Assembly: GCA_017613135.1 (NCBI GenBank)
Contig: JAGAEN010000007.1
Location: 22,670-86,669, forward strand
Direction of reading: 5' to 3'
Length of the DNA stretch: 64,000 bases
DNA from: Candidatus Saccharimonadota bacterium
Lineage (GTDB): Bacteria; Patescibacteriota; Saccharimonadia; Saccharimonadales; Saccharimonadaceae
The notes beneath the pieces were generated by a model. That model worked only from the letters and a program-made list of their open reading frames with translations, was not told the DNA's origin and ran no database searches. Shown here one piece after another: positions 1 to 64,000 of this stretch (within the stretch, counting starts at the first letter, position 1; every line of letters begins with the position of its first letter). The translations under genes were made by a program, and so were the position numbers.

Positions 1-1
1 C

Positions 2-211
2 ACCACTAAAGAAATGTGCGGCAAATCTCGCGTCAGTCATATCAAGACTGCCCGCCAGGTCGCAATGTTTATTTTATCCAAAGAACTCTCAATGAGTACC
101 ACCAAAATCGCTACTGAGGTTGGTGTCAAAGACCACACTACCGTCATGCACGGCATCAGAAAAATTGAAAGTGACCTAAAACTCAACTTCGCTCTTCGCG
201 ACCAAATCTAA
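2..211 (+). CDS. dnaA: DnaA, C-terminal fragment (domain IV)
   Basis: This is the 3' end of the replication initiator gene; the rest lies before the window. The visible 69 residues are the double-stranded DNA-binding domain IV, including the DnaA signature around DHTTVMHG, which reads DnaA boxes. It ends with TAA at 209-211. dnaN and recF follow in the usual bacterial order, and the gap after dnaA has origin-like features, so its target sites are probably next door. Confidence 0.95.
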   Translation, partial: TTKEMCGKSRVSHIKTARQVAMFILSKELSMSTTKIATEVGVKDHTTVMHGIRKIESDLKLNFALRDQI

Positions 212-509
212 GCTATCAAGGAGAAAATCTATGGCTAACTCACTAAAAACTAGTAATGTGGAAATCCTGTGCAAATCTCTGCGAAAATCCCTGCGAATTT
301 TCCGCGCAAATCCTTGTGAAAAACTCACACCCGCCACACCCACTCGTGCAAAACTCCATTTTCCCACCACACTTTTCACACCAAAATCACAGCTTTATTC
401 ACAGCTCTCTCACCCTATACCTACTCAATTTTTTCCACTATTCCACAAACACTATTACTATTACAACTTTAATAAATTAATAATAAAATAATTAAAAAGG
501 AGCTAAAAA
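212..509. other. Probable replication origin (oriC) between dnaA and dnaN
   Basis: A 298-bp gap between dnaA and dnaN. It holds one clean DnaA box, TTATTCACA at 395-403. It also holds a run of degenerate boxes of the form TGYGNAAAT starting at 257, 268, 280, 292, 303 and 315, spaced 11-12 bp, with an isolated similar 9-mer at 345. A strongly AT-rich tract at about 448-500 could be the unwinding element. A dnaN Shine-Dalgarno (AAGGAG) lies at 497-502. An 86-codon open frame at 231-491 looks fortuitous. The origin call rests on position, boxes and AT skew; no experiment supports it. Confidence 0.75.
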
Positions 510-1610
510 ATGGAAATTGAAGTCACACAAGAAAAACTCGCCAAAGCCTTAAATAATGTTAGCCGCATTGCGGTTGGTAAGGTTACTTTACCTATATTAA
601 ATAATGTACTAATCCGAGTAAATAATAAAAAGGTTTCCCTCACCACCACCAACCTTGATATGGCCATTGTTGATTTTCTTCCCGTTTCCAACTCCAAAGA
701 TGGTGTTATCACTGTCCCCGCCAAGCTCCTCGCTGAATTTATTTCCAATCTCCCCAAAGGCGAAAAAATCACCATCTCGGAAAAAGATCACAAAATCACC
801 ATCTCCGCTGGCAAATATAAATCAGTTATTAATGGTTCCCCTGCCGACGATTTTCCAGAACTCCCCGAACTTTCCGAGAAAAACGCCGTCGTCTTTAAAC
901 TTGGTGTCGAAGAGTTTAAAAACGGTATTTCCAGCGTCGCCATCGCAAGTTCTAACGATTTAACTCGCCCTGCTCTCACTGGTATCTATTTCAACACCTA
1001 CGACAAGACCCTCGCCATCGCCGCGACCGACGGCTACCGTCTCGCTGAGAAGAAACTCATTAAAAACGTCCAAAGCGAAATTGCCGTCATCGTCCCTGCT
1101 ACCACTCTCCAAGAAGTTCTTCGCTCTCTAAGCGACGAAATGGAAGAAGTTGAAATCTCATTTAACGATGACCTTGTCCGCTTCCGCCTTGGCGAAGTTG
1201 AAATTATCTCCAAACTTATCGACGCCAGTTACCCAGATTATCGCCGTCTTATTCCAAAAGACAACGACATCAAAGTAGAAGTTAGCCGCGATGAACTTCT
1301 CCGCGTCACTAAACTTGCCGCTCTCTTTGCCCGCACGGTAAACGGCGCCATTATGTGTGAAACCAAAAAACCTAACATCTTCTCGGTTAAATCCCTCGCT
1401 TCCGAACTTGGCGAAAATGATTCTACTATCGAAACCAAAGTCGAAAAAGAAGGCAAGATTCGCTTGAGTGCCCGCTTCTTAACTGATGCCTTAAACGCTC
1501 TTGATTCTAAAGATATTGAAATTGAATTTACCACCCGTCTCACCCCAATGGTCCTAAGAAATAAGAAAAAAGACGATTATACTCATATCATAATGCCACT
1601 TAACTCATAA
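510..1610 (+). CDS. dnaN: DNA polymerase III beta subunit (sliding clamp)
   Basis: 366 residues, the usual length of a bacterial beta clamp, with three clamp folds of about 120 residues each. The N-terminus (MEIEVTQEKLAKALNNVSR) and the C-terminus ending in IIMPLNS match the family. It is the ring that tethers DNA polymerase III and repair enzymes to DNA. The start follows AAGGAG by 7 nt. Its TAA overlaps the recF ATG (TAATG), so the two are probably translationally coupled. Confidence 0.97.
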   Translation: MEIEVTQEKLAKALNNVSRIAVGKVTLPILNNVLIRVNNKKVSLTTTNLDMAIVDFLPVSNSKDGVITVPAKLLAEFISNLPKGEKITISEKDHKITISAGKYKSVINGSPADDFPELPELSEKNAVVFKLGVEEFKNGISSVAIASSNDLTRPALTGIYFNTYDKTLAIAATDGYRLAEKKLIKNVQSEIAVIVPATTLQEVLRSLSDEMEEVEISFNDDLVRFRLGEVEIISKLIDASYPDYRRLIPKDNDIKVEVSRDELLRVTKLAALFARTVNGAIMCETKKPNIFSVKSLASELGENDSTIETKVEKEGKIRLSARFLTDALNALDSKDIEIEFTTRLTPMVLRNKKKDDYTHIIMPLNS

Positions 1611-2617
1611 TGCTTATTAAATCTATCACCCTCACCAATTTTCGAAACCACACCCACTATCATCTTGATTGCCAAGATGACACCACCTTGATTCTAGGTA
1701 AAAACGGCTGTGGTAAAACTTCAGTCCTTGAAGCCATTTATATTTTGACTCGCGGCAAAAGCTTCCGTGCTTCTGACCCTGACATCATCAAACGCGAAAC
1801 TAATTTTTACCGTATCGAACTCGTAAGCGACACCGGCGAAAAATCCGTTGCTACCTTTGATGGCGAAACCAAGACCTTTACCATTATGGATAAAAAATCC
1901 CGTCGTCTTCCTAAAACCCACAAACACCCCGTCGTTCTTTTTCTCCCGTCCGATTTAAACCTCATTAGTGGTTCTCCTTCCCGTCACCGTGACTATTTTG
2001 ACCGCCTATTCTCGGAACTCGACGAAAAATATGCTAGTTCCCTTTCGAAATACGAAAAATCTCTCCGCCAACGCAACGAACTTCTAAAAACCGACACCGT
2101 CAAAAACTCCGATTTATTTTCCTGGAACCTACTTCTTGCTAAATACGGCTCCTATATCAAAGAAGCCCGCGAAAGCTTCGTAAACTATATCAATAAAGAT
2201 CTTGAAAAAACATACTTTCAAGTTGCGAACCACGAAGATCATCTTACTCTCAACTATCAAACCGAAATTTTAAAAAATTCTGAAGATTTCTATCTTAAAA
2301 ATCTCGAAGCGAGCCTTGAAAAAGATTTGTACTCAAAACATACTAATTTTGGAATTCATCGTGATGATTTTATCTTTTTCTTTAATAGAAAACCTGCCGA
2401 CGGTTCTGCCTCGCGCGGTGAAACTCGTTCTATCATTTTAGCGCTCAAATTTATTGAAGCCAATATGATGAAAGACTTTCTTCACCAAAAACCACTCGTC
2501 TTACTTGATGATGTTTTTTCCGAATTAGACGACACGCGCCGTAAAGCCCTCATCAAAAACTTCAAACACCACCAAATTATTTTAACCAGCGTCGAAGACG
2601 TAAATCTTAATTACTAG
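1610..2617 (+). CDS. recF: RecF, recombination/replication repair ATPase
   Basis: 335 residues of an SMC-like ABC ATPase that loads RecA at gaps with RecO and RecR. Walker A is GKNGCGKTS (about residues 30-38). The signature region SASRGETRSIILALK is near residue 263, and Walker B is VLLDDVFSELDD near residue 297. It starts inside the dnaN stop codon. Its 3' end overlaps the end of the convergent gene at 2607 by 11 bp. Confidence 0.95.
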   Translation: MLIKSITLTNFRNHTHYHLDCQDDTTLILGKNGCGKTSVLEAIYILTRGKSFRASDPDIIKRETNFYRIELVSDTGEKSVATFDGETKTFTIMDKKSRRLPKTHKHPVVLFLPSDLNLISGSPSRHRDYFDRLFSELDEKYASSLSKYEKSLRQRNELLKTDTVKNSDLFSWNLLLAKYGSYIKEARESFVNYINKDLEKTYFQVANHEDHLTLNYQTEILKNSEDFYLKNLEASLEKDLYSKHTNFGIHRDDFIFFFNRKPADGSASRGETRSIILALKFIEANMMKDFLHQKPLVLLDDVFSELDDTRRKALIKNFKHHQIILTSVEDVNLNY

Positions 2618-4814
2618 CCACACTATTATAATATTCAATAAATGCAATCACTGGGTTTTCTGTTCCCTCAAAGAACCGGAGATTATTATAAGCCGTCCCA
2701 TCTCCATCATATTGCCTCAAAGACTCTTGAGCTCGTGCGAGCGACACATATCTCTGCGCATATTTATAAGTCTCCCAATCACCATTGCTACCAGAGTTTA
2801 CAAACGCTGCTCCCGATGCCAGTCTCTTTTCGCGTTCATTGGCATTAAGAAACCTTTTCACCATATTTAATATATTAGTCACAAAAGACACCGAGCCACT
2901 CCCGCTCATTGCTGAATCCAAAATTCCCCCATCTACCACCCCCACTGGCGTAATTCTTTCGTCATTATAAATAATAAACTGTGCCAAATCAGAATTATTC
3001 TTGATCGTCCTCACTCCATTAGATAGCACCGTGTTTTTCTCCACAAAATCAATAAACGAAGCATCATTATAAATGTTATCAAGCGTAGAAGTATCAAAAG
3101 TCGCCACCATCGTGCAACCGCTTGACCCTACCGCCCCTACCGTCCCGAGGGTTTCGCAATTCCCAAAATTAGTCAAAAACGCATTCTCATTATCTTCCGC
3201 AAAAGTCACTGGCAGTAAACTAGAAACCGCCGCCCCCACCACCTTCGAAAAACTCGCCACATTCCGGAATATCGACCCCGCCTTCATACTAGAAACTGCG
3301 AGTTTATACATAATTGACCCGAGAAAAGTATTTCGAGAAGTTATATCAAATGGGCTCCGGCTCATTCTGTCTACTTCCGCATCAAGCGCTAGAACCGCAT
3401 TATTTAATCTTGCATAAGCCTTCACCGAAGTCTCATCGCCAGCCGTCGCACCACTAGCCTTAGCTAGTTCTTTTCCCACATTCACTGCTCCTTCAACTAA
3501 TAATTCCCCACCAGCAACTCCCTTAATATCTTTAAATCCATTTTTCACCAAAGAACTATTCACGGTAGGCGTGATTTTGGATAGTACTTCACCAAGCGCT
3601 GTCTTCCCCCAATTAATTAACCGGCCAATCGAGCCTTTTATTCCTCGCGCAGAGGAAGCCACGGTTTCTTCTATTCCATCACCCGCACTCGCCGCCCCAA
3701 GCTGGTTTTCTACCGTTTTCAAAATTCGATCCGATGAATAATTCTCTACTTTTTCAACATTCACTTTTTCACCAGACAAAACCGAGTATAAACTGTGCGA
3801 CTCCAGCATACTACCCTTTACCGTCACCATCTCACCAGTTTTTACATCCACCACTTCCAAATCATCTTCTTTATACAAATAATTCATCGTTTCGTTAATT
3901 CGCGACTCATTTCCGAGTCCGGCTTTCATCTTACTAATGTTTTCCATAAACGCCACGAAAAACACGCTGGACTTTTGCTCCTTTGAGATTGTATCAGCCG
4001 TGTTAAGGCTACTCGCCGCATTTAAGGTCGCTTGATTACTATCTACCGCAAAAGTTTTGTCCTTCACGCCATCTACAAAAGTCTCCGCATTATTAGAACC
4101 AGTATCCGCCCCTACTTCACCATATTCATAATAACTCTCGCCGGTTTTTTCATTTTTCTTTTCGTAAAGCCCTACACTATCTACGTCGATATCACTTCCC
4201 TCGCCTACCACCTTTGTCATCACTTCTTCAAAACTATCTTCTCCCGAAAAATTATTTCTTGATACCCCTAGCCTCTTAAACACTTTTTGTGCCGACTTGT
4301 CATAATAATATGCCGCTCGTGAATAAGTCGACTCGTTAAATGCTTTGTAGAGTACTGCATTGCTATTTACTTCGCTCGGGAAATCTTTTGACGAAATTAT
4401 TCGGTCGTTCATTTTCAAACTTAAACTCGTTCCCGCTTGGTTTGCCTCCACAAATCCACCATCTTTAACATAACCCACCAGCACCCCGTTCTTTTTAAGC
4501 TTCTCGACCGTATTTTCTGGTATATTCCCTTCGTAAAGCGCCTGCTGAAAAATCAAAATCTTGCTTTCCACCGCATCCGCATACTGCACGTCAGTTTCTT
4601 CAATTAATCTTTCCGAAATCGCCGAAGGAATTAAATTCCCCGAACTAAAAAACACCGTAAAAATCACAATTATCGCCGTGATAAACGCCGCCGCCGAAAA
4701 ACTTTTCTTCATCTTGCCACTTTTTTTAGATTTGTTACCGGTGACCGAAGAAATAATTTGATTATTTGAAAGCGCCGCTTCTTCGCTAGACTTTAAAGAC
4801 TCTTCCGCTGACAT
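2607..4814 (-). CDS. Unknown 735-residue membrane-anchored protein
   Basis: I do not recognise a family. The chosen start is the ATG at 4814 (MSAEESLKSS) because a TATAAT ends 6 nt upstream; longer starts would run into the divergent gene at 4852. A charged KKSGKMKKS stretch precedes one clear membrane segment (about residues 39-58), so most of the protein should lie outside the cell. A second, weaker hydrophobic patch lies near residues 570-590. The long middle is Ala/Ser/Val-rich with many charged residues, and the last third has two close cysteines (NCETLG...SSGC). A surface or secretion-associated role is possible but unproven. Confidence 0.7.
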   Translation of the reverse strand: MSAEESLKSSEEAALSNNQIISSVTGNKSKKSGKMKKSFSAAAFITAIIVIFTVFFSSGNLIPSAISERLIEETDVQYADAVESKILIFQQALYEGNIPENTVEKLKKNGVLVGYVKDGGFVEANQAGTSLSLKMNDRIISSKDFPSEVNSNAVLYKAFNESTYSRAAYYYDKSAQKVFKRLGVSRNNFSGEDSFEEVMTKVVGEGSDIDVDSVGLYEKKNEKTGESYYEYGEVGADTGSNNAETFVDGVKDKTFAVDSNQATLNAASSLNTADTISKEQKSSVFFVAFMENISKMKAGLGNESRINETMNYLYKEDDLEVVDVKTGEMVTVKGSMLESHSLYSVLSGEKVNVEKVENYSSDRILKTVENQLGAASAGDGIEETVASSARGIKGSIGRLINWGKTALGEVLSKITPTVNSSLVKNGFKDIKGVAGGELLVEGAVNVGKELAKASGATAGDETSVKAYARLNNAVLALDAEVDRMSRSPFDITSRNTFLGSIMYKLAVSSMKAGSIFRNVASFSKVVGAAVSSLLPVTFAEDNENAFLTNFGNCETLGTVGAVGSSGCTMVATFDTSTLDNIYNDASFIDFVEKNTVLSNGVRTIKNNSDLAQFIIYNDERITPVGVVDGGILDSAMSGSGSVSFVTNILNMVKRFLNANEREKRLASGAAFVNSGSNGDWETYKYAQRYVSLARAQESLRQYDGDGTAYNNLRFFEGTENPVIAFIEYYNSVASN

Positions 4815-4851
4815 ATATAAATTATAACATATTCCTGGTATAATATAAAAT
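4815..4851. promoter_or_regulatory. Back-to-back leaderless promoters
   Basis: A 37-bp divergent gap holds two -10 boxes. ATTATA at 4821-4826 (TATAAT on the minus strand) ends 6 nt before the ATG of the 2607-4814 gene. TATAAT at 4839-4844 ends 7 nt before the ATG at 4852. There is no room for a Shine-Dalgarno, so both transcripts probably start at or next to the start codon. Confidence 0.7.
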
Positions 4852-5997
4852 ATGGTTAGAGTTGAAAAAATCATTCCTGGCGGCCAGGCGCTCGGCACGA
4901 TGCCGGACGGCAAAAAAATTTTTTTCTGGAACGCACTCCCAGGCGAAGAAGTGATTAGTTGCGACATTACCAAAAATAAATCAAATTTTACTGAAGCCAT
5001 CGCAACTGAAATTTCCCACCCTTCCCCTTTTCGTGTTGAGCCAAAGGATGTTTGTTTTCTCTCTACTTCTCCTTGGCAAATTTTAGATTATGATTACGAA
5101 TTAAAACTAAAACCAGAATTAGTGGTCGAAATCTTCCGCGAACACCAAATCGATATCAAAACTCCAGATATCATCACTGATGGTAAAGATTATTATTACC
5201 GTAACAAAATGGAATACGCTCTTTATTGGGACAACGAATCACAAGAAATCAAACTCGCCTTTCACGCCCGTGGCTCTCATCGCAAAATCCCAATTAAAAA
5301 ATCTTCCATCGAACGCCCCGAACTATTTAAAATAGCCACCGAAATTGTCGCTAAATTAAATGCCGACCACGAAGAGGCCCGTAAATACCAATCACTCCTT
5401 CTTCGTTGTAATCAATCTGGTGAAATCTCCGGCGGGCTTTTTGAAAACGGTCATCCGCATCCAGTTTTTCAAAACCTCACCGACACGCTCTTGGGCCACG
5501 AATATTCCTATTCTCCTAACGGCTTTTTCCAAATTAACTTACCAGTTTACGAATTAGCTCTAAAAGAAATCAAAAAGCATATTACCACCGAAAAAGTCCT
5601 TGATCTTTATGCCGGTGTCGGCACCATCGGCCTCTCCGTCGCCCAAGGCCACAGCCTCACGCTCGTCGAATGCGACCGCTCCGCCTTTGTTGAACTAGCC
5701 AATAATGCTAGGGGCGCCCCGTTATCAGTCTTAGCCAAATCCGAAGATGCACTCGCCTATATCGCTCCCGACCAAACCGTAATTGTTGATCCCCCAAGAG
5801 CCGGCTGTGACTCCAAACTCATTAACAAACTAAACGAAATAAAACCTTCAACTATTATTTATCTTTCCTGCAATCCCGCCACCCAAGCCCGTGACGTCAA
5901 AATGCTCCTAGAAAACTATCACATTAAAGAAATCAAATCTTTCAATTTCTTCCCCCACACTCCCCACATTGAAAACTTAGTTGTGTTATCATTATAG
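4852..5997 (+). CDS. TrmA/RlmD-family RNA (uracil-5-)-methyltransferase
   Basis: 381 residues. An N-terminal TRAM-like segment (IIPGGQALG...GEEV) is followed by a SAM-dependent methyltransferase domain. Motifs are NGFFQIN, DLYAGVGTIGL (SAM loop), VDPPRAGCD, and SCNPATQARD with the catalytic cysteine. It makes m5U in tRNA or 23S rRNA; which one cannot be told from sequence. The four-cysteine Fe-S cluster of RlmD is missing: the matching stretch is CFLSTSPWQ, which keeps one Cys. Leaderless start; the next gene's ATG lies 2 nt past its stop. Confidence 0.9.
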   Translation: MVRVEKIIPGGQALGTMPDGKKIFFWNALPGEEVISCDITKNKSNFTEAIATEISHPSPFRVEPKDVCFLSTSPWQILDYDYELKLKPELVVEIFREHQIDIKTPDIITDGKDYYYRNKMEYALYWDNESQEIKLAFHARGSHRKIPIKKSSIERPELFKIATEIVAKLNADHEEARKYQSLLLRCNQSGEISGGLFENGHPHPVFQNLTDTLLGHEYSYSPNGFFQINLPVYELALKEIKKHITTEKVLDLYAGVGTIGLSVAQGHSLTLVECDRSAFVELANNARGAPLSVLAKSEDALAYIAPDQTVIVDPPRAGCDSKLINKLNEIKPSTIIYLSCNPATQARDVKMLLENYHIKEIKSFNFFPHTPHIENLVVLSL

Positions 5998-5998
5998 T

Positions 5999-6670
5999 AT
6001 GAAAAAAATAAACCAAAACCGTTTATTTATTATAAATAATGCACTTATTTTCGCACTGACTGCCACTTTTGTTCCTATCACCTTAATTTTTGGTTCCGTA
6101 GCGTCTCAAAAAGACGGCGGACCGTTTGCTTATTGGCAGCACATTGTTACCTTTACTATTTTAAGTAACATTTTTCTCGGTATTATTGCTTTAATTGCCG
6201 CCTGTATTGGATACCATAGGATTAAAACCAAACGTCCTTTACCCAAAAAACTTCTCACTTGGTATCTTATCGCTACTACCTCCGGTATGCTAACAGTCCT
6301 AACCGTTATTTTCTTTCTCGCGCCTATGCGCGCCGCCTCTGGCAAAAACTATTTTGATATGTTAATTGGCCCTATGTTTTTCCTACACTTTTTTGACCCC
6401 GTACTTGCTGCAATCACCTTCGTCTTTCTAGCCGGCAAACAAAAAATTACCAAAACAGAATGTCTTCTCTCACTTATACCGCCCATCATTTACGCTATGC
6501 CATATATAATTTGTGTCGCTATTTTACACGTTTGGCCAGATTTTTATGGTCTCACCTTTGGCGGCAAGAATTATTTGCTATTCTTAGTTTGTGCAGTTTT
6601 TTGTACGATAGTTTATGGCATTTCGTCCCTTCTCGCCTATTGTCATAATCGCCAAACTGCGCTAAAATAA
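5999..6670 (+). CDS. Multi-pass membrane protein, Pr6Pr-like
   Basis: 223 residues with about six hydrophobic segments (roughly residues 10-32, 50-75, 90-112, 125-150, 160-185 and 195-218). FTILSNIFLGIIA and the following LIGPMFFLHFFDPVLAAI resemble the Pr6Pr family of six-helix proteins, whose function is unknown. The ATG at 5999 is preferred to upstream alternatives that overlap the methyltransferase gene. It probably shares that gene's transcript. Confidence 0.6.
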   Translation: MKKINQNRLFIINNALIFALTATFVPITLIFGSVASQKDGGPFAYWQHIVTFTILSNIFLGIIALIAACIGYHRIKTKRPLPKKLLTWYLIATTSGMLTVLTVIFFLAPMRAASGKNYFDMLIGPMFFLHFFDPVLAAITFVFLAGKQKITKTECLLSLIPPIIYAMPYIICVAILHVWPDFYGLTFGGKNYLLFLVCAVFCTIVYGISSLLAYCHNRQTALK

Positions 6671-6680
6671 TTACCAAGAC

Positions 6681-6770
6681 GGAAAGGTGGCCGAGCGGTT
6701 TAAGGCGCACGCTTGGAAAGCGTGTAAAGGGGCAACTCTTTCGCAGGTTCAAATCCTGTCCTTTCCGCCA
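6681..6770 (+). tRNA. tRNA-Ser (GGA)
   Basis: A 90-nt class II tRNA. The acceptor is GGAAAGG/CCTTTCC with discriminator G and an encoded CCA. The anticodon stem CACGC/GCGTG holds the loop TTGGAAA, giving anticodon GGA (Ser, UCC/UCU). It has a long variable arm and T arm GTTCAAATCC. The ABC gene starts 14 nt later. Unlike the minus-strand tRNAs here, it has no downstream copy of its 3' end. Confidence 0.97.
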
Positions 6771-6784
6771 CTTAGGAAAAATTT

Positions 6785-7555
6785 ATGAGCGAAAACATTA
6801 TCGAATTAAAAAAACTAACTAAGCGCTACGGTTACGGCGATACCGAATCATTCGCCTTGAAAGATTTCGATCTTACTATTAAGCGTGGCGAATTTATTAT
6901 GATTATGGGTCCTTCCGGTTGCGGCAAGACCACATTATTAAACATTATCGGCTTGTTGGACCGCGCCACTAGCGGTGAATACTCCCTAAATGGCGAAAAT
7001 GTTGCCGGCATTTCATCACGTCGCAAAGCCCGTCTTCGCGCCAAGAAAATCGGCTTCATCTTTCAAAATTTTAATCTCATTCAAGATTTGTCCGTGCTTG
7101 AAAATGTCGCACTTCCACTTGTTTATGTCAATCAGCCCCGCACTGTCCGTTTAAAGAACGCCTCCGATGCCCTTAGTCGTTTCCATCTTCAAGAAAAAGA
7201 ATACTACCTTCCTTCCCAACTCTCTGGCGGTCAGCAACAGCGTGCCGCGATTGCTCGCGCCATCGTCAGCGACCCGGAAATCATTCTTGCCGACGAGCCG
7301 ACTGGTAATCTCGATTCCCGCGCCTCCACGGCCGTAATGGAAGAACTAAAATCCATTCACGCCGAGGGTAATACTATTATTATGGTGACTCACAACCCTG
7401 CTCTCACAGTTTATGCCACGCGCGTGATTAATATGTTAGACGGCCAAATCGACACCGATATTAAGACCGTTTCCGACCAAAACCTACCTCAAAAAATTGA
7501 AGTCAAACGTGGCAAACGCCGTAAACGCAAATTATCTAACCGGAGGAAAAAATAA
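6785..7555 (+). CDS. MacB/LolD-type ABC transporter ATPase
   Basis: 256 residues. Walker A is GPSGCGKTT (about 42-50), the signature is LSGGQQQRAAIARA (about 146) and Walker B is ILADEPTGNLD (about 168). These are typical of the ATPase paired with MacB/FtsX-like permeases, which act in mechanotransmission or peptide/lipoprotein export rather than channel-type import. The C-terminal tail is very basic (KRGKRRKRKLSNRRKK). The stop overlaps the permease start (TAATG), so the two form one unit. Confidence 0.93.
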   Translation: MSENIIELKKLTKRYGYGDTESFALKDFDLTIKRGEFIMIMGPSGCGKTTLLNIIGLLDRATSGEYSLNGENVAGISSRRKARLRAKKIGFIFQNFNLIQDLSVLENVALPLVYVNQPRTVRLKNASDALSRFHLQEKEYYLPSQLSGGQQQRAAIARAIVSDPEIILADEPTGNLDSRASTAVMEELKSIHAEGNTIIMVTHNPALTVYATRVINMLDGQIDTDIKTVSDQNLPQKIEVKRGKRRKRKLSNRRKK

Positions 7556-8784
7556 TGGCCTCACTTTTTCGTACTCATTTTAGGTTGGCTTGTACTTCCA
7601 TCAAAGAAAATCGTACTCGCTCATTCCTTACTTGTCTTGGTATTGCTATTGGTATTGCCAGCATCATTTTGATTCTTTCACTCACCGGCAGCGTTTCTAA
7701 TCTTATTAGTAGAGAAGTCGCTGATGTTGGCTCCGATCTAATTGTCGTCCGTCCAAGCACCACCAAAGATTCTGTTACTACCATTATTGAAGAACTTACT
7801 TCTTCAAATTCTTTTGAAAAAAGTAACCTCGCCTTATCTGACGTTAATTCCATCCAGAAAATTGAAGAAGTTAAAGCTGTTGCACCTATCGCTGTAGCTC
7901 ATGGCACTATCACTAACGAAGACAATACGGTTGCTTCCGCCATTATTCTCGGCACCAACCCAGATCTTAATGTCATCGAGCCGCTCGCTCTTCGCTATGG
8001 CACCTTCCTTACTGATAAAAACAAAGATAACGCCGTTGTCATCGGCCAGATGCTTTCACTTCTTCTTTATAATACTTCTAACCCCGTCGGTCGCACGCTC
8101 AAATATCACGGCAAGACCTTTATGATCATAGGCGTTCTTGAGGAAATCAAAGACACTATCAACTTTAATAATGTGGATTACAACAATGCTCTCATTATGG
8201 ACGCCAATCTCCTTGAGGAGTTGATGGGGTCGCTTCAGGTTCAACAAATTAATGTACGAGTTTCTAACACTGATAGTCTAGGTCCTGTAGCCGAAGCCAT
8301 CACCGCCACTCTCACCGAAAGCAAAATGGGTGATACTAATTTCACCGTCGCTTATGGCAGCGACATCACTCATCCAGCCAGCGCAATGTTAAATATCATT
8401 TCCGGCATGCTTGCCATCGTCGCCGGCATTTCCCTAGTGGTCGGCGGTATCGGCGTAATGAACATTATGCTAGTTTCCGTCGCCGAGCGCACCCATGAAA
8501 TTGGCATCAGAAAAGCCGTCGGCGCTTCGTTTGGCAATATTTTGACTCAGTTTATGTTTGAAGCTTTAATTCTATCAATACTCGGCGGTTTCTTAGGTGT
8601 CGTACTAGGCTATATTCTTGCCCTATTTGTTTCAGTTATTACCCCATTCACTCCGTATATTAGTTGGCAAATCCTTCTCACCACTCTTTGCACTACTGTC
8701 GCTGTTGGTATCATCTTTGGTATTTACCCAGCCCTTAAGGCCGCCAATAAGAATCCAATAGAATCATTGAAGCACTACCGCTAA
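7555..8784 (+). CDS. MacB/FtsX-type ABC transporter permease
   Basis: 409 residues. One N-terminal membrane helix (about 20-42) is followed by a periplasm-type MacB_PCD domain (about 45-240). Three C-terminal helices (about 278-300, 328-352 and 368-392) contain the family motif SVAERTHEIGIRKAVGA. Partner of the ATPase at 6785. The substrate is unknown; in a Gram-positive-like CPR cell it may export peptides or control a cell-wall hydrolase. Confidence 0.92.
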   Translation: MASLFRTHFRLACTSIKENRTRSFLTCLGIAIGIASIILILSLTGSVSNLISREVADVGSDLIVVRPSTTKDSVTTIIEELTSSNSFEKSNLALSDVNSIQKIEEVKAVAPIAVAHGTITNEDNTVASAIILGTNPDLNVIEPLALRYGTFLTDKNKDNAVVIGQMLSLLLYNTSNPVGRTLKYHGKTFMIIGVLEEIKDTINFNNVDYNNALIMDANLLEELMGSLQVQQINVRVSNTDSLGPVAEAITATLTESKMGDTNFTVAYGSDITHPASAMLNIISGMLAIVAGISLVVGGIGVMNIMLVSVAERTHEIGIRKAVGASFGNILTQFMFEALILSILGGFLGVVLGYILALFVSVITPFTPYISWQILLTTLCTTVAVGIIFGIYPALKAANKNPIESLKHYR

Positions 8785-8817
8785 ATCACAAACCCTACCC
8801 GTGCTATAATAATATAT

Positions 8818-10059
8818 ATGAAAAAACTATTAGAAAAACTTCCTTTTTATAACCAATTAGTTTTACCTTATCATTTTGCGCAAGGTATCACCGCTGAGCT
8901 AAAATATCACTCCCCTGCGAAACATCTTCGCGTGATTGGTGTGACCGGTACCAACGGCAAGACCACCACCTGTTTTATGATTTGGAATATGCTAAATGCC
9001 GCGGGCTATAAGACCGGCCTAATGACGACCGTTGCCTATGGTGTTGATAAACTAAAACCCGAACTCGGCCATATGACCACGGTCGATGCGATGACCTTGA
9101 ACCGCCGTATCGCCGAGATTAAAAATCAGGGTGCCGAGTTTCTTGTGCTCGAAGTCACCTCACACGCTCTTGCCGAATTTAGGACCCTTGGTATTCCCTT
9201 TGAAATCGCAGTATTTACCAATCTCACTCACGATCATCTAGATTATCATAAAACCATAGAAAAGTATCGTGCAGCCAAAGGCAAATTATTCAAAAAGGCC
9301 AAATTTAGCATCTTAAATGCTGATGACCCCACCACCAAATACTACAAAAATCTTTCCCATAAATATATCACATATGGTATAAAAAATGGCGAAAAACGCG
9401 CTACAGACATTAAACTCGGCGTTTCCGGCGTAAAATATTCACTAGGCGATATAAACATCAGTACCAAAATCCCCGGCGAGTTTAATGTCTACAATTCCCT
9501 TGCCGCCGCCCTAGTTGGTCAAAAACTTGGCCTTAAAAACGAAGAAATAGAAAAAGGTATCAGTAACCTTACTGAAGTCGAAGGTCGGATGAATGTGATT
9601 GACGAGGGTCAGCCATTCACCGTTATTGTTGATTACGCCCACGCCCCAGACGCTTTGGAAAAGGTTTTTGCCTCCGTAAAAGGTCATAAAGGTAGAATTA
9701 TTTCCGTCCACGGCGGCGCCGGTCGTCGCGACCCTTCTACCCGCCCCATCCGCGGTGAAATCTTAGCCAAAAACTCTGACCTTGTCATTATCACCGAAGA
9801 CGATTCCCGTGACGAAGATCCTGAAATCATCGCTCAAGGCTTCATCGACGGTGCTGTAAAAGCCAGTAAAACTCTCGGTAAAGACCTAATTAAAGAATTA
9901 GACCGCAAAAAAGCCATTGAACTAGCCCTAAAATCCGCCAAGCCTGGTGACCTAGTTTTGATTCTAGGCAAAGGCCACGAAAAAACCATTCTGCGCGCCG
10001 ATGGTCCTCACGATTTTGAAGATATCAAAGTTGCAAAAAATGTATTAAAATCACTTTAA
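8818..10059 (+). CDS. murE: MurE-like Mur ligase lacking the N-terminal domain
   Basis: 413 residues. The P-loop GTNGKTTT sits at residue 44, against about 110 in full-length MurE. The UDP-MurNAc-binding domain 1 is therefore almost wholly missing, while the central ATPase and C-terminal domains (GGAGRRDPSTRP, then GKGHE) are intact. MurE adds the third amino acid of the peptidoglycan stem. The substrate motif, DNPR in meso-diaminopimelate enzymes, reads DDSR here, so the amino acid added is uncertain. Leaderless: TATAAT at 8805-8810, 7 nt before the ATG. Confidence 0.85.
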   Translation: MKKLLEKLPFYNQLVLPYHFAQGITAELKYHSPAKHLRVIGVTGTNGKTTTCFMIWNMLNAAGYKTGLMTTVAYGVDKLKPELGHMTTVDAMTLNRRIAEIKNQGAEFLVLEVTSHALAEFRTLGIPFEIAVFTNLTHDHLDYHKTIEKYRAAKGKLFKKAKFSILNADDPTTKYYKNLSHKYITYGIKNGEKRATDIKLGVSGVKYSLGDINISTKIPGEFNVYNSLAAALVGQKLGLKNEEIEKGISNLTEVEGRMNVIDEGQPFTVIVDYAHAPDALEKVFASVKGHKGRIISVHGGAGRRDPSTRPIRGEILAKNSDLVIITEDDSRDEDPEIIAQGFIDGAVKASKTLGKDLIKELDRKKAIELALKSAKPGDLVLILGKGHEKTILRADGPHDFEDIKVAKNVLKSL

Positions 10060-10063
10060 TAAT

Positions 10064-10810
10064 CTATTCAGGCTGGTATTCCGCAATACCATCAATAATC
10101 GTATCGGTCGGCATATTCATTGCCCTGGCAATCGCCACCGCACAAGCCATATAAGACACCACCGTTTCTCCTGGCACAAAAGTCGCCACTGACACGATTT
10201 CTGATTTAATTGACAAAGTCGCTTCCGTTCCCTTCGGGTATAATTTGGAATTCAAAATTTTCACGTCTGTGCCAGTTAGTCCATAGTCAAGTGTTGATTT
10301 AGCACCCTTAAACCCAGCAAAAGTTTCAAAATTTGCATCATCGTGATTCATCACCACAATTTCCGGCTTCATATCAAACAGAGTTTTCTCATCTTCCAAA
10401 TATTCCTCCGCTGTCATATCCTTGAGAGATGAAGTTACGAAATTTGTTATTGCTGCCACGTGTACCGGCAACCCATAAAACACGTTATCTCTCAAAGTCT
10501 CCGCCGGTACCGTTACAATCACCACGTTTGCGCCCGCCTTCCACGCGTCTGACAAAAATTTATGAAGCATCCCTAATTTAAAAGGTTGGTCCGACGCTAG
10601 CACTGCCACTTGTTCCCCAGAAGCTCTCAAAATCTCGTGCACAAAATGTGCCACTGTCACCTTACCAGTCGTCCCGGTAATCGCAATTAATTTCATATCC
10701 TTCATCGGATTGCCGTAATACGACTTCAAAATCCCGGCCTTTAATTTCTGCCCCCGCGCTTTTAACCCACCTTTTTTGTTTTTACTCTGTGATTTCTCGC
10801 GCTTTTCCAT
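10064..10810 (-). CDS. Half-size Mur ligase-like protein
   Basis: 248 residues matching only the central ATPase-type domain of Mur ligases. The P-loop is altered (GTTGKVT, residues 46-52), a Mur-like ITNF follows, and the C-terminal domain is absent. A very basic N-terminal leader (about residues 1-40, many K/R) is unusual. It lies tail to tail with murE, 4 bp between the stops. It could be a decayed paralog or a regulatory partner of the ligase; catalytic activity is doubtful. The start has TAAAAT ending 6 nt upstream. Confidence 0.7.
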   Translation of the reverse strand: MEKREKSQSKNKKGGLKARGQKLKAGILKSYYGNPMKDMKLIAITGTTGKVTVAHFVHEILRASGEQVAVLASDQPFKLGMLHKFLSDAWKAGANVVIVTVPAETLRDNVFYGLPVHVAAITNFVTSSLKDMTAEEYLEDEKTLFDMKPEIVVMNHDDANFETFAGFKGAKSTLDYGLTGTDVKILNSKLYPKGTEATLSIKSEIVSVATFVPGETVVSYMACAVAIARAMNMPTDTIIDGIAEYQPE

Positions 10811-10857
10811 ACCTTAATTTTATCACCTTTCTTTTAAAATCAAAAACACTACCGTAA

Positions 10858-11853
10858 TCATTCTAGTAATTTACACACTAAACTTACAATTAAATCTTTT
10901 TCCTTCGGCTCACTTTCTGCAATTAAAAGTGCCAGAGCCGTCAGCGCTCGGTCCGAAATCTTGGTTTCTCCATTTGCCGCCAGATGATAATTATTCATCG
11001 TGAGAAACAGCACAAATAAAAGCGCCCCAATCCTTTTATTCCCATCATAAAACGGGTGGTCTTTAATTACAAAATATAGTAGATGCGCCGCTTTCTCCGG
11101 CACGGAACGGTACAATTCTTCCCCGTCAAAACTCTGAAAAATTGCCGCAATGCTCCCGTCAAATCCCCCACCGCGCTTCTTGCCAAACAAATCCGACCCG
11201 TGGACACTCTTTCTAAGCTGGGCCACTGCCTTGTCGCACATTTCCACGGTTAGTTCCCTGCCCTTTTTAGCGCGATTCATAAACCGAAGATCGATTCGCC
11301 CATCATCATACTCCGCCAAAGTCTTAAAACTTCCCGCATATCGCGAAATCACTTCGAGCACCCCATTTGCTTCCCCTGCATCTAGTTCTAGTCGTGCTGT
11401 TAGGCGTCGTACAATCCCCATCATTTCTTCCACGTCGTGTAGTTTCCGAATTTCCTTCTTTTCCGCCAAAGTTTCCAGTCTCTTTTGGTTTACCGCTACG
11501 CCTGAAACTAAATATTTTCTAAGCACCGACGTCGCCCACACCCTAAACTGCGTCGCCTTTTTCGAATTCACCCGATACCCCACCGAAATAATCGCATCGA
11601 GATTATACATTTTGACCTGATAAGTTTTTCCATCCGGTCCAGTATGTGCATTTTTTGCACATACTCGTTTTTCATCGAGCTCGCCATCTTTAAAAATATT
11701 ATTCAGGTGCCTAGTTATCACCGTTCTGTCTACGCCAAACAAATCCGTGATTTGTGCCTGTGTTGCCCAAATCGTCTCTCCCTCAGTATCAACATCAAAA
11801 ACTACTTCCCCCCTTAACCCTTCATAAATCTCAATTCGTTTCTCACCTTCCAT
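10858..11853 (-). CDS. RhuM-family protein with C-terminal Fic/Doc domain
   Basis: 331 residues. The N-terminal RhuM domain (about 1-115) includes ATQAQITDLFGVDRTVITRH, a possible DNA-binding helix-turn-helix, and SVGYRVNSKKATQFRVWA. The C-terminal Fic/Doc domain carries HPFYDGNKRIG (about residue 265), matching the HPFx(D/E)GNxR AMP- or phospho-transferase motif. Related proteins are toxins of toxin-antitoxin systems or effectors. No small antitoxin gene is next to it, so it stands alone. -10 box TATAAT 9 nt before the ATG. Confidence 0.88.
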   Translation of the reverse strand: MEGEKRIEIYEGLRGEVVFDVDTEGETIWATQAQITDLFGVDRTVITRHLNNIFKDGELDEKRVCAKNAHTGPDGKTYQVKMYNLDAIISVGYRVNSKKATQFRVWATSVLRKYLVSGVAVNQKRLETLAEKKEIRKLHDVEEMMGIVRRLTARLELDAGEANGVLEVISRYAGSFKTLAEYDDGRIDLRFMNRAKKGRELTVEMCDKAVAQLRKSVHGSDLFGKKRGGGFDGSIAAIFQSFDGEELYRSVPEKAAHLLYFVIKDHPFYDGNKRIGALLFVLFLTMNNYHLAANGETKISDRALTALALLIAESEPKEKDLIVSLVCKLLE

Positions 11854-11889
11854 CTTAAATTCATTATAACATATGGTATAATTTGGGGT

Positions 11890-12627
11890 ATGAAATTAGA
11901 GTTTATCCCAGTTAAAACCCGCATCGTCCATCCACCAAAAGATGACATTAAAGACATCATCGACTCTCTCGATGTAAAAGATGGCGACATCATCTTTATC
12001 ACATCCAAAATTCTCGGTCTCCATCAAGGTCGCACCGTCAAAATCGGCGAAATACCAAAAGAGGAACTTATCAAAAAAGAAGCCGACCGCTACCTCGCCT
12101 TCGAGAATCAAACTGGCGATTTTCACGTCAATCTTACTGTTACTCAAAATGTCCTTATCCCTGCCGCCGGTATCGACGAATCTAATGCCAATGGTTACTA
12201 CGTGATGTGGCCTAAAAAAATCGACCAACTTTGTCAGGAAATCCGTACCCACCTTATCAAAAAGCATCACCTAAAAAATCTCGGTGTGATTGCTACCGAT
12301 TCCCACACTACGCCTCTGCGTTGGGGCGTCACCGGCATTACTATTGGCCTTGCCGGCGTGGAGTCTCTAAGAGACATCCGCGGTGAGCCAGATTTATTTG
12401 GCCGCAATATGCATATTACCAAAGTTAATCTCATCGACCCTCTCACTAGTATGGCCGTCCTTTTAATGGGCGAATCCAATGAATGCACCCCCATCGTCAT
12501 TTTGCGGAATTATCACGGTATTCCATTTTCCGACACCGCTTCAATGGCGGATTTCAAAATTGATCCCGACACCGACCTCTACTCCCCGCTCCTTAATGTT
12601 CTTCCGAAAACCACTACCGATTTATGA
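11890..12627 (+). CDS. CofE-like gamma-glutamyl ligase family protein
   Basis: 245 residues resembling F420-0:L-glutamate ligase (CofE). Family stretches are ITSKILGLHQGRTV, AAGIDESNANGYY and TDSHTTPLRWGVTGI. CofE adds glutamates to coenzyme F420 with GTP. No other F420 gene is in the window and CPR cells are not known to make F420, so the real acceptor may be another molecule. Leaderless start (TATAAT 11877-11882, 7 nt before ATG). Confidence 0.8.
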   Translation: MKLEFIPVKTRIVHPPKDDIKDIIDSLDVKDGDIIFITSKILGLHQGRTVKIGEIPKEELIKKEADRYLAFENQTGDFHVNLTVTQNVLIPAAGIDESNANGYYVMWPKKIDQLCQEIRTHLIKKHHLKNLGVIATDSHTTPLRWGVTGITIGLAGVESLRDIRGEPDLFGRNMHITKVNLIDPLTSMAVLLMGESNECTPIVILRNYHGIPFSDTASMADFKIDPDTDLYSPLLNVLPKTTTDL

Positions 12628-12639
12628 TATAATCGGCTT

Positions 12640-13209
12640 ATGGATCAAACATTATTTCTCTGGCTCAGCGTTATTGTAATCTTTAGCCTCGGCACCCTCG
12701 CCCATTTTCTCTACGACCTAAGCCACGAGAACAAAATTCTCGGACTATTTACCGCCGTCAACGAATCCACTTGGGAGCACGTTAAAATTGCCATCACTCC
12801 TACTCTTCTCTGGTCACTTATTGATGGCTATTTTTATGGTGAAAATCCCAATTATTTTACTGCCAAACTTACTTCCCTTGCTGTACTTGCTTTCTTCATC
12901 CCACTTGTTTTTTATTCCTACACTCGCCTTTCTAAGAAGCCCATTCTTCCTGTCGATATTCTCATCTTTCTTGCCGCCATCATTCTTGCCCAACTAGCCT
13001 TCTTCGCTATCATTAATTTACCAGATTTCCCCTTCATTTCTTCTTATCTATCTGCTATCGGCACCTTCATTTTCTTTGGTGCCTATATGACACTCACTCT
13101 AATGCCGCTAAAACAAATTATCTTTAAAGACCCCACCAACGGCCAATATGGCTTCCGCGCTCACCGTAATTTCTTCAAACCACTAAAGAAAAACCCCCAT
13201 AAAAAATAG
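12640..13209 (+). CDS. DUF6512-like membrane protein
   Basis: 189 residues with five hydrophobic helices. The first helix is followed by FTAVNESTWEHVKIA, a hallmark of a conserved membrane family (DUF6512 as I recall it) of unknown function. The short basic C-tail (FFKPLKKNPHKK) should be cytoplasmic. Leaderless: TATAAT at 12628-12633, 6 nt before ATG. It starts 12 nt after the CofE-like gene but has its own promoter. Confidence 0.7.
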   Translation: MDQTLFLWLSVIVIFSLGTLAHFLYDLSHENKILGLFTAVNESTWEHVKIAITPTLLWSLIDGYFYGENPNYFTAKLTSLAVLAFFIPLVFYSYTRLSKKPILPVDILIFLAAIILAQLAFFAIINLPDFPFISSYLSAIGTFIFFGAYMTLTLMPLKQIIFKDPTNGQYGFRAHRNFFKPLKKNPHKK

Positions 13210-13231
13210 CCCAAACTCGGCTACTTCAAAA

Positions 13232-13311
13232 TGGCGGAAGCGAGGGGATTCGATCTGAGCGCGTCAGCGCGAAGAACGAGTCCCTATCTTTTGATGCACG
13301 CTCGAAGAGCG
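13232..13311 (-). repeat. tRNA-Ser(CGA) 3'-end copy unit (80 bp)
   Basis: Directly downstream of tRNA-Ser(CGA), reading on the minus strand. First comes a hairpin CGCTC-TTC-GAGCG, then CATCAAAA, then GGGACTCG. An inner hairpin GCGC-TGAC-GCGC follows, and finally a 22-nt exact copy of the tRNA 3' end with CCA (13232-13253). GGGACTCG pairs 7 of 8 with CGAATCCC of the copy, so the copied T-loop strand is locked in a hairpin. Shares its layout and the CATCAAAA stretch with the proximal tRNA-Gln unit. Confidence 0.8.
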
Positions 13312-13401
13312 TGGCGGAAGCGAGGGGATTCGAACCTCCGAGAGCCTTGCGGCCCTACACGATTTCGAGTCGTGCGCCTTCAACCACTCGGCCACGCTTC
13401 C
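13312..13401 (-). tRNA. tRNA-Ser (CGA)
   Basis: A 90-nt class II tRNA on the minus strand. The acceptor is GGAAGCG/CGCTTCC with discriminator G and an encoded CCA. The anticodon stem CACGA/TCGTG holds CTCGAAA, giving anticodon CGA (Ser, UCG). It has a long variable arm and T arm GGTTCGAATCC. A copy of its last 22 nt ends exactly 80 bp further downstream. Confidence 0.96.
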
Positions 13402-13452
13402 ATTTCCAATTTTACCACATCTTCCGCTAAACCTCAACCCAACCTGTAAACA

Positions 13453-13481
13453 TTGACAAAAAATCATAAGTGTGATATAAT
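13453..13481 (+). promoter_or_regulatory. Consensus promoter for small membrane gene pair
   Basis: TTGACA at 13453-13458, 17 bp spacer, TATAAT at 13476-13481 with an upstream TGTGA. The stretch AAGTGTGATATAATTA is shared with the promoter of the opposite-facing small membrane gene (14615-14643), hinting at co-regulation. The leader carries the arms TATCCT (13491-13496) and AGGATA (13512-13517), then an AGGAGG Shine-Dalgarno. Confidence 0.85.
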
Positions 13482-13546
13482 TAAAAGAGATATCCTGCGT
13501 TTAAGCTCTATAGGATAACGTACTTTTATTTTAGGAGGATTAAAAA

Positions 13547-13732
13547 ATGGAAACCTGGAAGCATATAGTACAAGTGCTCGTAGTAGTAACCGTCAGTGTT
13601 TTAGGAACAGCTCCGTATTTCGTAATCGCAGAAGGAATTAAGAAAAGACCACTCATTCGCTGCATAATAGTCTTCATCACGTACTTCTCTATGTCTATGT
13701 ACATTTACCTAGTACGCGACGGCGTACTTTAA
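13547..13732 (+). CDS. Small two-helix membrane protein
   Basis: 61 residues with two membrane helices (about 8-30 and 38-56) and a KKR loop between them. AGGAGG lies 8 nt before the ATG, a stronger Shine-Dalgarno than most genes here have. No family recognised. It shares a transcript with the 13756 gene. Size, topology and strong dedicated promoter would fit a signalling or toxin-like peptide, but nothing in the sequence proves this. Confidence 0.7.
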   Translation: METWKHIVQVLVVVTVSVLGTAPYFVIAEGIKKRPLIRCIIVFITYFSMSMYIYLVRDGVL

Positions 13733-13755
13733 TACTAAAAAGGAGAATAATAACT

Positions 13756-13947
13756 ATGACTACGGAAGAAAAGCTTGCCATCATCGCGGAAATTCTTACC
13801 ATTTTAGGACTTCTTCTATGTATGATTGTCCTCGTGTATTTTTCGTTGAAAAGCAAAAACTTAACCTATGCGTTATTAGCAGTCAGCCTGATAAGCTTCG
13901 TAATTTCCCTTTGCTTTGATCTTGATATAAGAATGTCCAAGAAATAA
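13756..13947 (+). CDS. Small two-helix membrane protein
   Basis: 63 residues, two hydrophobic helices (about 9-31 and 37-56), ending IRMSKK. AAGGAG precedes the ATG. It lies 23 nt after the 13547 gene and is followed by a strong terminator, so the two form a closed bicistronic unit. No family recognised. Confidence 0.7.
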   Translation: MTTEEKLAIIAEILTILGLLLCMIVLVYFSLKSKNLTYALLAVSLISFVISLCFDLDIRMSKK

Positions 13948-13959
13948 TTAATCCCCAAG

Positions 13960-13990
13960 CCACTCTTAAATGAGTGGTTTTTTATTTTTA
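13960..13990 (+). terminator. Rho-independent terminator
   Basis: Stem CCACTC/GAGTGG with a 6-nt loop followed by a run of T. Ends the 13547-13947 transcript. Confidence 0.9.
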
Positions 13991-14096
13991 TAAAAACCCA
14001 CACAAATCCCTAAAATATGTTATAATAGTATCGTCACTCAAAAAGTGATGCTCATTTAATTTCTAGGTGGATGTTATAAACTAAACATCCACATAT

Positions 14097-14173
14097 GTGC
14101 CCGTAGCTCAGTTGGATAGAGCGTCAGCTTGCGGAGCTGAAGGTCACACGTTCGAATCGTGCCGGGCATACCA
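14097..14173 (+). tRNA. tRNA-Arg (GCG)
   Basis: A 77-nt tRNA. The acceptor is GTGCCCG/CGGGCAT (first pair G-U), discriminator A, encoded CCA. The anticodon stem TCAGC/GCTGA holds TTGCGGA, giving anticodon GCG (Arg, CGC/CGU). T arm ACACGTTCGAATCGTGC. A terminator follows, and a weak 3'-end look-alike lies at about 14235-14255. Confidence 0.93.
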
Positions 14174-14185
14174 AAATCGAAAAAA

Positions 14186-14208
14186 CGAGAGCTTGCTCTC
14201 GGTTTTTT
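14186..14208 (+). terminator. Terminator of tRNA-Arg(GCG)
   Basis: Stem CGAGAGC/GCTCTCG with a 2-nt loop, then TTTTTT. The stem extends outward through A/T pairs (AAATC...GATTT). Confidence 0.9.
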
Positions 14209-14249
14209 GATTTTGTGTATCGCCTGGCTAGATCCCCATCGTACCCGGC

Positions 14250-14276
14250 AAAAAAATGCCCTGGTATAGCCAGGGC
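14250..14276 (-). terminator. Terminator of the 14289-14558 gene
   Basis: On the minus strand GCCCTGG/CCAGGGC (5-nt loop) is followed by seven T. It lies 12 nt past the stop of the small membrane gene. A wider inverted pair CCTGGCTA (14223-14230)/TAGCCAGG (14267-14274) overlaps it and may act as an alternative fold. Confidence 0.85.
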
Positions 14277-14288
14277 TAAGGAAATACT

Positions 14289-14558
14289 TTAATGATTAAA
14301 ATGTCTGAATTCGCACACCGTACGTGTTATGTATACACATACAACATACAAAATACATCTCACTGCGTATCCATCATAAGTGGGTATTAAAAGTCCAATG
14401 GGCGCAGCGACTACCAGGATACACCCGGCAGCAAGTAGCAGACCACGTTTGAAGGATTTCTGGTTCAGATTCATAATTTTTTCGATTGATAAAAACATTA
14501 CTAGACCGCCAAATATCCCCAAAACGATAGGGGCAACATAGTTTAAAACAAACCTCAT
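14289..14558 (-). CDS. Small membrane protein, three hydrophobic segments
   Basis: 89 residues with hydrophobic segments at about 6-24, 39-60 and 66-80. The chosen ATG has AGGAGG 9 nt upstream; an earlier ATG 5 nt before is closed at once by TGA. No family recognised. It resembles the 13547 and 13756 products in size and topology, and its promoter is almost the same, so the three probably work together. Confidence 0.65.
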   Translation of the reverse strand: MRFVLNYVAPIVLGIFGGLVMFLSIEKIMNLNQKSFKRGLLLAAGCILVVAAPIGLLIPTYDGYAVRCILYVVCVYITRTVCEFRHFNH

Positions 14559-14614
14559 GCCATACTACCTCCTTAAAGTAATTCTTAATTCTTAAAGTAC
14601 ATCCCTATCTACTA

Positions 14615-14643
14615 ATTATATCACACTTAAGCCTATTTGTCAA
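14615..14643 (-). promoter_or_regulatory. Consensus promoter of the 14289-14558 gene
   Basis: Minus strand: TTGACA, 17-bp spacer ending AAGTGTGA, TATAAT. A 16-nt stretch around the -10 equals that of the promoter at 13453-13481. The leader to the ATG is about 50 nt. Confidence 0.85.
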
Positions 14644-14711
14644 TCAATCGATAATCGTTCACCGCTTTCAATAATAATTTAAAAAACCAAAATATATGTT
14701 ACAATAAACTT

Positions 14712-15224
14712 ATGCAATGGGACAAAATCACTAACATCATTTTATTAACTTCATTTGCCGTACTTGCAGTCTTTGTCGGGCTCGGTCTATATCAATGGAT
14801 TGCTCGAAAATCCCTAAAAAAGGTCGACAAAAGACTTCTCTTTATGCCTATCCCACTCGCCCTAATGGCTGCCACCTACTTCATTTTTGACAAAATCTGC
14901 GTCCTAAATTATCGCCCCGACGGTTCCGGCGAACCTAGCTTCCCTTCTACTCACGTCATGGTCGTCGCAACCATCTTTTTCCTCACTACCCTAAATCTTA
15001 ACAAATACGTTAAACAGAAACCCCTTCAATTCATTATTGAACTCTTGATGCTAGTTCTCCTCGCTCTCACCTGTGCTGGTCGCGTCCTCGCCGACAAGCA
15101 CTGGCTCTCCGACGTCATTGGCGCCCTCGTTTTCGCCTTTATCTTCTCTGTTATCTATCAACTAATTCTTAAAATAGGAGCAAAAAAACATGGCCAGCAT
15201 CTTCACGAAGATAATAAACGGTGA
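14712..15224 (+). CDS. PAP2-family phosphatase
   Basis: 170 residues, integral membrane. The three phosphatase motifs are CVLNYRPDG, PSFPSTH, and GRVLADKHWLSDVIGA (Arg, His, Asp). Such enzymes dephosphorylate phosphatidic acid or undecaprenyl pyrophosphate, so lipid or wall carrier recycling is likely. Leaderless: TACAAT at 14700-14705, 6 nt before ATG. The last 35 bp overlap the HIT gene, whose Shine-Dalgarno lies inside it. Confidence 0.85.
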   Translation: MQWDKITNIILLTSFAVLAVFVGLGLYQWIARKSLKKVDKRLLFMPIPLALMAATYFIFDKICVLNYRPDGSGEPSFPSTHVMVVATIFFLTTLNLNKYVKQKPLQFIIELLMLVLLALTCAGRVLADKHWLSDVIGALVFAFIFSVIYQLILKIGAKKHGQHLHEDNKR

Positions 15225-15570
15225 AATCCCCTGCTACAAAATCTACGAAGACGATAAAACCCTCGCCTTTCTCGATATTAATCCCGAGACCAAAGGCCAC
15301 ACCCTCGTTATCCCGAAAACTGAAGTCGACAAAATTTATGACCTCTCCCCCGAAGATTATGATGCTCTGATGCACACCGTGAAAAAACTCTCCAAACACC
15401 TAGAAAAAATTCTACAAAAACGCATCCTTTGGAAAGTTGTTGGCACCGACGTTCCTCACGCCCACGTCCACTTAATGCCACTAGATGACACTTGGTATCA
15501 CGGCCGCCATCTTGAATTATCAAAAGACGAATTTGAACAAATCCGTAAGCAACTTGAATATTCGGCCTAA
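15190..15570 (+). CDS. HIT-family nucleotide hydrolase/transferase
   Basis: 126 residues. Histidine triad HAHVHLMP near residue 90, and N-terminal FTKIINGEIPCYKIYEDD as in Hint-like proteins. These enzymes cleave AMP-lysine, AMP-NH2 or dinucleoside polyphosphates in the cytoplasm. AGGAG lies 9 nt before the ATG, within the PAP2 gene. Confidence 0.92.
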   Translation: MASIFTKIINGEIPCYKIYEDDKTLAFLDINPETKGHTLVIPKTEVDKIYDLSPEDYDALMHTVKKLSKHLEKILQKRILWKVVGTDVPHAHVHLMPLDDTWYHGRHLELSKDEFEQIRKQLEYSA

Positions 15571-15624
15571 AAACAGATTTAACCCCAGCACTAAATTTTT
15601 GTCCATCTATGGTATAATCAAATT

Positions 15625-18471
15625 ATGAAATTTTCAAGTAGTTACGAACCCAATCAATTTGAACCAGATATTTATGCCGCATGGGAAGCCGCCGGCGTCT
15701 TCAATCCTACCGTCTCTACCGTCCCCGTCGACGCCGACGGAAACGGCCACGACGACCGGTTGGAATCTGAAGAGAATGCTTTTTCGGAGCATGTTTGGCG
15801 ACGGGCCAAACACGGAGCAAGCGAGCCCCGTAACGACGGGAGCGAGCTTGCGTTCCGAAAAAGCATTTCTTCAGATTCCACCTACTCTATCGTCATGCCA
15901 CCCCCGAACGCCAACGGCAATCTCCATATCGGTCACGGCCTTACTGTTGCTCTTGAAGATTCTCTTACACGCTACTACAGATTAAAAGGCAAATCCACCT
16001 GGTACATCCCTGGCGCCGACCACGCTGGTTTTGAAACCTGGGTCGTTTATGAACGCGCCCTTGAGGCCAGCGGCCACACCCGTTTTGAATATGATCGCAA
16101 CGAGCTCTACGCCCGTGTTTGGGATTTTGTAGCCCAGCAACGCGGCAATATGGAAGTCCAACTCCGCGCCCTTGGCGCCTCCTGCGCCTGGAACGACCTT
16201 ACCTTCACTCTGGATGAAAACGTCGTTGACCGTGTCTACACTACTTTTGAAAAAATGTGGAACGACGGCCTGATTTACAGAGGCAAAAAACTTGTCAATT
16301 ATTGCCCTAAGCACCAGACCGCTTTCGCCGACATCGAAGTCGAACACCAAGATGAGCCCGGTACCCTTTGGGACATTGCTTATGATGATATCATAGTTTC
16401 TACTACTAGACCCGAAACCTTGTTCGGCGATGTGGCCGTTGCCGTCAATCCAAATGACAACCGCTACCAAGACCGCATCGGCAAAAAAGTCCACTTGCCT
16501 CTCACTGATCGCGAAATCGAAATCATCGCCGATGAACACGCCGACCCTGAGTATGGCACCGGCGCTGTTAAGATTACGCCCGCTCACGATTTTGACGATT
16601 TCGAAGTTGGTGAACGCCACCATCTCCCCCAGATTCAGGTTATTTCTGAAGAAGGCCGAATGATTAACGTGCCAGATAAATACTACGGTCTTACCACCGC
16701 CGAATGTCGCAAGCAAGTCCTAAAAGACCTAAAGGAACAAGGCCTCTTAAAGGGTGAAAAGAAAATCACCCACTCTGTAGCGCACTGTTACAAATGTGGC
16801 ACCGTTATCGAGCCAATGTTAAAAGAGCAGTGGTTTATTGATGTCAAAACTCTGGCAAAAACCGCCATCGAGCATTTAAACAATAATGAAATCAAATTCT
16901 ATCCCGAGAGCAAGCAAAAAGTCCTCATCAACTATCTTGAAAACTTAAAAGACTGGAACATCTCCCGCCAAATCCCTTGGGGCATCGCCATCCCGATGTT
17001 TAAGAAAATTGACGACGAAGCCACCGACGAACCAGAATGGATTTTTGACAAAAGAACCAATTTGAAAGAAATTGAAAAATCCGGCGTGAAATATATCAGA
17101 GACGAAGACACTTTTGACACCTGGTTCTCTTCCAGCCATTGGCCTATTGTTTGTACCGACTGGTCAGATGAGAATCCCACCCCTTATTACCCATTAAATG
17201 TCATGGAAACTGGCGTTGATCTAATTTTTGCCTGGGTCTCCCGGATGATTATGATGGGACTCTATGTTACCGGCGAAGTGCCATTTAAAGAAGTTTATTT
17301 CCACGGCCTCGTCCTTGATGAACATGGCAAAAAAATGAGTAAAAGCAAAGGTAATGTGATTAATCCAATGGAATTAGTGGTAAAATATGGCTCCGACGCC
17401 TTCCGCCTCGGCATTCTCCGCGGTCGCTCCGCCGGCATGAACCAAGCCTTCTCTGAAAACTCCGTCATCTCCGGCCGAAATCTAGCCAACAAACTCTGGA
17501 ACATCTCCCGTCTTGTCCAATCCATGGTCGACGAAGATGGAGAGGCTGACGCGAGCTTTCATTTTGCAAGCCCGAGCGAAAATCGAGAAGTCGAGTCGAG
17601 CCGAGTACCGGAAAGTACCGGGCGCAGGCCCGATTCGACGACGAGATTTTTGCCCGGCGCGCAGCAAAGCGCAAGCGAGCGCAGCCTCTCCATTTACACC
17701 ACCGACAACATGGGCGAAGACTGGATTTGCCGCGAAATAAACGACTGTCTCGACCAAGTCGAGAACGACATGAAAACCTATCGTTTCGCCGAAGCCGTCG
17801 AAGTACTCTATACTACCATTTGGGATAAATACGCCGACTGGTTCCTCGAATCCCAAAAACTGTACAAGAATGTCCCACTTCTAAAAACCACCCTCGAATC
17901 TCTTCTCATCGCCATTCATCCTTTCGCCCCATTTGTTACTGAAGCTATCTGGCAAAATCTATCCTGGACCAAAGGCTTTATTATTACGGCAAAATGGCCA
18001 GAAAGACTAGAATACGACCCAATAAGCGCCGAGAATTTCGAAAACATAAGAATTATCGTGTCTGAGATAAGAAGCACCTTGCAGAGCCTCCCAGGCGCCA
18101 ATAACAGCAAAAAATATGGTCTAATGTATGATAACGACGCCCTAGTGGAGGATAATTCCCTCCTTATTAAGACGCTTGCCAAAGTTCCGACCATTAATCC
18201 CCTAAATGGCTCCCCGAGAGGCCTAAGAATCGCCCTTGCGAGCCACGAACTCTATCTTGACGTCCCCGAAAAAGTCATCAAGGATTACAAAGACGCACTC
18301 ACTGAAAAAATCCTCTCTGTCGGCCGTGAGCTAGATGCCCTTAACCTTCGCATGAGTAATCCAAACTATGTCGAACGCGCCCCAGAGCATCTAGTCAAAG
18401 AAACCAGGAATCAAATTAAAGAAAAAGAATCACTCATCTCCCGCCTAAAAAACCAACTCACCCTAACCTAG
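15625..18471 (+). CDS. valS: Valyl-tRNA synthetase with two palindromic inserts
   Basis: 948 residues. Class I synthetase charging tRNA-Val. HIGH motif as LHIGH near residue 99; KMSKS as KKMSKSKGN near residue 571. The editing domain lies between, and a tRNA-binding and coiled-coil C-terminus ends in LKNQLTLT. Two stretches do not belong to the family. Residues about 46-85 come from the family A palindromic element at 15761-15880. Residues about 638-690 come from a second element at 17537-17693. Both keep the frame open and fall at domain edges. Leaderless: TATAAT 15613-15618, 6 nt before ATG. Confidence 0.96.
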   Translation: MKFSSSYEPNQFEPDIYAAWEAAGVFNPTVSTVPVDADGNGHDDRLESEENAFSEHVWRRAKHGASEPRNDGSELAFRKSISSDSTYSIVMPPPNANGNLHIGHGLTVALEDSLTRYYRLKGKSTWYIPGADHAGFETWVVYERALEASGHTRFEYDRNELYARVWDFVAQQRGNMEVQLRALGASCAWNDLTFTLDENVVDRVYTTFEKMWNDGLIYRGKKLVNYCPKHQTAFADIEVEHQDEPGTLWDIAYDDIIVSTTRPETLFGDVAVAVNPNDNRYQDRIGKKVHLPLTDREIEIIADEHADPEYGTGAVKITPAHDFDDFEVGERHHLPQIQVISEEGRMINVPDKYYGLTTAECRKQVLKDLKEQGLLKGEKKITHSVAHCYKCGTVIEPMLKEQWFIDVKTLAKTAIEHLNNNEIKFYPESKQKVLINYLENLKDWNISRQIPWGIAIPMFKKIDDEATDEPEWIFDKRTNLKEIEKSGVKYIRDEDTFDTWFSSSHWPIVCTDWSDENPTPYYPLNVMETGVDLIFAWVSRMIMMGLYVTGEVPFKEVYFHGLVLDEHGKKMSKSKGNVINPMELVVKYGSDAFRLGILRGRSAGMNQAFSENSVISGRNLANKLWNISRLVQSMVDEDGEADASFHFASPSENREVESSRVPESTGRRPDSTTRFLPGAQQSASERSLSIYTTDNMGEDWICREINDCLDQVENDMKTYRFAEAVEVLYTTIWDKYADWFLESQKLYKNVPLLKTTLESLLIAIHPFAPFVTEAIWQNLSWTKGFIITAKWPERLEYDPISAENFENIRIIVSEIRSTLQSLPGANNSKKYGLMYDNDALVEDNSLLIKTLAKVPTINPLNGSPRGLRIALASHELYLDVPEKVIKDYKDALTEKILSVGRELDALNLRMSNPNYVERAPEHLVKETRNQIKEKESLISRLKNQLTLT
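15761..15880 (+). repeat. Palindromic element family A, copy in valS
   Basis: 120 bp. The outer arms 15761-15788 and 15854-15880 are complementary over 27 bp with one extra G on the left. The constant core holds hairpin GTTTGGC-GACGG-GCCAAAC and a second arm GCAAGC...GCTTGC around CCCGT-GACG-ACGGG. The valS frame reads through as EHVWRRAKHG. Core subtype 1, shared with the ATPase copy. Confidence 0.9.
17537..17693 (+). repeat. Second palindromic insert in valS (different family)
   Basis: 157 bp, GC-rich, with perfect outer arms ATGGAGAGGCTG (17537-17548) and CAGCCTCTCCAT (17682-17693). Inner pairing includes GCGAAAATC with GATTTTTGC, GTCGA.TCG.GCC with GGCCCGATTCGAC, and a CGGGC-GCAG-GCCCG hairpin. 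The encoded residues (rich in S, R, E, P) interrupt ValRS between NISRLVQSMVDEDG and IYTTDNMGEDW. The core differs from family A. Confidence 0.8.
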
Positions 18472-18564
18472 AAAAGTCTTTTTACTGAAGGCAAAAACAC
18501 TTCGGTCAATTGAGCAGTAAAGCAAAAAAATAATACAGGCAAAAATCAGCACCAGAAAAGGCTT
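18472..18564. other. Gap after valS with a weak hairpin
   Basis: 93 bp between convergent genes. ACTGAAG pairs with CTTCGGT (one G-U pair) inside the outer pair TTTACTG/CAGTAAA. It may act as a terminator for valS, though no long T run follows. Part of it (AGGCAAAAA...GTCAATTGAG) resembles the region downstream of the orphan promoter at 20132. Confidence 0.35.
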
Positions 18565-18852
18565 CTATTTCTTCTTGTGATTGATGAAATACATTGCGGT
18601 AAAAAATATGCTACAAGCGATTGCAAGACAAGGCCACGCAATCATATCGAGCACATCTACAAATACTTTCCACTCATCACCAACCAAAACTTTACTTGAA
18701 ATAAGAATATCAAATATCCACCAACCAAGTAAACAAACAACTGAAATCAACCATGCAATAACTGCAATCTTCCCCGGAGGAGTTGAAAGAAAAACTCTCT
18801 CATCCTTATCGAAGGATACAGCAAGCTTCTTATTATTTTTTTTATTCTTCAT
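18565..18852 (-). CDS. Small membrane protein, unknown
   Basis: 95 residues. A lysine-rich start (MKNKKNNKKLA) is followed by two hydrophobic helices (about 27-50 and 68-88) and HKKK at the end, so both tails should be cytoplasmic. AAGGAA lies a few bases before the ATG. A -10 (TATAAT) lies about 45 bp upstream, so this transcript has a leader. No family recognised. Confidence 0.6.
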   Translation of the reverse strand: MKNKKNNKKLAVSFDKDERVFLSTPPGKIAVIAWLISVVCLLGWWIFDILISSKVLVGDEWKVFVDVLDMIAWPCLAIACSIFFTAMYFINHKKK

Positions 18853-18931
18853 TTTGTTCCTTTCGTTGTTATTAGCATAATAACTTTAATTTCATTATAG
18901 TATAATAATAAAAAATAAACTAAGAATTAAA

Positions 18932-18960
18932 TTGACTTTTTAACCTATTTGTGCTATAAT
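18932..18960 (+). promoter_or_regulatory. Promoter of the 19016 gene
   Basis: TTGACT (18932-18937), 17-bp spacer, TATAAT (18955-18960) with TGTGC just upstream, an extended -10 like several others here. The leader is about 50 nt and ends in AAGGAGCC before the ATG. Confidence 0.85.
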
Positions 18961-19015
18961 AAAATCATATTCTGTACCTTAAAATTCAGAAAATTACAGT
19001 GAAAGGAGCCTGAAT

Positions 19016-19792
19016 ATGCCTAAGACTGCCCAATGTTCCCCCAAAAATTCTGCTCTGCTTCACGATCTAATCCCTGTTTATGCAGAAAAGCACTCAACTT
19101 TTCAACAAATCAGAGACTACCTCGCTGGGCAAAATCTGACCGATAACAGAATCTCTATCGACCAAGACAACGGACTCGTTTCCCTCACCCGTAGTCTCTA
19201 TCTTCTGGCGTGCTTTACCAGGGGAGAACACGAAGATTACGAGGAGGTGGCTAGCTGTCAAGACAACAATTATGACCATCTGACCTTTGAGACATTCAAG
19301 CGTCTCTGTGGTTATTTTGAACTCTTCGAAGTGAAACCAGAGCTCTACAACCTGATGGAGCTCTATCTCATCATCGTTCAGCTCAGTAGCACCGAAATCG
19401 TGAACCAGTACATCCCTCTCATTCCTAAGGATAAACTGAACTATGGCAAGTTTGGGATGGCCTATTCCCTTGTGGACAATGAACTCATCCCAGAGTTGAG
19501 CAAACTGAACCTAGCTGAGTTTGACATCTTGAGGAGTGCTCTAAAGTATGCGGCGAGAGCTGAAGAGATTTTTGCCACCGGCAAAAAAATCACCTTCAAC
19601 AAGGAATTCAGCGATAGCGAACAACGCATCGTCTACACCAGCATCGTCTGCGATTTGGCCGCCTTCATTGGCCCAATCGAAGTTAGCGGCAGCCTGACTC
19701 TTACCGAGTCGCTTGCCTCTGATCTTCTGCTGATGCTCTATCACCACAACGATCCTACGTATATCGGCTATCTGTGTAGTCTCAGCCAGTAA
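19016..19792 (+). CDS. Unknown soluble protein
   Basis: 258 residues, mostly helical by eye, without signal or membrane segment. No family recognised. It contains stretches such as HEDYEEVASCQDNNYDHLTF. Clear promoter, good Shine-Dalgarno (AAAGGAG) and a strong terminator make it a stand-alone gene. Codon use is plainer (CTG, CTC, AAG) than in the neighbours, which may mean later arrival. Confidence 0.7.
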   Translation: MPKTAQCSPKNSALLHDLIPVYAEKHSTFQQIRDYLAGQNLTDNRISIDQDNGLVSLTRSLYLLACFTRGEHEDYEEVASCQDNNYDHLTFETFKRLCGYFELFEVKPELYNLMELYLIIVQLSSTEIVNQYIPLIPKDKLNYGKFGMAYSLVDNELIPELSKLNLAEFDILRSALKYAARAEEIFATGKKITFNKEFSDSEQRIVYTSIVCDLAAFIGPIEVSGSLTLTESLASDLLLMLYHHNDPTYIGYLCSLSQ

Positions 19793-19802
19793 CTGTAATT
19801 TA

Positions 19803-19830
19803 AAAGCCCCGTCTACCGGGGCTTTTTCCA
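19803..19830 (+). terminator. Terminator between convergent genes
   Basis: Stem AAAGCCCCG/CGGGGCTTT with a 5-nt loop and following T run. It ends the 19016 gene; the flanking A/T runs would also serve the facing fragment at 19833. Confidence 0.9.
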
Positions 19831-19832
19831 TC

Positions 19833-20042
19833 TCAAATCTTCTTATTAAACCTGTCCAGATTAAATAGCGGGTTCTTCCCATCATCCATCACTGCTTGTG
19901 CTTTTTTCAACAATTTTTCCACACCTTTTTCTGAAGTAGCTGACCCGATATGCACTGTCCGCACCACCTTGTTCCCTTCCTTAAAGCACACCTGTACACC
20001 GGTTGCCCCCGAAGTCGTCTTAAATTTCCTAATATAAGCCAT
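19833..20042 (-). pseudogene. IS1634-like transposase, N-terminal remnant
   Basis: 69 residues beginning MAYIRKFKTTSGATGVQV, followed by HIGSATSEKGVEKLLKKAQ. This matches the extreme N-terminus of IS1634/IS4-group transposases (about 500 residues), but the catalytic DDE domain is absent. No terminal repeats are seen. TATAAT ends 6 nt before the ATG, so it may still be expressed. It is either a leftover of an insertion sequence or a small co-opted DNA-binding domain. Confidence 0.6.
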
Positions 20043-20131
20043 AACAGAATTATACCACTTATGCACAGCATAATAAAAGAAAAATCCCTAATTCCCTTAT
20101 GTTTAGCACGCGCGTCGCCTAGCAACCGCAC

Positions 20132-20160
20132 TTGACAAACAAAAACGCTAGCGCTAAAAT
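20132..20160 (+). promoter_or_regulatory. Orphan consensus promoter
   Basis: TTGACA (20132-20137), 17-bp spacer, TAAAAT (20155-20160). No gene starts within reach: the next gene at 20340 has its own -10 at 20328-20333. About 165 bp of non-coding sequence follows, including the hairpin GCAGGC-AAAAAA-GCCTGT. A small RNA is possible. Confidence 0.6.
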
Positions 20161-20325
20161 CAAATTAACCCCGCAGGCAAAAAAGCCTGTCGATTGGGAG
20201 AACCACAGTTCAAGTTTTCTATACCGACTTAAGACAAAAAAGCCGAGTATTTTGCTAACGCTTTATAATAAAAGAGAAAAATAGTCAATATAAAGCACAT
20301 GTTTAACGGGGAATTACAAAAAAGT
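20161..20325 (+). ncRNA. Candidate small RNA downstream of orphan promoter
   Basis: Non-coding stretch with one clear hairpin (GCAGGC/GCCTGT, loop A6, near 20178-20195). It contains no open frame of note and no obvious known RNA motif (not tmRNA, SRP or 6S by eye). Extent and existence are inferred from the promoter only. The remainder of the gap 20043-20339 shows nothing else I can name. Confidence 0.25.
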
Positions 20326-20339
20326 GTTATAATGAAAAT

Positions 20340-21308
20340 ATGAAAATTCCGATTACTCAGTCCAAAGAATGGCAAACCCTCCAAAACGACCTAAAAGAAA
20401 CCAGTTTTTTTGAAAAAAATGAAATTTATCAATACCTAGCCATTTTAAAGAAAACCCCAGTAGGGAACTACCTTTTTCTGCCCTATGGTCCCGTTGCAGA
20501 TACCAGAGAGGCGATACAGCAAGCCATAAGATCTATTACAGAATTAGCAAAAAAACACAACTGTATTTTTATCCGAATTGAGCCCCAATTAGATGATTGT
20601 GCGAAATATCTCGACAAAATTGCCAAAAAAGTCAAAGATATCAGCCCAATAGATACCTGGATTCTTGATCTTACCCCAGATGAAGCCACTTTAATCAGTA
20701 ATTTTACCCAGGGCACTCGTACCTGTTACCACAATGTACCAAAAAGAGGCCTCGCAGTTGAAACTACTAAAGATCAAGATGGCATTAAGCATCTCATTTC
20801 TCTTCAAAATCAGATTTTCAAGAAAAAACATCTTACTGGCTATGACGAAAACTATCTTAAAACCGAATTAGCCCAGCCTTTTGCCACTCTCTATCTCGTT
20901 AAATATCATCACCCAGACACCAACCCAACAAACCCAGAAGAACAAACCACTGAACCCATCCCAGAAGACGGCCAAGTAATCGCCGCCAGCCTCTTTTTCG
21001 ACCACGATGACACGCGCTACTATATGCAGTCCGCTTCCGACCAGCGTTACCGCAAACTACCAGCCACCGTTGCACTGCTCACCTCCGCCATCTTAGATGC
21101 CAAAAGAAAAGGAATTAAACAATTCGATTTCTGGGGTATCGCACCAGAGGGCGCCGACCAGACTCACCCCTGGTATGGTTTTACTAAATTCAAAAAATCT
21201 TTTGGTGGCTCCCCAAAGCATTACGCCGGCACCTATGACATTATCTTAAAACCACTAAAATATCGTCTTTTTGAAAAATCTAAACAGCTCAAAAAATTCC
21301 TTCACTAA
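20340..21308 (+). CDS. FemAB-family peptidyl transferase
   Basis: 322 residues of the FemX/FemAB GNAT-like fold, which adds amino acids from aminoacyl-tRNA to the lipid II peptide to build the interpeptide bridge. Family stretches are SKEWQ near the start, YHNVPKRGLAVE in the middle, then YYMQSASD and FDFWGIAPEG...GFTKFKKSFGG near the end. A Pro/Thr/Glu-rich loop (about 203-215) is extra. Leaderless: TATAAT 20328-20333, 6 nt before ATG. With murE it suggests a cross-bridged Gram-positive type wall. Confidence 0.88.
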   Translation: MKIPITQSKEWQTLQNDLKETSFFEKNEIYQYLAILKKTPVGNYLFLPYGPVADTREAIQQAIRSITELAKKHNCIFIRIEPQLDDCAKYLDKIAKKVKDISPIDTWILDLTPDEATLISNFTQGTRTCYHNVPKRGLAVETTKDQDGIKHLISLQNQIFKKKHLTGYDENYLKTELAQPFATLYLVKYHHPDTNPTNPEEQTTEPIPEDGQVIAASLFFDHDDTRYYMQSASDQRYRKLPATVALLTSAILDAKRKGIKQFDFWGIAPEGADQTHPWYGFTKFKKSFGGSPKHYAGTYDIILKPLKYRLFEKSKQLKKFLH

Positions 21309-21332
21309 TCAATTTTATGCTACAATAAAAGC

Positions 21333-22277
21333 ATGAACATGGAGGAACTAGAACGAGTGCGCGAAAAATACGCCAAAAAACTGTTGATTTTCATCAGCAT
21401 AGGTTTTGGTATCTTTGCGTTAGCGATAATAATTGGTATGCTTGCCTTTACCAATATTAATTCAAAGTTACTTTCAATGGTTACGCCGATGGCGATAACT
21501 GGTTTTTTTATGGTTGTCGCTATAATGATAGCAGCCTATCTATTAACTAGAAAAGAAGCTGCCGCTTACCGCAAGATTTACAAAGCCTACTTTGTCGAAC
21601 GAAACCTCCGCCAGAGCTTCACCGACATCTACTACAACCACGAGCAGGGAATGCCAAAAGAGGTTTTAAAATCCACGGATATGATGCGGACAGGGGACGT
21701 TTATCGCTCTAACGATTTCACCTCTGGCAAATACAAAGACGTCGCCTTTTCCCAGGCCGACGTCGAAATTCAAGAAGAGCACACCGATTCTGATGGCGAT
21801 ACCACCTACGTCACCATTTTCAAAGGTCGCTGGATGGTTTTTGAATTTCCCAAATCCTTCAATTTTCGCCTTGAAGTCGTCCAAAAATGGTTCAACGCCC
21901 ACAAAAAACCCAGCAAAGACAAAACCTTAAATCGCAAAATCGAAAAAATCTCCACCGAATCGCCTACCTTCAATAAAAAATTCAACGTCTACGCCGAAGA
22001 TGGTTTTGAGGCCTACTACATTCTCGACCCCGCCTTTATTGACCATATTGAGAAGTTAAGTGAAGCCTACAAAGGCAAGCTTCTTCTCTGTTTTGTCGAT
22101 AACAGGCTCCACGTCGGCCTGAATGACAAAAAAGACGCCTTCGAACCACCTCACCCATTTAAGCCCATTGACGAAAAAACCGAAAATCAAAAAGTCCATG
22201 CCGACATCAAGACCATCACTGATTTCGTCGACTTTCTAAAACTCGACCGCAAATTATTCAAGGACACCGCCAAATGA
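21333..22277 (+). CDS. DUF3137 membrane protein
   Basis: 314 residues with two N-terminal helices (about 15-37 and 47-70), then a DUF3137-type cytoplasmic domain (TGDVYRSNDFTSGKYKDVAFSQADVEIQEE...FKGRWMVFEF). Function unknown. TACAAT (21321-21326) ends 6 nt before the first ATG, which favours MNMEEL as the start. The stop overlaps the ATPase start (ATGA), so the two are probably coupled. Confidence 0.82.
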   Translation: MNMEELERVREKYAKKLLIFISIGFGIFALAIIIGMLAFTNINSKLLSMVTPMAITGFFMVVAIMIAAYLLTRKEAAAYRKIYKAYFVERNLRQSFTDIYYNHEQGMPKEVLKSTDMMRTGDVYRSNDFTSGKYKDVAFSQADVEIQEEHTDSDGDTTYVTIFKGRWMVFEFPKSFNFRLEVVQKWFNAHKKPSKDKTLNRKIEKISTESPTFNKKFNVYAEDGFEAYYILDPAFIDHIEKLSEAYKGKLLLCFVDNRLHVGLNDKKDAFEPPHPFKPIDEKTENQKVHADIKTITDFVDFLKLDRKLFKDTAK

Positions 22278-24643
22278 ATCATTCCATCTGGAAAATTATT
22301 GCCAAGAATACTTTTACGCTATTTAATTTCGTCAACCTCGTCCTCGCTCTAATGGTGGCATTTGTCGGCAGTTACAAAAATATGCTATTTATCACCATCG
22401 CCATTGCGAACACCTTAATCAGTATCGTAAATGAAATTCGCGCCAAAAAAATTGTCGATAAACTCCGTCTCCTCTCCGAGCAGCGTCCCACGGTGATTAG
22501 AAACGGTAAATCCTACCAAGTCGCCCCCGAAGACATCAAAAAAGGTGATATCACCGTATTAAGCCTCGGCGACCAGATAATGTATGACAGTGTCATACAG
22601 TCTGGCACCATCGAAGTCAATGAAGCCTTCATCACCGGCGAGCAAGACAACATTGTCAAAAAAGCAGGCGATAAACTCACCTCTGGCAGTTTCGTAGTCT
22701 CCGGCACCGCTGAGGCAGCAGTCGAGCACATCGGCGCCGATAATTTTGTCACCAAATTGCAAAATGAAGCCACCACGATAAAGACTGCCGATAGCAAACT
22801 CTTCAAATTGATGAATAACATCGTTAAATACATCAGTTATTCTCTTATTCCTATTGGTGCACTTCTCCTCTGGGCCAGATTTCGCACCGAGCCAAATGTT
22901 ACCGACGCCATCACTAGCACCGTCGCTGCTCTCATTAATATGATTCCAGAGGGCCTCATTCTCTTGACCAGCACCGTACTCGCTCTCGCTACCATCCGAC
23001 TTGGCCGGCGGAAAGTTCTCGTCCAGGACCTCTATTCTATCGAAACTCTCGCCCGCGTCGACACCATCTGTCTCGATAAGACCGGTACCCTCACCACTGG
23101 TAATATGACCGTCCATGACGCTTTGCTGCCAGACGGCACGCCAATAAATATCAAAGCCCCCACCACCTCAGCCGAAAAATCGCTTCTAAGGGCCTTAAAA
23201 GCCATTCTAAGCCATCAAACCGCTAAAAACCAAACCACTAGCGCTTTAGAAAAAAAGTTCCTCCAAGGCGCCAAAAATGCAGCCACAGACGAAATTAAAA
23301 AAATTGTCGACATCATCCCATTTAGCTCCGACCGCAAGTATTCCGGCATCGTCACAAATAACGCCACCTACCTAATGGGCGCCATCGAATTCCTTACCAA
23401 CGACAAAGCGCTTATCGATAAGGTCAAATCCTTCTCCACCGATTACCGCACCTTAGCAATCGTAGAGCACGAAAACAACTATCATTTGAGGAGCATATTT
23501 GGCGACGGGCCAAATACGGAGCAAGCGAGCCCCGTGACGACGGGCGCGAGCTTGCGTTCCGAAAATGATGGTTGTTTTCGTGTTACCAAGCTTCTAGGTA
23601 TCGTCCGTCTCGAAGACGAACTTCGCCCTACAGCAGGGAAGATCATCAAGTATTTTTATGATAACGACATCAATGTGAAGATTATTTCCGGTGATGACCT
23701 TGAAACCGTCACCAAAATCTCCGAGAATGTAGGCGTAAATGACTTAAGAGGTATTGATCTCTCTACGATTAGTCGCAAGAATTATACCAAGCTAGTAGAA
23801 GATTACAGCATTTTAACTCGTGTCACACCCGCCGAGAAAAAAGAGTTAATCAAAGCTTTTAAAAAGCAAGGTAAAACCGTCGCTATGACCGGCGATGGTG
23901 TCAACGACATTTTGGCGATGAAAGAGGCCGACGTCTCACTTGCCATCGGTGAAGGCAGCGATGCTGCCCGTCGCGCCTCAAAACTCGTTCTTTTAAACTC
24001 CGACTTCGATGCCGTCCCAAGCATTATTGACGAAGGTCGCCAATCTATCAACAACCTCGAACGCTCCACCGCCCTATTTCTTGCCAAGACCGTCTACGCC
24101 AGCATTCTCGCCGTCATTTTCGTCATTCTCCCCTTAAGCTACCCCTTTAGCCCTATCGAAATGTCTCTTCTAAACTTCGCCTGCATTGGCTTCCCTGGCC
24201 TAGTTCTTTCTCTAGAGAAAAACACCGACCGCATTAAAAATCGCTTCACGCGGAACATCATCGAATATTCCTTCCCAATCGGCATCACTGTCTCTATCTG
24301 TATGGCTGTCCTTTCTGCTCTTGCCCATATCAACGAATTCACCCGCCCAGAGCTCACCACCGCTTCGGTTTTTATTACCTTTACCATTGATCTAATTCTC
24401 ATCTATTGGATTTCTAGGCCGCTAAACAAACTCCGTGCCGGCCTTTTACTCACTATCATTGGCATCATGGCTGCCGCTTTCGGTATCCCCCTTATCCGCG
24501 ACTTCTTCGAATTCACTTTCCTAACCAGTAACGGTCTCATCATTATGCTCGCCATCATCGGCGCCGGCTTCCTCTTCTTTAATCTTCTTCGTCTACTCCT
24601 CAAGCGCTCACTAAACCACATCTTCACCCGCTTGCATTTCTAA
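22274..24643 (+). CDS. Cation-transporting P-type ATPase with palindromic insert
   Basis: 789 residues. The E1-E2 ATPase carries ITGE (about 121), IPEGLILLTS in helix 4, the phosphorylation site DKTGTLT (about 268) and the hinge TGDGVNDILAMKEADVS (about 538). It lacks N-terminal metal-binding domains and resembles CtpE-like putative Ca2+ or other cation pumps. Residues about 400-437 (RSIFGDGPNTEQASP and what follows) come from the family A element at 23468-23582, placed in the nucleotide-binding domain just before LLGIVRLEDELRP. Confidence 0.9.
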   Translation: MNHSIWKIIAKNTFTLFNFVNLVLALMVAFVGSYKNMLFITIAIANTLISIVNEIRAKKIVDKLRLLSEQRPTVIRNGKSYQVAPEDIKKGDITVLSLGDQIMYDSVIQSGTIEVNEAFITGEQDNIVKKAGDKLTSGSFVVSGTAEAAVEHIGADNFVTKLQNEATTIKTADSKLFKLMNNIVKYISYSLIPIGALLLWARFRTEPNVTDAITSTVAALINMIPEGLILLTSTVLALATIRLGRRKVLVQDLYSIETLARVDTICLDKTGTLTTGNMTVHDALLPDGTPINIKAPTTSAEKSLLRALKAILSHQTAKNQTTSALEKKFLQGAKNAATDEIKKIVDIIPFSSDRKYSGIVTNNATYLMGAIEFLTNDKALIDKVKSFSTDYRTLAIVEHENNYHLRSIFGDGPNTEQASPVTTGASLRSENDGCFRVTKLLGIVRLEDELRPTAGKIIKYFYDNDINVKIISGDDLETVTKISENVGVNDLRGIDLSTISRKNYTKLVEDYSILTRVTPAEKKELIKAFKKQGKTVAMTGDGVNDILAMKEADVSLAIGEGSDAARRASKLVLLNSDFDAVPSIIDEGRQSINNLERSTALFLAKTVYASILAVIFVILPLSYPFSPIEMSLLNFACIGFPGLVLSLEKNTDRIKNRFTRNIIEYSFPIGITVSICMAVLSALAHINEFTRPELTTASVFITFTIDLILIYWISRPLNKLRAGLLLTIIGIMAAAFGIPLIRDFFEFTFLTSNGLIIMLAIIGAGFLFFNLLRLLLKRSLNHIFTRLHF
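23468..23582 (+). repeat. Palindromic element family A, copy in P-type ATPase
   Basis: 115 bp. The arms 23468-23492 and 23557-23582 pair over about 24 bp with one T-G and a GA/TC mismatch. The core belongs to subtype 1. Hairpin 1 is ATTTGGC/GCCAAAT where the other copies have GTTTGGC/GCCAAAC, a compensated base pair. It is read in a different frame from valS and argS. Confidence 0.9.
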
Positions 24644-24717
24644 ATTTACAATTATTTTATTGCCGTAATGTTTGTGATAATATTAATACATAAGCATTAA
24701 AAAAAAGGAGAATCATC

Positions 24718-25677
24718 ATGGAACAAAATATAAATACTGCTATGCCAGCCACGAGCAGTAGTCAACAAGGAAGTGGCAACGGGCTTAAAATTGCTACCGC
24801 CATCGCTTCAATTGTGGCTATTTGCGGCATCGGTTTTGGCGTATACGGCATGATACAAAGCACTCAAAAAGATAATCAAATCTCTGACCTCAGAGTTCAA
24901 ATTAAGAATAGTGATGGTACTATTACGACCATTGACACTCCAAAAATTGAAACTACCACTTCAGATGGTTCGGTTATCACTATTAGTGACATGCCAGAAT
25001 CCGTTGACCAAGACTCCGAAGTAAAACAAATTGTCAGAACGGTGTATGAGGCGTTATCAACAAATATAAAAGGTGCAGACATTCAAACCGACTTCGGCGT
25101 TGGCTCAATGATTAAAATCCCAGGCACTAATATTTATACGATAGCCAATAGGTCGTATGGTGTCAATTTAAACATGGATATAGAGGAAAGAGATTTTAAT
25201 GCAATTTTGGATAATGCCTCTACCTATGCAAAATCCGCTCTAAACAGCAACGGGTTTGTCGAAGAAAAAGAAATCATGTTCGGAAAACTGCTTTATAATT
25301 CCAGCAACGGAATAAGCTGTTTGGTAGGTGAAGCCAACATACCATTTCGAGTGAGCTGCAGCAAAAATACCTGGATAACAGATGAACAGAAAGAATTTGT
25401 TTTGGCTCTCGCTAAAGCCGCTGGAACTGATTACGTCTCCGCCGACCCTAGTCGTATTGCTGATAGCCAGGTTTCCCCACACCAAAAACTAACGGCGTTC
25501 GGTGAGAATTATGCAATGCTCTTTTACCGCACCTCCCCAAGTTCAGAATGGCAATTTTTCAAGGGAACTCAAGACCTAATAGGATGCAATAAATACACAG
25601 GAGACGCAGCCAAAGCCTTTGCTGGCGATACTTGTTGGGATGAAGCTACACGACAAAGCTCCACAGTACAACCATAA
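24718..25677 (+). CDS. Unknown membrane-anchored protein
   Basis: 319 residues. A Ser/Gln-rich start is followed by one membrane helix (about 24-46), then a short linker (QKDNQISDLRVQIKNSDG), a Thr-rich strip and a folded external domain with four cysteines (SCLVGEAN, VSCSKN, IGCNKY, DTCWDE), possibly two disulfides. No family recognised. AAAGGAG precedes the ATG and a terminator follows the gene. Confidence 0.7.
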   Translation: MEQNINTAMPATSSSQQGSGNGLKIATAIASIVAICGIGFGVYGMIQSTQKDNQISDLRVQIKNSDGTITTIDTPKIETTTSDGSVITISDMPESVDQDSEVKQIVRTVYEALSTNIKGADIQTDFGVGSMIKIPGTNIYTIANRSYGVNLNMDIEERDFNAILDNASTYAKSALNSNGFVEEKEIMFGKLLYNSSNGISCLVGEANIPFRVSCSKNTWITDEQKEFVLALAKAAGTDYVSADPSRIADSQVSPHQKLTAFGENYAMLFYRTSPSSEWQFFKGTQDLIGCNKYTGDAAKAFAGDTCWDEATRQSSTVQP

Positions 25678-25698
25678 CCAAGCAGTAGTAAGATTCCT

Positions 25699-25730
25699 AA
25701 ACTCTCCCGAAAGGGAGAGTTTATTTATAA
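25699..25730 (+). terminator. Terminator after 24718 gene
   Basis: Stem AAACTCTCCC/GGGAGAGTTT, GAAA tetraloop, followed by an AT-rich tail (ATTTAT). It lies between convergent genes and may serve both. Confidence 0.85.
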
Positions 25731-25749
25731 AAAGCAAAAAGAATAGAAG

Positions 25750-26928
25750 CTATTTATCAATCGCTATCCTAGGATAAATATTGAGGGTGTATGGATTCGT
25801 CGGTTTCACTCCACTCAAAATCTCAAAAAAGCATGCTGCTGCCACCATCGCCCCATTATCGCCAGATAGCGAAGGGACAGGGAAGAAGGCGTCTGGTAGC
25901 GCCTTACGAAGCGACTGATTAGCGCTTACTCCCCCAGCCACTGCTACAGATTTTACCTTAGGATACATATCAAGCGCAAAATTTATTTTCTCAGTCAGGA
26001 TCTCCACAGCGGTCTTCTGGAATGATGCCGCAAAATCATGCACTTGTTGCTCGCTAAGTAGCCCCGCCAGTTTATGTGAAGGATACGAAATAGGCACTCC
26101 AACCTCCTTCTGCACCGCCCGGAGCACAGCGGTCTTCAACCCAGAAAATGAAAAATCAAGCCCTTCGACCTTAGGGTGTGGCAAACGATATTTGTCAGGA
26201 TTACCCCCCTTTGCAGCCTTCGCAATCGATGGCCCACCTGGATAGGGAAGCCCTAGGATCTTCGCCACCTTATCAAAACACTCCCCCACCGCATCGTCAT
26301 GTGTCGTCCCTACAATCTCAAACTGATTATGCCCCCTCATATACAAAATCTGCGTATGTCCTCCCGACACGACCAATGCCAACAAAGGGAAAGCTGGTAT
26401 CTGACTTTTCTGAAGCATAGAAAACTGATTATTCTGTTTGGAATCTAATGGACGCTTCTCTGAGGAGCATGTTTGGCGACGGGCCAAACACGGAGCGACC
26501 GAAGCCCGTGACGACGGGCCTGAGGGAGCGTTCCGAAGAGAAGTGTCCTTAGATTCAAAAGAGTTTAGCCAATTCGCATACACATGTGACTTCAAATGAT
26601 GCACGGCATAGAGAGGCTTATCATGTAGTATCGCAAGCGTCCTTGCGGTCAAAGTCCCAATCAGTAAGGATCCCAGAAGGCCCGGCGCGTGTGTCACCGC
26701 TATTGCGTCAATTTCATCCCAAGACACCGAAGCATCCGACAGCGCCTTATTCACCACCGGCATCATCGCCTCAAGGTGTGACCTTGCCGCCACCTCTGGT
26801 ATCACCCCACCATATTCCGCAAAAATATCAATCTGCGAGACCACCACGCTCGACAAAATCTCCCGCCCGTCTCTTACCACTGCGGCCGCCGTCTCGTCAC
26901 AACTTGTCTCAATTCCCAGTATTAACAT
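25750..26928 (-). CDS. tsaD: tRNA A37 threonylcarbamoyltransferase TsaD with palindromic insert
   Basis: 392 residues, against about 335-345 usual. TsaD makes t6A in tRNAs reading ANN codons. N-terminus LILGIETSCDETAAAVV; metal-binding HHLKSHVYA; VVSGGHTQIL; SGLKTAVLRA; C-terminal DNGAMVAAA. The extra length is residues about 124-163, encoded by the family A element at 26437-26559, here opposite in orientation to the gene. The insert follows HVYANWLNSF, away from the metal site. Leaderless: TATAAT 6 nt before ATG. Confidence 0.95.
   Translation of the reverse strand: MLILGIETSCDETAAAVVRDGREILSSVVVSQIDIFAEYGGVIPEVAARSHLEAMMPVVNKALSDASVSWDEIDAIAVTHAPGLLGSLLIGTLTARTLAILHDKPLYAVHHLKSHVYANWLNSFESKDTSLRNAPSGPSSRASVAPCLARRQTCSSEKRPLDSKQNNQFSMLQKSQIPAFPLLALVVSGGHTQILYMRGHNQFEIVGTTHDDAVGECFDKVAKILGLPYPGGPSIAKAAKGGNPDKYRLPHPKVEGLDFSFSGLKTAVLRAVQKEVGVPISYPSHKLAGLLSEQQVHDFAASFQKTAVEILTEKINFALDMYPKVKSVAVAGGVSANQSLRKALPDAFFPVPSLSGDNGAMVAAACFFEILSGVKPTNPYTLNIYPRIAIDK
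26437..26559 (+). repeat. Palindromic element family A, copy in tsaD (reverse relative to gene)
   Basis: 123 bp. The arms 26437-26466 and 26531-26559 pair over about 25 bp with two single-base bulges and one mismatch. Core subtype 2 (GCCCGT-GACG-ACGGGC), nearly identical to the argS copies. The host gene is on the other strand, so the element is translated in an antisense frame (APSGPSSRASVAPCLA) and is still open. Confidence 0.9.
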
Positions 26929-26954
26929 ATCTTAATTATATCACCCCACGCATA

Positions 26955-27389
26955 TTATGCGTGATGATATTTTCCTCCGTGATAGATTTCTTGCGCTCGG
27001 TAAATCTGCTCTGTCACCATCACTCGTGCCAAAGCGTGTGGGAAAACCAACTTCGAAAAACTCCATACAAAATCCGCCTTTTCTCGTACAAAATCATCAA
27101 GCCCATACGCCCCACCAATCAAAATCACTACATCGCGCCCACCCACAAACGCCCTCTCCAACACTGAAGAATATTCACCCGATGATATATTCTCCCCTCG
27201 CTCATCACAGCAAATCACATACTCCCGCCCCCGTTCAAACGGCCACTCTGAAAGCCGCTTTAAAAGTTTCTCCTCCTCCACAAATTCCCATACCACATTA
27301 AAAGGCTTCCTAAGCCTTTTTTCATACTCAAAGCACGCTTCCGCCGCCCATCCAGCGTTATTCTTTCCCCCGGCAATAATCTTAATCAT
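26955..27389 (-). CDS. rlmH: 23S rRNA pseudouridine1915 N3-methyltransferase RlmH
   Basis: 144 residues, a SPOUT methyltransferase acting on 70S ribosomes. Family stretches are CCDERGENISSGEYS, VILIGGAYGLDD, SFSKLVFPHALARVMVTEQIYRAQEI, and the C-terminal YHHA. Leaderless: TATAAT on the minus strand ends 6 nt before the ATG. It lies 26 nt upstream of tsaD, each with its own promoter. Confidence 0.95.
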   Translation of the reverse strand: MIKIIAGGKNNAGWAAEACFEYEKRLRKPFNVVWEFVEEEKLLKRLSEWPFERGREYVICCDERGENISSGEYSSVLERAFVGGRDVVILIGGAYGLDDFVREKADFVWSFSKLVFPHALARVMVTEQIYRAQEIYHGGKYHHA

Positions 27390-27433
27390 ACCACTATTAT
27401 ATCACACCACTTGCATTTTTACATAAAATGTGC

Positions 27434-27507
27434 TATAATGATAATAGCAGGACCTAAAAAGGCCAAATGCACATTACAAAGAGGAAAGGGTGCCCACCCG
27501 GTGGGCA
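27434..27507 (+). promoter_or_regulatory. Promoter and structured leader of the 27523 gene
   Basis: TATAAT at about 27434-27439 (in TGTGCTATAAT) gives a leader of about 75 nt. It ends in a tight hairpin TGCCCAC/GTGGGCA (27491-27507), just before the Shine-Dalgarno AGGTGG. The hairpin could regulate translation. No known riboswitch class recognised. Confidence 0.5.
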
Positions 27508-27522
27508 AAAAGGTGGCAATCT

Positions 27523-27720
27523 ATGAAACAGGAAGAAAAGAAAAGTGTAATACCATTCGTCCAAGAAGACGAACCCCCTGTCGTAAAACCTATGACTCCC
27601 CCTAGCGGTGGCTGGGGTGATGCCGAACACGCTACTGAGCTGCACAAAAATCTGCAGCCTCATAGCTGCCCGCCTGAGTATGACTCCGAATGGGGTCACT
27701 ATCGCAACAAAGGCGACTAA
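27523..27720 (+). CDS. Small proline-rich acidic protein
   Basis: 65 residues beginning MKQEEKKSVIPFVQEDE, rich in P, E, D and H (TPPSGGWGDAEHATE, HSCPPEYDSEWGH), with no membrane segment. The start is set by AGGTGG 6 nt upstream; an earlier in-frame ATG at 27490 falls in the leader hairpin. A good promoter and a terminator frame it. No family recognised. Confidence 0.6.
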   Translation: MKQEEKKSVIPFVQEDEPPVVKPMTPPSGGWGDAEHATELHKNLQPHSCPPEYDSEWGHYRNKGD

Positions 27721-27763
27721 AAAGACAGCATCTGCCTACATACCCCCTACCCTCCCCCTCCAA

Positions 27764-27795
27764 AAGCGCCCCACTCCGGGGCGCTTGCCTTTTTC
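27764..27795 (+). terminator. Terminator after 27523 gene
   Basis: Stem AAGCGCCCC/GGGGCGCTT with a 5-nt loop, followed by GCCTTTTTC. Confidence 0.9.
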
Positions 27796-27835
27796 TAGAA
27801 TAATCCCAAAACAATATGCTATAATCAAAATAACC

Positions 27836-29182
27836 ATGAGAACAAACGAAAACCTAAATTCATCCCCCGAACAGTCAGAAACCCCCTCCTTAAATCGTCA
27901 CCAGAAAAAACTCATCGGCTATTACCTTTCCGGAGGAGATAATAGCTACATTTTTAATTCCTCCCATCCTAATTACAACGAAGACCAAGTCACTGAAAAG
28001 GAGCGAGACTTTGTTCTTCAATCTATGCAAACCGGTGAAAACAACTACGCTAGACTCGAAAAGCAGCTTCTCCACGAATTAGCTCCGTTTAATCCACCGA
28101 AGACCACTGACCAAATCTATGAAGGATTAAAAGATGATAAACAGGGTAAGCGCATTCTCGCCTATATGACCGGCGTTAACTGGAACCAATTTGACACCGT
28201 ATCGGGCAGTCATATCACCAGATTTCTCTCCAAATATCCTACTCCGTTAGAATTCGAAAAATCTTCCGAAGATTTTCTTCAATTAATCGCTGACAACAAT
28301 AGTATCAACAAGTATTACGAGTATGTTGACTCTATGGACAATTTTTGCAGTCAAATCTACGGCAAGAAATATGAATACTACAAAGCTATGAAATCACTGC
28401 ACGAAGCCGCTGCTGAGGAATACGGCAAAGAAGAGCCTTTACATACCAGGGGACAAAAGCATCATTTCGGTGAAAAATTTCTCAAAATCTGGGGTGAGAA
28501 ACACGAAGCCGAACGTCTGATTGCCGACTCCGGTGTCGCGAGCTTTAATAAAGGCAATTTAATTGGTCACCCCGAACGCAGAAATGAAGACGCCACTTAT
28601 TACAACCCCAAAGCAGGTATTTTTGCTGTTTTCGACGGTGCCGGCGGTATGAACGGTGCCGCCAGAGCTTCTGGTATTGCTGCCGCTGTTTTACGCGAAT
28701 CAGTCGAAGATGCTACTCCCGAAAACACCGAAGATATGGCAGACATTATGGAATCCATTAATGACGCCATCCATTATGACCAAACCGCTGGCCATTCCAC
28801 CGGTGTTGTAGGTCGTGTTCTCGAAAAAAATGGCCAAAAGTCCCTTCTCTATGCCTCAGTTGGCGATTCTCGCATCTATCTCATTCGCAATGGCAAAGCA
28901 AGAGCCATCACCATAGATGAAGGTTCCGGTAATATTATCTATAACTCATTAGGCAGAGAAACAGCTAAGATCAAGCAAGTTGGCGAAATCCCCCTTAAAA
29001 AAGGCGACAACATCGTCTTCTGTTCAGATGGCATTACTGGCGATTTCGAAAAAGATTTCATTCCTGATGAAGAACTTGCCAAAATTGTTGAGCACGCCAG
29101 TTCTGCTGCCCAAGCCACTAATGCTTTGATTAAAAGAGCCACTAAAATTGACGACCGCACCGCTCTCGTCGTCCGAGTCTAA
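27836..29182 (+). CDS. PP2C-family protein phosphatase with unknown N-terminal domain
   Basis: 448 residues. The C-terminal part (about 235-448) is a PP2C/PPM phosphatase: RRNEDATY, FAVFDGAGGM, YASVGDSRIYLIRNG, IVFCSDGITGD, DDRTALVV carry the metal-binding aspartates. The first 230 residues are soluble and unrecognised, with YYLSGGDNSYIF and a charged helical stretch. It should remove phosphate from Ser/Thr; no kinase is nearby. TATAAT ends 10 nt before the ATG with no Shine-Dalgarno. Confidence 0.85.
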   Translation: MRTNENLNSSPEQSETPSLNRHQKKLIGYYLSGGDNSYIFNSSHPNYNEDQVTEKERDFVLQSMQTGENNYARLEKQLLHELAPFNPPKTTDQIYEGLKDDKQGKRILAYMTGVNWNQFDTVSGSHITRFLSKYPTPLEFEKSSEDFLQLIADNNSINKYYEYVDSMDNFCSQIYGKKYEYYKAMKSLHEAAAEEYGKEEPLHTRGQKHHFGEKFLKIWGEKHEAERLIADSGVASFNKGNLIGHPERRNEDATYYNPKAGIFAVFDGAGGMNGAARASGIAAAVLRESVEDATPENTEDMADIMESINDAIHYDQTAGHSTGVVGRVLEKNGQKSLLYASVGDSRIYLIRNGKARAITIDEGSGNIIYNSLGRETAKIKQVGEIPLKKGDNIVFCSDGITGDFEKDFIPDEELAKIVEHASSAAQATNALIKRATKIDDRTALVVRV

Positions 29183-29200
29183 AGTTTTCAACAAAAAAAA

Positions 29201-29277
29201 TGGCTGGACCAGCAGGATTCGCACCGAAGGTCCGAATCCCCAACTAAAAAACGCCTTCTTGAGGCGCTAAACTGTAA
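29201..29277 (-). repeat. tRNA-Gln 3'-end copy unit, distal (77 bp)
   Basis: Minus-strand order: terminator-like CGCCT-CAAGA-AGGCG plus T6, then GGATTCG, GACCTTCGGTG, and a 21-nt copy of the tRNA-Gln 3' end with one mismatch (29201-29221). T8 follows. GGATTCG pairs fully with CGAATCC of the copy, and ACC-TTC-GGT closes inside it. The 11-nt loop is identical in the tRNA-Arg(CCT) unit. Confidence 0.85.
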
Positions 29278-29355
29278 TGGCTGGACCGGCAGGATTCGAT
29301 TGGAGCGAAGCGACAAACGAATCCTCGCTTTTTGATGTTTTTGTGAAACAAAAAA
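29278..29355 (-). repeat. tRNA-Gln 3'-end copy unit, proximal (78 bp)
   Basis: Minus-strand order: hairpin TTTTTGT-TTC-ACAAAAA, CATCAAAA, AGGATTCG, a 19-nt loop, then a 22-nt exact copy of the tRNA 3' end (29278-29299). AGGATTCG pairs perfectly with CGAATCCT of the copy. It matches the tRNA-Ser(CGA) unit in order and in the CATCAAAA and TCGTT stretches. Confidence 0.85.
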
Positions 29356-29430
29356 TGGCTGGACCGGCAGGATTCGAACCTGCGAATGCTGGGACCAAAA
29401 CCCAGTGCCTTACCGCTTGGCGACGGTCCA
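29356..29430 (-). tRNA. tRNA-Gln (TTG)
   Basis: A 75-nt tRNA. Acceptor TGGACCG/CGGTCCA, discriminator G, encoded CCA. Anticodon stem CTGGG/CCCAG holds TTTTGGT, giving anticodon TTG (Gln, CAA). T arm GCAGGTTCGAATCCTGC. Two tandem 3'-end copy units follow. Confidence 0.96.
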
Positions 29431-29523
29431 ATCTCCCACTATTCTACCACAATATGAAAAAAACTCCAAATTCGCCTAAAACTATTAGCATTTTTAAAAA
29501 ACTTGTGCTAAACTAGAGTAGTA

Positions 29524-32500
29524 ATGAGGAGGTATACGGCAAAACAATCCTTGCGTAGTTATGTATCATTTATCTTCGCATCAATGATACTACCTGCTTT
29601 CTGCGCTATTATTGGCTTCACCGCCAATGTTTCTGCTACTTCGCACTCCGCCACCATCTCTGCTAGTTCCTCAGTCATTCTAGATGTCTTACCAGTAGGT
29701 GATGGCGTCGGTGTACATAGTGAGTCCATCACTGTTAACACTACCTGTTCTGCAGGTTATAACCTTTCCATCGCCACTAGTGGTGATAATAAACTCTACC
29801 ACGGCGGCGATAGCACTAGCGAGGATTATTTTAATCCTATCAACAACACCTATGCTCTAAACGATGCCAATAATACCAACACTTGGGGCGTCTCTCTTGT
29901 CAATACTCCCTCTACCATTGGCTCATTTAATCCACTTTCTACCACCCCACTAGTCGTCAAAACCACTCAAGATACTGCAGGAGAAGGGAACATCGAAGAC
30001 ACTTTTAGTCTCTACTATGGTGCTAAAGCCGATGCTACTCTCCCCGCCGGCTCATATTCTATGGGTAATAGCGGCAGTATTGTCTACTACCTCACTATGG
30101 ATGCCAGTTGTGTTGATACCATAGATATCACTTTCCTTGCTAATGCCAGTGGTGATACTGTTACCAATCTCCCTATTTCATCAGACAATACTTATGACTC
30201 AGCTAATAACACTATCACACTTTCCAATATAATTCCCTCACGCGAAGGATACACCTTTATAGAGTGGAATACATCATCCGACGGCAATGGTATCTCGTAT
30301 GCCCCAGGTGATGTAATCGCCATCGGCACCGGCACTGGCGAAATCAATACTGACACCGATTTATACGCCATCTGGCAAAGCTCCCCCGCCCCATCATCTA
30401 CTTGCAACACTCCAGTTACTGGTGCCACCTATATGCAAGACATCACCTCATCAAACAAATCTACAATACTCGCCGGTATGACTGCCGGTAACCGCTACTA
30501 CCTAAGAGATTCTCGTGACGGCAAACCATATTGTGTAGGAAAACTCGCCGACGGTAATCTCTGGATGCTAGATAACCTCGCCCTAGACCCTACCGATGCC
30601 ACCACCGCCGCCAATATGAGTGCCAGTAACACCAACGCTACCGCCGAAGCTATCACTAACTATCTAAATGGTGGTAATACCAATAATACAGCAGGCTGGT
30701 CTAGTACTGCAGTAGTCAATGCAACTTCGGACTCCTACATCGCCCCAATGATTAATAACGCCAGTGTAGATACTTTAGTTACCAGTTACGGCCTTGCTGC
30801 CGTAAACGGACAAGCCAAAGTAGGCATCTACTATAACTACTGTGCCGCTACGGTAGGGACTTACTGTTATGCCGCATATAGTGGCGTAGACGTCCCAGAT
30901 ACCATCATTGACGCCTCACAAGATATTTGCCCAGCAGGCTGGAGAATGCCTACTGGTGGGTTAACTGGTGAGTATAATACATTGTATGGTTATTACAATA
31001 CAACACAGGATGCTACCAACTCAGCAAGCCTACAATATAACTTATCTACTCCTCTGTCGGGCAGCTTCTACGATAGTTCGGCGGGCGGTCAGGGTAGTTG
31101 GGGCTTCTGGTGGTCTTCTACCTACCTCGATGACACCAATATGTACGGACTATACGTCAGTTCTACGGACGTCGACCCGACTAGCGTTGGCGATCGCAGC
31201 ACCGGTATCTCGGTGCGGTGCCTAGTAAATCATCCCTCTAACCCCGCCCACACCATCACCGTCTCCCTAGACTCTCATACTACCGGTGTCTCATTCTATA
31301 ATGCTAACTATGGAACTCAATCTGTCTCCACCAATGGTGGCACCGTCACTCTTCGTGAAGGCGTGACATATACCATCACCGCCTCCTTCACCAGCGGCTA
31401 CGAACTAAGCTCCTGGTCCAACGGCACGAATAGCACCATAGGCAGCAGCACCACCAACCCCACCACCTATACCGTCACCGGCACCTCCATCCTATCTGTC
31501 ACCAGCCAGGTCAACTTAAGCCCCTGTCTCGCCGGCTACATCTGCTACAACGGCAACAACGCCGACGCCGGCACTATGGACAACCAAGAAGTCACCAGTA
31601 ACACTGCCACTCTCATCCCATCCAACTTTAGTAGAGCCGGTTATGGCTTTGCTGGTTGGAACACTAACGCAGACGGTACTGGTACTAACTATGGTCCAAA
31701 CCAGACTATCACTCCAGGCGACCTAACATCTTCCGGCCTCAATCTCTACGCCAAATGGCTTGCCCCATCTGGCACTCTCCAGACCTGGGCTGGAGCCTCA
31801 AACATGAGCGTAGGAGATGCCATTGCTTTAAGGGATAATCGTGACGATGAAGTTTATACAGTGGCAAAGTTAGCGGATAATAAAGTGTGGATTGTAGAGA
31901 ATCTGAGATTGGTGCCTGGTACGGCTAATATTACAAACAAAAATACCAACAACCCAACTGCTGATTTTCTTTCAAGCTATAAACCATCTTCTTCTACCAC
32001 AACTCAGTGTTCTTCTAGTCTAGAAACGTGCCTCAATAAAGTCTATTACTATACGGGGAATATGAATCGTTCTGCTACGCAACTACCTACCGGTAATACT
32101 TCAGATAATGCTTGGTATTCTTACGGCACAATGTATAACTGGTATACCGCTACAGCCGGTAATGGCACAGCCGATAAGGCTAGCGGTGATGTAGCAGGAG
32201 ATATTTGTCCTGCTGGTTGGCATTTACCAAATGGTGGGAGCAACGGTGAATATAAAGCTCTTGCTACAGCCCTAGGTGGTACAGGTAGTGCTGGTGCCAC
32301 TAATATCCGTAAATATCCGAATAATTTCATTTGGTCTGGTGATTACAACCCATCAACGGTTATTCCAGATGGTCGTGGGACTCAGGCACGTCTATGGCAT
32401 GGTACTGCTAGCAATAGTGAAAAGGCTTATCGTATGGGATATAATAGCAGTGGCATCACACCAGTAAACACTTATAACAAATGGGATAACTTTGCCGTAC

Positions 32501-35500
32501 GATGTATCTACCAAGGTGGTAATATCCACTATACCGATGTAGAAGTTGACTTTTTAGGTTCTGGCATTACAAGTTTAACCTTCACCAACAATAATTATGC
32601 TACAGAAACCGCTACACCAAGTAATCCTACGGTTGGTTTGGTCGAGAATGTTCCTTACACTGTGACTGCTACTACTTCTGCAGGATACGAAGTAGCAAGT
32701 TGGGCCACTATTGCTAATGGTGTATTGGGCGATTCTACTACTACGAATCCAGCACCAAGTACTAATACTTATACAATTAGCGATGAGGCTACTTTGACTG
32801 TTACTGGCCAAGAAATCCCAAGCTACACCGTCACGGTAGAATTAGGTCCCCATGTTGGCTCCATTAGCTTTAGCCATCCAGATTATCCTACGCAAACGGT
32901 AACTAATGCCAATGTGGGCACTAACACTAATAATGGGGAAGACACTGGTGCTGTCTCATTGAGACGGGGTATAACTTATACATTATCGTCTTCTTATGAG
33001 TCAGGTTACACTGTAGACACTTGGACAAGTACTGCAAATGGTACTCTTAGTAGCTCTAACACTACTAGTACAACCTATGTTGTGTCAGGCACTGCTACGC
33101 TCTCACTTTCTGCTCAAGAGACTAGCGAGCTTACCTACACCCTAGTTTATAACGCTGGTGCTGGTACTGATGCGCCAGAAGGAGAGACTATCTCTAGTTT
33201 CAATGCTTCTGAGTCCTTCACTATTACTAACTCCGCCCCTATCTATTATGGCTATACCTTTACTGGCTGGAGTGAAACACCAGTGGATAGCAGTAACTGC
33301 AATAGTAATACCGAAAACAGTAGCTGTAATGGTACGTCAGTAGATTACACCTCAGGAAATACTATTAATGTATCAACTACCGGTGCTTCTACTACCAAGA
33401 CTCTCTACCCAGTCTATACTGCTGTCACTACTTGTCCTGCTGGCAAAATCTGTTACTACGAGAATGGTGCAGATTTCACAAATGGTGGGCGTGGCACCAT
33501 GGCAAATAAGTCTGCTACTTCTAACTCCACTGCCAAGCTTATCCCGACCAACTACAGCAGGGAGGGTTATGGCTTTGCCGGCTGGACCACTGCCGAAAAC
33601 GCCACTCCTTACGGTCCAAATGCCACCATTAATACACCAGACTTATCTAGCACTGGTCTCGCTCTCTATGCCAAGTGGGTAGCTCCTTCTGGTACTCTCC
33701 AATCCTGGACTGGTTGTAATGCTATGACAGAAAACAGCGTCATTGCCCTTACCGATACTCGTGACAACAATGCTTACGCCGTCGCCAAACTCGCCGATGG
33801 CAACTGCTGGACCATTGAGAATCTCCGTCTAGTACCGAGTACCGCCACCATCACCAGTCAGAATACTCACAATCCGGCTTCCGATTTTGCCACGGCAGCT
33901 GCCAACTCATCTTCATCCAATAGTCTTTGCAATACAGATGATGATTCTACTTGTACCGACCAGCTCCAATATAATACTAACAGCCTTGATCGTAGTCTCA
34001 CCCAATCATACTACACCGCAGGGAACAACGTAGCTTGGTATTCCTATGGCGTCTACTATAACTGGTACACTGCCACTGCTGGTAATGGTACCTTTAATAC
34101 ATCAGCCAATACTAATGTCACTGGTGACCTTTGTCCAAAGAACTGGCATCTTCCTACCAGTACAACATCTGGCGAATGGGTAACCCTTAACAATGTTGTT
34201 AACGGCGGAGTATCTAATGCCGACGCTGGGCTCAGGGCCTACCCAGTCAATCTCATCTGGTCCGGTGATTATAATGGCTCTAGCCGTACCAGTGGTTATA
34301 GTAATGGTCGCTACTGGTCATCTACGGGCTATGATGCCAACAATGCCTATCGTATGGGCCACCAAGAAAGCGGCAACAAGGGCGCCACGCCTAGAGGTTA
34401 TTACCGTAAATGGGATGGCTTCGCTATCCGATGTATAAGGGACGAAGTAGTAGAATATGTCAATATTACAGTAAATCTAGACGCCCATACTAGTAGTGTC
34501 GGTTTCTACAACGCCACCTACGGTACCGAACAAGCTGTAAATAATAATGGCAACAATGACGGCACCGACACCGTCACCGTCTCGCTTGTCAAAGGTGCCC
34601 CCTACACCATCACCGCTTCCTTTGATACTAATTACGAACTATCCACCTGGGCTGCTAGCACAGGCAGTGCCGTCGGTTCCACTACCACGAACCCCACCAC
34701 CTACACCGCCACCAATACTTCCACCCTTAGCGTCACATCTCAAGAGTATGTTGTTGCTCCATTAGTTTCATCAGATTGTCCGGCTAACTCCATCTGTTAT
34801 GCTCCAAATGCAAATAACATTATAGGCAACATGAGTTCATTAGGCATGATGTCTGTTTCACCTATAGCTGGTGTTCAAACAACAACTAGCGGCGTTTCAG
34901 GTGCGACCAGCATCACCGCAAGCACTACTAAAATTGAGCTCATCGCCCCCAACTATATTCGCTCTGGCTATGGCTTTGCTGGTTGGTCTACTGACTATAC
35001 TGCTAATAGTAGTAGCGCCATCTACGGTCCAAACGAGACTATTACTATTACGGCCGGTAGCCTATCTCCTAATGGTATGATTCTATATCCAGTCTGGATT
35101 GCTTCAGCTGGCGATATGCAAGAATGGAACGGATGCTCAGGATTAACCGCGGCTTCTTATAATAGTTCAACTGGTATAATCTCAGCAGCCCTTTCTTCAC
35201 TTACTGCGCTTACTGATACTCGCGATGGCAACGTTTATACAATAGCTAAACTCGCTGATGGAAAATGCTGGATGGTAGAGAATCTAAGACTCAACGCAGA
35301 AAATACACGTGGTGCGGAAAATATTGCCAAAGCCCAAGGTTATGGGCAAAGTGCAACATATGGTAATTTCATTGGCCTTGCTAACTCTGAAAATGACCAT
35401 TTCGACCAAGGAAGCAGCCCCAACGAGTATTACAGCTTAGACGGGGACACTATTGTAAACGTTGGAGTTTACGACGACGGTCAACATCGTATCCCTCGCT

Positions 35501-36072
35501 ATAACAATAATAACACCAATAATAATCTCGCCGCTAGTTACAATTCTTCAGGTGGTGATACATATTATAGTTGGCAAAACTACGGCAATTATTACAATTG
35601 GCCCGCCGCTATAGCAAGTACTAAATATTACAATACTTACAGTGGGGTCGATGGTTCCGATAATGCAGGCACTTCCCTTTGTCCCAAAGGATGGCAACTT
35701 CCGCTAGGCGGTCCGAGTACTGGAACCCTAGGGCAAGGAGCAAACAATTCCGCTAATCGCGTGGGTGGTTTTTCCTATCTAGATAGAAAAATGGGAGGAA
35801 CTGGCACCGATGGTAGCACTAACAGTGCAACCGGAACATCTAACGTTTACAATTGGCGCACGTTCCCAAATAACTTTATCTATTCGGGAGGATTTTCCAA
35901 CTCATACTCTGTTCTCCGTGGGACCCGCGGGTATTATTTGACTCGTTCGGCAAAATCAGACAATATTAGATTATCCTATGCCTTGTATATGGATGAAGAT
36001 GAACTTCGGCCAGGTACAAGTGACAGTGAAAAAAATATATCTGGCCAAACGATACGCTGCATTTCTCAGTAG
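29524..36072 (+). CDS. Giant surface protein with InlB-type repeats and four FISUMP domains
   Basis: 2182 residues. An N-terminal signal or anchor helix (about 14-36) ends near NVSATSHS. InlB B-type (Listeria-Bacteroides) repeats with GYGFAGW..N...YGPN...LYAKW lie at about 30170-30380, 31590-31760, 33490-33680 and 34900-35100. Four FISUMP domains (RDSRDGKPYCVGKLADGNLWMLDN ... CPAGW.LP ... WSS ... RC) lie at about 30430-31230, 31790-32510, 33710-34440 and 35130-36070. Each domain ends in a conserved RC. No LPXTG or C-terminal helix. Likely an adhesin binding a host cell or glycan. The first FISUMP ends in a segment that looks hypervariable (31102-31221). No clear Shine-Dalgarno. Confidence 0.85.
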   Translation: MRRYTAKQSLRSYVSFIFASMILPAFCAIIGFTANVSATSHSATISASSSVILDVLPVGDGVGVHSESITVNTTCSAGYNLSIATSGDNKLYHGGDSTSEDYFNPINNTYALNDANNTNTWGVSLVNTPSTIGSFNPLSTTPLVVKTTQDTAGEGNIEDTFSLYYGAKADATLPAGSYSMGNSGSIVYYLTMDASCVDTIDITFLANASGDTVTNLPISSDNTYDSANNTITLSNIIPSREGYTFIEWNTSSDGNGISYAPGDVIAIGTGTGEINTDTDLYAIWQSSPAPSSTCNTPVTGATYMQDITSSNKSTILAGMTAGNRYYLRDSRDGKPYCVGKLADGNLWMLDNLALDPTDATTAANMSASNTNATAEAITNYLNGGNTNNTAGWSSTAVVNATSDSYIAPMINNASVDTLVTSYGLAAVNGQAKVGIYYNYCAATVGTYCYAAYSGVDVPDTIIDASQDICPAGWRMPTGGLTGEYNTLYGYYNTTQDATNSASLQYNLSTPLSGSFYDSSAGGQGSWGFWWSSTYLDDTNMYGLYVSSTDVDPTSVGDRSTGISVRCLVNHPSNPAHTITVSLDSHTTGVSFYNANYGTQSVSTNGGTVTLREGVTYTITASFTSGYELSSWSNGTNSTIGSSTTNPTTYTVTGTSILSVTSQVNLSPCLAGYICYNGNNADAGTMDNQEVTSNTATLIPSNFSRAGYGFAGWNTNADGTGTNYGPNQTITPGDLTSSGLNLYAKWLAPSGTLQTWAGASNMSVGDAIALRDNRDDEVYTVAKLADNKVWIVENLRLVPGTANITNKNTNNPTADFLSSYKPSSSTTTQCSSSLETCLNKVYYYTGNMNRSATQLPTGNTSDNAWYSYGTMYNWYTATAGNGTADKASGDVAGDICPAGWHLPNGGSNGEYKALATALGGTGSAGATNIRKYPNNFIWSGDYNPSTVIPDGRGTQARLWHGTASNSEKAYRMGYNSSGITPVNTYNKWDNFAVRCIYQGGNIHYTDVEVDFLGSGITSLTFTNNNYATETATPSNPTVGLVENVPYTVTATTSAGYEVASWATIANGVLGDSTTTNPAPSTNTYTISDEATLTVTGQEIPSYTVTVELGPHVGSISFSHPDYPTQTVTNANVGTNTNNGEDTGAVSLRRGITYTLSSSYESGYTVDTWTSTANGTLSSSNTTSTTYVVSGTATLSLSAQETSELTYTLVYNAGAGTDAPEGETISSFNASESFTITNSAPIYYGYTFTGWSETPVDSSNCNSNTENSSCNGTSVDYTSGNTINVSTTGASTTKTLYPVYTAVTTCPAGKICYYENGADFTNGGRGTMANKSATSNSTAKLIPTNYSREGYGFAGWTTAENATPYGPNATINTPDLSSTGLALYAKWVAPSGTLQSWTGCNAMTENSVIALTDTRDNNAYAVAKLADGNCWTIENLRLVPSTATITSQNTHNPASDFATAAANSSSSNSLCNTDDDSTCTDQLQYNTNSLDRSLTQSYYTAGNNVAWYSYGVYYNWYTATAGNGTFNTSANTNVTGDLCPKNWHLPTSTTSGEWVTLNNVVNGGVSNADAGLRAYPVNLIWSGDYNGSSRTSGYSNGRYWSSTGYDANNAYRMGHQESGNKGATPRGYYRKWDGFAIRCIRDEVVEYVNITVNLDAHTSSVGFYNATYGTEQAVNNNGNNDGTDTVTVSLVKGAPYTITASFDTNYELSTWAASTGSAVGSTTTNPTTYTATNTSTLSVTSQEYVVAPLVSSDCPANSICYAPNANNIIGNMSSLGMMSVSPIAGVQTTTSGVSGATSITASTTKIELIAPNYIRSGYGFAGWSTDYTANSSSAIYGPNETITITAGSLSPNGMILYPVWIASAGDMQEWNGCSGLTAASYNSSTGIISAALSSLTALTDTRDGNVYTIAKLADGKCWMVENLRLNAENTRGAENIAKAQGYGQSATYGNFIGLANSENDHFDQGSSPNEYYSLDGDTIVNVGVYDDGQHRIPRYNNNNTNNNLAASYNSSGGDTYYSWQNYGNYYNWPAAIASTKYYNTYSGVDGSDNAGTSLCPKGWQLPLGGPSTGTLGQGANNSANRVGGFSYLDRKMGGTGTDGSTNSATGTSNVYNWRTFPNNFIYSGGFSNSYSVLRGTRGYYLTRSAKSDNIRLSYALYMDEDELRPGTSDSEKNISGQTIRCISQ

Positions 36073-36170
36073 CTATTCTACTTGTCTTGTTCTCCGAATT
36101 CTAGAACCTAAGCAAAACTCCCAAAAAGTCAAAATCGTGTATAATATATACCATACAACACGGAGGCAAA

Positions 36171-36707
36171 ATGTCTAAACGTAATTTCATACCAGACGAC
36201 ACCATCGCTCACGCGAGTAAAGAGTTTAAGGTCGAAGACCACACTTCTGGCAGTCACCGCCCACTGATTTGTGGCGCCTGCGCAGGTGGCGCTCTGCTAC
36301 TAATCATCATTATTGTTATAATTGTCGCGGCTTCGCATCAGCCCATCATCAACGATGACTTCTTCATCTCGGATGACACCAAGACCACCATTGATATTTC
36401 TTCAACCGGCGGGGACTCCACTTCCGATCACCAGACTCGCACCGTCTACGAATACGACGGTAATGACAATGTCATTTCTATGAAAACCTATTTTGAATAC
36501 TCTGACGCTGACGCAGCGGCCACCGCCTACGCCTCTTTGAAAGACCAGTTCGAATTTAAGAGCTCCACCCTCCAAGGCAAATACATCATCGTCACCGCCG
36601 ACGAGTCCCAGTTTAAAGGCCTCACTGCTTCCGACATCCGCCAGCAAGCCGAAGCCATCAGAGCCTACCAGGCCCAGCAAAATAGCTCTTCATCAGAAGA
36701 TAATTAA
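36171..36707 (+). CDS. Unknown single-helix membrane protein
   Basis: 178 residues. A cytoplasmic start is followed by one strong helix (about 39-55; ALLLIIIIVIIVAA, preceded by CGACAGG), then an external domain rich in D, S and T that ends NSSSSEDN. No family recognised. TATAAT at 36140-36145 and the Shine-Dalgarno CGGAGG at 36161-36166 give a short-leader transcript. Confidence 0.65.
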   Translation: MSKRNFIPDDTIAHASKEFKVEDHTSGSHRPLICGACAGGALLLIIIIVIIVAASHQPIINDDFFISDDTKTTIDISSTGGDSTSDHQTRTVYEYDGNDNVISMKTYFEYSDADAAATAYASLKDQFEFKSSTLQGKYIIVTADESQFKGLTASDIRQQAEAIRAYQAQQNSSSSEDN

Positions 36708-36724
36708 TATGGTATAATTAACTT

Positions 36725-38956
36725 ATGGCTAAAAGAAAACGTAAATCTACCCGCAAAACTAGACGAAAAGAAGCGCCCGTCGAGCACGAGCTCCCCGGTG
36801 GCTTTTGGCGCCAAATCATCGCTATTTTGATGATTGCTCTTGCTACCTTTTTCGTCATCACTTGGTTCGGTCACGGTGGCTCCGCCTTAAATCTCGTCCA
36901 CCAGTTCGTCTTTTCTGGCATCGGCTTCGCCACTTATTTCATCCCCGCCATCCTTGTCTATCTCGCAGTCAAAATTTTCCGCAGCGAAAACAACCGCGTT
37001 GCCATCCCTGTCTATATTGCGAGTATTCTAATGCTCCTTTGGGTTTCTGGCATCGCTGCTATCTGGCATAACGGTGGTACCGTCGGCAAGTGGCTCAACG
37101 ACCTAATGTTAAAAGCTCTCGACCAAGGTTTCGTCATTTTCATCTACATTGTTCTCATTTTTATTACCACCGCCTTCATTCTCCAACTTTCTCCCGTCAC
37201 TTTCTTTAAAGGCACCAAAAACTTAGTCAAACCCGGTAAAAAATTTGCTCAAGACAAAGACGGCGAAAAGCTCGGCCAGCTCGAAATCAAAGTCAATTCT
37301 GGTCTCACCGCCCCAGCTCCAGCAAAAGCCGAAGCGAAAAAAGGTTTCTTCTCCCACAAAGCTCCGAAAGTCAATATGCCAGCCAAGCCAGAGCCATTAA
37401 AAGCCGTCGAAAAGCAAGAGGAAAAAGCCCTCATCTCCGCCGCCGACCCCGACTGGAAAATGCCTACCACCGCGCTATTATCCAAAAAGCAGACCCCTCA
37501 AGACCCAGGTAATGTTAAGCAGAACGCTTACATCATTCAAAAAACCTTCGCCGAGTTTGGCATCGAAGTCGAAATGGAAGACGCCAACGTCGGCCCTCGT
37601 GTCACCCAATACACCCTTCGCGCTCCCGGCGGTATCAATCTAGCCAAAATCGCCGCTCGCGACAAGGAATTAGCCTATAACCTTTCTGCCAAGACCGTCC
37701 GTATTGAAGCGCCTATCCCGGGCACTCAGTTAATTGGCGTCGAAGTGCCAAACGTCCGTCCGGCTTCTGTCTCGCTAAGAGGCATTATCGAAAGCGAAGA
37801 ATGGAAAGGAAATCACGACCCGCTCACCTTTGCTATCGGCAAAGATATTTCTGGTAAACCCGTGGTCGCCGACCTCGCCAGTATGCCACATCTCCTCATC
37901 GCCGGTACCACTGGTTCAGGTAAATCCGTGATGACCAACACTCTCATTATGTCGCTATTGTATCGCAACGCTCCTTCCGATATGCGCCTCATTATTGTCG
38001 ATCCGAAGCAGGTCGAAATGGTCGCCTATAACGACATTCCGCACCTCTTGACCCCTGTTATTACCGACACTACGAAGGCCCTTTCCGCCATGAAATGGGC
38101 AGTTAATGAAATGGACCGCAGATATTCTCTAATGGCAGAAGAAAAAGTCAAAAAAATCAGCGAATACAACAAAAAAATGGCCGAGCGCGCCAGAAAGTCC
38201 GAAACAAGCACCGAAAAGCCAGACGCCGACAAATCCGAAAACACCGGCAAAATGCCCTATATTGTTATTATCATCGACGAAATGTCCGACCTGATGATGC
38301 AAGCCGGCAAGGAGCTCGAGCCTCTCATTGTCCGTGTCGCCCAGCTTGGTCGTGCCGCTGGTATGCACCTTGTCCTCGCCACCCAGAAGCCGATTGTCAA
38401 AGTTATCACCGGCCTTATCAAAGGCAACATTCCTTCCCGTATCGCTTTCCGCGTCCTTACTTCTATGGAATCTCGCATCATTCTCGATATCTCCGGCGCC
38501 GAGAAACTCCTCGGCCAAGGCGATATGCTCCTTTCTACTGAGAAGACTTTAAATGGTCCCGAGCGTATTCAGGGTGCCTGGTCCCCAGATGAAGACATCG
38601 AAAAAGTTGCCGACTTCCTTCGCGCTCAGCGCCCGCCTCAATACAATAACGAAGTTATCGCTCAGGCTGTCGCTATCCGCGGTATCGGCCCATCTGATGG
38701 TGGCGCCATCGGTGATCTCGGTCGCCGTTTCGACCCGAACGACCCAGTTGTGAGAAAAGCCGTCGAAATCAGTCTAAACAAAGGCAAATTCAGCACCGCT
38801 ATGCTCCAGACTTATCTTGGCAAAGGCCACGGTTTCGTCTCCGGCCTCGCCATTTGGTTCGAAGAAATTGGCATCATCGGCCCGCAAAACGGCAACAAAC
38901 CCCGCGACCTCCTCATCACTTCGATGGAAGAGTTTGACGAACTTGCAAATGTATAA
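36725..38956 (+). CDS. ftsK: DNA translocase FtsK/SpoIIIE
   Basis: 743 residues. A basic start and four membrane helices (within about 25-165) are followed by a short linker, an alpha domain and the RecA-like motor. Walker A is GTTGSGKSVMTN (about 398), Walker B is YIVIIIDEMSDLMM (about 514), and the C-terminal winged helix gamma domain is RRFDPNDPVVRKAVEISL. It pumps DNA at the septum and, in other bacteria, activates Xer recombination at dif; a single Xer gene lies at 55065. Leaderless: TATAAT 36713-36718, 6 nt before ATG. Confidence 0.95.
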   Translation: MAKRKRKSTRKTRRKEAPVEHELPGGFWRQIIAILMIALATFFVITWFGHGGSALNLVHQFVFSGIGFATYFIPAILVYLAVKIFRSENNRVAIPVYIASILMLLWVSGIAAIWHNGGTVGKWLNDLMLKALDQGFVIFIYIVLIFITTAFILQLSPVTFFKGTKNLVKPGKKFAQDKDGEKLGQLEIKVNSGLTAPAPAKAEAKKGFFSHKAPKVNMPAKPEPLKAVEKQEEKALISAADPDWKMPTTALLSKKQTPQDPGNVKQNAYIIQKTFAEFGIEVEMEDANVGPRVTQYTLRAPGGINLAKIAARDKELAYNLSAKTVRIEAPIPGTQLIGVEVPNVRPASVSLRGIIESEEWKGNHDPLTFAIGKDISGKPVVADLASMPHLLIAGTTGSGKSVMTNTLIMSLLYRNAPSDMRLIIVDPKQVEMVAYNDIPHLLTPVITDTTKALSAMKWAVNEMDRRYSLMAEEKVKKISEYNKKMAERARKSETSTEKPDADKSENTGKMPYIVIIIDEMSDLMMQAGKELEPLIVRVAQLGRAAGMHLVLATQKPIVKVITGLIKGNIPSRIAFRVLTSMESRIILDISGAEKLLGQGDMLLSTEKTLNGPERIQGAWSPDEDIEKVADFLRAQRPPQYNNEVIAQAVAIRGIGPSDGGAIGDLGRRFDPNDPVVRKAVEISLNKGKFSTAMLQTYLGKGHGFVSGLAIWFEEIGIIGPQNGNKPRDLLITSMEEFDELANV

Positions 38957-38957
38957 T
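38952..38957 (+). promoter_or_regulatory. -10 box of metK overlapping the ftsK stop
   Basis: TATAAT at 38952-38957 overlaps the ftsK stop codon (38954-38956). A start at about 38964 would transcribe the whole SAM-binding leader. Confidence 0.6.
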
Positions 38958-38971
38958 ACAATAGAGCAATA

Positions 38972-39056
38972 ATATCAAGAAGGAGCGAGGGAACGGCCCG
39001 TTGACCTCCTGCCAACCTAGTTAAATCCAAGGTGGTAATTCCGCCCAGAAAGGAAA
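38972..39056 (+). promoter_or_regulatory. SAM riboswitch (S-box family) upstream of metK
   Basis: The leader contains the SAM-I/SAM-IV core in order: TATCAAGA, GAGGGAACGGCCCG, TGACCTCCTGCCAACC, and AAGGTGGTAATTCC. Classical S-box conserved blocks are GAGGGA, GGCCC, GGCAACC and GGTGCTAATTCC, so a few positions differ (TGCCAACC, GGTGGTAATTCC). The metK Shine-Dalgarno (AAAGGAAAG) sits just past the aptamer and the gap is too short for a terminator, so control of translation is likely. Bound SAM should turn off SAM synthesis. Confidence 0.85.
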
Positions 39057-39059
39057 GAT

Positions 39060-40025
39060 ATGTTCTATCGAACTGCGGAGAGCGTTTCTCCGAAACACCC
39101 AGACAAACTTTGTGACCAAATCAGCGACGCGATTTTGGATGCTTACTTAGAAAAAGACCCCGACGCTCGTGTCGCCGCTGAGACTTGTGGTGGTCACGGT
39201 GTAGTTTTTGTCACCGGCGAAATCACATCTACTGCCGACGATATCGATATCGAAAAAATCGTTCACCGCATCGCCGGCGACGATGTCGAGGTTCACACCA
39301 AAATCGTCAAACAATCTCCCGAAATTGCCCAAGGCGTCGATACCGGTGGTGCCGGCGACCAGGGAATTATGATTGGCTACGCTACCGACGAGACTCCCGA
39401 AATGCTCCCACTTGAAGTCGTATTATCCCGCAAACTAAACGAATATATTTATGCCAAGCACCCTTACGACGGCAAAACTCAAGTCACCATCGCCCCAGAC
39501 GGTACCATCGCCTCCATTGTCGCCAGTTTCCAAAACGTCAGCCAAGCCGAACTAAAAGAACTCGTTGAAGAGTTTATCAAGGACAATAATCTAAAAGGCG
39601 CTCTCGAACTTCACTTAAACCCCGCCGGCGACTGGAATCAAGGCGGCTTTGACGCCGATACTGGCCTTACCGGTCGCAAACTCATTGTCGACAATTACGG
39701 CCCCCGCATCGCTATCGGCGGTGGCTGCTATTCCGGCAAAGACGCCACCAAGGTCGACCGCTCCGCCGCTTATATGGCTAGAAAAATCGCCGTGGATTAT
39801 CTAAGAAACCGCCACGCCCACGAAGTCCTGGTCCGCCTTGCTTACGCCATCGGCAAAGCCGAGCCTCTCGAAAAGACCGTCATTATCGACGGCCAGCCCG
39901 AAGAAATCGAAGGCTACGACCTCACTCCACGCGGCATCATCAACGCGCTAGATTTGAAGCGCCCCATCTACGAAGAGACCGCCCGCTACGGTCACTATGG
40001 CCACGCCTTCCCGTGGGACAAATAA
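39060..40025 (+). CDS. metK: S-adenosylmethionine synthetase (compact form)
   Basis: 321 residues, against about 380-400 usual, with deletions in peripheral loops. It makes SAM from methionine and ATP. Motifs: ESVSPKHPDKLCDQISDAILDA, GAGDQGIMIGYATDET (ATP-binding), GGCYSGKDATKVDRSAAYMAR (P-loop-like) and RHAHEVLVRLAYAIGKAEPL. The start is the ATG at 39060 behind AAGGAAAG. Its product feeds the several methyltransferases of this window. Confidence 0.95.
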   Translation: MFYRTAESVSPKHPDKLCDQISDAILDAYLEKDPDARVAAETCGGHGVVFVTGEITSTADDIDIEKIVHRIAGDDVEVHTKIVKQSPEIAQGVDTGGAGDQGIMIGYATDETPEMLPLEVVLSRKLNEYIYAKHPYDGKTQVTIAPDGTIASIVASFQNVSQAELKELVEEFIKDNNLKGALELHLNPAGDWNQGGFDADTGLTGRKLIVDNYGPRIAIGGGCYSGKDATKVDRSAAYMARKIAVDYLRNRHAHEVLVRLAYAIGKAEPLEKTVIIDGQPEEIEGYDLTPRGIINALDLKRPIYEETARYGHYGHAFPWDK

Positions 40026-40088
40026 TTTTGTGTTTTTAGAATTTATATGCTACAATTAAAGTGCTTAACTTTAATTTTGGAGCAGGTA

Positions 40089-42044
40089 GTGCAAATAACA
40101 AAATCATTAAAATCATCAAATACATTAGAAAAAGACCGTATATTATACATAATGGTTCTTTCATTAATCTCATTAACTACTATTTCGGGCCTAGTTTTGT
40201 CTTCGCCCATTCTTTCTGCCCACGCTGATGATTCTGTTGTCACCACTACCGCCGTCACCGTCTCCGAATCTTGCTCTATGACTGCCACGGTCGGCACACC
40301 ACATTCTGCTAGCTTGCCAAATGGCACCTATTCCGGCACTAGTTATCCAAATGGTGTTGGTACTACTACTTTAAGAGCCTTCTGTAATGACCGTCAAGGC
40401 TTTGCCATCTACGCTATTGGCTATACCGGTGATGAATACGGTAATAACAAACTCCATTCAAATACTTTAGGCAATGATTATGATATTAATACTGGTATTT
40501 ATACTTCTGGTTCTACTACTAACTCTACCTGGTCCATGAAACTATCTAGTGTAGCCGGAGACTTTGCCCCTACTATAACTGATGGTACTAATAATACAGA
40601 AAACTTCACCACCTGGCACGTAGTACCTAGTGAATATACCAAAGTAGCCTACAGAACTACCGGTACTGATATCCTAGTAGGTGGCTCGGGCACTGGTTCT
40701 TCAGTAGAAGTGACTTATGATGCTTATATCTCCTCCACCCAGCCTGCCGGCACCTATGTAGGACAAGTAAAATATACCCTAGTCCACCCAAGCACTGCTG
40801 GTAAACCTGTGACACCACTTAAGGATTCGGATTGTCCAGCCGGCTATGTCTGCTATGCGCCTAACACATCGGACATTGAAGGCTCCATGTCTTCACTCGG
40901 CTCTATTTCTTCTTCACCTACTGCTGGTAAAATCAGTGTGGGCACTTCCGCCACCACCATTAACCTTATCGCACCAAACTACAAACGAGAAGGTTATGGC
41001 TTTGCTGGTTGGAGTACAGATTTTACTACTACAAATGCTAGTACTATTTACGGTCCAAATGAAACTCTCACGGTACCTTCTGCCACTCTCGCCACAAAGG
41101 GTATGATACTCTACCCAGTCTGGGTAGCCTCTTCTGGCACTCTTCAAGAGTTCTCCTGTGCAAGCTCTAGCTTAACTCCAGCAACCTATAATAGTACGAC
41201 TGGTAAAGTCTCTGCTACCCTTTCTTCCATAACTGCCCTTACTGATTCTCGTGACGGAAATGTCTACGCCGTAGCCAAGCTTGCAGATGGCTATTGCTGG
41301 ATGATAGAAAACCTTCGCCTAGATGCCAATCATTCTACGGATGGTAGCTTGGCACAAGGCTATGATACAGGCTTTATCGGACTACCAGATTCAGAAGATG
41401 CAAACTTTGATACAAATGGTACAGCAAACAATCTATACAGCACTGGTAACTATCGTACGATGCCACGCTATAATAATAACAATATTAAATTCGGCGGAAA
41501 AAATGCTTCTGGTACAGATTTGGTAGCCGGATATAATACAAACACCAATACAGCACAATGGTATAGCTATGGCAACTACTACTCCTGGCCAGCAGCTAAA
41601 GCCACCATTACAAACTACGAATCATATTCAGCAACTGATGCAGTATCCACTTCCATCTGCCCAGCTGGGTGGATACTCCCACTAGGCTACCAATCCACTG
41701 GTGCCTTAGATGATAATGAACAAAGCAGTACTTGGCGTGTACGTGGCTTCTCCTACCTAGACCGCATAATGGGTGGTACAGGACAAAATAGTAGCACTAA
41801 TTCAGTTACCAATGCATCAAATAGTGCTAACTGGCGCTCATTCCCGAACAACTTTGTTTACTCCGGGTACTGGGATGGTGCCCAGGCGAGCACTCGTAGC
41901 AGCAGCGGCTTCTATTGGTCGTCTTCTGCGAACAGTAACGGCCGCGCCTACGGCCTGGGCCTCAGCAGTAGCGTCGTCTACCCCGGGACGAATTACTACG
42001 TCAAGTACTACGGATTCACAGTCCGCTGCGTGGCTGGCTCTTAG
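40089..42044 (+). CDS. Secreted FISUMP surface protein, paralog of the 29524 product
   Basis: About 651 residues from the GTG at 40089, chosen because GGAG lies 6 nt upstream and the upstream ATG overlaps the promoter. A signal helix (about 20-42, ending LSAHADD) is followed by a beta-rich domain with two cysteines, one InlB-type repeat (YGFAGWSTDF...YGPNETL...LYPVW, about 40990-41130) and one C-terminal FISUMP domain (41150-42040). The last 40 codons (41907-42029) are GC-rich, mostly end in C or T, and look like a hypervariable region. A -10 TACAAT lies at 40051-40056. Confidence 0.8.
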   Translation: MQITKSLKSSNTLEKDRILYIMVLSLISLTTISGLVLSSPILSAHADDSVVTTTAVTVSESCSMTATVGTPHSASLPNGTYSGTSYPNGVGTTTLRAFCNDRQGFAIYAIGYTGDEYGNNKLHSNTLGNDYDINTGIYTSGSTTNSTWSMKLSSVAGDFAPTITDGTNNTENFTTWHVVPSEYTKVAYRTTGTDILVGGSGTGSSVEVTYDAYISSTQPAGTYVGQVKYTLVHPSTAGKPVTPLKDSDCPAGYVCYAPNTSDIEGSMSSLGSISSSPTAGKISVGTSATTINLIAPNYKREGYGFAGWSTDFTTTNASTIYGPNETLTVPSATLATKGMILYPVWVASSGTLQEFSCASSSLTPATYNSTTGKVSATLSSITALTDSRDGNVYAVAKLADGYCWMIENLRLDANHSTDGSLAQGYDTGFIGLPDSEDANFDTNGTANNLYSTGNYRTMPRYNNNNIKFGGKNASGTDLVAGYNTNTNTAQWYSYGNYYSWPAAKATITNYESYSATDAVSTSICPAGWILPLGYQSTGALDDNEQSSTWRVRGFSYLDRIMGGTGQNSSTNSVTNASNSANWRSFPNNFVYSGYWDGAQASTRSSSGFYWSSSANSNGRAYGLGLSSSVVYPGTNYYVKYYGFTVRCVAGS

Positions 42045-42092
42045 TAAAAAATCTAAATCCCATCGCCCCTTGTCTTTTCTCCACATCCGTGA

Positions 42093-42098
42093 TATAAT
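42093..42098 (+). promoter_or_regulatory. -10 box of the rpsF operon
   Basis: TATAAT at 42093-42098 in GTGATATAATAC; transcript start about 42105, giving a leader of about 78 nt. Confidence 0.7.
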
Positions 42099-42115
42099 AC
42101 CTCCATTATTAGCTC

Positions 42116-42165
42116 AGCAAACGAGCCAACCCCCTACCCGTTGATAGGGAAGAGCAGCGTTTGCT
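42116..42165 (+). promoter_or_regulatory. Structured rpsF leader, probable S6:S18 autoregulatory site
   Basis: AGCAAACG (42116-42123) pairs with CGTTTGCT (42158-42165). Inside, CCCTA pairs with TAGGG around a CCCGTTGA loop. A leader stem with a C-rich internal loop in front of an rpsF-ssb-rpsR operon fits the known S6:S18 binding motif, by which the two proteins repress their own operon. The class assignment is inferred from position and shape. Confidence 0.55.
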
Positions 42166-42182
42166 TTAACCAAAGGAGTACT

Positions 42183-42533
42183 ATGAAAGATTACGAACTT
42201 TCTATTCTCTATCATCCAGATCTCGAAACCAATCTGGAGCCAGCTATGACCAAGGTGAAGAAAATCATCGAATCGGCTGGTGGCAAAATCAAAAAAGAAG
42301 AAAACGACGGCAAGAAACGCCTGAGCTATTCTATCAAAGGTCAAGATTTTGCTGTTTATTATTACTATGACCTCGAACTCCCAGCCGAGGCCCCAAGCAA
42401 AATCAGCACTACACTAAACATCACCGATGAGGTGTTACGCTATTTGCTCGTGCGCGCCGATGCCAAGAGAGCCAAGTTAGCCACCCCGGTCGCTGACGAA
42501 AAAGAAGAATCAACCGAAGAAAAGGAGGCTTAA
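42183..42533 (+). CDS. rpsF: Ribosomal protein S6
   Basis: 116 residues (MKDYELSILYHPDLETNLEP...). The start is set by AAAGGAG 6 nt upstream; a longer frame begins inside the structured leader. S6 pairs with S18 on the 30S platform. It is encoded with ssb and rpsR as in most bacteria. The tail is acidic (EKEESTEEKEA). Confidence 0.96.
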   Translation: MKDYELSILYHPDLETNLEPAMTKVKKIIESAGGKIKKEENDGKKRLSYSIKGQDFAVYYYYDLELPAEAPSKISTTLNITDEVLRYLLVRADAKRAKLATPVADEKEESTEEKEA

Positions 42534-42534
42534 A

Positions 42535-42975
42535 ATGCGCGGTTTTTCAAAAGCAATTATCACCGGTAACCTTACTCGCGACCCCGAGCTCCGCACTACA
42601 CCTAGCGGTTCATCCGTTTGTAGTTTCTCCGTAGCGGTCAACCGTGTCTACAAAGACGCCAACGGCGAGCAAAAGGAAGACGTTTCCTTTATCGACTGTT
42701 CCGCTTGGGGCAAACTTGCCGAAATGATTTCCCAGTATGCCAAAAAAGGCAGTGGCGTTCTCGTTTCTGGCCGTTTAAGCCAACGCAGTTTCGAAGGCAA
42801 AGATGGCGTCAAGCGCTCTCGCACTGAAATCGTCGTCGAAGATTTCAACTTCACTGGTGCCGCCCCATCTCGTGATGGTGGCTCTAACTACGGTAGCAAT
42901 TCTAGCGATGCCGGTTCGTCCGATGTACCAGACGATATCCCAGAGGAAATTGACTTAAGTGAAGTTCCATTTTAA
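42535..42975 (+). CDS. ssb: Single-stranded DNA-binding protein
   Basis: 146 residues. OB fold (FSKAIITGNLTRDPELR...SFIDCSAWGKLAE...GRLSQRSFEGKDG), Gly/Ser-rich linker, and an acidic tip ending DLSEVPF, the usual protein-docking tail. Shine-Dalgarno AAGGAGG lies across the end of rpsF. Confidence 0.96.
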   Translation: MRGFSKAIITGNLTRDPELRTTPSGSSVCSFSVAVNRVYKDANGEQKEDVSFIDCSAWGKLAEMISQYAKKGSGVLVSGRLSQRSFEGKDGVKRSRTEIVVEDFNFTGAAPSRDGGSNYGSNSSDAGSSDVPDDIPEEIDLSEVPF

Positions 42976-43002
42976 TCAACTTAACGCGAAGAAAGGATCA
43001 AA

Positions 43003-43200
43003 ATGAAAAAATACAAGAGTGATGCAAATCTTTATTTCGATTACCGCGACACCAAGACTCTGCAGCGGTTTACCGATAGTTATGGTCGCATTGAGCCAAT
43101 CGCGAAGACTGGCCTTTCCGCTAAGCAGCAACGCCAACTCGCTGTCGCTGTGAAGCGTGCGCGCCATTTGGCACTTCTGCCATTCGTATCAAATAATTAA
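43003..43200 (+). CDS. rpsR: Ribosomal protein S18
   Basis: 65 residues. [22 protein letters not shown], then [25 protein letters not shown], the S18 signature. Binds S6. Preceded by GAAAGG. Confidence 0.95.
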
Positions 43201-43208
43201 GGAGTAAT

Positions 43209-43766
43209 ATGTACGGACCAACAGATCTCAAGAAAAATACCCTTATCACCTTGGATGGCCAGCCGTACAAGGTGGTAGAATACTCACAAAAAGTGATGGG
43301 CCGTGGCGGCTCCATCGTAAATGTCAAAGTGAAGAATCTCATCACTGGCGCTCTACTTCCGAAGACTTTCAAAGGCCAGGAGAAAATTGAGCCAGCCGAA
43401 GTTACCACGAAAAAAGTCCAATATCTTTATCGTGACGACGAGAAGTTTTACTTTATGGACCCAGAATCTTTCGAACAATACGAGCTCAGTGCTGATATGG
43501 TCGGTGACCAAAAAGATTTTATGAAAGATGGCGATGAAATGGAAATCCAATTCTATAACGGCACTCCAATCAATCTCCAGCTTCCAAAGAATCTTTGGCT
43601 CACTGTGACATATACTGAAACGGCAGTCAAAGGCGATACCACCAGCTCCGTGATGAAAGATGCAACTCTCGAAACCGGCGTCGTGGTGAAGGTCCCGGCC
43701 TTCATTAAAGAAGGCGACACCGTCTCAATCGACACTGATACTTATGAGTACCGTGGACGTAAGTAG
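43209..43766 (+). CDS. efp: Elongation factor P
   Basis: 185 residues in three beta-barrel domains. EF-P relieves ribosome stalling at polyproline. The modification loop reads KKNTLITLDGQPYKVVEYSQKVMGRGGSIV in two parts around the loop tip (QKVMGRGG), where other EF-Ps carry Lys or Arg; no modifying gene is in the window. The C-terminal EF-P signature region is KEGDTVSIDTDTYEYRGRK. The last 23 bp overlap the next gene. Confidence 0.95.
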   Translation: MYGPTDLKKNTLITLDGQPYKVVEYSQKVMGRGGSIVNVKVKNLITGALLPKTFKGQEKIEPAEVTTKKVQYLYRDDEKFYFMDPESFEQYELSADMVGDQKDFMKDGDEMEIQFYNGTPINLQLPKNLWLTVTYTETAVKGDTTSSVMKDATLETGVVVKVPAFIKEGDTVSIDTDTYEYRGRK

Positions 43767-44406
43767 GGGTTATCTCAAAATTGAAGGTGCTGCTCGCGCC
43801 TTCAATTTTGACTTCAAAGATAAAGTCGTGCTCGACATCGGCTCCTCGACCGGCGGTTTCACTGAGTATGCCTTGGCCCACGGTGCCAAGAAAGTCATCG
43901 CAGTAGAGAAGGGCTCTCACCAAATGAAGGCCCCTCTCCGCTTCGATCCCCGCATCGATCTCCACGAAAAAACCGACATCTTCGACGTGATAGCGGCAGG
44001 CCAAACAGCAACTGTAACGTGTCCTAAGGGACATAAGGACTTGGCCAGAGCGGCTTGGGAGCTGTTGCCCGAAGGGCACGCTACAGTTGCTGTTTGGCCT
44101 ATGCCTGATATCATACTTGCTGATGTCTCTTTTTTAAGTCTCACCAAGATTCTGTCCTATGCGAAGAAGCATTTGGCGGGGAAGCATACCGAGTTTTTAG
44201 TGATGCTAAAGCCTCAATTTGAAGCCCGCCCCGACCAATTACACAGTGGTGTAGTGAAAAACGAAACCATTCGCCGCGAGATTATTAAGCAATTTGAATA
44301 CTGGTTAAAGCAAAACGGCTATCTTATTATTAAAAAACACGACAACGAACTCCACGGCAAAAATGGAAATATTGAAAGATTTTATAATTTAGGTCTTGCA
44401 AAATAA
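43744..44406 (+). CDS. TlyA-type rRNA 2'-O-methyltransferase, no S4 domain, with palindromic insert
   Basis: 220 residues. VSRGYLKIEGAARAF, SAM loop VVLDIGSSTGGFTEYAL, then ILADVSFLSLTKIL and LVMLKPQFEA match TlyA, which methylates ribose in 16S and 23S rRNA. The N-terminal S4 domain of full-length TlyA (about 60 residues) is absent; the start lies inside efp. Residues about 85-119 (GQTATVTCPKGH...) are encoded by a palindrome at 43998-44100 and are not part of the family. Confidence 0.85.
   Translation: MSTVDVSRGYLKIEGAARAFNFDFKDKVVLDIGSSTGGFTEYALAHGAKKVIAVEKGSHQMKAPLRFDPRIDLHEKTDIFDVIAAGQTATVTCPKGHKDLARAAWELLPEGHATVAVWPMPDIILADVSFLSLTKILSYAKKHLAGKHTEFLVMLKPQFEARPDQLHSGVVKNETIRREIIKQFEYWLKQNGYLIIKKHDNELHGKNGNIERFYNLGLAK
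43998..44100 (+). repeat. Palindromic insert in tlyA (third type)
   Basis: 103 bp with 24-bp arms (43998-44021 and 44077-44100) differing at one pair. The core has hairpins TGTCC-TAAG-GGACA and GCCC-GAA-GGGC. Same principle as family A (long stem, two hairpins, open frame) but an unrelated core. Confidence 0.85.
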
Positions 44407-44431
44407 AAATAAGCGCTATATAATACATAGT

Positions 44432-45478
44432 ATGAATCTATTACATGGCGTGGGCGACTTCTTCTCATTAGATATAGGGACGAATTCGATGCGTATAGTC
44501 CAACTATCCGGCAACAGCCAACACGGCTGGGTTTTGCAAAAGTTTGCATATGTTCCAATCGATGAAAAGCTCACCGGCGATTCTTCTGATTTGGGACGCA
44601 AACGTCTGGGAGAAGCTATCATGGGCGCCGTAAATCAAGCCGGCATCAAGACCAAAAATATTGCTATTGGTCTTCCAGCTAATAAGACCTTCACCAGTAT
44701 CGTTGAGACCGAAACTTTGCCCGACAAAGAACTTGTCAAAGCCTTCAAATATGAAATTGATAAATATGTTCCGATGCCGATGAGCGAAGCCAAGGCTGAT
44801 TTCGTCATACTCGGACCTAGTCCCAACGACCCTGCCAAGACCGAAGTCCTAGTTTCTTCTATTGCTAAAGAATACGCCGAATCTACTATGGAACTTGTCG
44901 AAAAAACTGGTTTCAACATTATTGCCATGGAGCCAGAACCCTTAGCGATGGCCAGATCCCTTGCTATTCCAGGCGCCATGGATGCTACCATGGTTGTCGA
45001 TTTTGGTGCAAAATCCACCGATCTTGTGATTGTTTACAAAGGCCAGCCTCGCCTAGTCCGTTCTATCCCAGGTGGCTTTGAAAGCCTCAATAAGACTCTA
45101 GCCGGTGGCTTGGATGTCCGTGAAGACCAATCCAGCCAATTCCTACTCAAATTTGGTCTTGCTGAAGATAAACTTGACGGCCAGGTTTTCAAAATTCTCG
45201 GCCACTCGCTTGAACTCTATGCTTCCGAACTCACCAAATCTGTCCGTTTCTTCCAGACTAAATATTTAAATGGCAAAGTTGGTGGCATTGTCCTTTCCGG
45301 CTACGCTAGCCGTATTCCACTTTTCGCTGAATATATCGAAGCCCGTACTAACGTCCCAACCATGAAAGGCAACCCTTGGCAATCCGTCCGCGTCACTACC
45401 GAACAGCAACAAGTTCTTGCTCCCGTGGCTAGCGAATTTGCCGTCGTAATCGGTTTGTCAGAAAGGAGTAATGACTAA
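44432..45478 (+). CDS. pilM: Type IV pilus assembly ATPase PilM
   Basis: 348 residues, an actin-like cytoplasmic protein that binds the PilN N-terminus. Motifs: FFSLDIGTNSMRIVQL (phosphate 1), VVDFGAKSTDLVIV (phosphate 2), and VLSGYASRIPLFAEYI (adenosine). The start is the ATG at 44432, with TATAAT (44419-44424) ending 7 nt upstream. It opens a pilus operon; the next gene's ATG overlaps its stop region (TAATGG). Confidence 0.93.
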   Translation: MNLLHGVGDFFSLDIGTNSMRIVQLSGNSQHGWVLQKFAYVPIDEKLTGDSSDLGRKRLGEAIMGAVNQAGIKTKNIAIGLPANKTFTSIVETETLPDKELVKAFKYEIDKYVPMPMSEAKADFVILGPSPNDPAKTEVLVSSIAKEYAESTMELVEKTGFNIIAMEPEPLAMARSLAIPGAMDATMVVDFGAKSTDLVIVYKGQPRLVRSIPGGFESLNKTLAGGLDVREDQSSQFLLKFGLAEDKLDGQVFKILGHSLELYASELTKSVRFFQTKYLNGKVGGIVLSGYASRIPLFAEYIEARTNVPTMKGNPWQSVRVTTEQQQVLAPVASEFAVVIGLSERSND

Positions 45479-46626
45479 TGGCCCGCGAAATTAACCTTGT
45501 TCCCGATATTAAAGGTGAAATGATTAGAGCTTTAAAGCTCCGAAACCTAATATTCTTTATTTGTATTGTAGTAGCTGGTGCTAGCGTGGCCGTAATACTG
45601 ATTTTTGCGATGATCGCCGGTGGCCAGCAGGCCGCCGTCAATGGCAAGAAAGATACTTTGAATGCCCTATCGTCCAAAATCAAAAGCTATAGTGATCTTG
45701 ACAATTTTCTCACCATTAAAGACCAACTTGGCAATCTTTCTACTATCGCCAGCAATAAAAAATTGTTATCTCGTACCTTCGGTATTCTGTCTGCCTTAAT
45801 GCCCAAAAATTCCGACACCATCACTATTTCCGAGCTTAACGTCGATCTTTCCGGTGATGCACCGACCATCTCTTTTGATGCTCAGGCTAATGCTGGTGAG
45901 GCCCCGTTCATCGACTACGCCGTTCTTGAATCGTTCAAGAAGAGTATGGATTATCTACGTTATGATTATGGCGATTATGTTGATAGAAATGGCAATGCTA
46001 TCCCAGCTTATTGTATTATTGAAACCGGCGCTGATGGTGCAATGCTTTATGACCAATCCAAGGGATATTATGCTTACTGGTTATTTAATGGCGACGGTTG
46101 CAACCCATCGGCGAATACTGAAGGTGCTGACAACAACTATCTATTCGAAGGATATGGTGATGAGCAAGTTGTCCGTATTTGGCGTACGCCACAATTTAAT
46201 GATTGGCTCGCCACTAACAATATGACCAAAGAGGGCGTTATTTCAAATGTTGCCCACTTTGATAGCAAATGTACTACCTATGCCAGCGTAACTGACGCCA
46301 GCGGTACTACATCCTGGTCGAGCATTAATAGTTCTTGCTTACTAGTCCCCGGTGGCTCCGAAAATGGTGGTATTAATATCTCAGACTCCTCCAACGGTCG
46401 CGATTCTAACGAGCAACTCGTTCTTAGATTTTCCGCTACCATTGTTCTTGCGCCCGAGTTCTATAATTTTAGCAATCATCACGTTCTCGCTATTGGCCCG
46501 ACTGGTCGCTACAACGTGACCGATTCCTACGTTCAAATCCAAAATATGTTTGGCGAGCGTGCCGCTGATTGTGCCGAAGGCGATACTGCATGTCTTAATA
46601 ACACTACTAATAAGGGAGGGAACTAA
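45478..46626 (+). CDS. pilN: PilN-like pilus protein, enlarged
   Basis: 382 residues, about twice the usual PilN. The cytoplasmic PilM-binding motif is REINLVPDIK, then one helix (about 22-48), then a PilN-like region to about 180 (ALMPKNSDTITISELNVDLSGDAPTISFDA). The extra 200 residues hold about six Cys and a Tyr/Asn-rich stretch and are unrecognised; they end with a beta-rich VLRFSATIVLAPEF part. The additional external domain may be lineage-specific. Confidence 0.82.
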   Translation: MAREINLVPDIKGEMIRALKLRNLIFFICIVVAGASVAVILIFAMIAGGQQAAVNGKKDTLNALSSKIKSYSDLDNFLTIKDQLGNLSTIASNKKLLSRTFGILSALMPKNSDTITISELNVDLSGDAPTISFDAQANAGEAPFIDYAVLESFKKSMDYLRYDYGDYVDRNGNAIPAYCIIETGADGAMLYDQSKGYYAYWLFNGDGCNPSANTEGADNNYLFEGYGDEQVVRIWRTPQFNDWLATNNMTKEGVISNVAHFDSKCTTYASVTDASGTTSWSSINSSCLLVPGGSENGGINISDSSNGRDSNEQLVLRFSATIVLAPEFYNFSNHHVLAIGPTGRYNVTDSYVQIQNMFGERAADCAEGDTACLNNTTNKGGN

Positions 46627-47496
46627 ATGGCTAAAGAAATTGCTATCTCAAAACGCGCAAAAATCTCCGAAGCTCAACAATATGTCTTACTTTCTGTGCT
46701 TGGTGCCGCCATCTTTCTTGGTGCTGCTATTTCTCTTACTCTACATTTCATCAAAGTTATTCAATTAAATATTGAAGTTATTTCTGCCGAAGAGGCTTCT
46801 ATTGCGTCTTATTCCAAAGCCATCAAAAATATCGGCATCTGCAAAAGTCCAAAGGGTTCTGTTTATACCAGTGAAGAACTGAAAAACTGTAATCCAGGAA
46901 GTATTGACGCCAAAGAAATTCCTGGTACTTTGCGTGCCAACATTCTTGAAAATATGGCCGCCAACCAGGCGCTCGCTTCAGTTCATAAAGAAAATGACAC
47001 GTCCTGCGTCAATCCATTAAACGGCAAAAAATACACCTATGCCGATATGATGTCACTTTATAATTCTGCCAATACAACCGAAGCTTTAATTACCGCTAGC
47101 GCTCTCATCCGTCGTTGCTCAGCTTTGCGCGTCATTCCAGATGCTCTTCCGACTAGCAAAAATGAAGAGGCTCTCCTTGCCAGCCTGAACAAAATATTTG
47201 TTCTTTCCGGTCTTGAGCCAGATTCCCTTAACCCTACTGGCAATTCAGAAGTTTCAACCTTTAGCGAATCTGTCAACACCCTTTCAGTTCAACTTTCCGT
47301 CGAAGCCAATTCTGCCTACACCATCAAATTCCTCGATAATGTCGAGCGTTCCATTCGTGATTTTCGTATCGAACGCGCAACTATTTCATGGGGCGGCAAT
47401 AAACTAGTTTTGCAAGCTCAAGCCCAAGCCTATTATATGATTCCATCTAGTCTTGAAGAAACCACTCAAGTAATTAAAGGAGATGAAAACGAATGA
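46627..47496 (+). CDS. pilO: PilO-like pilus protein
   Basis: 289 residues, one N-terminal helix (about 20-45), coiled-coil stretch, then a ferredoxin-like external domain (SVQLSVEANSAYTIKFLDNVERSIRDFRIERATI). It should pair with PilN to link the motor to the outside. The start abuts the PilN stop. Identity rests on position and topology more than on sequence. Confidence 0.75.
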   Translation: MAKEIAISKRAKISEAQQYVLLSVLGAAIFLGAAISLTLHFIKVIQLNIEVISAEEASIASYSKAIKNIGICKSPKGSVYTSEELKNCNPGSIDAKEIPGTLRANILENMAANQALASVHKENDTSCVNPLNGKKYTYADMMSLYNSANTTEALITASALIRRCSALRVIPDALPTSKNEEALLASLNKIFVLSGLEPDSLNPTGNSEVSTFSESVNTLSVQLSVEANSAYTIKFLDNVERSIRDFRIERATISWGGNKLVLQAQAQAYYMIPSSLEETTQVIKGDENE

Positions 47497-47849
47497 AAAC
47501 AGATTTAACCACTTCTATTATCGCTGCTATCGTTGGTACTGTCGCTGCCTACTTTGTCTGCAATCTTCTAGTGCCAAAAATCGAAAGCTTCACTCTGACC
47601 TCGCTCAGCTCCGATACTGACTACACATTGACCGAACCCAATGTTGAGGTTTTTAATTATCGTTCTGTCAACCCAACTGTTGAAGTTTACGTTGGTAATT
47701 GTACTGGTGATAATTGCGAAACGGCGATTATTATAGATGAAGAAACTGAAGAAAAACCCGAGGAAACTCCCGAGGAGCCAAGCACCGAAGAAGAAACTGA
47801 GCAAGAGCCAGGCGAAAACCAGGAGCCAGAAAATGGCACTACTGACTAA
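47493..47849 (+). CDS. Small pilus-operon membrane protein with acidic tail
   Basis: 118 residues. One helix (about 8-28) is followed by a short external part with a CTGDNC pair and a Glu/Pro-rich tail (EETEEKPEETPEEPSTEEE). It sits where PilP might be, but there is no lipoprotein Cys and no similarity I can see. Overlaps pilO by 4 bp (ATGA), and pilB starts inside its end. Confidence 0.7.
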   Translation: MKTDLTTSIIAAIVGTVAAYFVCNLLVPKIESFTLTSLSSDTDYTLTEPNVEVFNYRSVNPTVEVYVGNCTGDNCETAIIIDEETEEKPEETPEEPSTEEETEQEPGENQEPENGTTD

Positions 47850-49593
47850 AGAAGCTGAGAATAAAATCAGCGCGCTTTTAGTTGCCGAAGGCTTAGCCGA
47901 CGGCAATCTTGTCAATAGCGTATCTAGTGAAGTCCCCGTCGATCAATCTGTTCTCGCCGAATTAATCAAGCGTGGTGTGATTAACGACAGCATGGTTGCT
48001 CGTGCCACTGCTACTCTCATTAATGTTCCTTATGTTGAACTTAAAAATGTTGCCATTGACCAAGACGTTTTGATGCTAATTCCACAAGAGGCGCAGTCGC
48101 GTGTTCTTGCTATTCCACTTGGCGACAAAGACGGAGTTTTAAATGTTGCCATGGCCGACGTTACCAACGTCCAAGCCACCGATTATCTCTCAAGTCTTGT
48201 TAATCGCCCAATCCGTGTCTGGATGTCCTCCGAGAGCGGTATTCGCGAAATGATTGAAAAAAATCACGGTGATTTTTCAGGTGTTACCGAAGCCGTCCGC
48301 GAAACCAATGCTGAAGAAGCCGCTGGCGAACAAAAAGATGTCAAAACCATTGTCCAGGACTCACCGATTAGTAAAGCTCTTACTACGATTTTGAGTTATG
48401 CTGCAAAAACCAAGGCCTCAGATATTCATATCGAGCCACTTGAAGGCTCACTTATTATCCGCTGTCGTATTGATGGCGTACTTCGTAAAATCATGGACCT
48501 TCCCAAAAACGTTGCTCCAGCTCTTGTTTCTCGTATTAAAATTCTAAGCAATCTTAAAATCGACGAACATCGTATTCCACAAGATGGTCAATTCACCGTG
48601 CTTGTTGATGATAAAGAAATTGACCTTCGTATTGCAATTTCGCCAGTCACTTGGGGCGAGCAAGTCGTCATCCGTTTGCTCGATAAAAGCGGCATGACTA
48701 TGGATATTGAAAAAATGGGTATGAGTGGTCGTGCTCTCCGTACGGTGCTTGAGGGCATCAAAAAGCCAAATGGCATGATTTTAACCTCAGGTCCTACGGG
48801 TTCTGGTAAATCTACTACTCTCTATGCTCTTATTCAACAGATTAAATCCGAAGCCATCAATATCGTAACTTTGGAAGACCCAGTCGAGTACAAGATGGAT
48901 GGTATTAATCAAATCCAAGTTAATGTCGACGCCGGCCTTACTTTTGCGTCTGGACTTCGTTCTATTCTTCGTCAAGACCCTGACGTAGTGATGGTGGGTG
49001 AGATTCGTGACTCCGAGACTGCCGGTCTTGCCGTCCAGGCCGCCCTTACTGGTCACCTTGTATTTTCTACGCTCCACACCAACTCCGCTGCTGGTATTCT
49101 CCCACGTCTTCTTGATATGGGTATCGAGCCATTCCTTCTCGCCTCCACTTTGAATGTCGTTATCGGCCAACGCCTTGTCCGTCGTATCACCGAGAAGCGT
49201 GAAACTTATAAATCTAGCGAAATTGAAACTAGTAGCATTAATGATCTCATTGGCGACCTACTTCCCAAGACCGACGCCGATGTTGCTAAAGTCAGCGAAG
49301 ATTTAGGTTATCCCGGCCTCCCAGTTAAAAATGATAAGTATTATATGTTGTCTAAAGGCATGGCCACTAAGGAAACCCCTGGTGGTTACAAAGGCCGCGC
49401 CGGTCTTTACGAAACGATTGAAGTCGATGAAGATATTCAGAAACTCATTATTTCTCATGCAACGTCTGCCGAAATTATGCGTCTTGCCAAATCGAAGGGA
49501 ACAGTCACCATGCGCCAAGATGGTATGTTAAAGGTTCTCTCTGGCATTACAACAATTGAAGAAGTTAATCGTGTAGCAAGTGATTTAACATAA
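47833..49593 (+). CDS. pilB: Type IV pilus extension ATPase PilB
   Basis: 586 residues. N-terminal GspE-type domains, then the hexameric ATPase: Walker A SGPTGSGKSTTLYAL (about 318), Asp box, Walker B DPDVVMVGEIRDSETAGLA, His box. The start is the ATG at 47833 behind AGGAG. The zinc tetracysteine motif found in most PilB (C..C near LVRRLC) is absent: the sequence is LVRRITEKRETYK. It powers pilus assembly with pilC and pilM-O. Confidence 0.95.
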   Translation: MALLTKEAENKISALLVAEGLADGNLVNSVSSEVPVDQSVLAELIKRGVINDSMVARATATLINVPYVELKNVAIDQDVLMLIPQEAQSRVLAIPLGDKDGVLNVAMADVTNVQATDYLSSLVNRPIRVWMSSESGIREMIEKNHGDFSGVTEAVRETNAEEAAGEQKDVKTIVQDSPISKALTTILSYAAKTKASDIHIEPLEGSLIIRCRIDGVLRKIMDLPKNVAPALVSRIKILSNLKIDEHRIPQDGQFTVLVDDKEIDLRIAISPVTWGEQVVIRLLDKSGMTMDIEKMGMSGRALRTVLEGIKKPNGMILTSGPTGSGKSTTLYALIQQIKSEAINIVTLEDPVEYKMDGINQIQVNVDAGLTFASGLRSILRQDPDVVMVGEIRDSETAGLAVQAALTGHLVFSTLHTNSAAGILPRLLDMGIEPFLLASTLNVVIGQRLVRRITEKRETYKSSEIETSSINDLIGDLLPKTDADVAKVSEDLGYPGLPVKNDKYYMLSKGMATKETPGGYKGRAGLYETIEVDEDIQKLIISHATSAEIMRLAKSKGTVTMRQDGMLKVLSGITTIEEVNRVASDLT

Positions 49594-49614
49594 AGGATAT
49601 GGTATAATAATAAT

Positions 49615-50793
49615 ATGGAAAACAGTGGGCAACAATTACAAACACAATCAACACAACCAGTAGCTCCGGCTCAACCGGTCCAACCAGTTCAGCTAGCTCA
49701 GCCAATGCAGCCGAGCGGCTCAGCTAGTTCCGCTACACCTAAGATCGAGAATCTACTTGAAGAATGCGTCCGCCGCAAAGCTTCTGATATTCATATGCAA
49801 TATGGTCTTCCACCGATTTTGCGCATCGATGGCACACTTGTTCCCGTCAATAATGTCAAGTCTTTAGACGAAGAAGACCTAAAGACACTTATCTTCTCTA
49901 CTCTTGACGAAGATCAGCAGAGCATTTATTTGAAAGACAAAGAATTTGATTATTCCTTTGCCTTTGGTGATATTGCTCGTTTCCGCGTCAACGCCTTCCA
50001 TGAGCGTGGCAAAATGGCCGCTGCTTTCCGTCTTATTCCTAATGAAATCAAATCCATTACTGACCTCGGTATGCCCTCCATTGTCGAAACGTTTGCCGAT
50101 TTTCCACGTGGCCTTGTTCTTGTCACCGGCCCTACCGGTTCTGGTAAATCTACCACCCTCGCTGCGTTAATTGATAAGATTAACCACGATAAGAGTAAAC
50201 ATATCATCACGATTGAGGACCCAATCGAATTCACTCACAAATCCGAACGTTCCATCATCGTCCAGCGCGAGGTCCATTATGATACCTTTAGTTTTGCCGC
50301 GGCTCTTCGTTCCGCTCTCCGTGAAGACCCTGACGTAGTATTAATCGGTGAGATGCGCGACCTCGAAACTATTCAAGCCGCTATTACCATCGCCGAGACC
50401 GGCCACTTAGTCTTCGCGACTCTCCACACCAACTCCGCTGCTCAGTCGATTGACCGTATGATTGACGTTTTCCCGTCACATCAGCAACCGCAAATTCGCT
50501 CACAGCTTGCCAATATGCTTATGGCTATCTGTTCCCAGCGTCTTGTACCTGCCATCGGTGGTGGTCGCGTCGTCGCTGCCGAAATTATGATTGCTAACAC
50601 TGCCGTTCGTTCGCTCATTCGTGATGGTAAAACATTCCAGCTTGATACCGCCATCCAGACTGGCGCTGAAGAAGGCATGCAGACCATGGACCGTACTCTC
50701 GCGAAACTCATCCAGACCGGTGTGATTACCTATGATTCTGCCCGTGAGTATGCAGTTGATATTAATGAACTTAATCGTTTAGTAAGAGGCTAA
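49615..50793 (+). CDS. pilT: Type IV pilus retraction ATPase PilT
   Basis: 392 residues. A Gln/Pro-rich N-terminal leader (about 1-42) is lineage-specific, then the PilT core: Walker A TGPTGSGKSTTLAALI (about 168), Walker B DPDVVLIGEMRDLETI, and the AIRNLIR-like motif AVRSLIRDGK. It powers retraction and thus twitching or DNA uptake. Leaderless: TATAAT 49603-49608, 6 nt before ATG, so it can be expressed apart from pilB. Confidence 0.95.
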   Translation: MENSGQQLQTQSTQPVAPAQPVQPVQLAQPMQPSGSASSATPKIENLLEECVRRKASDIHMQYGLPPILRIDGTLVPVNNVKSLDEEDLKTLIFSTLDEDQQSIYLKDKEFDYSFAFGDIARFRVNAFHERGKMAAAFRLIPNEIKSITDLGMPSIVETFADFPRGLVLVTGPTGSGKSTTLAALIDKINHDKSKHIITIEDPIEFTHKSERSIIVQREVHYDTFSFAAALRSALREDPDVVLIGEMRDLETIQAAITIAETGHLVFATLHTNSAAQSIDRMIDVFPSHQQPQIRSQLANMLMAICSQRLVPAIGGGRVVAAEIMIANTAVRSLIRDGKTFQLDTAIQTGAEEGMQTMDRTLAKLIQTGVITYDSAREYAVDINELNRLVRG

Positions 50794-50794
50794 C

Positions 50795-52000
50795 ATGAAG
50801 AGATTCAATTATAAAGCCAAAGACAAAAAAACCGGCAAAATCTTAAAAGGTAACATCCAAGCCGAAAATGAATCTACTGCCGGACGACTTTTGATTGAAC
50901 AAGGCTACACCCCAATGTCTGTTACTGAAGAAGGTGGTGGATTATTTGGTGGTAAAGGTCATGTTACAACCAAAGACCGCATTATGTTTACCCGCCAACT
51001 TTCTACCTTGATTGGCGCCGGCTTGCCACTTGCGACTAGCCTCCGCACTGTCATTGAGCAGACTCAGGGCAAAGCAATGAAGGAAATTGCTGAAGAAATC
51101 TTGACCAATGTCGAATCAGGGAAGACCCTTTACGATTCTTTTTCGGCTCACCCTGAAGTCTTTGATGGTGTCTATCGCGCTCTTATCCAGGCCGGTGAGA
51201 CTTCCGGTACTCTCGACCTTGCTTTGAGACGCCTCGCCGACCAAGAGGAAAAAGATGCCGCCATGATGGGCAAAATCAAAGGCGCTCTCGTTTACCCATT
51301 TATAATTTTAGCCGTCATTATCGCCGTGCTTGCCTTCATGATGATTATGGTTGTACCGCAGGTCGAAAAGCTTTATAAAGATATGGATGAGGAATTACCC
51401 GGTCTTACCAAGGCACTGGTCGAAATATCCAATTTCTTTGGCAATTTCTGGTGGTTGGTGCTTCTCGTAGTCATTGCCATTGTGGGCTCCACCTATTTCT
51501 TTATCAAGAGAACCCCTGCCGGCCGCAAAGCAATGGATTCTTTCAAAATTCATGTCCCCATCTTTGGCGGTCTCTTCCGCAAACTCTATGTCTCACGCTT
51601 TGCCCGTACTGCTGAAATGATGCTCGCAACTGGTGTGCCGATGCTTGATTCTATCAAGATTGCTATCGACGCGACCAACAACGTTGTCATCGAAGAAGAG
51701 TACAGTAAGTCTCTCGAAATCATCAAGGGTGGCAAAGCCCTCTCCGAAGCTCTCAAAGAAAGAAACTATATGCTGCCACTTGTTCCGCAAATGGCCTCTA
51801 TCGGTGAGGAATCTGGTAAAATCGACGAAATGCTCGGCAAGGCCGCCGCTGTTTACGAAAGAGAGCTTGACGAGCAGATTAATAATATTTCTACAATGAT
51901 CGAGCCAATTTTGATGGTAATTATGGCCGGTCTCATTGGCGTCGTAGTCGGTGGTACTCTTCTCCCAATCTACTCCCTCGTCAACAAGATCGCTAAATAA
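50795..52000 (+). CDS. pilC: Type IV pilus inner-membrane platform protein PilC
   Basis: 401 residues with two GspF domains (about 60-185 and 265-390) and three helices (about 168-192, 215-238 and 370-395). FTRQLSTLIGAGLPL and GEESGKIDEML are the GspF signatures. It lies 1 nt after pilT. Confidence 0.95.
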   Translation: MKRFNYKAKDKKTGKILKGNIQAENESTAGRLLIEQGYTPMSVTEEGGGLFGGKGHVTTKDRIMFTRQLSTLIGAGLPLATSLRTVIEQTQGKAMKEIAEEILTNVESGKTLYDSFSAHPEVFDGVYRALIQAGETSGTLDLALRRLADQEEKDAAMMGKIKGALVYPFIILAVIIAVLAFMMIMVVPQVEKLYKDMDEELPGLTKALVEISNFFGNFWWLVLLVVIAIVGSTYFFIKRTPAGRKAMDSFKIHVPIFGGLFRKLYVSRFARTAEMMLATGVPMLDSIKIAIDATNNVVIEEEYSKSLEIIKGGKALSEALKERNYMLPLVPQMASIGEESGKIDEMLGKAAAVYERELDEQINNISTMIEPILMVIMAGLIGVVVGGTLLPIYSLVNKIAK

Positions 52001-52069
52001 AAGTCTTGACTAATTTAGTTTTTTACGCTATGATAAGCTTAAGCATTAAATCTTAGAAAGGATTTATTT

Positions 52070-52687
52070 ATGGCAAAACAAAATATCAACTCTAAAGAAG
52101 GCTTCACCATCATCGAGGTGGTGCTCGTGCTTGCTATCGCGGGTCTTATCTTCTTGATGGTCTTCGTGGCGCTCCCGGCGCTTCAGCGGTCACAGCGTGA
52201 TACGGCTCGTCGTAATGACATGTCGCGGGTAGATACGTCATTGGTGCAGTATCAAACCAACAACAGCTCGGCAAAGGATAGCTTGCCTGTTGGCCCAAGC
52301 ACTTATATTCCTGCTACAAATAGCAATAGTATTTCAGATGGTACGGTGAAAGGCACCACAGTAGCACGGGACTTTATTCAGAGATATATGAATGCTGGTA
52401 CTGATTCTGCAACCAACACATTTGAAGATCCGGATGGTACATTATATAGCATGTATATCACAGAAAACTTTGCTGAAAAATCAATCACGGCCTCATACGG
52501 TGAAGCAAAATTAGGAGGCAACGAAACCGCTGGGTATACTGTTGGCACCGAGTTTAATAAACACATGATTTATGTTATCCCAGGTGGTATGTGCGATGGT
52601 GAAAAAGTCGTCAAATCTACTAAACGCCACTTTGCAATTATGTATCGTCTCGAAGGCGCTGGCGTTTACTGCATCGACGATCAGTAG
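52070..52687 (+). CDS. Type IV pilin
   Basis: 205 residues. Short leader, then EGFTIIEVVLVLAIAGLIFLM with the prepilin cleavage G/F and Glu5, followed by a soluble domain with two cysteines near the end (GGMCDGEK, GVYCID) that likely form the D-loop. Shine-Dalgarno AAAGGA lies upstream and a strong terminator follows. Probably a major pilin, judged from its position and strong signals. Confidence 0.9.
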   Translation: MAKQNINSKEGFTIIEVVLVLAIAGLIFLMVFVALPALQRSQRDTARRNDMSRVDTSLVQYQTNNSSAKDSLPVGPSTYIPATNSNSISDGTVKGTTVARDFIQRYMNAGTDSATNTFEDPDGTLYSMYITENFAEKSITASYGEAKLGGNETAGYTVGTEFNKHMIYVIPGGMCDGEKVVKSTKRHFAIMYRLEGAGVYCIDDQ

Positions 52688-52701
52688 AAGACAACTGATA
52701 T

Positions 52702-52734
52702 AAAAAATACTCCCACCGGGGGAGTATTTTTTAA
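52702..52734 (+). terminator. Terminator after pilin
   Basis: Stem AAAATACTCCC/GGGAGTATTTT with a short loop and T run; the symmetric A/T flanks make it usable from both sides between convergent pilin genes. Confidence 0.9.
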
Positions 52735-52747
52735 TGGTTTTTTATGA

Positions 52748-53311
52748 TTAAGTATTAAAGCAATACGCTCCCGACCCCTCTAGTCGATATACTACTGCTA
52801 AGTTTCGCGGGTTTGATGAACCCACCGCTTCCGTCCCGCTACATTTCGCTTGCAATACTACCATTATTCTATAATCATTCGGTGCTGTCCCAAAAGGTGT
52901 ACTTGGTAATTTTTCCAAATAATCATTATACCCTTTACCGCAAGAAATCCCTTCTTTTCCTTCGCATTTCATGACCGTTAATTTATAGTTCTCGCCATCC
53001 GGGTCAACAAACCTATCTCCCAAATAATCATGATAAAACCCACCCCAACTATCTGAATTGCCACCGGAACTATACTCCACATTTCGATCTTTTACCTCAT
53101 CAAATTTCGGTAGCGCTCCCCGGTTACTTGTCTGATATCTTTTCACCTTTGAAATAAAATTCATCATATCGTCGCGTCGGCTGTTATCTCTCTGCGCCCG
53201 TTGAAGAGCCGGCAACGCCACAAATACCATCACGAAGATTAGCCCTGCTACTGCAAGCACTAGCACTACTTCAATAATTGTAAAACCGTGTTTAATTTCA
53301 CCCTTTTTCAT
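52748..53311 (-). CDS. Second type IV pilin, convergent
   Basis: 187 residues. HGFTIIEVVLVLAVAGLIFVMVF is almost the same as the pilin at 52070 through about residue 45; the soluble parts differ. It has three cysteine spots (KCEGKEGISCG, AKCSGT, GAYCFNT). The C-terminal motifs (YRLEG.G.YC) are shared. AAGGAG lies 4 nt before the ATG. The two inverted pilins suggest alternate subunits. Confidence 0.88.
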   Translation of the reverse strand: MKKGEIKHGFTIIEVVLVLAVAGLIFVMVFVALPALQRAQRDNSRRDDMMNFISKVKRYQTSNRGALPKFDEVKDRNVEYSSGGNSDSWGGFYHDYLGDRFVDPDGENYKLTVMKCEGKEGISCGKGYNDYLEKLPSTPFGTAPNDYRIMVVLQAKCSGTEAVGSSNPRNLAVVYRLEGSGAYCFNT

Positions 53312-53388
53312 ATTTCTCCTTATGCTAATTATAAGACAAATTCACACAAAACACAACCCACCTTATCAAAAAATGCTACAATAATTAT

Positions 53389-54207
53389 ATGCAAATATTT
53401 TTTCTGATTCTACTCTTTATCATCGGCGCCTGCTTTGGCTCGTTTCTGTGTTGTGCCGCACGCCGTCTCCATCTGAGATCCACCAATCACCCATTAAAAA
53501 GCAAGCGCTCCATTTGCCTAAGTTGCCACTATAAATTAAAATGGTACGACAATCTCCCCATCATCTCCTGGCTTATTCTAAAAGGGAAATGTAAGAAATG
53601 TGGCAAGAAAATTGGCTTAGCCGAATTACTTTCTGAACTTGGTGTCGCCATTGCTTTTCTTGCCATCGGCCTTGGTATGCAAATTAGCGGCGCCACAATA
53701 GGCAGTTTAATTGCTAGCCAGTCACCCATACTTTGGGTAAACCTTCTAGCTATTCTCGTCTTTACATTATTGCTGGCTTTTCTAGCTATCTACGATGGCA
53801 TCTACGGCGAACTTTCCGTCCAGGGACTCATCGCATCTATTGCTTGCGCAATAGTTCTAGTAATTATACGCGAATGGGGGAGCACATCCATCATGCAAGA
53901 CTTACTCAACGTTCTTTATTCCGTTCTTATTCTCGGTGGCACCTATCTCGTCCTCTATCTCATTTCTAAAGGCAAATGGGTCGGCGACGGCGATTGGCTT
54001 CTCGGCACTGCTATCGGGCTCGCTCTCGGTCACCCTTGGCTCGCCGTCAACGCACTTTTCATTGCGAATCTCACCGCCTGTCTCGTGATGGCACCCATAG
54101 TCAAAAAAACCCACCACAAAAAAATCTATTTTGGTCCATTTATGGTTGTCGCCTTTATTATTGTATATTCCTTTGCCGATTTCTTTTTCTACGCTATTGG
54201 CGGCTAA
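53389..54207 (+). CDS. pilD: Prepilin peptidase/methyltransferase PilD
   Basis: 272 residues, multi-pass. Zinc-type cysteines CLSCHYKLKWYDNLPIIS and CKKCGKK in the first loop; catalytic aspartates in the middle (YDGIYGELS) and in KGKWVGDGDWLLG, the GxGD-type site. It cleaves and N-methylates the prepilins encoded around it. Leaderless: TACAAT, 6 nt before ATG. Confidence 0.92.
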   Translation: MQIFFLILLFIIGACFGSFLCCAARRLHLRSTNHPLKSKRSICLSCHYKLKWYDNLPIISWLILKGKCKKCGKKIGLAELLSELGVAIAFLAIGLGMQISGATIGSLIASQSPILWVNLLAILVFTLLLAFLAIYDGIYGELSVQGLIASIACAIVLVIIREWGSTSIMQDLLNVLYSVLILGGTYLVLYLISKGKWVGDGDWLLGTAIGLALGHPWLAVNALFIANLTACLVMAPIVKKTHHKKIYFGPFMVVAFIIVYSFADFFFYAIGG

Positions 54208-54243
54208 TTATTCAAAAATTTAAAAACATGCTATAATAGAGTT

Positions 54244-55068
54244 ATGCATAAACGTAATGGCGATACTTTAATTGAAGTGACCTTAGCCGTCGGAATTTTT
54301 TCGCTAGTTGCTATTGCTGTTGTCGCCGTTGTAAATGGTAGCACTTCCGGTGCTCAGACTGCGCTCGAGACCACCCTCGCCCGTGAGGAAATTGATACCC
54401 AAGCCGAGGCTTTGCGCTTCATCCAGTCTTCCTATATTAATAGTGATACCGCAGACGAAGCAGTGATACCACCACCAAGCGATCCCGAATATCAAAAATT
54501 CAAATATCGGCTTCTTTGGGAAAAAATTGAAAGTTACGCTAAGAAACCCCAGAATATTAATGGTGGCAATTTGAACTACAGACCAAACACCTGTCAAGAA
54601 TTATATGAAATCAAAGAAGGCTCCGATGGTAGCAATCAAATCCAGCGCGAGGGCGCCATTGTTATCAACCCTCAAAAATTAGGCATTAATGCCAGCAAAA
54701 ACTTTGAAGACGAAATCATTATTTCTACCAAGACCAAGAACAATCTCCAGAAGTTCACCGAAGCATCTACCTATCCTCATATCATTTATGGTTCAACAGA
54801 CGCAGAAGCGAGCCTTGCCGATAATATCTCAGGCCAAGGCATCTATCAAGTCGAAGGCCTTTATGTTATCGCCGTAGAAGGTCCACAGACCGCTATCGTC
54901 ATAAACGAAAAAGGCACGATAGAGAATAAAACGGTCGCTGCTTACTACGACTTTTACATCCGCTCTTGCTGGTACGAGTCCGGCGCCACGCAACCAACTA
55001 CTGTTTCTACCTTAATGCGTTTATACAATCCAAGAGTTGTCAAACTCTATCCTAAACCAAAAGATTAA
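54244..55068 (+). CDS. Prepilin-like minor pilin (PilV type)
   Basis: 274 residues. GDTLIEVTLAVGIFSLVAIAVVAV is a prepilin N-terminus with D in place of F after the glycine, and Glu5 kept. A long external domain has three Cys. Probably a minor pilin starting assembly. Leaderless: TATAAT 54232-54237, 6 nt before ATG. It ends 4 bp into the convergent xer gene. Confidence 0.82.
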   Translation: MHKRNGDTLIEVTLAVGIFSLVAIAVVAVVNGSTSGAQTALETTLAREEIDTQAEALRFIQSSYINSDTADEAVIPPPSDPEYQKFKYRLLWEKIESYAKKPQNINGGNLNYRPNTCQELYEIKEGSDGSNQIQREGAIVINPQKLGINASKNFEDEIIISTKTKNNLQKFTEASTYPHIIYGSTDAEASLADNISGQGIYQVEGLYVIAVEGPQTAIVINEKGTIENKTVAAYYDFYIRSCWYESGATQPTTVSTLMRLYNPRVVKLYPKPKD

Positions 55069-56003
55069 TTCGTCTCCGAATGAAATTTTTCGTGGATTTC
55101 TTTTAAATGCGCATCCGTCACGTGCGTATAAATTTGCGTCGTTGAAATATCTGCGTGCCCCAGCATCGACTGCACCGCGCGAAGGTCTGCTCCGTTCATC
55201 AAAAGATCCGTCGCAAACGAATGCCGAAGCGTATGCGGCGACACGTGCTTAGTAATTCCTGCCAGTCTTGCGTATTTTTCTACAATTCTTTCCACCGATC
55301 GCGCTGTCATCCGCCGATAATCTCCCGAAGTATCCACCGCCTGCAAATTTTTAGAATTGTTCAAAAAAAGCGCCGGCAGGGAATCGGTCCGCGCATCAAG
55401 ATAATCTCGCACTCTATCTGCACACGTCTCCGAAATAAATATCGGCCTATCTTTCGACCCTTTCCCCCGCACCATAAATTCGCGCCGCTCTAAGTTTATC
55501 GAATCACGATTTAGCCCCACCAGTTCCGACACCCGAAGTCCCCCAGAATATAGAAGTTCAATTATCGCTCTATCACGGAGCCCCGACTCCGTTGACAAAT
55601 CTATCTCCTCGAGCATATCTTCCACCTCATCAAAATGTAGGAATGTCACCTGCTTTCTCACTACGTGCGGCAGTTCTACTAGCGATGGGTCGAGCGACTT
55701 AATCTCCCTCCGAGAAAGATACTTTAAAAACCCGCGAAGAGCAATCAAATAATACGCCTGCGTAATAGTTTTTAAATCATCCCCCCCATTCTCTGACCCG
55801 TAGCGATTTAATTTCAGCCGGTATTTCCGGACTAAATCTTTTGTAATGTCGCCTGTCTTTAAATCACTTTTACCAGTAATTTCAGTCGCGAGCCCTACGA
55901 ACCTATCAAGATATAAACGATAATTTTCTATAGTTTTCTTGCTTCTACCAGACTCAATTTCCAGGTGTTCCAAGAAATCATTTACCGCATCATAAATATC
56001 CAT
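55065..56003 (-). CDS. Tyrosine recombinase XerC/XerD-like
   Basis: 312 residues. N-terminal SAM-like domain (about 1-95), then the catalytic domain with SGGLRVSELVGL (Arg), GKGSKDRP (Lys region), SPHTLRHSFATDLL (His, Arg), GHADISTTQIYTH (His, Tyr). It probably resolves chromosome dimers at dif with FtsK; only one Xer is in view. The start at 56003 is chosen because TATAAT (56010-56015) ends 6 nt upstream. It is the only tyrosine recombinase in the window that could act on the tRNA-end repeats. Confidence 0.9.
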   Translation of the reverse strand: MDIYDAVNDFLEHLEIESGRSKKTIENYRLYLDRFVGLATEITGKSDLKTGDITKDLVRKYRLKLNRYGSENGGDDLKTITQAYYLIALRGFLKYLSRREIKSLDPSLVELPHVVRKQVTFLHFDEVEDMLEEIDLSTESGLRDRAIIELLYSGGLRVSELVGLNRDSINLERREFMVRGKGSKDRPIFISETCADRVRDYLDARTDSLPALFLNNSKNLQAVDTSGDYRRMTARSVERIVEKYARLAGITKHVSPHTLRHSFATDLLMNGADLRAVQSMLGHADISTTQIYTHVTDAHLKEIHEKFHSETN

Positions 56004-56020
56004 AGAGTCATTATAGCACA

Positions 56021-56160
56021 AGATAACGAGCCATCACGATCGAGGGACATAAAGAAAAAATCTGCTATATGCAGATTTTTTCGCCGAAGGGGCGAAGCGA
56101 CGTGATATAATCGAAGATTATCACGTCGCGAAGCTCCCGAGACGAGATGGCCCGTTATCT
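56021..56160. repeat. Composite palindrome between ackA and xer
   Basis: 140 bp. The outer arms 56021-56048 and 56133-56160 are imperfect inverted copies (AGATAACG.GCCATC.CG); the right arm includes the last codons and stop of ackA. Inside are three hairpins: AAAAAATCTGC-TATAT-GCAGATTTTTT (a likely ackA terminator on the minus strand), TCGCC/GGCGA, and GCGACGTGATA...TATCACGTCGC. Same style as the in-gene elements, here at a gene's end. Confidence 0.7.
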
Positions 56161-57348
56161 TGTCAGCTTATATGCGTCGCGAATAATCATCAACTCTTCG
56201 TTGGTCGGTTCTACATATACCGGCACCGTCGAATCTTCCGTTGTGATGATGCCACTAGTAATCTCTTTAAAGCTTGCAATCGCATCATTTACTTCTTGGT
56301 TAATCTTAATGCCAAGTGGTGCCAGCCCCTCGATAATCGATTCACGTGTTTCGGCACCATTTTCGAGCACTCCCGCCGTAAACACAATAGCATCCACTTC
56401 GCCATTCAATTCCAAATAGTACTCCGCAATATAGCGGTCAATTCGGTCGACATACATATCAAGTGCCAGGCGTGCATTTTCATCGCCTTCAGAAATCGCC
56501 TTCTCGACGTCACGGTTATCATTAAACCCACATACGCCTTTGAGCCCCGACTTCTTATTGAGAGCATCATCGATTTCATCATAGGTCATTCCGGCTTCGT
56601 CAATCATATATTTGATAATCGACGGGTCAATCGAGCCAGAACGCGTCCCCATCATCAGTCCGTCAAGTGGCGTGAGACCCATCGTGGTATCGTAACTTTT
56701 ACCGTCCTTCACAGCAGTAATCGAAGCCCCCGACCCTACGTGACAAATAATCAAATTAATTTTTTCTTTGCCAAGTTTCTTCTGCATAGTTTCTGTAATA
56801 TACTTGTGGCTTGTACCGTGAAAACCGTATTTTCGCACGCCGTACTTTTCGTACCATTCCATCGGCACAGGATACATATACTCAACTTTTGGAATCGTCT
56901 GGTGGAAAGCCGTATCAAATACTGCCACTTGCGTAGCTTCTGGCAACGCCTTCTGCATTGCTTTAATCCCAGCAATATTACCAGGGTGATGCAAAGGTGC
57001 AAACTTCGTAAACTCCTTAATATCCTTCATCACCTCATCATCAATCACCACCGATTTAGCATACTTTTCGCCACCGTGCACCACCCGATGCCCGACCCCA
57101 CGAATTTCACCTAAATCTTTCACCGCCCCATAATTCACCAACTCTTCTAGCATTATTTTTACGGCATCAGTATGATTCTTGATGACTTTCTTAGTTTCAG
57201 TTTTCTTGCCTTCAAATTTAATAGTATAAAAACTATCCTCGGCCCCAATCTTCTCAACATACCCACCAATAATAGCCATCTCGGATGGCATATCATAAAG
57301 CTGAAACTTCAAAGATGACGAACCAGCATTAACACATAATACTTTCAT
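56155..57348 (-). CDS. ackA: Acetate kinase
   Basis: 397 residues. LCVNAGSSSLKFQLYD, RVVHGG, VFDTAFHQTIP, YGFHGTSHKYI, CHVGSGASITAV, PLDGLMMGTRSG and FTAGVLENG are family motifs. Makes ATP from acetyl phosphate, an energy source in fermentative CPR cells; no pta is next to it. AAAGGAGAAAAAATG with the -10 further upstream, so unlike many neighbours it is a leadered, SD-led gene. Confidence 0.97.
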   Translation of the reverse strand: MKVLCVNAGSSSLKFQLYDMPSEMAIIGGYVEKIGAEDSFYTIKFEGKKTETKKVIKNHTDAVKIMLEELVNYGAVKDLGEIRGVGHRVVHGGEKYAKSVVIDDEVMKDIKEFTKFAPLHHPGNIAGIKAMQKALPEATQVAVFDTAFHQTIPKVEYMYPVPMEWYEKYGVRKYGFHGTSHKYITETMQKKLGKEKINLIICHVGSGASITAVKDGKSYDTTMGLTPLDGLMMGTRSGSIDPSIIKYMIDEAGMTYDEIDDALNKKSGLKGVCGFNDNRDVEKAISEGDENARLALDMYVDRIDRYIAEYYLELNGEVDAIVFTAGVLENGAETRESIIEGLAPLGIKINQEVNDAIASFKEITSGIITTEDSTVPVYVEPTNEELMIIRDAYKLTR

Positions 57349-57393
57349 TTTTTCTCCTTTTTATTATCTCTTATTATATCACGAAAAAGAGTC

Positions 57394-58131
57394 TTACAGT
57401 ACTCTGTTTAAAAATTCCTTCACGCGTTCTGTTTTTGGATGTTCAAAAAACTCTTTCGGTGTCCCTTCCTCAATAATCCGTCCTTTATCAATAAACACAA
57501 TTCTCGTCGCAATTTCTTTGGCAAAACTCATCTCGTGCGTCACAATCATAATCGTCATCCCACGGTCCGCCAGCTCCCGAATCAAACTTAAAACATCACC
57601 AATCGCCTCCGGGTCAAGTGCCGAAGTCGGCTCATCAAATAACAAAACTTCCGGCGACAACATCATCGCCCGAATAATCGCAATCCTTTGCTTTTGCCCA
57701 CCCGACAGCGACGCTGGATAGGCATTTTCTTTTTCGGATAGCCCAATATGCCGGAGTAACTCCCGCGCCCGTTTCATCGCTGCATCTTTTTTCATTACCC
57801 GGAGTTTCACCGGTGCCAGAATCAGATTCTCCATCACCGTCATATTTGAAATCAAGTTAAAATGTTGAAACACCATTCCGATATTCCGCCGCATTTTCCG
57901 CACATTTTTCGCATCAATTCTCACCCCATCTAGGAAAATCTCTCCCGACGTTGGCTCTTCCATCCAGTTGATGCACCTAAGGAATGTCGATTTCCCCGAC
58001 CCCGAAGGCCCGAGCACCACCACTCGCTCACCCTCGTGAAGCTCAAAATTAATGCCCCTAAGCACCTTATTCTCACCAAACGATTTTTTCAAATTCCTTA
58101 CCACTAAATCTGTATGTTGATTGTCCATCAT
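57394..58131 (-). CDS. Polar amino acid ABC transporter ATPase (GlnQ type)
   Basis: 245 residues. Walker A GPSGSGKSTFLRC, QHFNLISNMTVMEN, signature LSGGQKQRIAI, Walker B LLFDEPTSALDPE, and the C-terminal EEFF-like KEFFEHPKTERVKEFL typical of the glutamine/arginine family. Last gene of a three-gene operon. Overlaps the permease by 4 bp. Confidence 0.94.
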   Translation of the reverse strand: MMDNQHTDLVVRNLKKSFGENKVLRGINFELHEGERVVVLGPSGSGKSTFLRCINWMEEPTSGEIFLDGVRIDAKNVRKMRRNIGMVFQHFNLISNMTVMENLILAPVKLRVMKKDAAMKRARELLRHIGLSEKENAYPASLSGGQKQRIAIIRAMMLSPEVLLFDEPTSALDPEAIGDVLSLIRELADRGMTIMIVTHEMSFAKEIATRIVFIDKGRIIEEGTPKEFFEHPKTERVKEFLNRVL

Positions 58132-58832
58132 TTTTCTCCCCTTAAATCACTACGCCTCAAACTTTTTTCTACTCGCCTTACGATAAAGGTAATCAAATAA
58201 ATTGTCGCAAGGTAAAACAGCGCTGCTACAAACATCGGCACAATATAACTCGCCATATTTTGCCCCGAGCCGATGTCCTTTGCCGCCATATTAAGATCGT
58301 ACATCCCCACCATACTCACAATCGCCGTTTCCTTTATCACCGTAATAATCTCGTTTCCAAGTGCCGGGATGATATTTTTAATCGCCTGTGGTGCAATAAT
58401 CTTCATAAAAATCGTAAAGTTAGACAGCCCCAGTGCCATCCCAGCTTCCTTTTGACCTATATCTACCGACTGAATTCCGCTCCGAATCACCTCTGCCGTA
58501 TACGCCGCCGAGTTTAACCCAAACGCAATAATCGCCGTGATAATACTCGGGAATCCCTTTACCGCAAAAATCACAAAGAACATAATAAATAGCTGCAACG
58601 CCATCGGCGTCCCCCGAATTACCGTCGTATAAACCGTACAAATAAACTTCGGCACCACCAGCCACTTAGACCGCTTTGCCGTATCAATCAGCGCAATCAC
58701 CGTCCCGAGCGCCACGCCAATCAGAAGTGCGAAATACGATATTTGCATCGTCAGCAAAAACCCGTGAAGCAGGGAATCAATATACTCCGGCGTGCTAAAT
58801 AGTTCTGCTATTTTTGGGAAAAAGTCATTCAT
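58128..58832 (-). CDS. Polar amino acid ABC transporter permease
   Basis: 234 residues, about five helices. FLLTMQISYFALLIGVALG and the EAA loop region EAGMALGLSNFTIFMKIIAPQAIKNIIPALGN identify the His/Glu/Gln/Arg permease family. Overlaps the substrate-binding gene by 4 bp. Confidence 0.93.
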   Translation of the reverse strand: MNDFFPKIAELFSTPEYIDSLLHGFLLTMQISYFALLIGVALGTVIALIDTAKRSKWLVVPKFICTVYTTVIRGTPMALQLFIMFFVIFAVKGFPSIITAIIAFGLNSAAYTAEVIRSGIQSVDIGQKEAGMALGLSNFTIFMKIIAPQAIKNIIPALGNEIITVIKETAIVSMVGMYDLNMAAKDIGSGQNMASYIVPMFVAALFYLATIYLITFIVRRVEKSLRRSDLRGEK

Positions 58833-59677
58833 TTCTCGAGCCCCATATATTTTAATACCAACCGGTCAATTTCTGTCATTCCTTCCGCGTCCTCAGTCAG
58901 CATCTCGGCCAGGACCTCATTAAACGCCTCCAAAAGAACACCCCGCTCCTTATTCACCGCAATCGCATACGACTCTTCCACCGGGTAATCTTCCTCTCTC
59001 GTCGCTCCAGAGTAGTAAAGTGGCAAAGCTAAAAGCCCCGGGTTTTTCTCTACAATAAATTTCGCCGCTAGTTCATCCGCCACCGCATAATCAATAATGT
59101 GTGCAAGAATGGCATCGGCCGCAAGTTGATGCGAATCAATTCCTTTTAGTGTCGTACCAGTCCCGGCTAGCACCCCATTTTCAATCTCATCATCGATAAA
59201 CAAATATCCCGTGCTCCCAATCTGCGAACCCAGTTTATGCCCAGCAAGCGCTTCCCATACGATATGGTCGTCACGAAGCGACGGTTGATTATCTTTTGCA
59301 AAAATCACATACTGCACCGACGTATAATAGGGAATCGTAAAATTCACCTTCTCCGCCCGTGCTGGCGTAATGGTGAGTCCCGCCGCCCCCGCGTCCGCAA
59401 TCCGCCCCGCTTCCACATTGTCAATAATTACATCAAATTCCACATTTTCAATCCGAATAGTCTTATTCATTTTCGCAGCTACGCGATTCACAATCTCCAC
59501 ATCCACCCCCACAATCTGCCGATTTTCATAAAACTCAAATGGCGCAAATGGCACGTTCGTTTCCACTACAAAATCCGCCCCTTTTTCGCCGTCAATCGAC
59601 CACCACACACTCACCCCCATCCCCACCGTCACTAGCAGGAATATTATCAGAAAAACTAAGCGTTTAACCTTAACCAT
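58829..59677 (-). CDS. Amino acid ABC transporter substrate-binding protein
   Basis: 282 residues, solute-binding family 3. FAPFEFYENRQIVGVDVEIVNRVAAKMNK and AGLTITPARAEKVNFTIPYY are typical. There is no lipoprotein Cys; the N-terminal helix (about 7-27) may anchor it in the membrane. First gene of the operon; leaderless (TATAAT, 6 nt before ATG). The ligand cannot be told; amino acid uptake suits an auxotrophic cell. Confidence 0.93.
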   Translation of the reverse strand: MVKVKRLVFLIIFLLVTVGMGVSVWWSIDGEKGADFVVETNVPFAPFEFYENRQIVGVDVEIVNRVAAKMNKTIRIENVEFDVIIDNVEAGRIADAGAAGLTITPARAEKVNFTIPYYTSVQYVIFAKDNQPSLRDDHIVWEALAGHKLGSQIGSTGYLFIDDEIENGVLAGTGTTLKGIDSHQLAADAILAHIIDYAVADELAAKFIVEKNPGLLALPLYYSGATREEDYPVEESYAIAVNKERGVLLEAFNEVLAEMLTEDAEGMTEIDRLVLKYMGLEK

Positions 59678-59699
59678 AATTCAATTATAACACAAAAAA

Positions 59700-59775
59700 T
59701 GGTGACCCGGGTGCGAGTCGCACCGAAGGTCCGACTCCCAACAAAATACCGCCCACTAGAGGCGATAAATGTCAC
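59700..59775 (-). repeat. tRNA-Arg(CCT) 3'-end copy unit (76 bp)
   Basis: Minus-strand order: terminator-like CGCC...GGCG with TATTTTG, then GAGTCG, GACCTTCGGTG, and a 21-nt exact copy of the tRNA 3' end (59700-59720), then T6. GAGTCG pairs with CGACTC of the copy. Loop and layout match the distal tRNA-Gln unit, but the stem follows this tRNA's own sequence. Confidence 0.88.
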
Positions 59776-59851
59776 TGGTGACCCGGGTGCGAGTCGAACG
59801 CACAACCTTTTCCTTAGGACGGAACTGCTCTATCCATTGAGCTACCGGGCC
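59776..59851 (-). tRNA. tRNA-Arg (CCT)
   Basis: A 76-nt tRNA. Acceptor GGCCCGG/CCGGGTC, discriminator A, encoded CCA. The anticodon loop GTCCTAA gives anticodon CCT (Arg, AGG). T arm GTGCGTTCGACTCGCAC. Confidence 0.93.
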
Positions 59852-59955
59852 AGACACCGACGGGTGACGGCTCTGGAGGGGCCCCCATTGAGCCTCAGCG
59901 AAATGGGGGAGGAATGAGCCAGCAGGACCCGTCGGGAGTATGATATAATTATAGC

Positions 59956-60963
59956 ATGAATCTGTTTAAGAAGAAAGATGATAAGAAAACTGAACAAGAA
60001 AAAGTCGAGGAACGCCGCGAAGAAGTTTTGGCTAGGGGCCGCAAATTCAAGTATCCCCTCCAATGGACCAAACATCGCATCGTTACCAACACAATTTTGA
60101 TTGCCACCATCGTTGTCGCTATTCTTATTACCAGCGGCTGGCTAGCGCTTTATCAATTTGGTATGACCGACGAAATGCTTTACCGCATCACCAAGATTCT
60201 TCCTGTACCCGTCGCTTCTGTCGATGGTGAAAATGTCAAATTTTCCGACTACCTACTATTCTATCGCAGTAGTATTCTTTCTATCGAGCGCCAATCCGGC
60301 CAAGCCGACAACGACAATTCACTCGCCAACCTCCGCCTAGAATATAAGCGTGCTGCTCTTAATGAATCCGAATCTTACACCTACGCCGAGAAATTAGCCA
60401 AAGAATTAGACATAGAAGTTACACAGGAAGAAGTCTCTACAGAATTTACCCGCCATTTATCCATCGGTGGTGTCGAGCGTAGCGAAGAGGGTTTCCTCAA
60501 AATCATCGACGAAAATTTCGGCCTCGACAAATCTGAATACGAGCATATGCTCTATCTCACCATTATCAAAGCCAAAGCCGAAATAGCTATCGACGAGCAC
60601 GCCAACAAAATCGCTACCAAAGTCGAATCTATGCTTGCCGAAAATGGCGGTAATTATACCGCCGTCGCCGAGGCCTTAGGCCAAGATGTCGAATACCAGG
60701 AAACTGGCGGTATGGTCTCTAGCCAAAATATCGATGGCGGCCGCGCTGCCGAAGCCTTTAAACTAGAGCCCGGCGGGCAGTCCGGTCGCTTCGTCTCCAC
60801 GAATGGCGACGGTTATTACTTCGTCAAACTCATCAAAAAAACCGACACCGAAGTCAACTTCGTTTCCATTAAAGTCCCCTTCACCGAATTCGACACCCGC
60901 TTCGCCACTCTCCACGAAGAAGGGAAGATTAAAGAATATATCAATCTCACTACCAACGAATAA
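59956..60963 (+). CDS. SurA/PrsA-like peptidyl-prolyl isomerase, membrane-anchored
   Basis: 335 residues. A highly charged cytoplasmic start (KKKDDKKTEQEKVEERREE) and one helix (about 48-70) precede a SurA_N-like helical chaperone region (about 85-220) and a parvulin-like domain (GGMVSSQNIDGGRAAEAFKLEPGGQSGRFVSTNGDGYYFVKL, about 247-290). It should help extracellular proteins fold, perhaps the big surface proteins and pilins. Leaderless: TATAAT 59944-59949, 6 nt before ATG. Confidence 0.85.
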   Translation: MNLFKKKDDKKTEQEKVEERREEVLARGRKFKYPLQWTKHRIVTNTILIATIVVAILITSGWLALYQFGMTDEMLYRITKILPVPVASVDGENVKFSDYLLFYRSSILSIERQSGQADNDNSLANLRLEYKRAALNESESYTYAEKLAKELDIEVTQEEVSTEFTRHLSIGGVERSEEGFLKIIDENFGLDKSEYEHMLYLTIIKAKAEIAIDEHANKIATKVESMLAENGGNYTAVAEALGQDVEYQETGGMVSSQNIDGGRAAEAFKLEPGGQSGRFVSTNGDGYYFVKLIKKTDTEVNFVSIKVPFTEFDTRFATLHEEGKIKEYINLTTNE

Positions 60964-60965
60964 AA

Positions 60966-60993
60966 ATAAATCGCCTTTCAAGCGATTATCTTT
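60966..60993. terminator. Bidirectional terminator
   Basis: Stem AATCGC/GCGATT with a 7-nt loop. T-rich on both sides. It sits between the 59956 gene and the tRNA-Gly unit coming from the other side. Confidence 0.8.
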
Positions 60994-60995
60994 TC

Positions 60996-61079
60996 TGGTG
61001 CGGGTACAGGGAGCAAGGTCTCCCTGGGCCCCACTCCAATAAAACTAAAAATAACCACAAGTGGTTATTTTACTTTTAT
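60996..61079 (-). repeat. tRNA-Gly(CCC) 3'-end copy unit (84 bp)
   Basis: Minus-strand order: terminator AACCAC-TT-GTGGTT with T5, a GC-rich GGAGTGGGGCC, then CAGGGAG-ACCTTG-CTCCCTG and TACCCGCACCA. The last 18 nt (60996-61013) copy the tRNA-Gly 3' end. Here the full 7-bp stem CAGGGAG/CTCCCTG reproduces the T-stem 3' strand. ACCTT is again in the loop. Confidence 0.85.
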
Positions 61080-61154
61080 TGGTGCGGGTACAGGGAGTCG
61101 GACCCTGATCTCATCCTTGGGAAGGATACATAATAGCCGCTATACGATACCCGC
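61080..61154 (-). tRNA. tRNA-Gly (CCC)
   Basis: A 75-nt tRNA. Acceptor GCGGGTA/TACCCGC, discriminator A, encoded CCA. Anticodon stem TATCC/GGATG with loop TTCCCAA gives anticodon CCC (Gly, GGG). T arm CAGGGTCCGACTCCCTG. Confidence 0.93.
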
Positions 61155-61209
61155 GACTACCCCTATTATACCATATTTTATAAAAAGATATGATATAATA
61201 ATATTAACT

Positions 61210-62997
61210 ATGGAAGAAATCAAGGCTACTCTGAAAAAAGCAATAAAAAATTTATACAACCTTGATTTTGACCCCGAAATCACTCCCGCGCCAGCCAACA
61301 TTGACGCCGACTACTCCACCAACGCTCCCCTAAAACTTGCCAAAGAATTGCACAAATCCCCGATGGAAATTGCAGGGGCACTTGAAGAAGATGCTTTCTC
61401 GGAGCATGTTTGGCGACGGGCCAAACACGAAGCGACCGAAGCCCGTGACGACGGGCCTGAGGGAGCGGTCCGAGAAAGCATTTCTTCAAGTGTTACTCCT
61501 CCCGGCTTCCTCAATTTCACTCTATCTGACAATTATTTAAAAGAATCCATAAATAATTTATACAACAATTTTGATGCCAGTATTAAATCAGATGCATATG
61601 AAGGCAAGACAGTCATTTGCGAGTTTAGCGACCCAAACCCATTTAAAGTCCTCCACGTCGGCCATCTTTATACTAGCATCGTCGGCGACTCCATCGGCCG
61701 TCTCTTTGAATACGCCGGCGCTAGGGTCATTAGAGCGAATTTCGGCGGCGACGTCGGCCTTCACGTCGCAAAGACTATGTACGCCTTACTCCAAAAAGAT
61801 ACCACCGACCTAAAGATCGAAGACATCGCGAAGTGTTACATCGAAGGCACCGCTCTCTACGACACCGACGAAAAAGCAAAATCAGAAATCACCAAACTTA
61901 ACAAAGAAATCTATCGAATCAATGCTGAAAATCTCCACGATACCGACCTTGCAAAAGTTTATTGGCAAGGCAGGGAACTGTCCTATGAATATTTCGACCA
62001 ATTTTATAGCACCATCGGCGTCAAATTCGACAAGTATTATCCAGAATCCACCGTTGCTGCCCTTGGTCTAAAAACCGTCAAAGAGCAACTAGAAAAAGGC
62101 GTCTACGAAATGTCCGACGGCGCCGTCATCTTCAATGGCGAAAAATTCGGCCTCCACACCCGCGTTTTCATCAACAAAGAGGGCGTTCCCACCTACGAAA
62201 CCAAAGACGTCGGCCTCATTTTCACCAAATGGCAAGACTGGCATTTCGATAAATCTGTTGTCATCACCGGCTCCGAGCAACTTGATTATATGAAAGTAGT
62301 TCTAAAATCTATCGAACAATATGCTCCCGACCTAGTCAAAAAGACTGCTCACCTAACTCACGGCCTAGTCAAACTCCCCGGTGGCGTCAAAATGTCCTCG
62401 AGAAAGGGCAATTTCTTAAAAGCCGTCGATGTTCTTGATATGGTAAAAGACGAACTTAAAAAAGAATACGATTCCACCGACGACAAAGTTTCCCTCGCCG
62501 CCACCAAATACGCCTTTTTGAAATACAAAATGGGCGGTAACATCATTTTTGACCCCAAAGAGTCCGTCAAAATGACCGGCAACTCCGGCCCGTATCTGCT
62601 ATACGCTTGCGTGAGAGCCAAGAAAATCTTGGCATCTGTAGGTAATACCTTCGAGGAGCATGTTTGGCGACGGGCCAAACACGGAGCGACCGAAGCCCGT
62701 GACGACGGGCCTGAGGGAGCGTTCCGAGAAGGTATTACTACAGATGCCGAACACAACCTTATGCTAAAACTCCTAGAATACAAAAGTCTATTACAAGATG
62801 CCGTCTCCGAAATGGCACCGCATAAATTGGCGAATTATTTGTATGAACTAGCGCAAGAGTTTTCACGCTTTTACGAAAACTGCCCAGTGGCTGGAGCGAA
62901 AGAAGAAGCCGAGCGCGCCAAACTCGTTCAGGTATATTTAACCACGATGACCCACGGTCTCGGCCTTCTCGGCATCAACATCCCGGAGGAAATGTAA
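61210..62997 (+). CDS. argS: Arginyl-tRNA synthetase with two palindromic inserts
   Basis: 595 residues from the ATG at 61210 (TATAAT at 61194-61199, 10 nt upstream). Class I synthetase charging tRNA-Arg. HIGH motif FKVLHVGHLYTS (about 148); KMSKS as KMSSRKGNF (about 394); C-terminal DALR-type domain. Family A elements add residues about 57-95 between the N-terminal domain and the catalytic core, and about 475-513 at the start of the anticodon-binding domain. In both places the frame stays open with nearly the same peptide (EHVWRRAKH). Confidence 0.96.
   Translation: MEEIKATLKKAIKNLYNLDFDPEITPAPANIDADYSTNAPLKLAKELHKSPMEIAGALEEDAFSEHVWRRAKHEATEARDDGPEGAVRESISSSVTPPGFLNFTLSDNYLKESINNLYNNFDASIKSDAYEGKTVICEFSDPNPFKVLHVGHLYTSIVGDSIGRLFEYAGARVIRANFGGDVGLHVAKTMYALLQKDTTDLKIEDIAKCYIEGTALYDTDEKAKSEITKLNKEIYRINAENLHDTDLAKVYWQGRELSYEYFDQFYSTIGVKFDKYYPESTVAALGLKTVKEQLEKGVYEMSDGAVIFNGEKFGLHTRVFINKEGVPTYETKDVGLIFTKWQDWHFDKSVVITGSEQLDYMKVVLKSIEQYAPDLVKKTAHLTHGLVKLPGGVKMSSRKGNFLKAVDVLDMVKDELKKEYDSTDDKVSLAATKYAFLKYKMGGNIIFDPKESVKMTGNSGPYLLYACVRAKKILASVGNTFEEHVWRRAKHGATEARDDGPEGAFREGITTDAEHNLMLKLLEYKSLLQDAVSEMAPHKLANYLYELAQEFSRFYENCPVAGAKEEAERAKLVQVYLTTMTHGLGLLGINIPEEM
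61379..61492 (+). repeat. Palindromic element family A, argS copy 1
   Basis: 114 bp. The arms 61379-61403 and 61469-61492 pair over 24 bp with a single extra G on the left. Core subtype 2. Its outer arm is like the valS one near the core (GAAGA..ATGCTTT.TCGGA). Confidence 0.92.
62631..62748 (+). repeat. Palindromic element family A, argS copy 2
   Basis: 118 bp. The arms 62631-62657 and 62722-62748 pair over about 24 bp with one extra G and a GA/TC mismatch next to the core. The core is almost identical to the tsaD copy. The outer arm sequence is unlike that of copy 1. Confidence 0.92.
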
Positions 62998-63522
62998 ATG
63001 AAAAAAGCCAAATTATTATGGATTGATCTCGAAATGACCGGCCTCGACCCGTCAAAGGACAAGATTCTCGAAGTCGCCGCAATTGCTACCGATATGAAGT
63101 TAGACAAAATCGCCAAATATGAAGCCGTGGTAAAAGTTGATGAAAAAACCATAAAATCTCGTATGGTCGGTGATTTTTGGGAGAAAAATAGCAAATCCCG
63201 TGATGCCCTTATCGCTCAAAATCAAACCGGCCAATCCATAAAAGCCGTCGAGAAGGAGCTGTTAGATTTCGTAAACAAGTATTTTGGTAAAGAAATCTAC
63301 CTCGCCGGCAATTCCATTCACCAAGACCGCAAATTTATCGAAAAGGAAATGCCCGAATTAAACGAGAAACTTCACTATCGTATGCTCGACGTTTCCGCCT
63401 GGAAGATTTATTTTGAAAATGCGCTAGGTAAAAAATTCACCAAGCCCGAAAACCATCGCGCCCTAGACGATATTAATGGCTCAATTGAGGAGTTCAAATG
63501 GTATTTGACGTTTCTGAAGTAA
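62998..63522 (+). CDS. orn: Oligoribonuclease
   Basis: 174 residues, DEDDh exonuclease that degrades 2-5 nt RNAs to mononucleotides. LLWIDLEMTGLDPSKDKILEVA (Exo I), NSIHQDRKFIEKEMPEL (Exo II), HRALDDINGSIEE (Exo III). It starts directly after the argS stop, so they are co-transcribed. Confidence 0.95.
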   Translation: MKKAKLLWIDLEMTGLDPSKDKILEVAAIATDMKLDKIAKYEAVVKVDEKTIKSRMVGDFWEKNSKSRDALIAQNQTGQSIKAVEKELLDFVNKYFGKEIYLAGNSIHQDRKFIEKEMPELNEKLHYRMLDVSAWKIYFENALGKKFTKPENHRALDDINGSIEEFKWYLTFLK

Positions 63523-63782
63523 CCGGCATCGGCGAATATACTAAAAAGAAAGAAAAAGACCGCACTCTCTATCAAAAAGGTGACAAAACTTTTCTCGTCG
63601 TCAATAAACACACTCTCGAACTCCGCACCGACAGGGAATTAAAAAACCTCCTGACCGCCAAATACGAATCTGTGATGGAATCACGCTTCTTCGGTCGTGG
63701 CGGTATCGAAATCGTCCCCGCCGGCCAACTCACAGAAGACGAATTAAGAGACCTCGTCCGCCTAAGTTACAATTTGAGTTAA
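63498..63782 (+). CDS. MmcQ/YjbR-like small protein
   Basis: 94 residues. FLVVNKHTLELRTDRELKNLLTAKYESV and LTEDELRDLVRLSYNLS resemble the C-terminal half of the MmcQ/YjbR fold, a small DNA-binding-like domain of unknown role. GAGGAG lies 5 nt before the ATG; overlaps orn by 25 bp. Confidence 0.6.
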   Translation: MVFDVSEVTGIGEYTKKKEKDRTLYQKGDKTFLVVNKHTLELRTDRELKNLLTAKYESVMESRFFGRGGIEIVPAGQLTEDELRDLVRLSYNLS

Positions 63783-63837
63783 AAATATTTTAAAAAAGTC
63801 TTTACAATCCAAAACAACTTATGCTAATATAAAAATA

Positions 63838-64000
63838 TGCAGGTCATACACAAATATTTTTTTGGCAGGTACGCTTGTTCTAAGTATATCTCTCGCAGCA
63901 AGAAGCTCCGTCTTCTTGGCTCAGTCTCTTCTACTCTTCTTGGTGTGCTTGTCTTTTCTATTCTTTTTCCTATCCAAATCAAATGGACCAATGTAGAAGC
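63838..64000 (+). CDS. N-terminus of an exported or membrane protein (cut by window end)
   Basis: First 54 residues only. A basic start (KYFFGRYACSKYISRSKKLR) and a hydrophobic segment (about 28-47, LLGSVSSTLLGVLVFSILFP) look like a signal anchor. TTTACA and TAATAT upstream suggest a start site close to the ATG. The product cannot be named. Confidence 0.6.

What the first reader, a model, noticed from the sequence alone, without database searches (positions are those of the whole stretch)
15761..15880. Family A palindromic element inserted in frame in conserved enzymes (type copy in valS)
A core of about 70 bp recurs five times in the window, always inside a conserved protein gene and always leaving the frame open: valS, P-type ATPase (23468-23582), tsaD (26437-26559), argS (61379-61492 and 62631-62748). 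Each copy folds into a long outer stem with two inner hairpins. The outer stem of 21-27 bp differs from site to site, yet its two arms always match each other. Simple insertion of a fixed sequence cannot explain this: either the element copies adjacent host DNA in inverted form on insertion, or each site has evolved pairing. Rickettsia palindromic elements (RPE) are the nearest known idea; I do not recognise this core.
Basis: partly seen in the sequence, partly recalled or inferred. Interest (0 to 1): 0.95.

Follow-up and report, generated by a model that had tools for sequence, protein, structure and literature searches.

The report
Roaming in-frame palindromes of Saccharibacteria
A DNA palindrome of about 110 bases sits in frame inside housekeeping genes of one genus of tiny gut bacteria, is present in one and absent from another nearly identical copy of the same enzyme, and its two arms change together over evolution; it is likely a small mobile element whose arms are probably re-matched by copying errors during DNA replication.

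Summary
A 73-bp core with two hairpins lies inside a longer stem in valS, a P-type ATPase gene, tsaD and argS (twice), and at 17 places in the genome. Arms pair with their own partner (score at least 10 in 79 of 106 elements; 1.05% of 2000 swapped pairs). It is not an ordinary loop: a ValS identical at 904 of 913 residues lacks a net 35 residues, a near-identical ArgS lacks 29, and valS site 1 is filled in 12 of 81 species with at least 10 changes on the tree. Copying of neighbouring host DNA is not supported in valS, where the empty protein has neither arm; in argS the outer arm codons do remain in the empty protein. The arms evolve in concert: at orthologous sites 114 double changes kept pairing, 29 broke it. 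Best reading: a non-autonomous mobile coding palindrome, like Rickettsia palindromic elements in habit, with arms probably homogenised by template switching. The core model matched 21 of 147 genomes of the class, all in this genus. No mover was identified. A G.T excess on the element's own strand leaves room for selection on a single-stranded form. New variant of a known kind.

The parts
15761..15880 (+). Type copy in valS: arms 15761-15788 and 15854-15880, core 15786-15858
   Evidence: absent from protein P0122, 904 of 913 residues identical
23468..23582 (+). Copy in P-type ATPase gene; core 23490-23562
26434..26563 (+). Copy in tsaD, antisense to the gene; core 26464-26536, identical over 73 bases to the core at 62655-62727
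61379..61492 (+). First copy in argS (site 1); core 61401-61473
   Evidence: 29 residues absent from protein P0002
62631..62748 (+). Second copy in argS (site 2); core 62655-62727
   Evidence: covariation across five species
15625..18471 (+). Host gene valS (valine--tRNA ligase)
22274..24643 (+). Host gene, P-type ATPase
25750..26928 (-). Host gene tsaD
61117..62997 (+). Host gene argS (arginine--tRNA ligase)
17545..17697 (+). Long palindrome without this core at valS site 3 (approximate limits)
   Evidence: the same peptide, but for one residue, is in P0122
43998..44100 (+). Long palindrome without this core inside the tlyA frame 43744-44403

Best explanation
This is a GC-rich palindrome of about 110 bp that sits in frame in housekeeping genes of one genus of Saccharibacteria, is present or absent at the same place in near-identical ValS and ArgS proteins, and has arms that change together; it is likely a non-autonomous mobile element whose arms are probably kept complementary by template switching during DNA replication. 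Shown: the anatomy (a 73-bp core with an 8-pair and an 11-pair hairpin inside a stem of about 20-25 bp), 17 core matches in the genome, open host frames, presence/absence differences between near-identical proteins, repeated filling of the same valS sites, and concerted change of the arms. Inferred: that the palindrome inserts whole, arms included; that mismatches in the arms are mended by copying one arm from the other (quasipalindrome template switching); that insertions survive only where the frame stays open and a hydrophilic loop is tolerated; that elements are lost by deletion. The enzyme or process that moves it is unknown.
For: Mobility: own ValS and P0122, 904 of 913 aligned residues identical, differ by one insert (37 residues in place of DT), and the next relative P0123 is also empty; own ArgS and P0002 have two differences before alignment column 499 apart from a 29-residue insert at site 1; valS site 1 filled in 12 of 81 species, at least 10 changes on the tree, 6 of the 12 matching the core model; ValS site 1 lengths bimodal, 86 short and 30 long of 116 proteins scored, 4 of 120 missed; the tsaD and argS site 2 cores identical over 73 bases. 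Palindromy: z<=-4 in 47 of 68 valS inserts, 0 of 68 controls. Concerted arms: 79 of 106 elements score at least 10 with their own arm, 1.05% of 2000 swapped pairs; at orthologous sites 114 double changes kept pairing, 29 broke it (chance would keep about one in three), 101 were single; argS site 2 in five species: 15 of 45 pairs changed on both sides against 5.8 in shuffles and 0-2 when slid. DNA rather than mRNA level: in coding-strand orientation G.T 23 and A.C 27 against 1263 Watson-Crick pairs; in the 18-row core alignment 11 of 24 pairs have double changes and one pair has one-sided standard changes. Arms travel: L024 (valS site 1) and L017 (valS site 3) share 19 of the 23 left-arm bases next to the core. 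Tolerance: 98 of 106 elements in frames of at least 150 codons; sense peptides in use are hydrophilic (mean GRAVY -1.2; whole hosts -0.3).
Against: No mover: Y1/RAYT-type transposase absent from this genome and from 96 of 99 genus genomes, reverse transcriptase absent from this genome. Among 11 own copies compared, the closest core to the strain-polymorphic valS copy differs at 4 of 73 bases, so that copy may have come by allele exchange. The empty ArgS P0002 keeps the outermost arm codons and may be a deletion, since 65 of 114 ArgS proteins scored are long at this site. P0122 and P0002 are known as proteins only. Mean core distance between sites of one genome is 0.147, at one site between genomes 0.133, between both 0.182: no sign of recent bursts. 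On the element's own strand G.T outnumber A.C 42 to 18, which plain DNA copying does not predict, and five of 45 pairs in the argS site 2 set show one-sided G.U-type changes. Of 244 changes at orthologous sites 130 are single or broken. 21 of 68 valS inserts do not reach z<=-4.
Confidence: 0.55

Rival explanations
1. The element moves, and is kept palindromic by selection, as a folded single strand (ssDNA or RNA of its own strand) that an unidentified enzyme recognises, in the manner of REP or (recalled) integron attC hairpins; arm pairing is a mobility trait, not a by-product of replication.
For: On the element strand G.T exceeds A.C 42 to 18 (p 0.003; 25 elements against 8, p 0.005), also where the element is antisense to its gene (11 to 0) or outside a frame (8 to 2); a G.T pair in the inner stem is kept in 16 of 18 copies.
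Against: The excess rests on weaker-scoring members: 9 to 4 at 80 bits or more, 9 to 6 at 60 or more, 29 to 15 at 40 or more. G.T are about 2.5% of pairs (34 of 1342 in-frame cells). No RAYT-type transposase in this genome.
Confidence: 0.22
2. The hairpin is a functional mRNA structure (regulation, processing or stability) of the host genes, so pairing is kept by selection on the message.
For: Strong covariation; 11 of 14 in-frame copies of this genome lie in genes acting on tRNA; 87 of 98 in-frame copies are in sense orientation, and these alone have G.T 23, A.C 16.
Against: No wobble bias over all in-frame copies in message orientation (G.T 23, A.C 27; 8 and 22 in an earlier set chosen by pairing); antisense copies pair as often (9 of 11 against 64 of 87 score at least 10); presence differs between near-identical proteins; the sense bias can be put down to the hydrophilic sense peptides.
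Confidence: 0.1
3. On insertion the element copies adjacent host DNA in inverted form, making a new arm.
For: Arms are site-specific beyond about 18 nt; the empty valS site of L055 keeps the right arm of L038 and L050; the empty ArgS P0002 keeps the outermost arm codons on both sides.
Against: Neither arm is in the empty ValS P0122; filled L029 and empty L021 share no arm by eye; arms of different sites can be alike (L024 and L017, 19 of 23 bases). L055 is sister to the filled L050 (support 93) with filled L038 next, so a deletion is simpler.
Confidence: 0.07
4. The insert is not translated (an intron or a bypassing element).
For: Palindromic elements in Magnusiomyces mitochondrial genes are bypassed (as told in the discussion of PMC6649704).
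Against: 98 of 106 elements lie in frames that stay open across them, in several frames and both orientations; the two strain differences are 35 and 29 whole codons. Splicing or bypassing would not need this.
Confidence: 0.04
5. Ordinary variable protein loops.
For: Of 17 valS inserts with z above -3, 11 are site 3 inserts of one clade without a clear palindrome.
Against: Bimodal lengths, palindromy of most inserts, one core in unrelated genes.
Confidence: 0.01

Closest known systems
Rickettsia palindromic elements (RPE), especially RPE-1 and RPE-4/6/7, also reported from Wolbachia
   Same: Palindromes of 100-150 bp, some in ORFs without destroying the frame; several families; different families near the same place in orthologues; hosts of the same kind (tRNA ribosyltransferase-isomerase, a phenylalanyl-tRNA synthetase subunit, DNA polymerase III, an excinuclease subunit) (passages of PMC3767692 and PMC10969869).
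   Different: Other phylum, and no RPE sequence was compared here; arms here differ from copy to copy and change in concert, whereas RPE were found to lose repeat identity with time (PMC6649704 citing Claverie and Ogata; the original was not seen).
Coding palindromes of Nematomorpha mitochondria
   Same: Long inverted repeats inside genes, gained and lost, possibly kept by repeat conversion or template switching (abstract and discussion of PMC6649704).
   Different: There both arms encode conserved host residues and nearly all long repeats are perfect; here a recurrent core sits in unrelated genes and the insert is extra.
GTAG/CGTC-tagged REPs (RAYT-associated or not)
   Same: Small palindromes, some inside replication, repair and pseudouridine synthase genes; the CGTC type lacks a dedicated transposase (passages of PMC3733652).
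   Different: Those are 20-40 bp hairpins with an unpaired GTAG or CGTC end; here about 110 bp with two hairpins in a long stem and no such tag at the hairpin borders.
Template switching between inverted repeats in yeast genes
   Same: Homogenises repeat arms in coding DNA (abstract of PMC8604942).
   Different: Short scattered repeats, not a dispersed family.

Membership tests
Rickettsia palindromic elements (RPE) | Palindrome of about 100-150 bp | tested here: met
   window copies span 114-130 bp
Rickettsia palindromic elements (RPE) | In frame inside ORFs of unrelated genes | tested here: met
   98 of 106 in frames of at least 150 codons; hosts
Rickettsia palindromic elements (RPE) | Found in Rickettsia or Wolbachia | tested here: not met
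   This family is in Saccharibacteria; 21 of 147 class genomes match, all in one genus; other phyla not searched
Rickettsia palindromic elements (RPE) | Sequence similarity to an RPE family | not tested
   RPE sequences were not fetched
REP with RAYT transposase | RAYT (Y1_Tnp) gene in the genome | tested here: not met
   none in this genome, 3 of 99 genus genomes
REP (GTAG or CGTC tagged) | 20-40 bp hairpin with unpaired GTAG or CGTC at one end | tested here: not met
   core and hairpin borders read; in the core consensus GACG (CGTC on the other strand) occurs only within the hairpins
MITE | Target-site duplication and related autonomous transposon | tested here: inconclusive
   No direct repeat seen at the borders by eye; no conspecific empty-site DNA available; no general transposon search made
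Nematomorph-type coding palindrome | Both arms encode conserved host residues | tested here: not met
   arm peptides vary between species and are absent from the empty ValS; the empty ArgS keeps the outermost arm codons
Rfam structured RNA | Match to a described family | tested here: not met
   no family at gathering score over the copies; for the valS copy best E 0.061 to a microRNA model, 21 bits against a cut-off of 96

The most novel reading that the evidence does not exclude
A self-mending coding parasite: a mobile palindrome that lives inside essential genes, encodes harmless hydrophilic loops in both of its open sense frames, and escapes decay because replication can rewrite one arm from the other, so that its sequence drifts while the hairpin, which may be its own single-stranded means of moving, stays intact.
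Probability: 0.33. Interest if true: 0.86.

Novelty: new variant of a known kind. Interest (0 to 1): 0.68.

Why it matters
In the papers I saw, long in-frame palindromic elements are described above all from Rickettsia and Wolbachia, with shorter REPs in genes of other bacteria. Here is an independent case in a distant phylum, with presence/absence between near-identical proteins, many filled orthologous sites to compare (45 of 81 species at one valS site, several families together) and arms that evolve in concert. That makes two questions testable: how such elements persist in essential genes, and whether template switching drives protein evolution in bacteria. It also warns that loops of 30-40 residues in aminoacyl-tRNA synthetases of these bacteria may be parasites, not adaptations.

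Tried and rejected
Wobble tests: an early set of 40 palindromes chosen by pairing gave G.T 8 and A.C 22 in coding orientation; the core-anchored set gave 23 and 27, or 28 and 34 over two more columns; sense copies alone 23 and 16; on the element's own strand 42 and 18. All are kept; the last is the reason for the first rival.

A gapless palindrome scan missed most copies because of bulges and was replaced. valS site 3 was dropped from the protein length table because its pattern matched only 21 of 120 proteins; the argS site 2 split is crude; tsaD was scored in 92 of 120 (24 short, 68 long). Of 111 model hits, 2 at contig edges and 3 duplicates were dropped. The comparisons summed share species and are not independent. 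The 25 copies were filtered by flanks only and still held orthologous pairs (for instance argS site 2 and iscS), so the conservation of arms to about nt 18 may be too high.

Idea that elements target existing small hairpins: 52 empty valS sites had a slight excess of short inverted repeats (9 of 52 at 6 bp or more against 7% of controls, p 0.014), which could equally be footprints; left open. Homogenisation among copies of one genome: no clear sign. Open frames do not explain the sense bias (41 copies at 60 bits or more: open frames 61 sense, 82 antisense; used 36 and 4). Enrichment of tRNA-acting hosts was not tested against a background. Papers on palindromes in Saccharibacteria: none of this kind among those listed (15 of 26; 15 of 57; 15 of 1,699), open-licence papers only.

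Full report
What is there. The window is part of a 728,709-bp Saccharibacteria genome in 19 contigs; its valS relatives are mostly ruminant-gut Saccharibacteria, among them Candidatus Nanosyncoccus alces. Each has a 73-bp core, GGAGCAT...GTTCCGA or nearly so, that folds into an 8-pair hairpin and an 11-pair hairpin, inside a stem of some 20-25 bp with mostly a GA/GA internal loop and a 1-nt bulge. Fourteen of 15 copies checked in this genome lie in open frames of at least 150 codons: valS, a P-type ATPase gene, tsaD (antisense), argS twice, a tatD-like gene, miaA, queA, ileS twice, a dus-like gene, truB, obgE and leuS. A covariance model of the core finds 17 places in this genome and matches in 21 of 147 genomes of the class, all 21 in this genus (1 of 78 genera); the search used stricter filters that lose weak matches. 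A BLAST of the core matched 63 of 99 genus genomes, this one included. In 26 hosts from other genomes (best hit of each), the genes are argS, ileS, tsaD, truB, gatA, obgE, rlmD, iscS-like, polA, uvrB, topA, a RarA-like ATPase, P-type ATPases and a methyltransferase family.

Arms. With the model I collected 111 hits in the fetched loci, 106 after removing duplicates and edges. Scoring the arms outward from the core, without having selected for pairing, the own-arm score is at least 10 in 79 of 106; of 2000 swapped pairs 1.05% reach that. Arm positions next to the core share a consensus for 7-9 nt, weaker conservation reaches about 18 nt (perhaps inflated by orthologues left in the set), and beyond that arms are site-specific. 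At orthologous sites in different species arms differ in sequence but stay paired: summed over pairwise comparisons, 373 pairs are the same, 114 changed on both sides and still pair, 29 changed on both sides and do not, 101 changed on one side. For argS site 2 in five species 15 of 45 pairs have changes on both sides (5.8 in shuffles; 0-2 when one arm is slid), 96.4% of cells pair, and five pairs show one-sided changes of G.U type.

Mobility. P0122 is identical to the window's ValS at 904 of 913 aligned residues but reads LE-DT-STYS where the window has LE-(37 residues)-STYS; P0123, the next relative, is also empty. P0002 matches the window's ArgS with two differences before alignment column 499 but lacks 29 residues at site 1; at site 2 it has the same left arm up to FEEH, then another element and a divergent stretch, so a recombination junction may fall within the element. 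A TsaD relative (336 of 376 residues identical) carries a 13-residue insert nested in the element. Across 81 species valS site 1 is filled in 12 with at least 10 changes on the tree, site 2 in 11 with 8, site 3 in 45 with 21. Six of the 12 site 1 inserts match the core model, six do not. Of 68 valS inserts 47 fold with z<=-4 and none of 68 matched controls does; of the 17 with z above -3, 11 are site 3 inserts of one clade. Two species 94.6% identical in valS have different inserts at site 3, one of them folding weakly.

Origin of the arms. If the element copied host flanks, an empty allele should hold one arm. The empty ValS P0122 holds neither, and L021, 90% identical to the filled L029, shows by eye no arm at two sites. 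L055 keeps the right arm found in L038 and L050 but groups with L050 on the tree, so a deletion is simpler. The empty ArgS P0002 keeps ALEE and SISSSV, which the outermost 11 or so bp of both arms encode in the window: either host sequence or a deletion remnant, and I cannot tell without its DNA. L024 and L017, filled at different valS sites, share 19 of 23 left-arm bases. I infer that the palindrome mostly arrives whole.

What keeps the arms matched. In coding-strand orientation arm mismatches are G.T 23, A.C 27, other 29, against 1263 Watson-Crick pairs; selection on the message should favour G.U. In the 18-row core alignment 11 of 24 pairs show double changes while one pair shows one-sided standard changes. 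Joint change with few intermediates fits copying of one arm from the other, the template switching found in yeast genes (abstract of PMC8604942) and discussed for nematomorph mitochondria (discussion of PMC6649704). Against a purely replicative account stands a G.T excess on the element's own strand, 42 to 18, also in antisense copies (11 to 0) and copies outside frames (8 to 2); among copies of 80 bits or more it is 9 to 4, of 60 or more 9 to 6. A single-stranded intermediate under selection therefore remains a serious rival.

Tolerance. Of 98 in-frame copies 87 are sense and 11 antisense, although antisense frames are open at least as often. The two usable sense frames of the consensus encode strongly hydrophilic peptides (GRAVY -1.8 and -1.2; antisense +0.2 to -0.7), so survivors may simply be those that make a harmless loop.

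Movers. No Y1/RAYT transposase in this genome, 3 of 99 in the genus; no reverse transcriptase in this genome, 40 of 60 in the genus. The mover is unknown; other transposase families were not searched.

Comparison. In habit this is what Rickettsia palindromic elements are: 100-150 bp, in frame, several families, different families near the same place in orthologues, and hosts of the same kind (passages of PMC3767692 and PMC10969869). Relationship by descent was not tested. It differs by the concerted change of its arms and by presence/absence between near-identical proteins. It is not a tagged REP and has no Rfam match. Hence: new variant of a known kind.

Noticed in passing
window 43998-44100: Long palindrome without this core, centred on GGACATAAGGACTTGGCC, inside the tlyA (rRNA methyltransferase) frame; by eye a similar centre occurs at valS site 3 of L029.
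   Followed up: partly
L007:1500-1665 and L117:1445-1550: truB copies with extra sequence, in L007 a further hairpin, nested inside the second hairpin of the element; TsaD protein P0242 likewise has a nested 13-residue insert.
   Followed up: partly
P0002, from FEEH of argS site 2 to EMAPHK: A divergent stretch that begins within the element: the palindrome may be a recombination hot spot.
   Followed up: no
window 41826-42025: Strongly structured end of ORF 40047-42044 that recalls (from memory, not searched) a diversity-generating retroelement target; this genome has no reverse transcriptase match but 40 of 60 genus genomes do.
   Followed up: no
window 38969-39064: SAM riboswitch at the start of ORF 39060-40025.
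   Followed up: no
window 14101-14300 and 56026-56175: Two further strongly folding stretches, the first beginning in a tRNA gene.
   Followed up: no
valS loci L039, L031, L038, L050: Cores in the opposite orientation to those of other species at the same valS site, as spacer inversion by template switching would give; independent insertion would do too.
   Followed up: no
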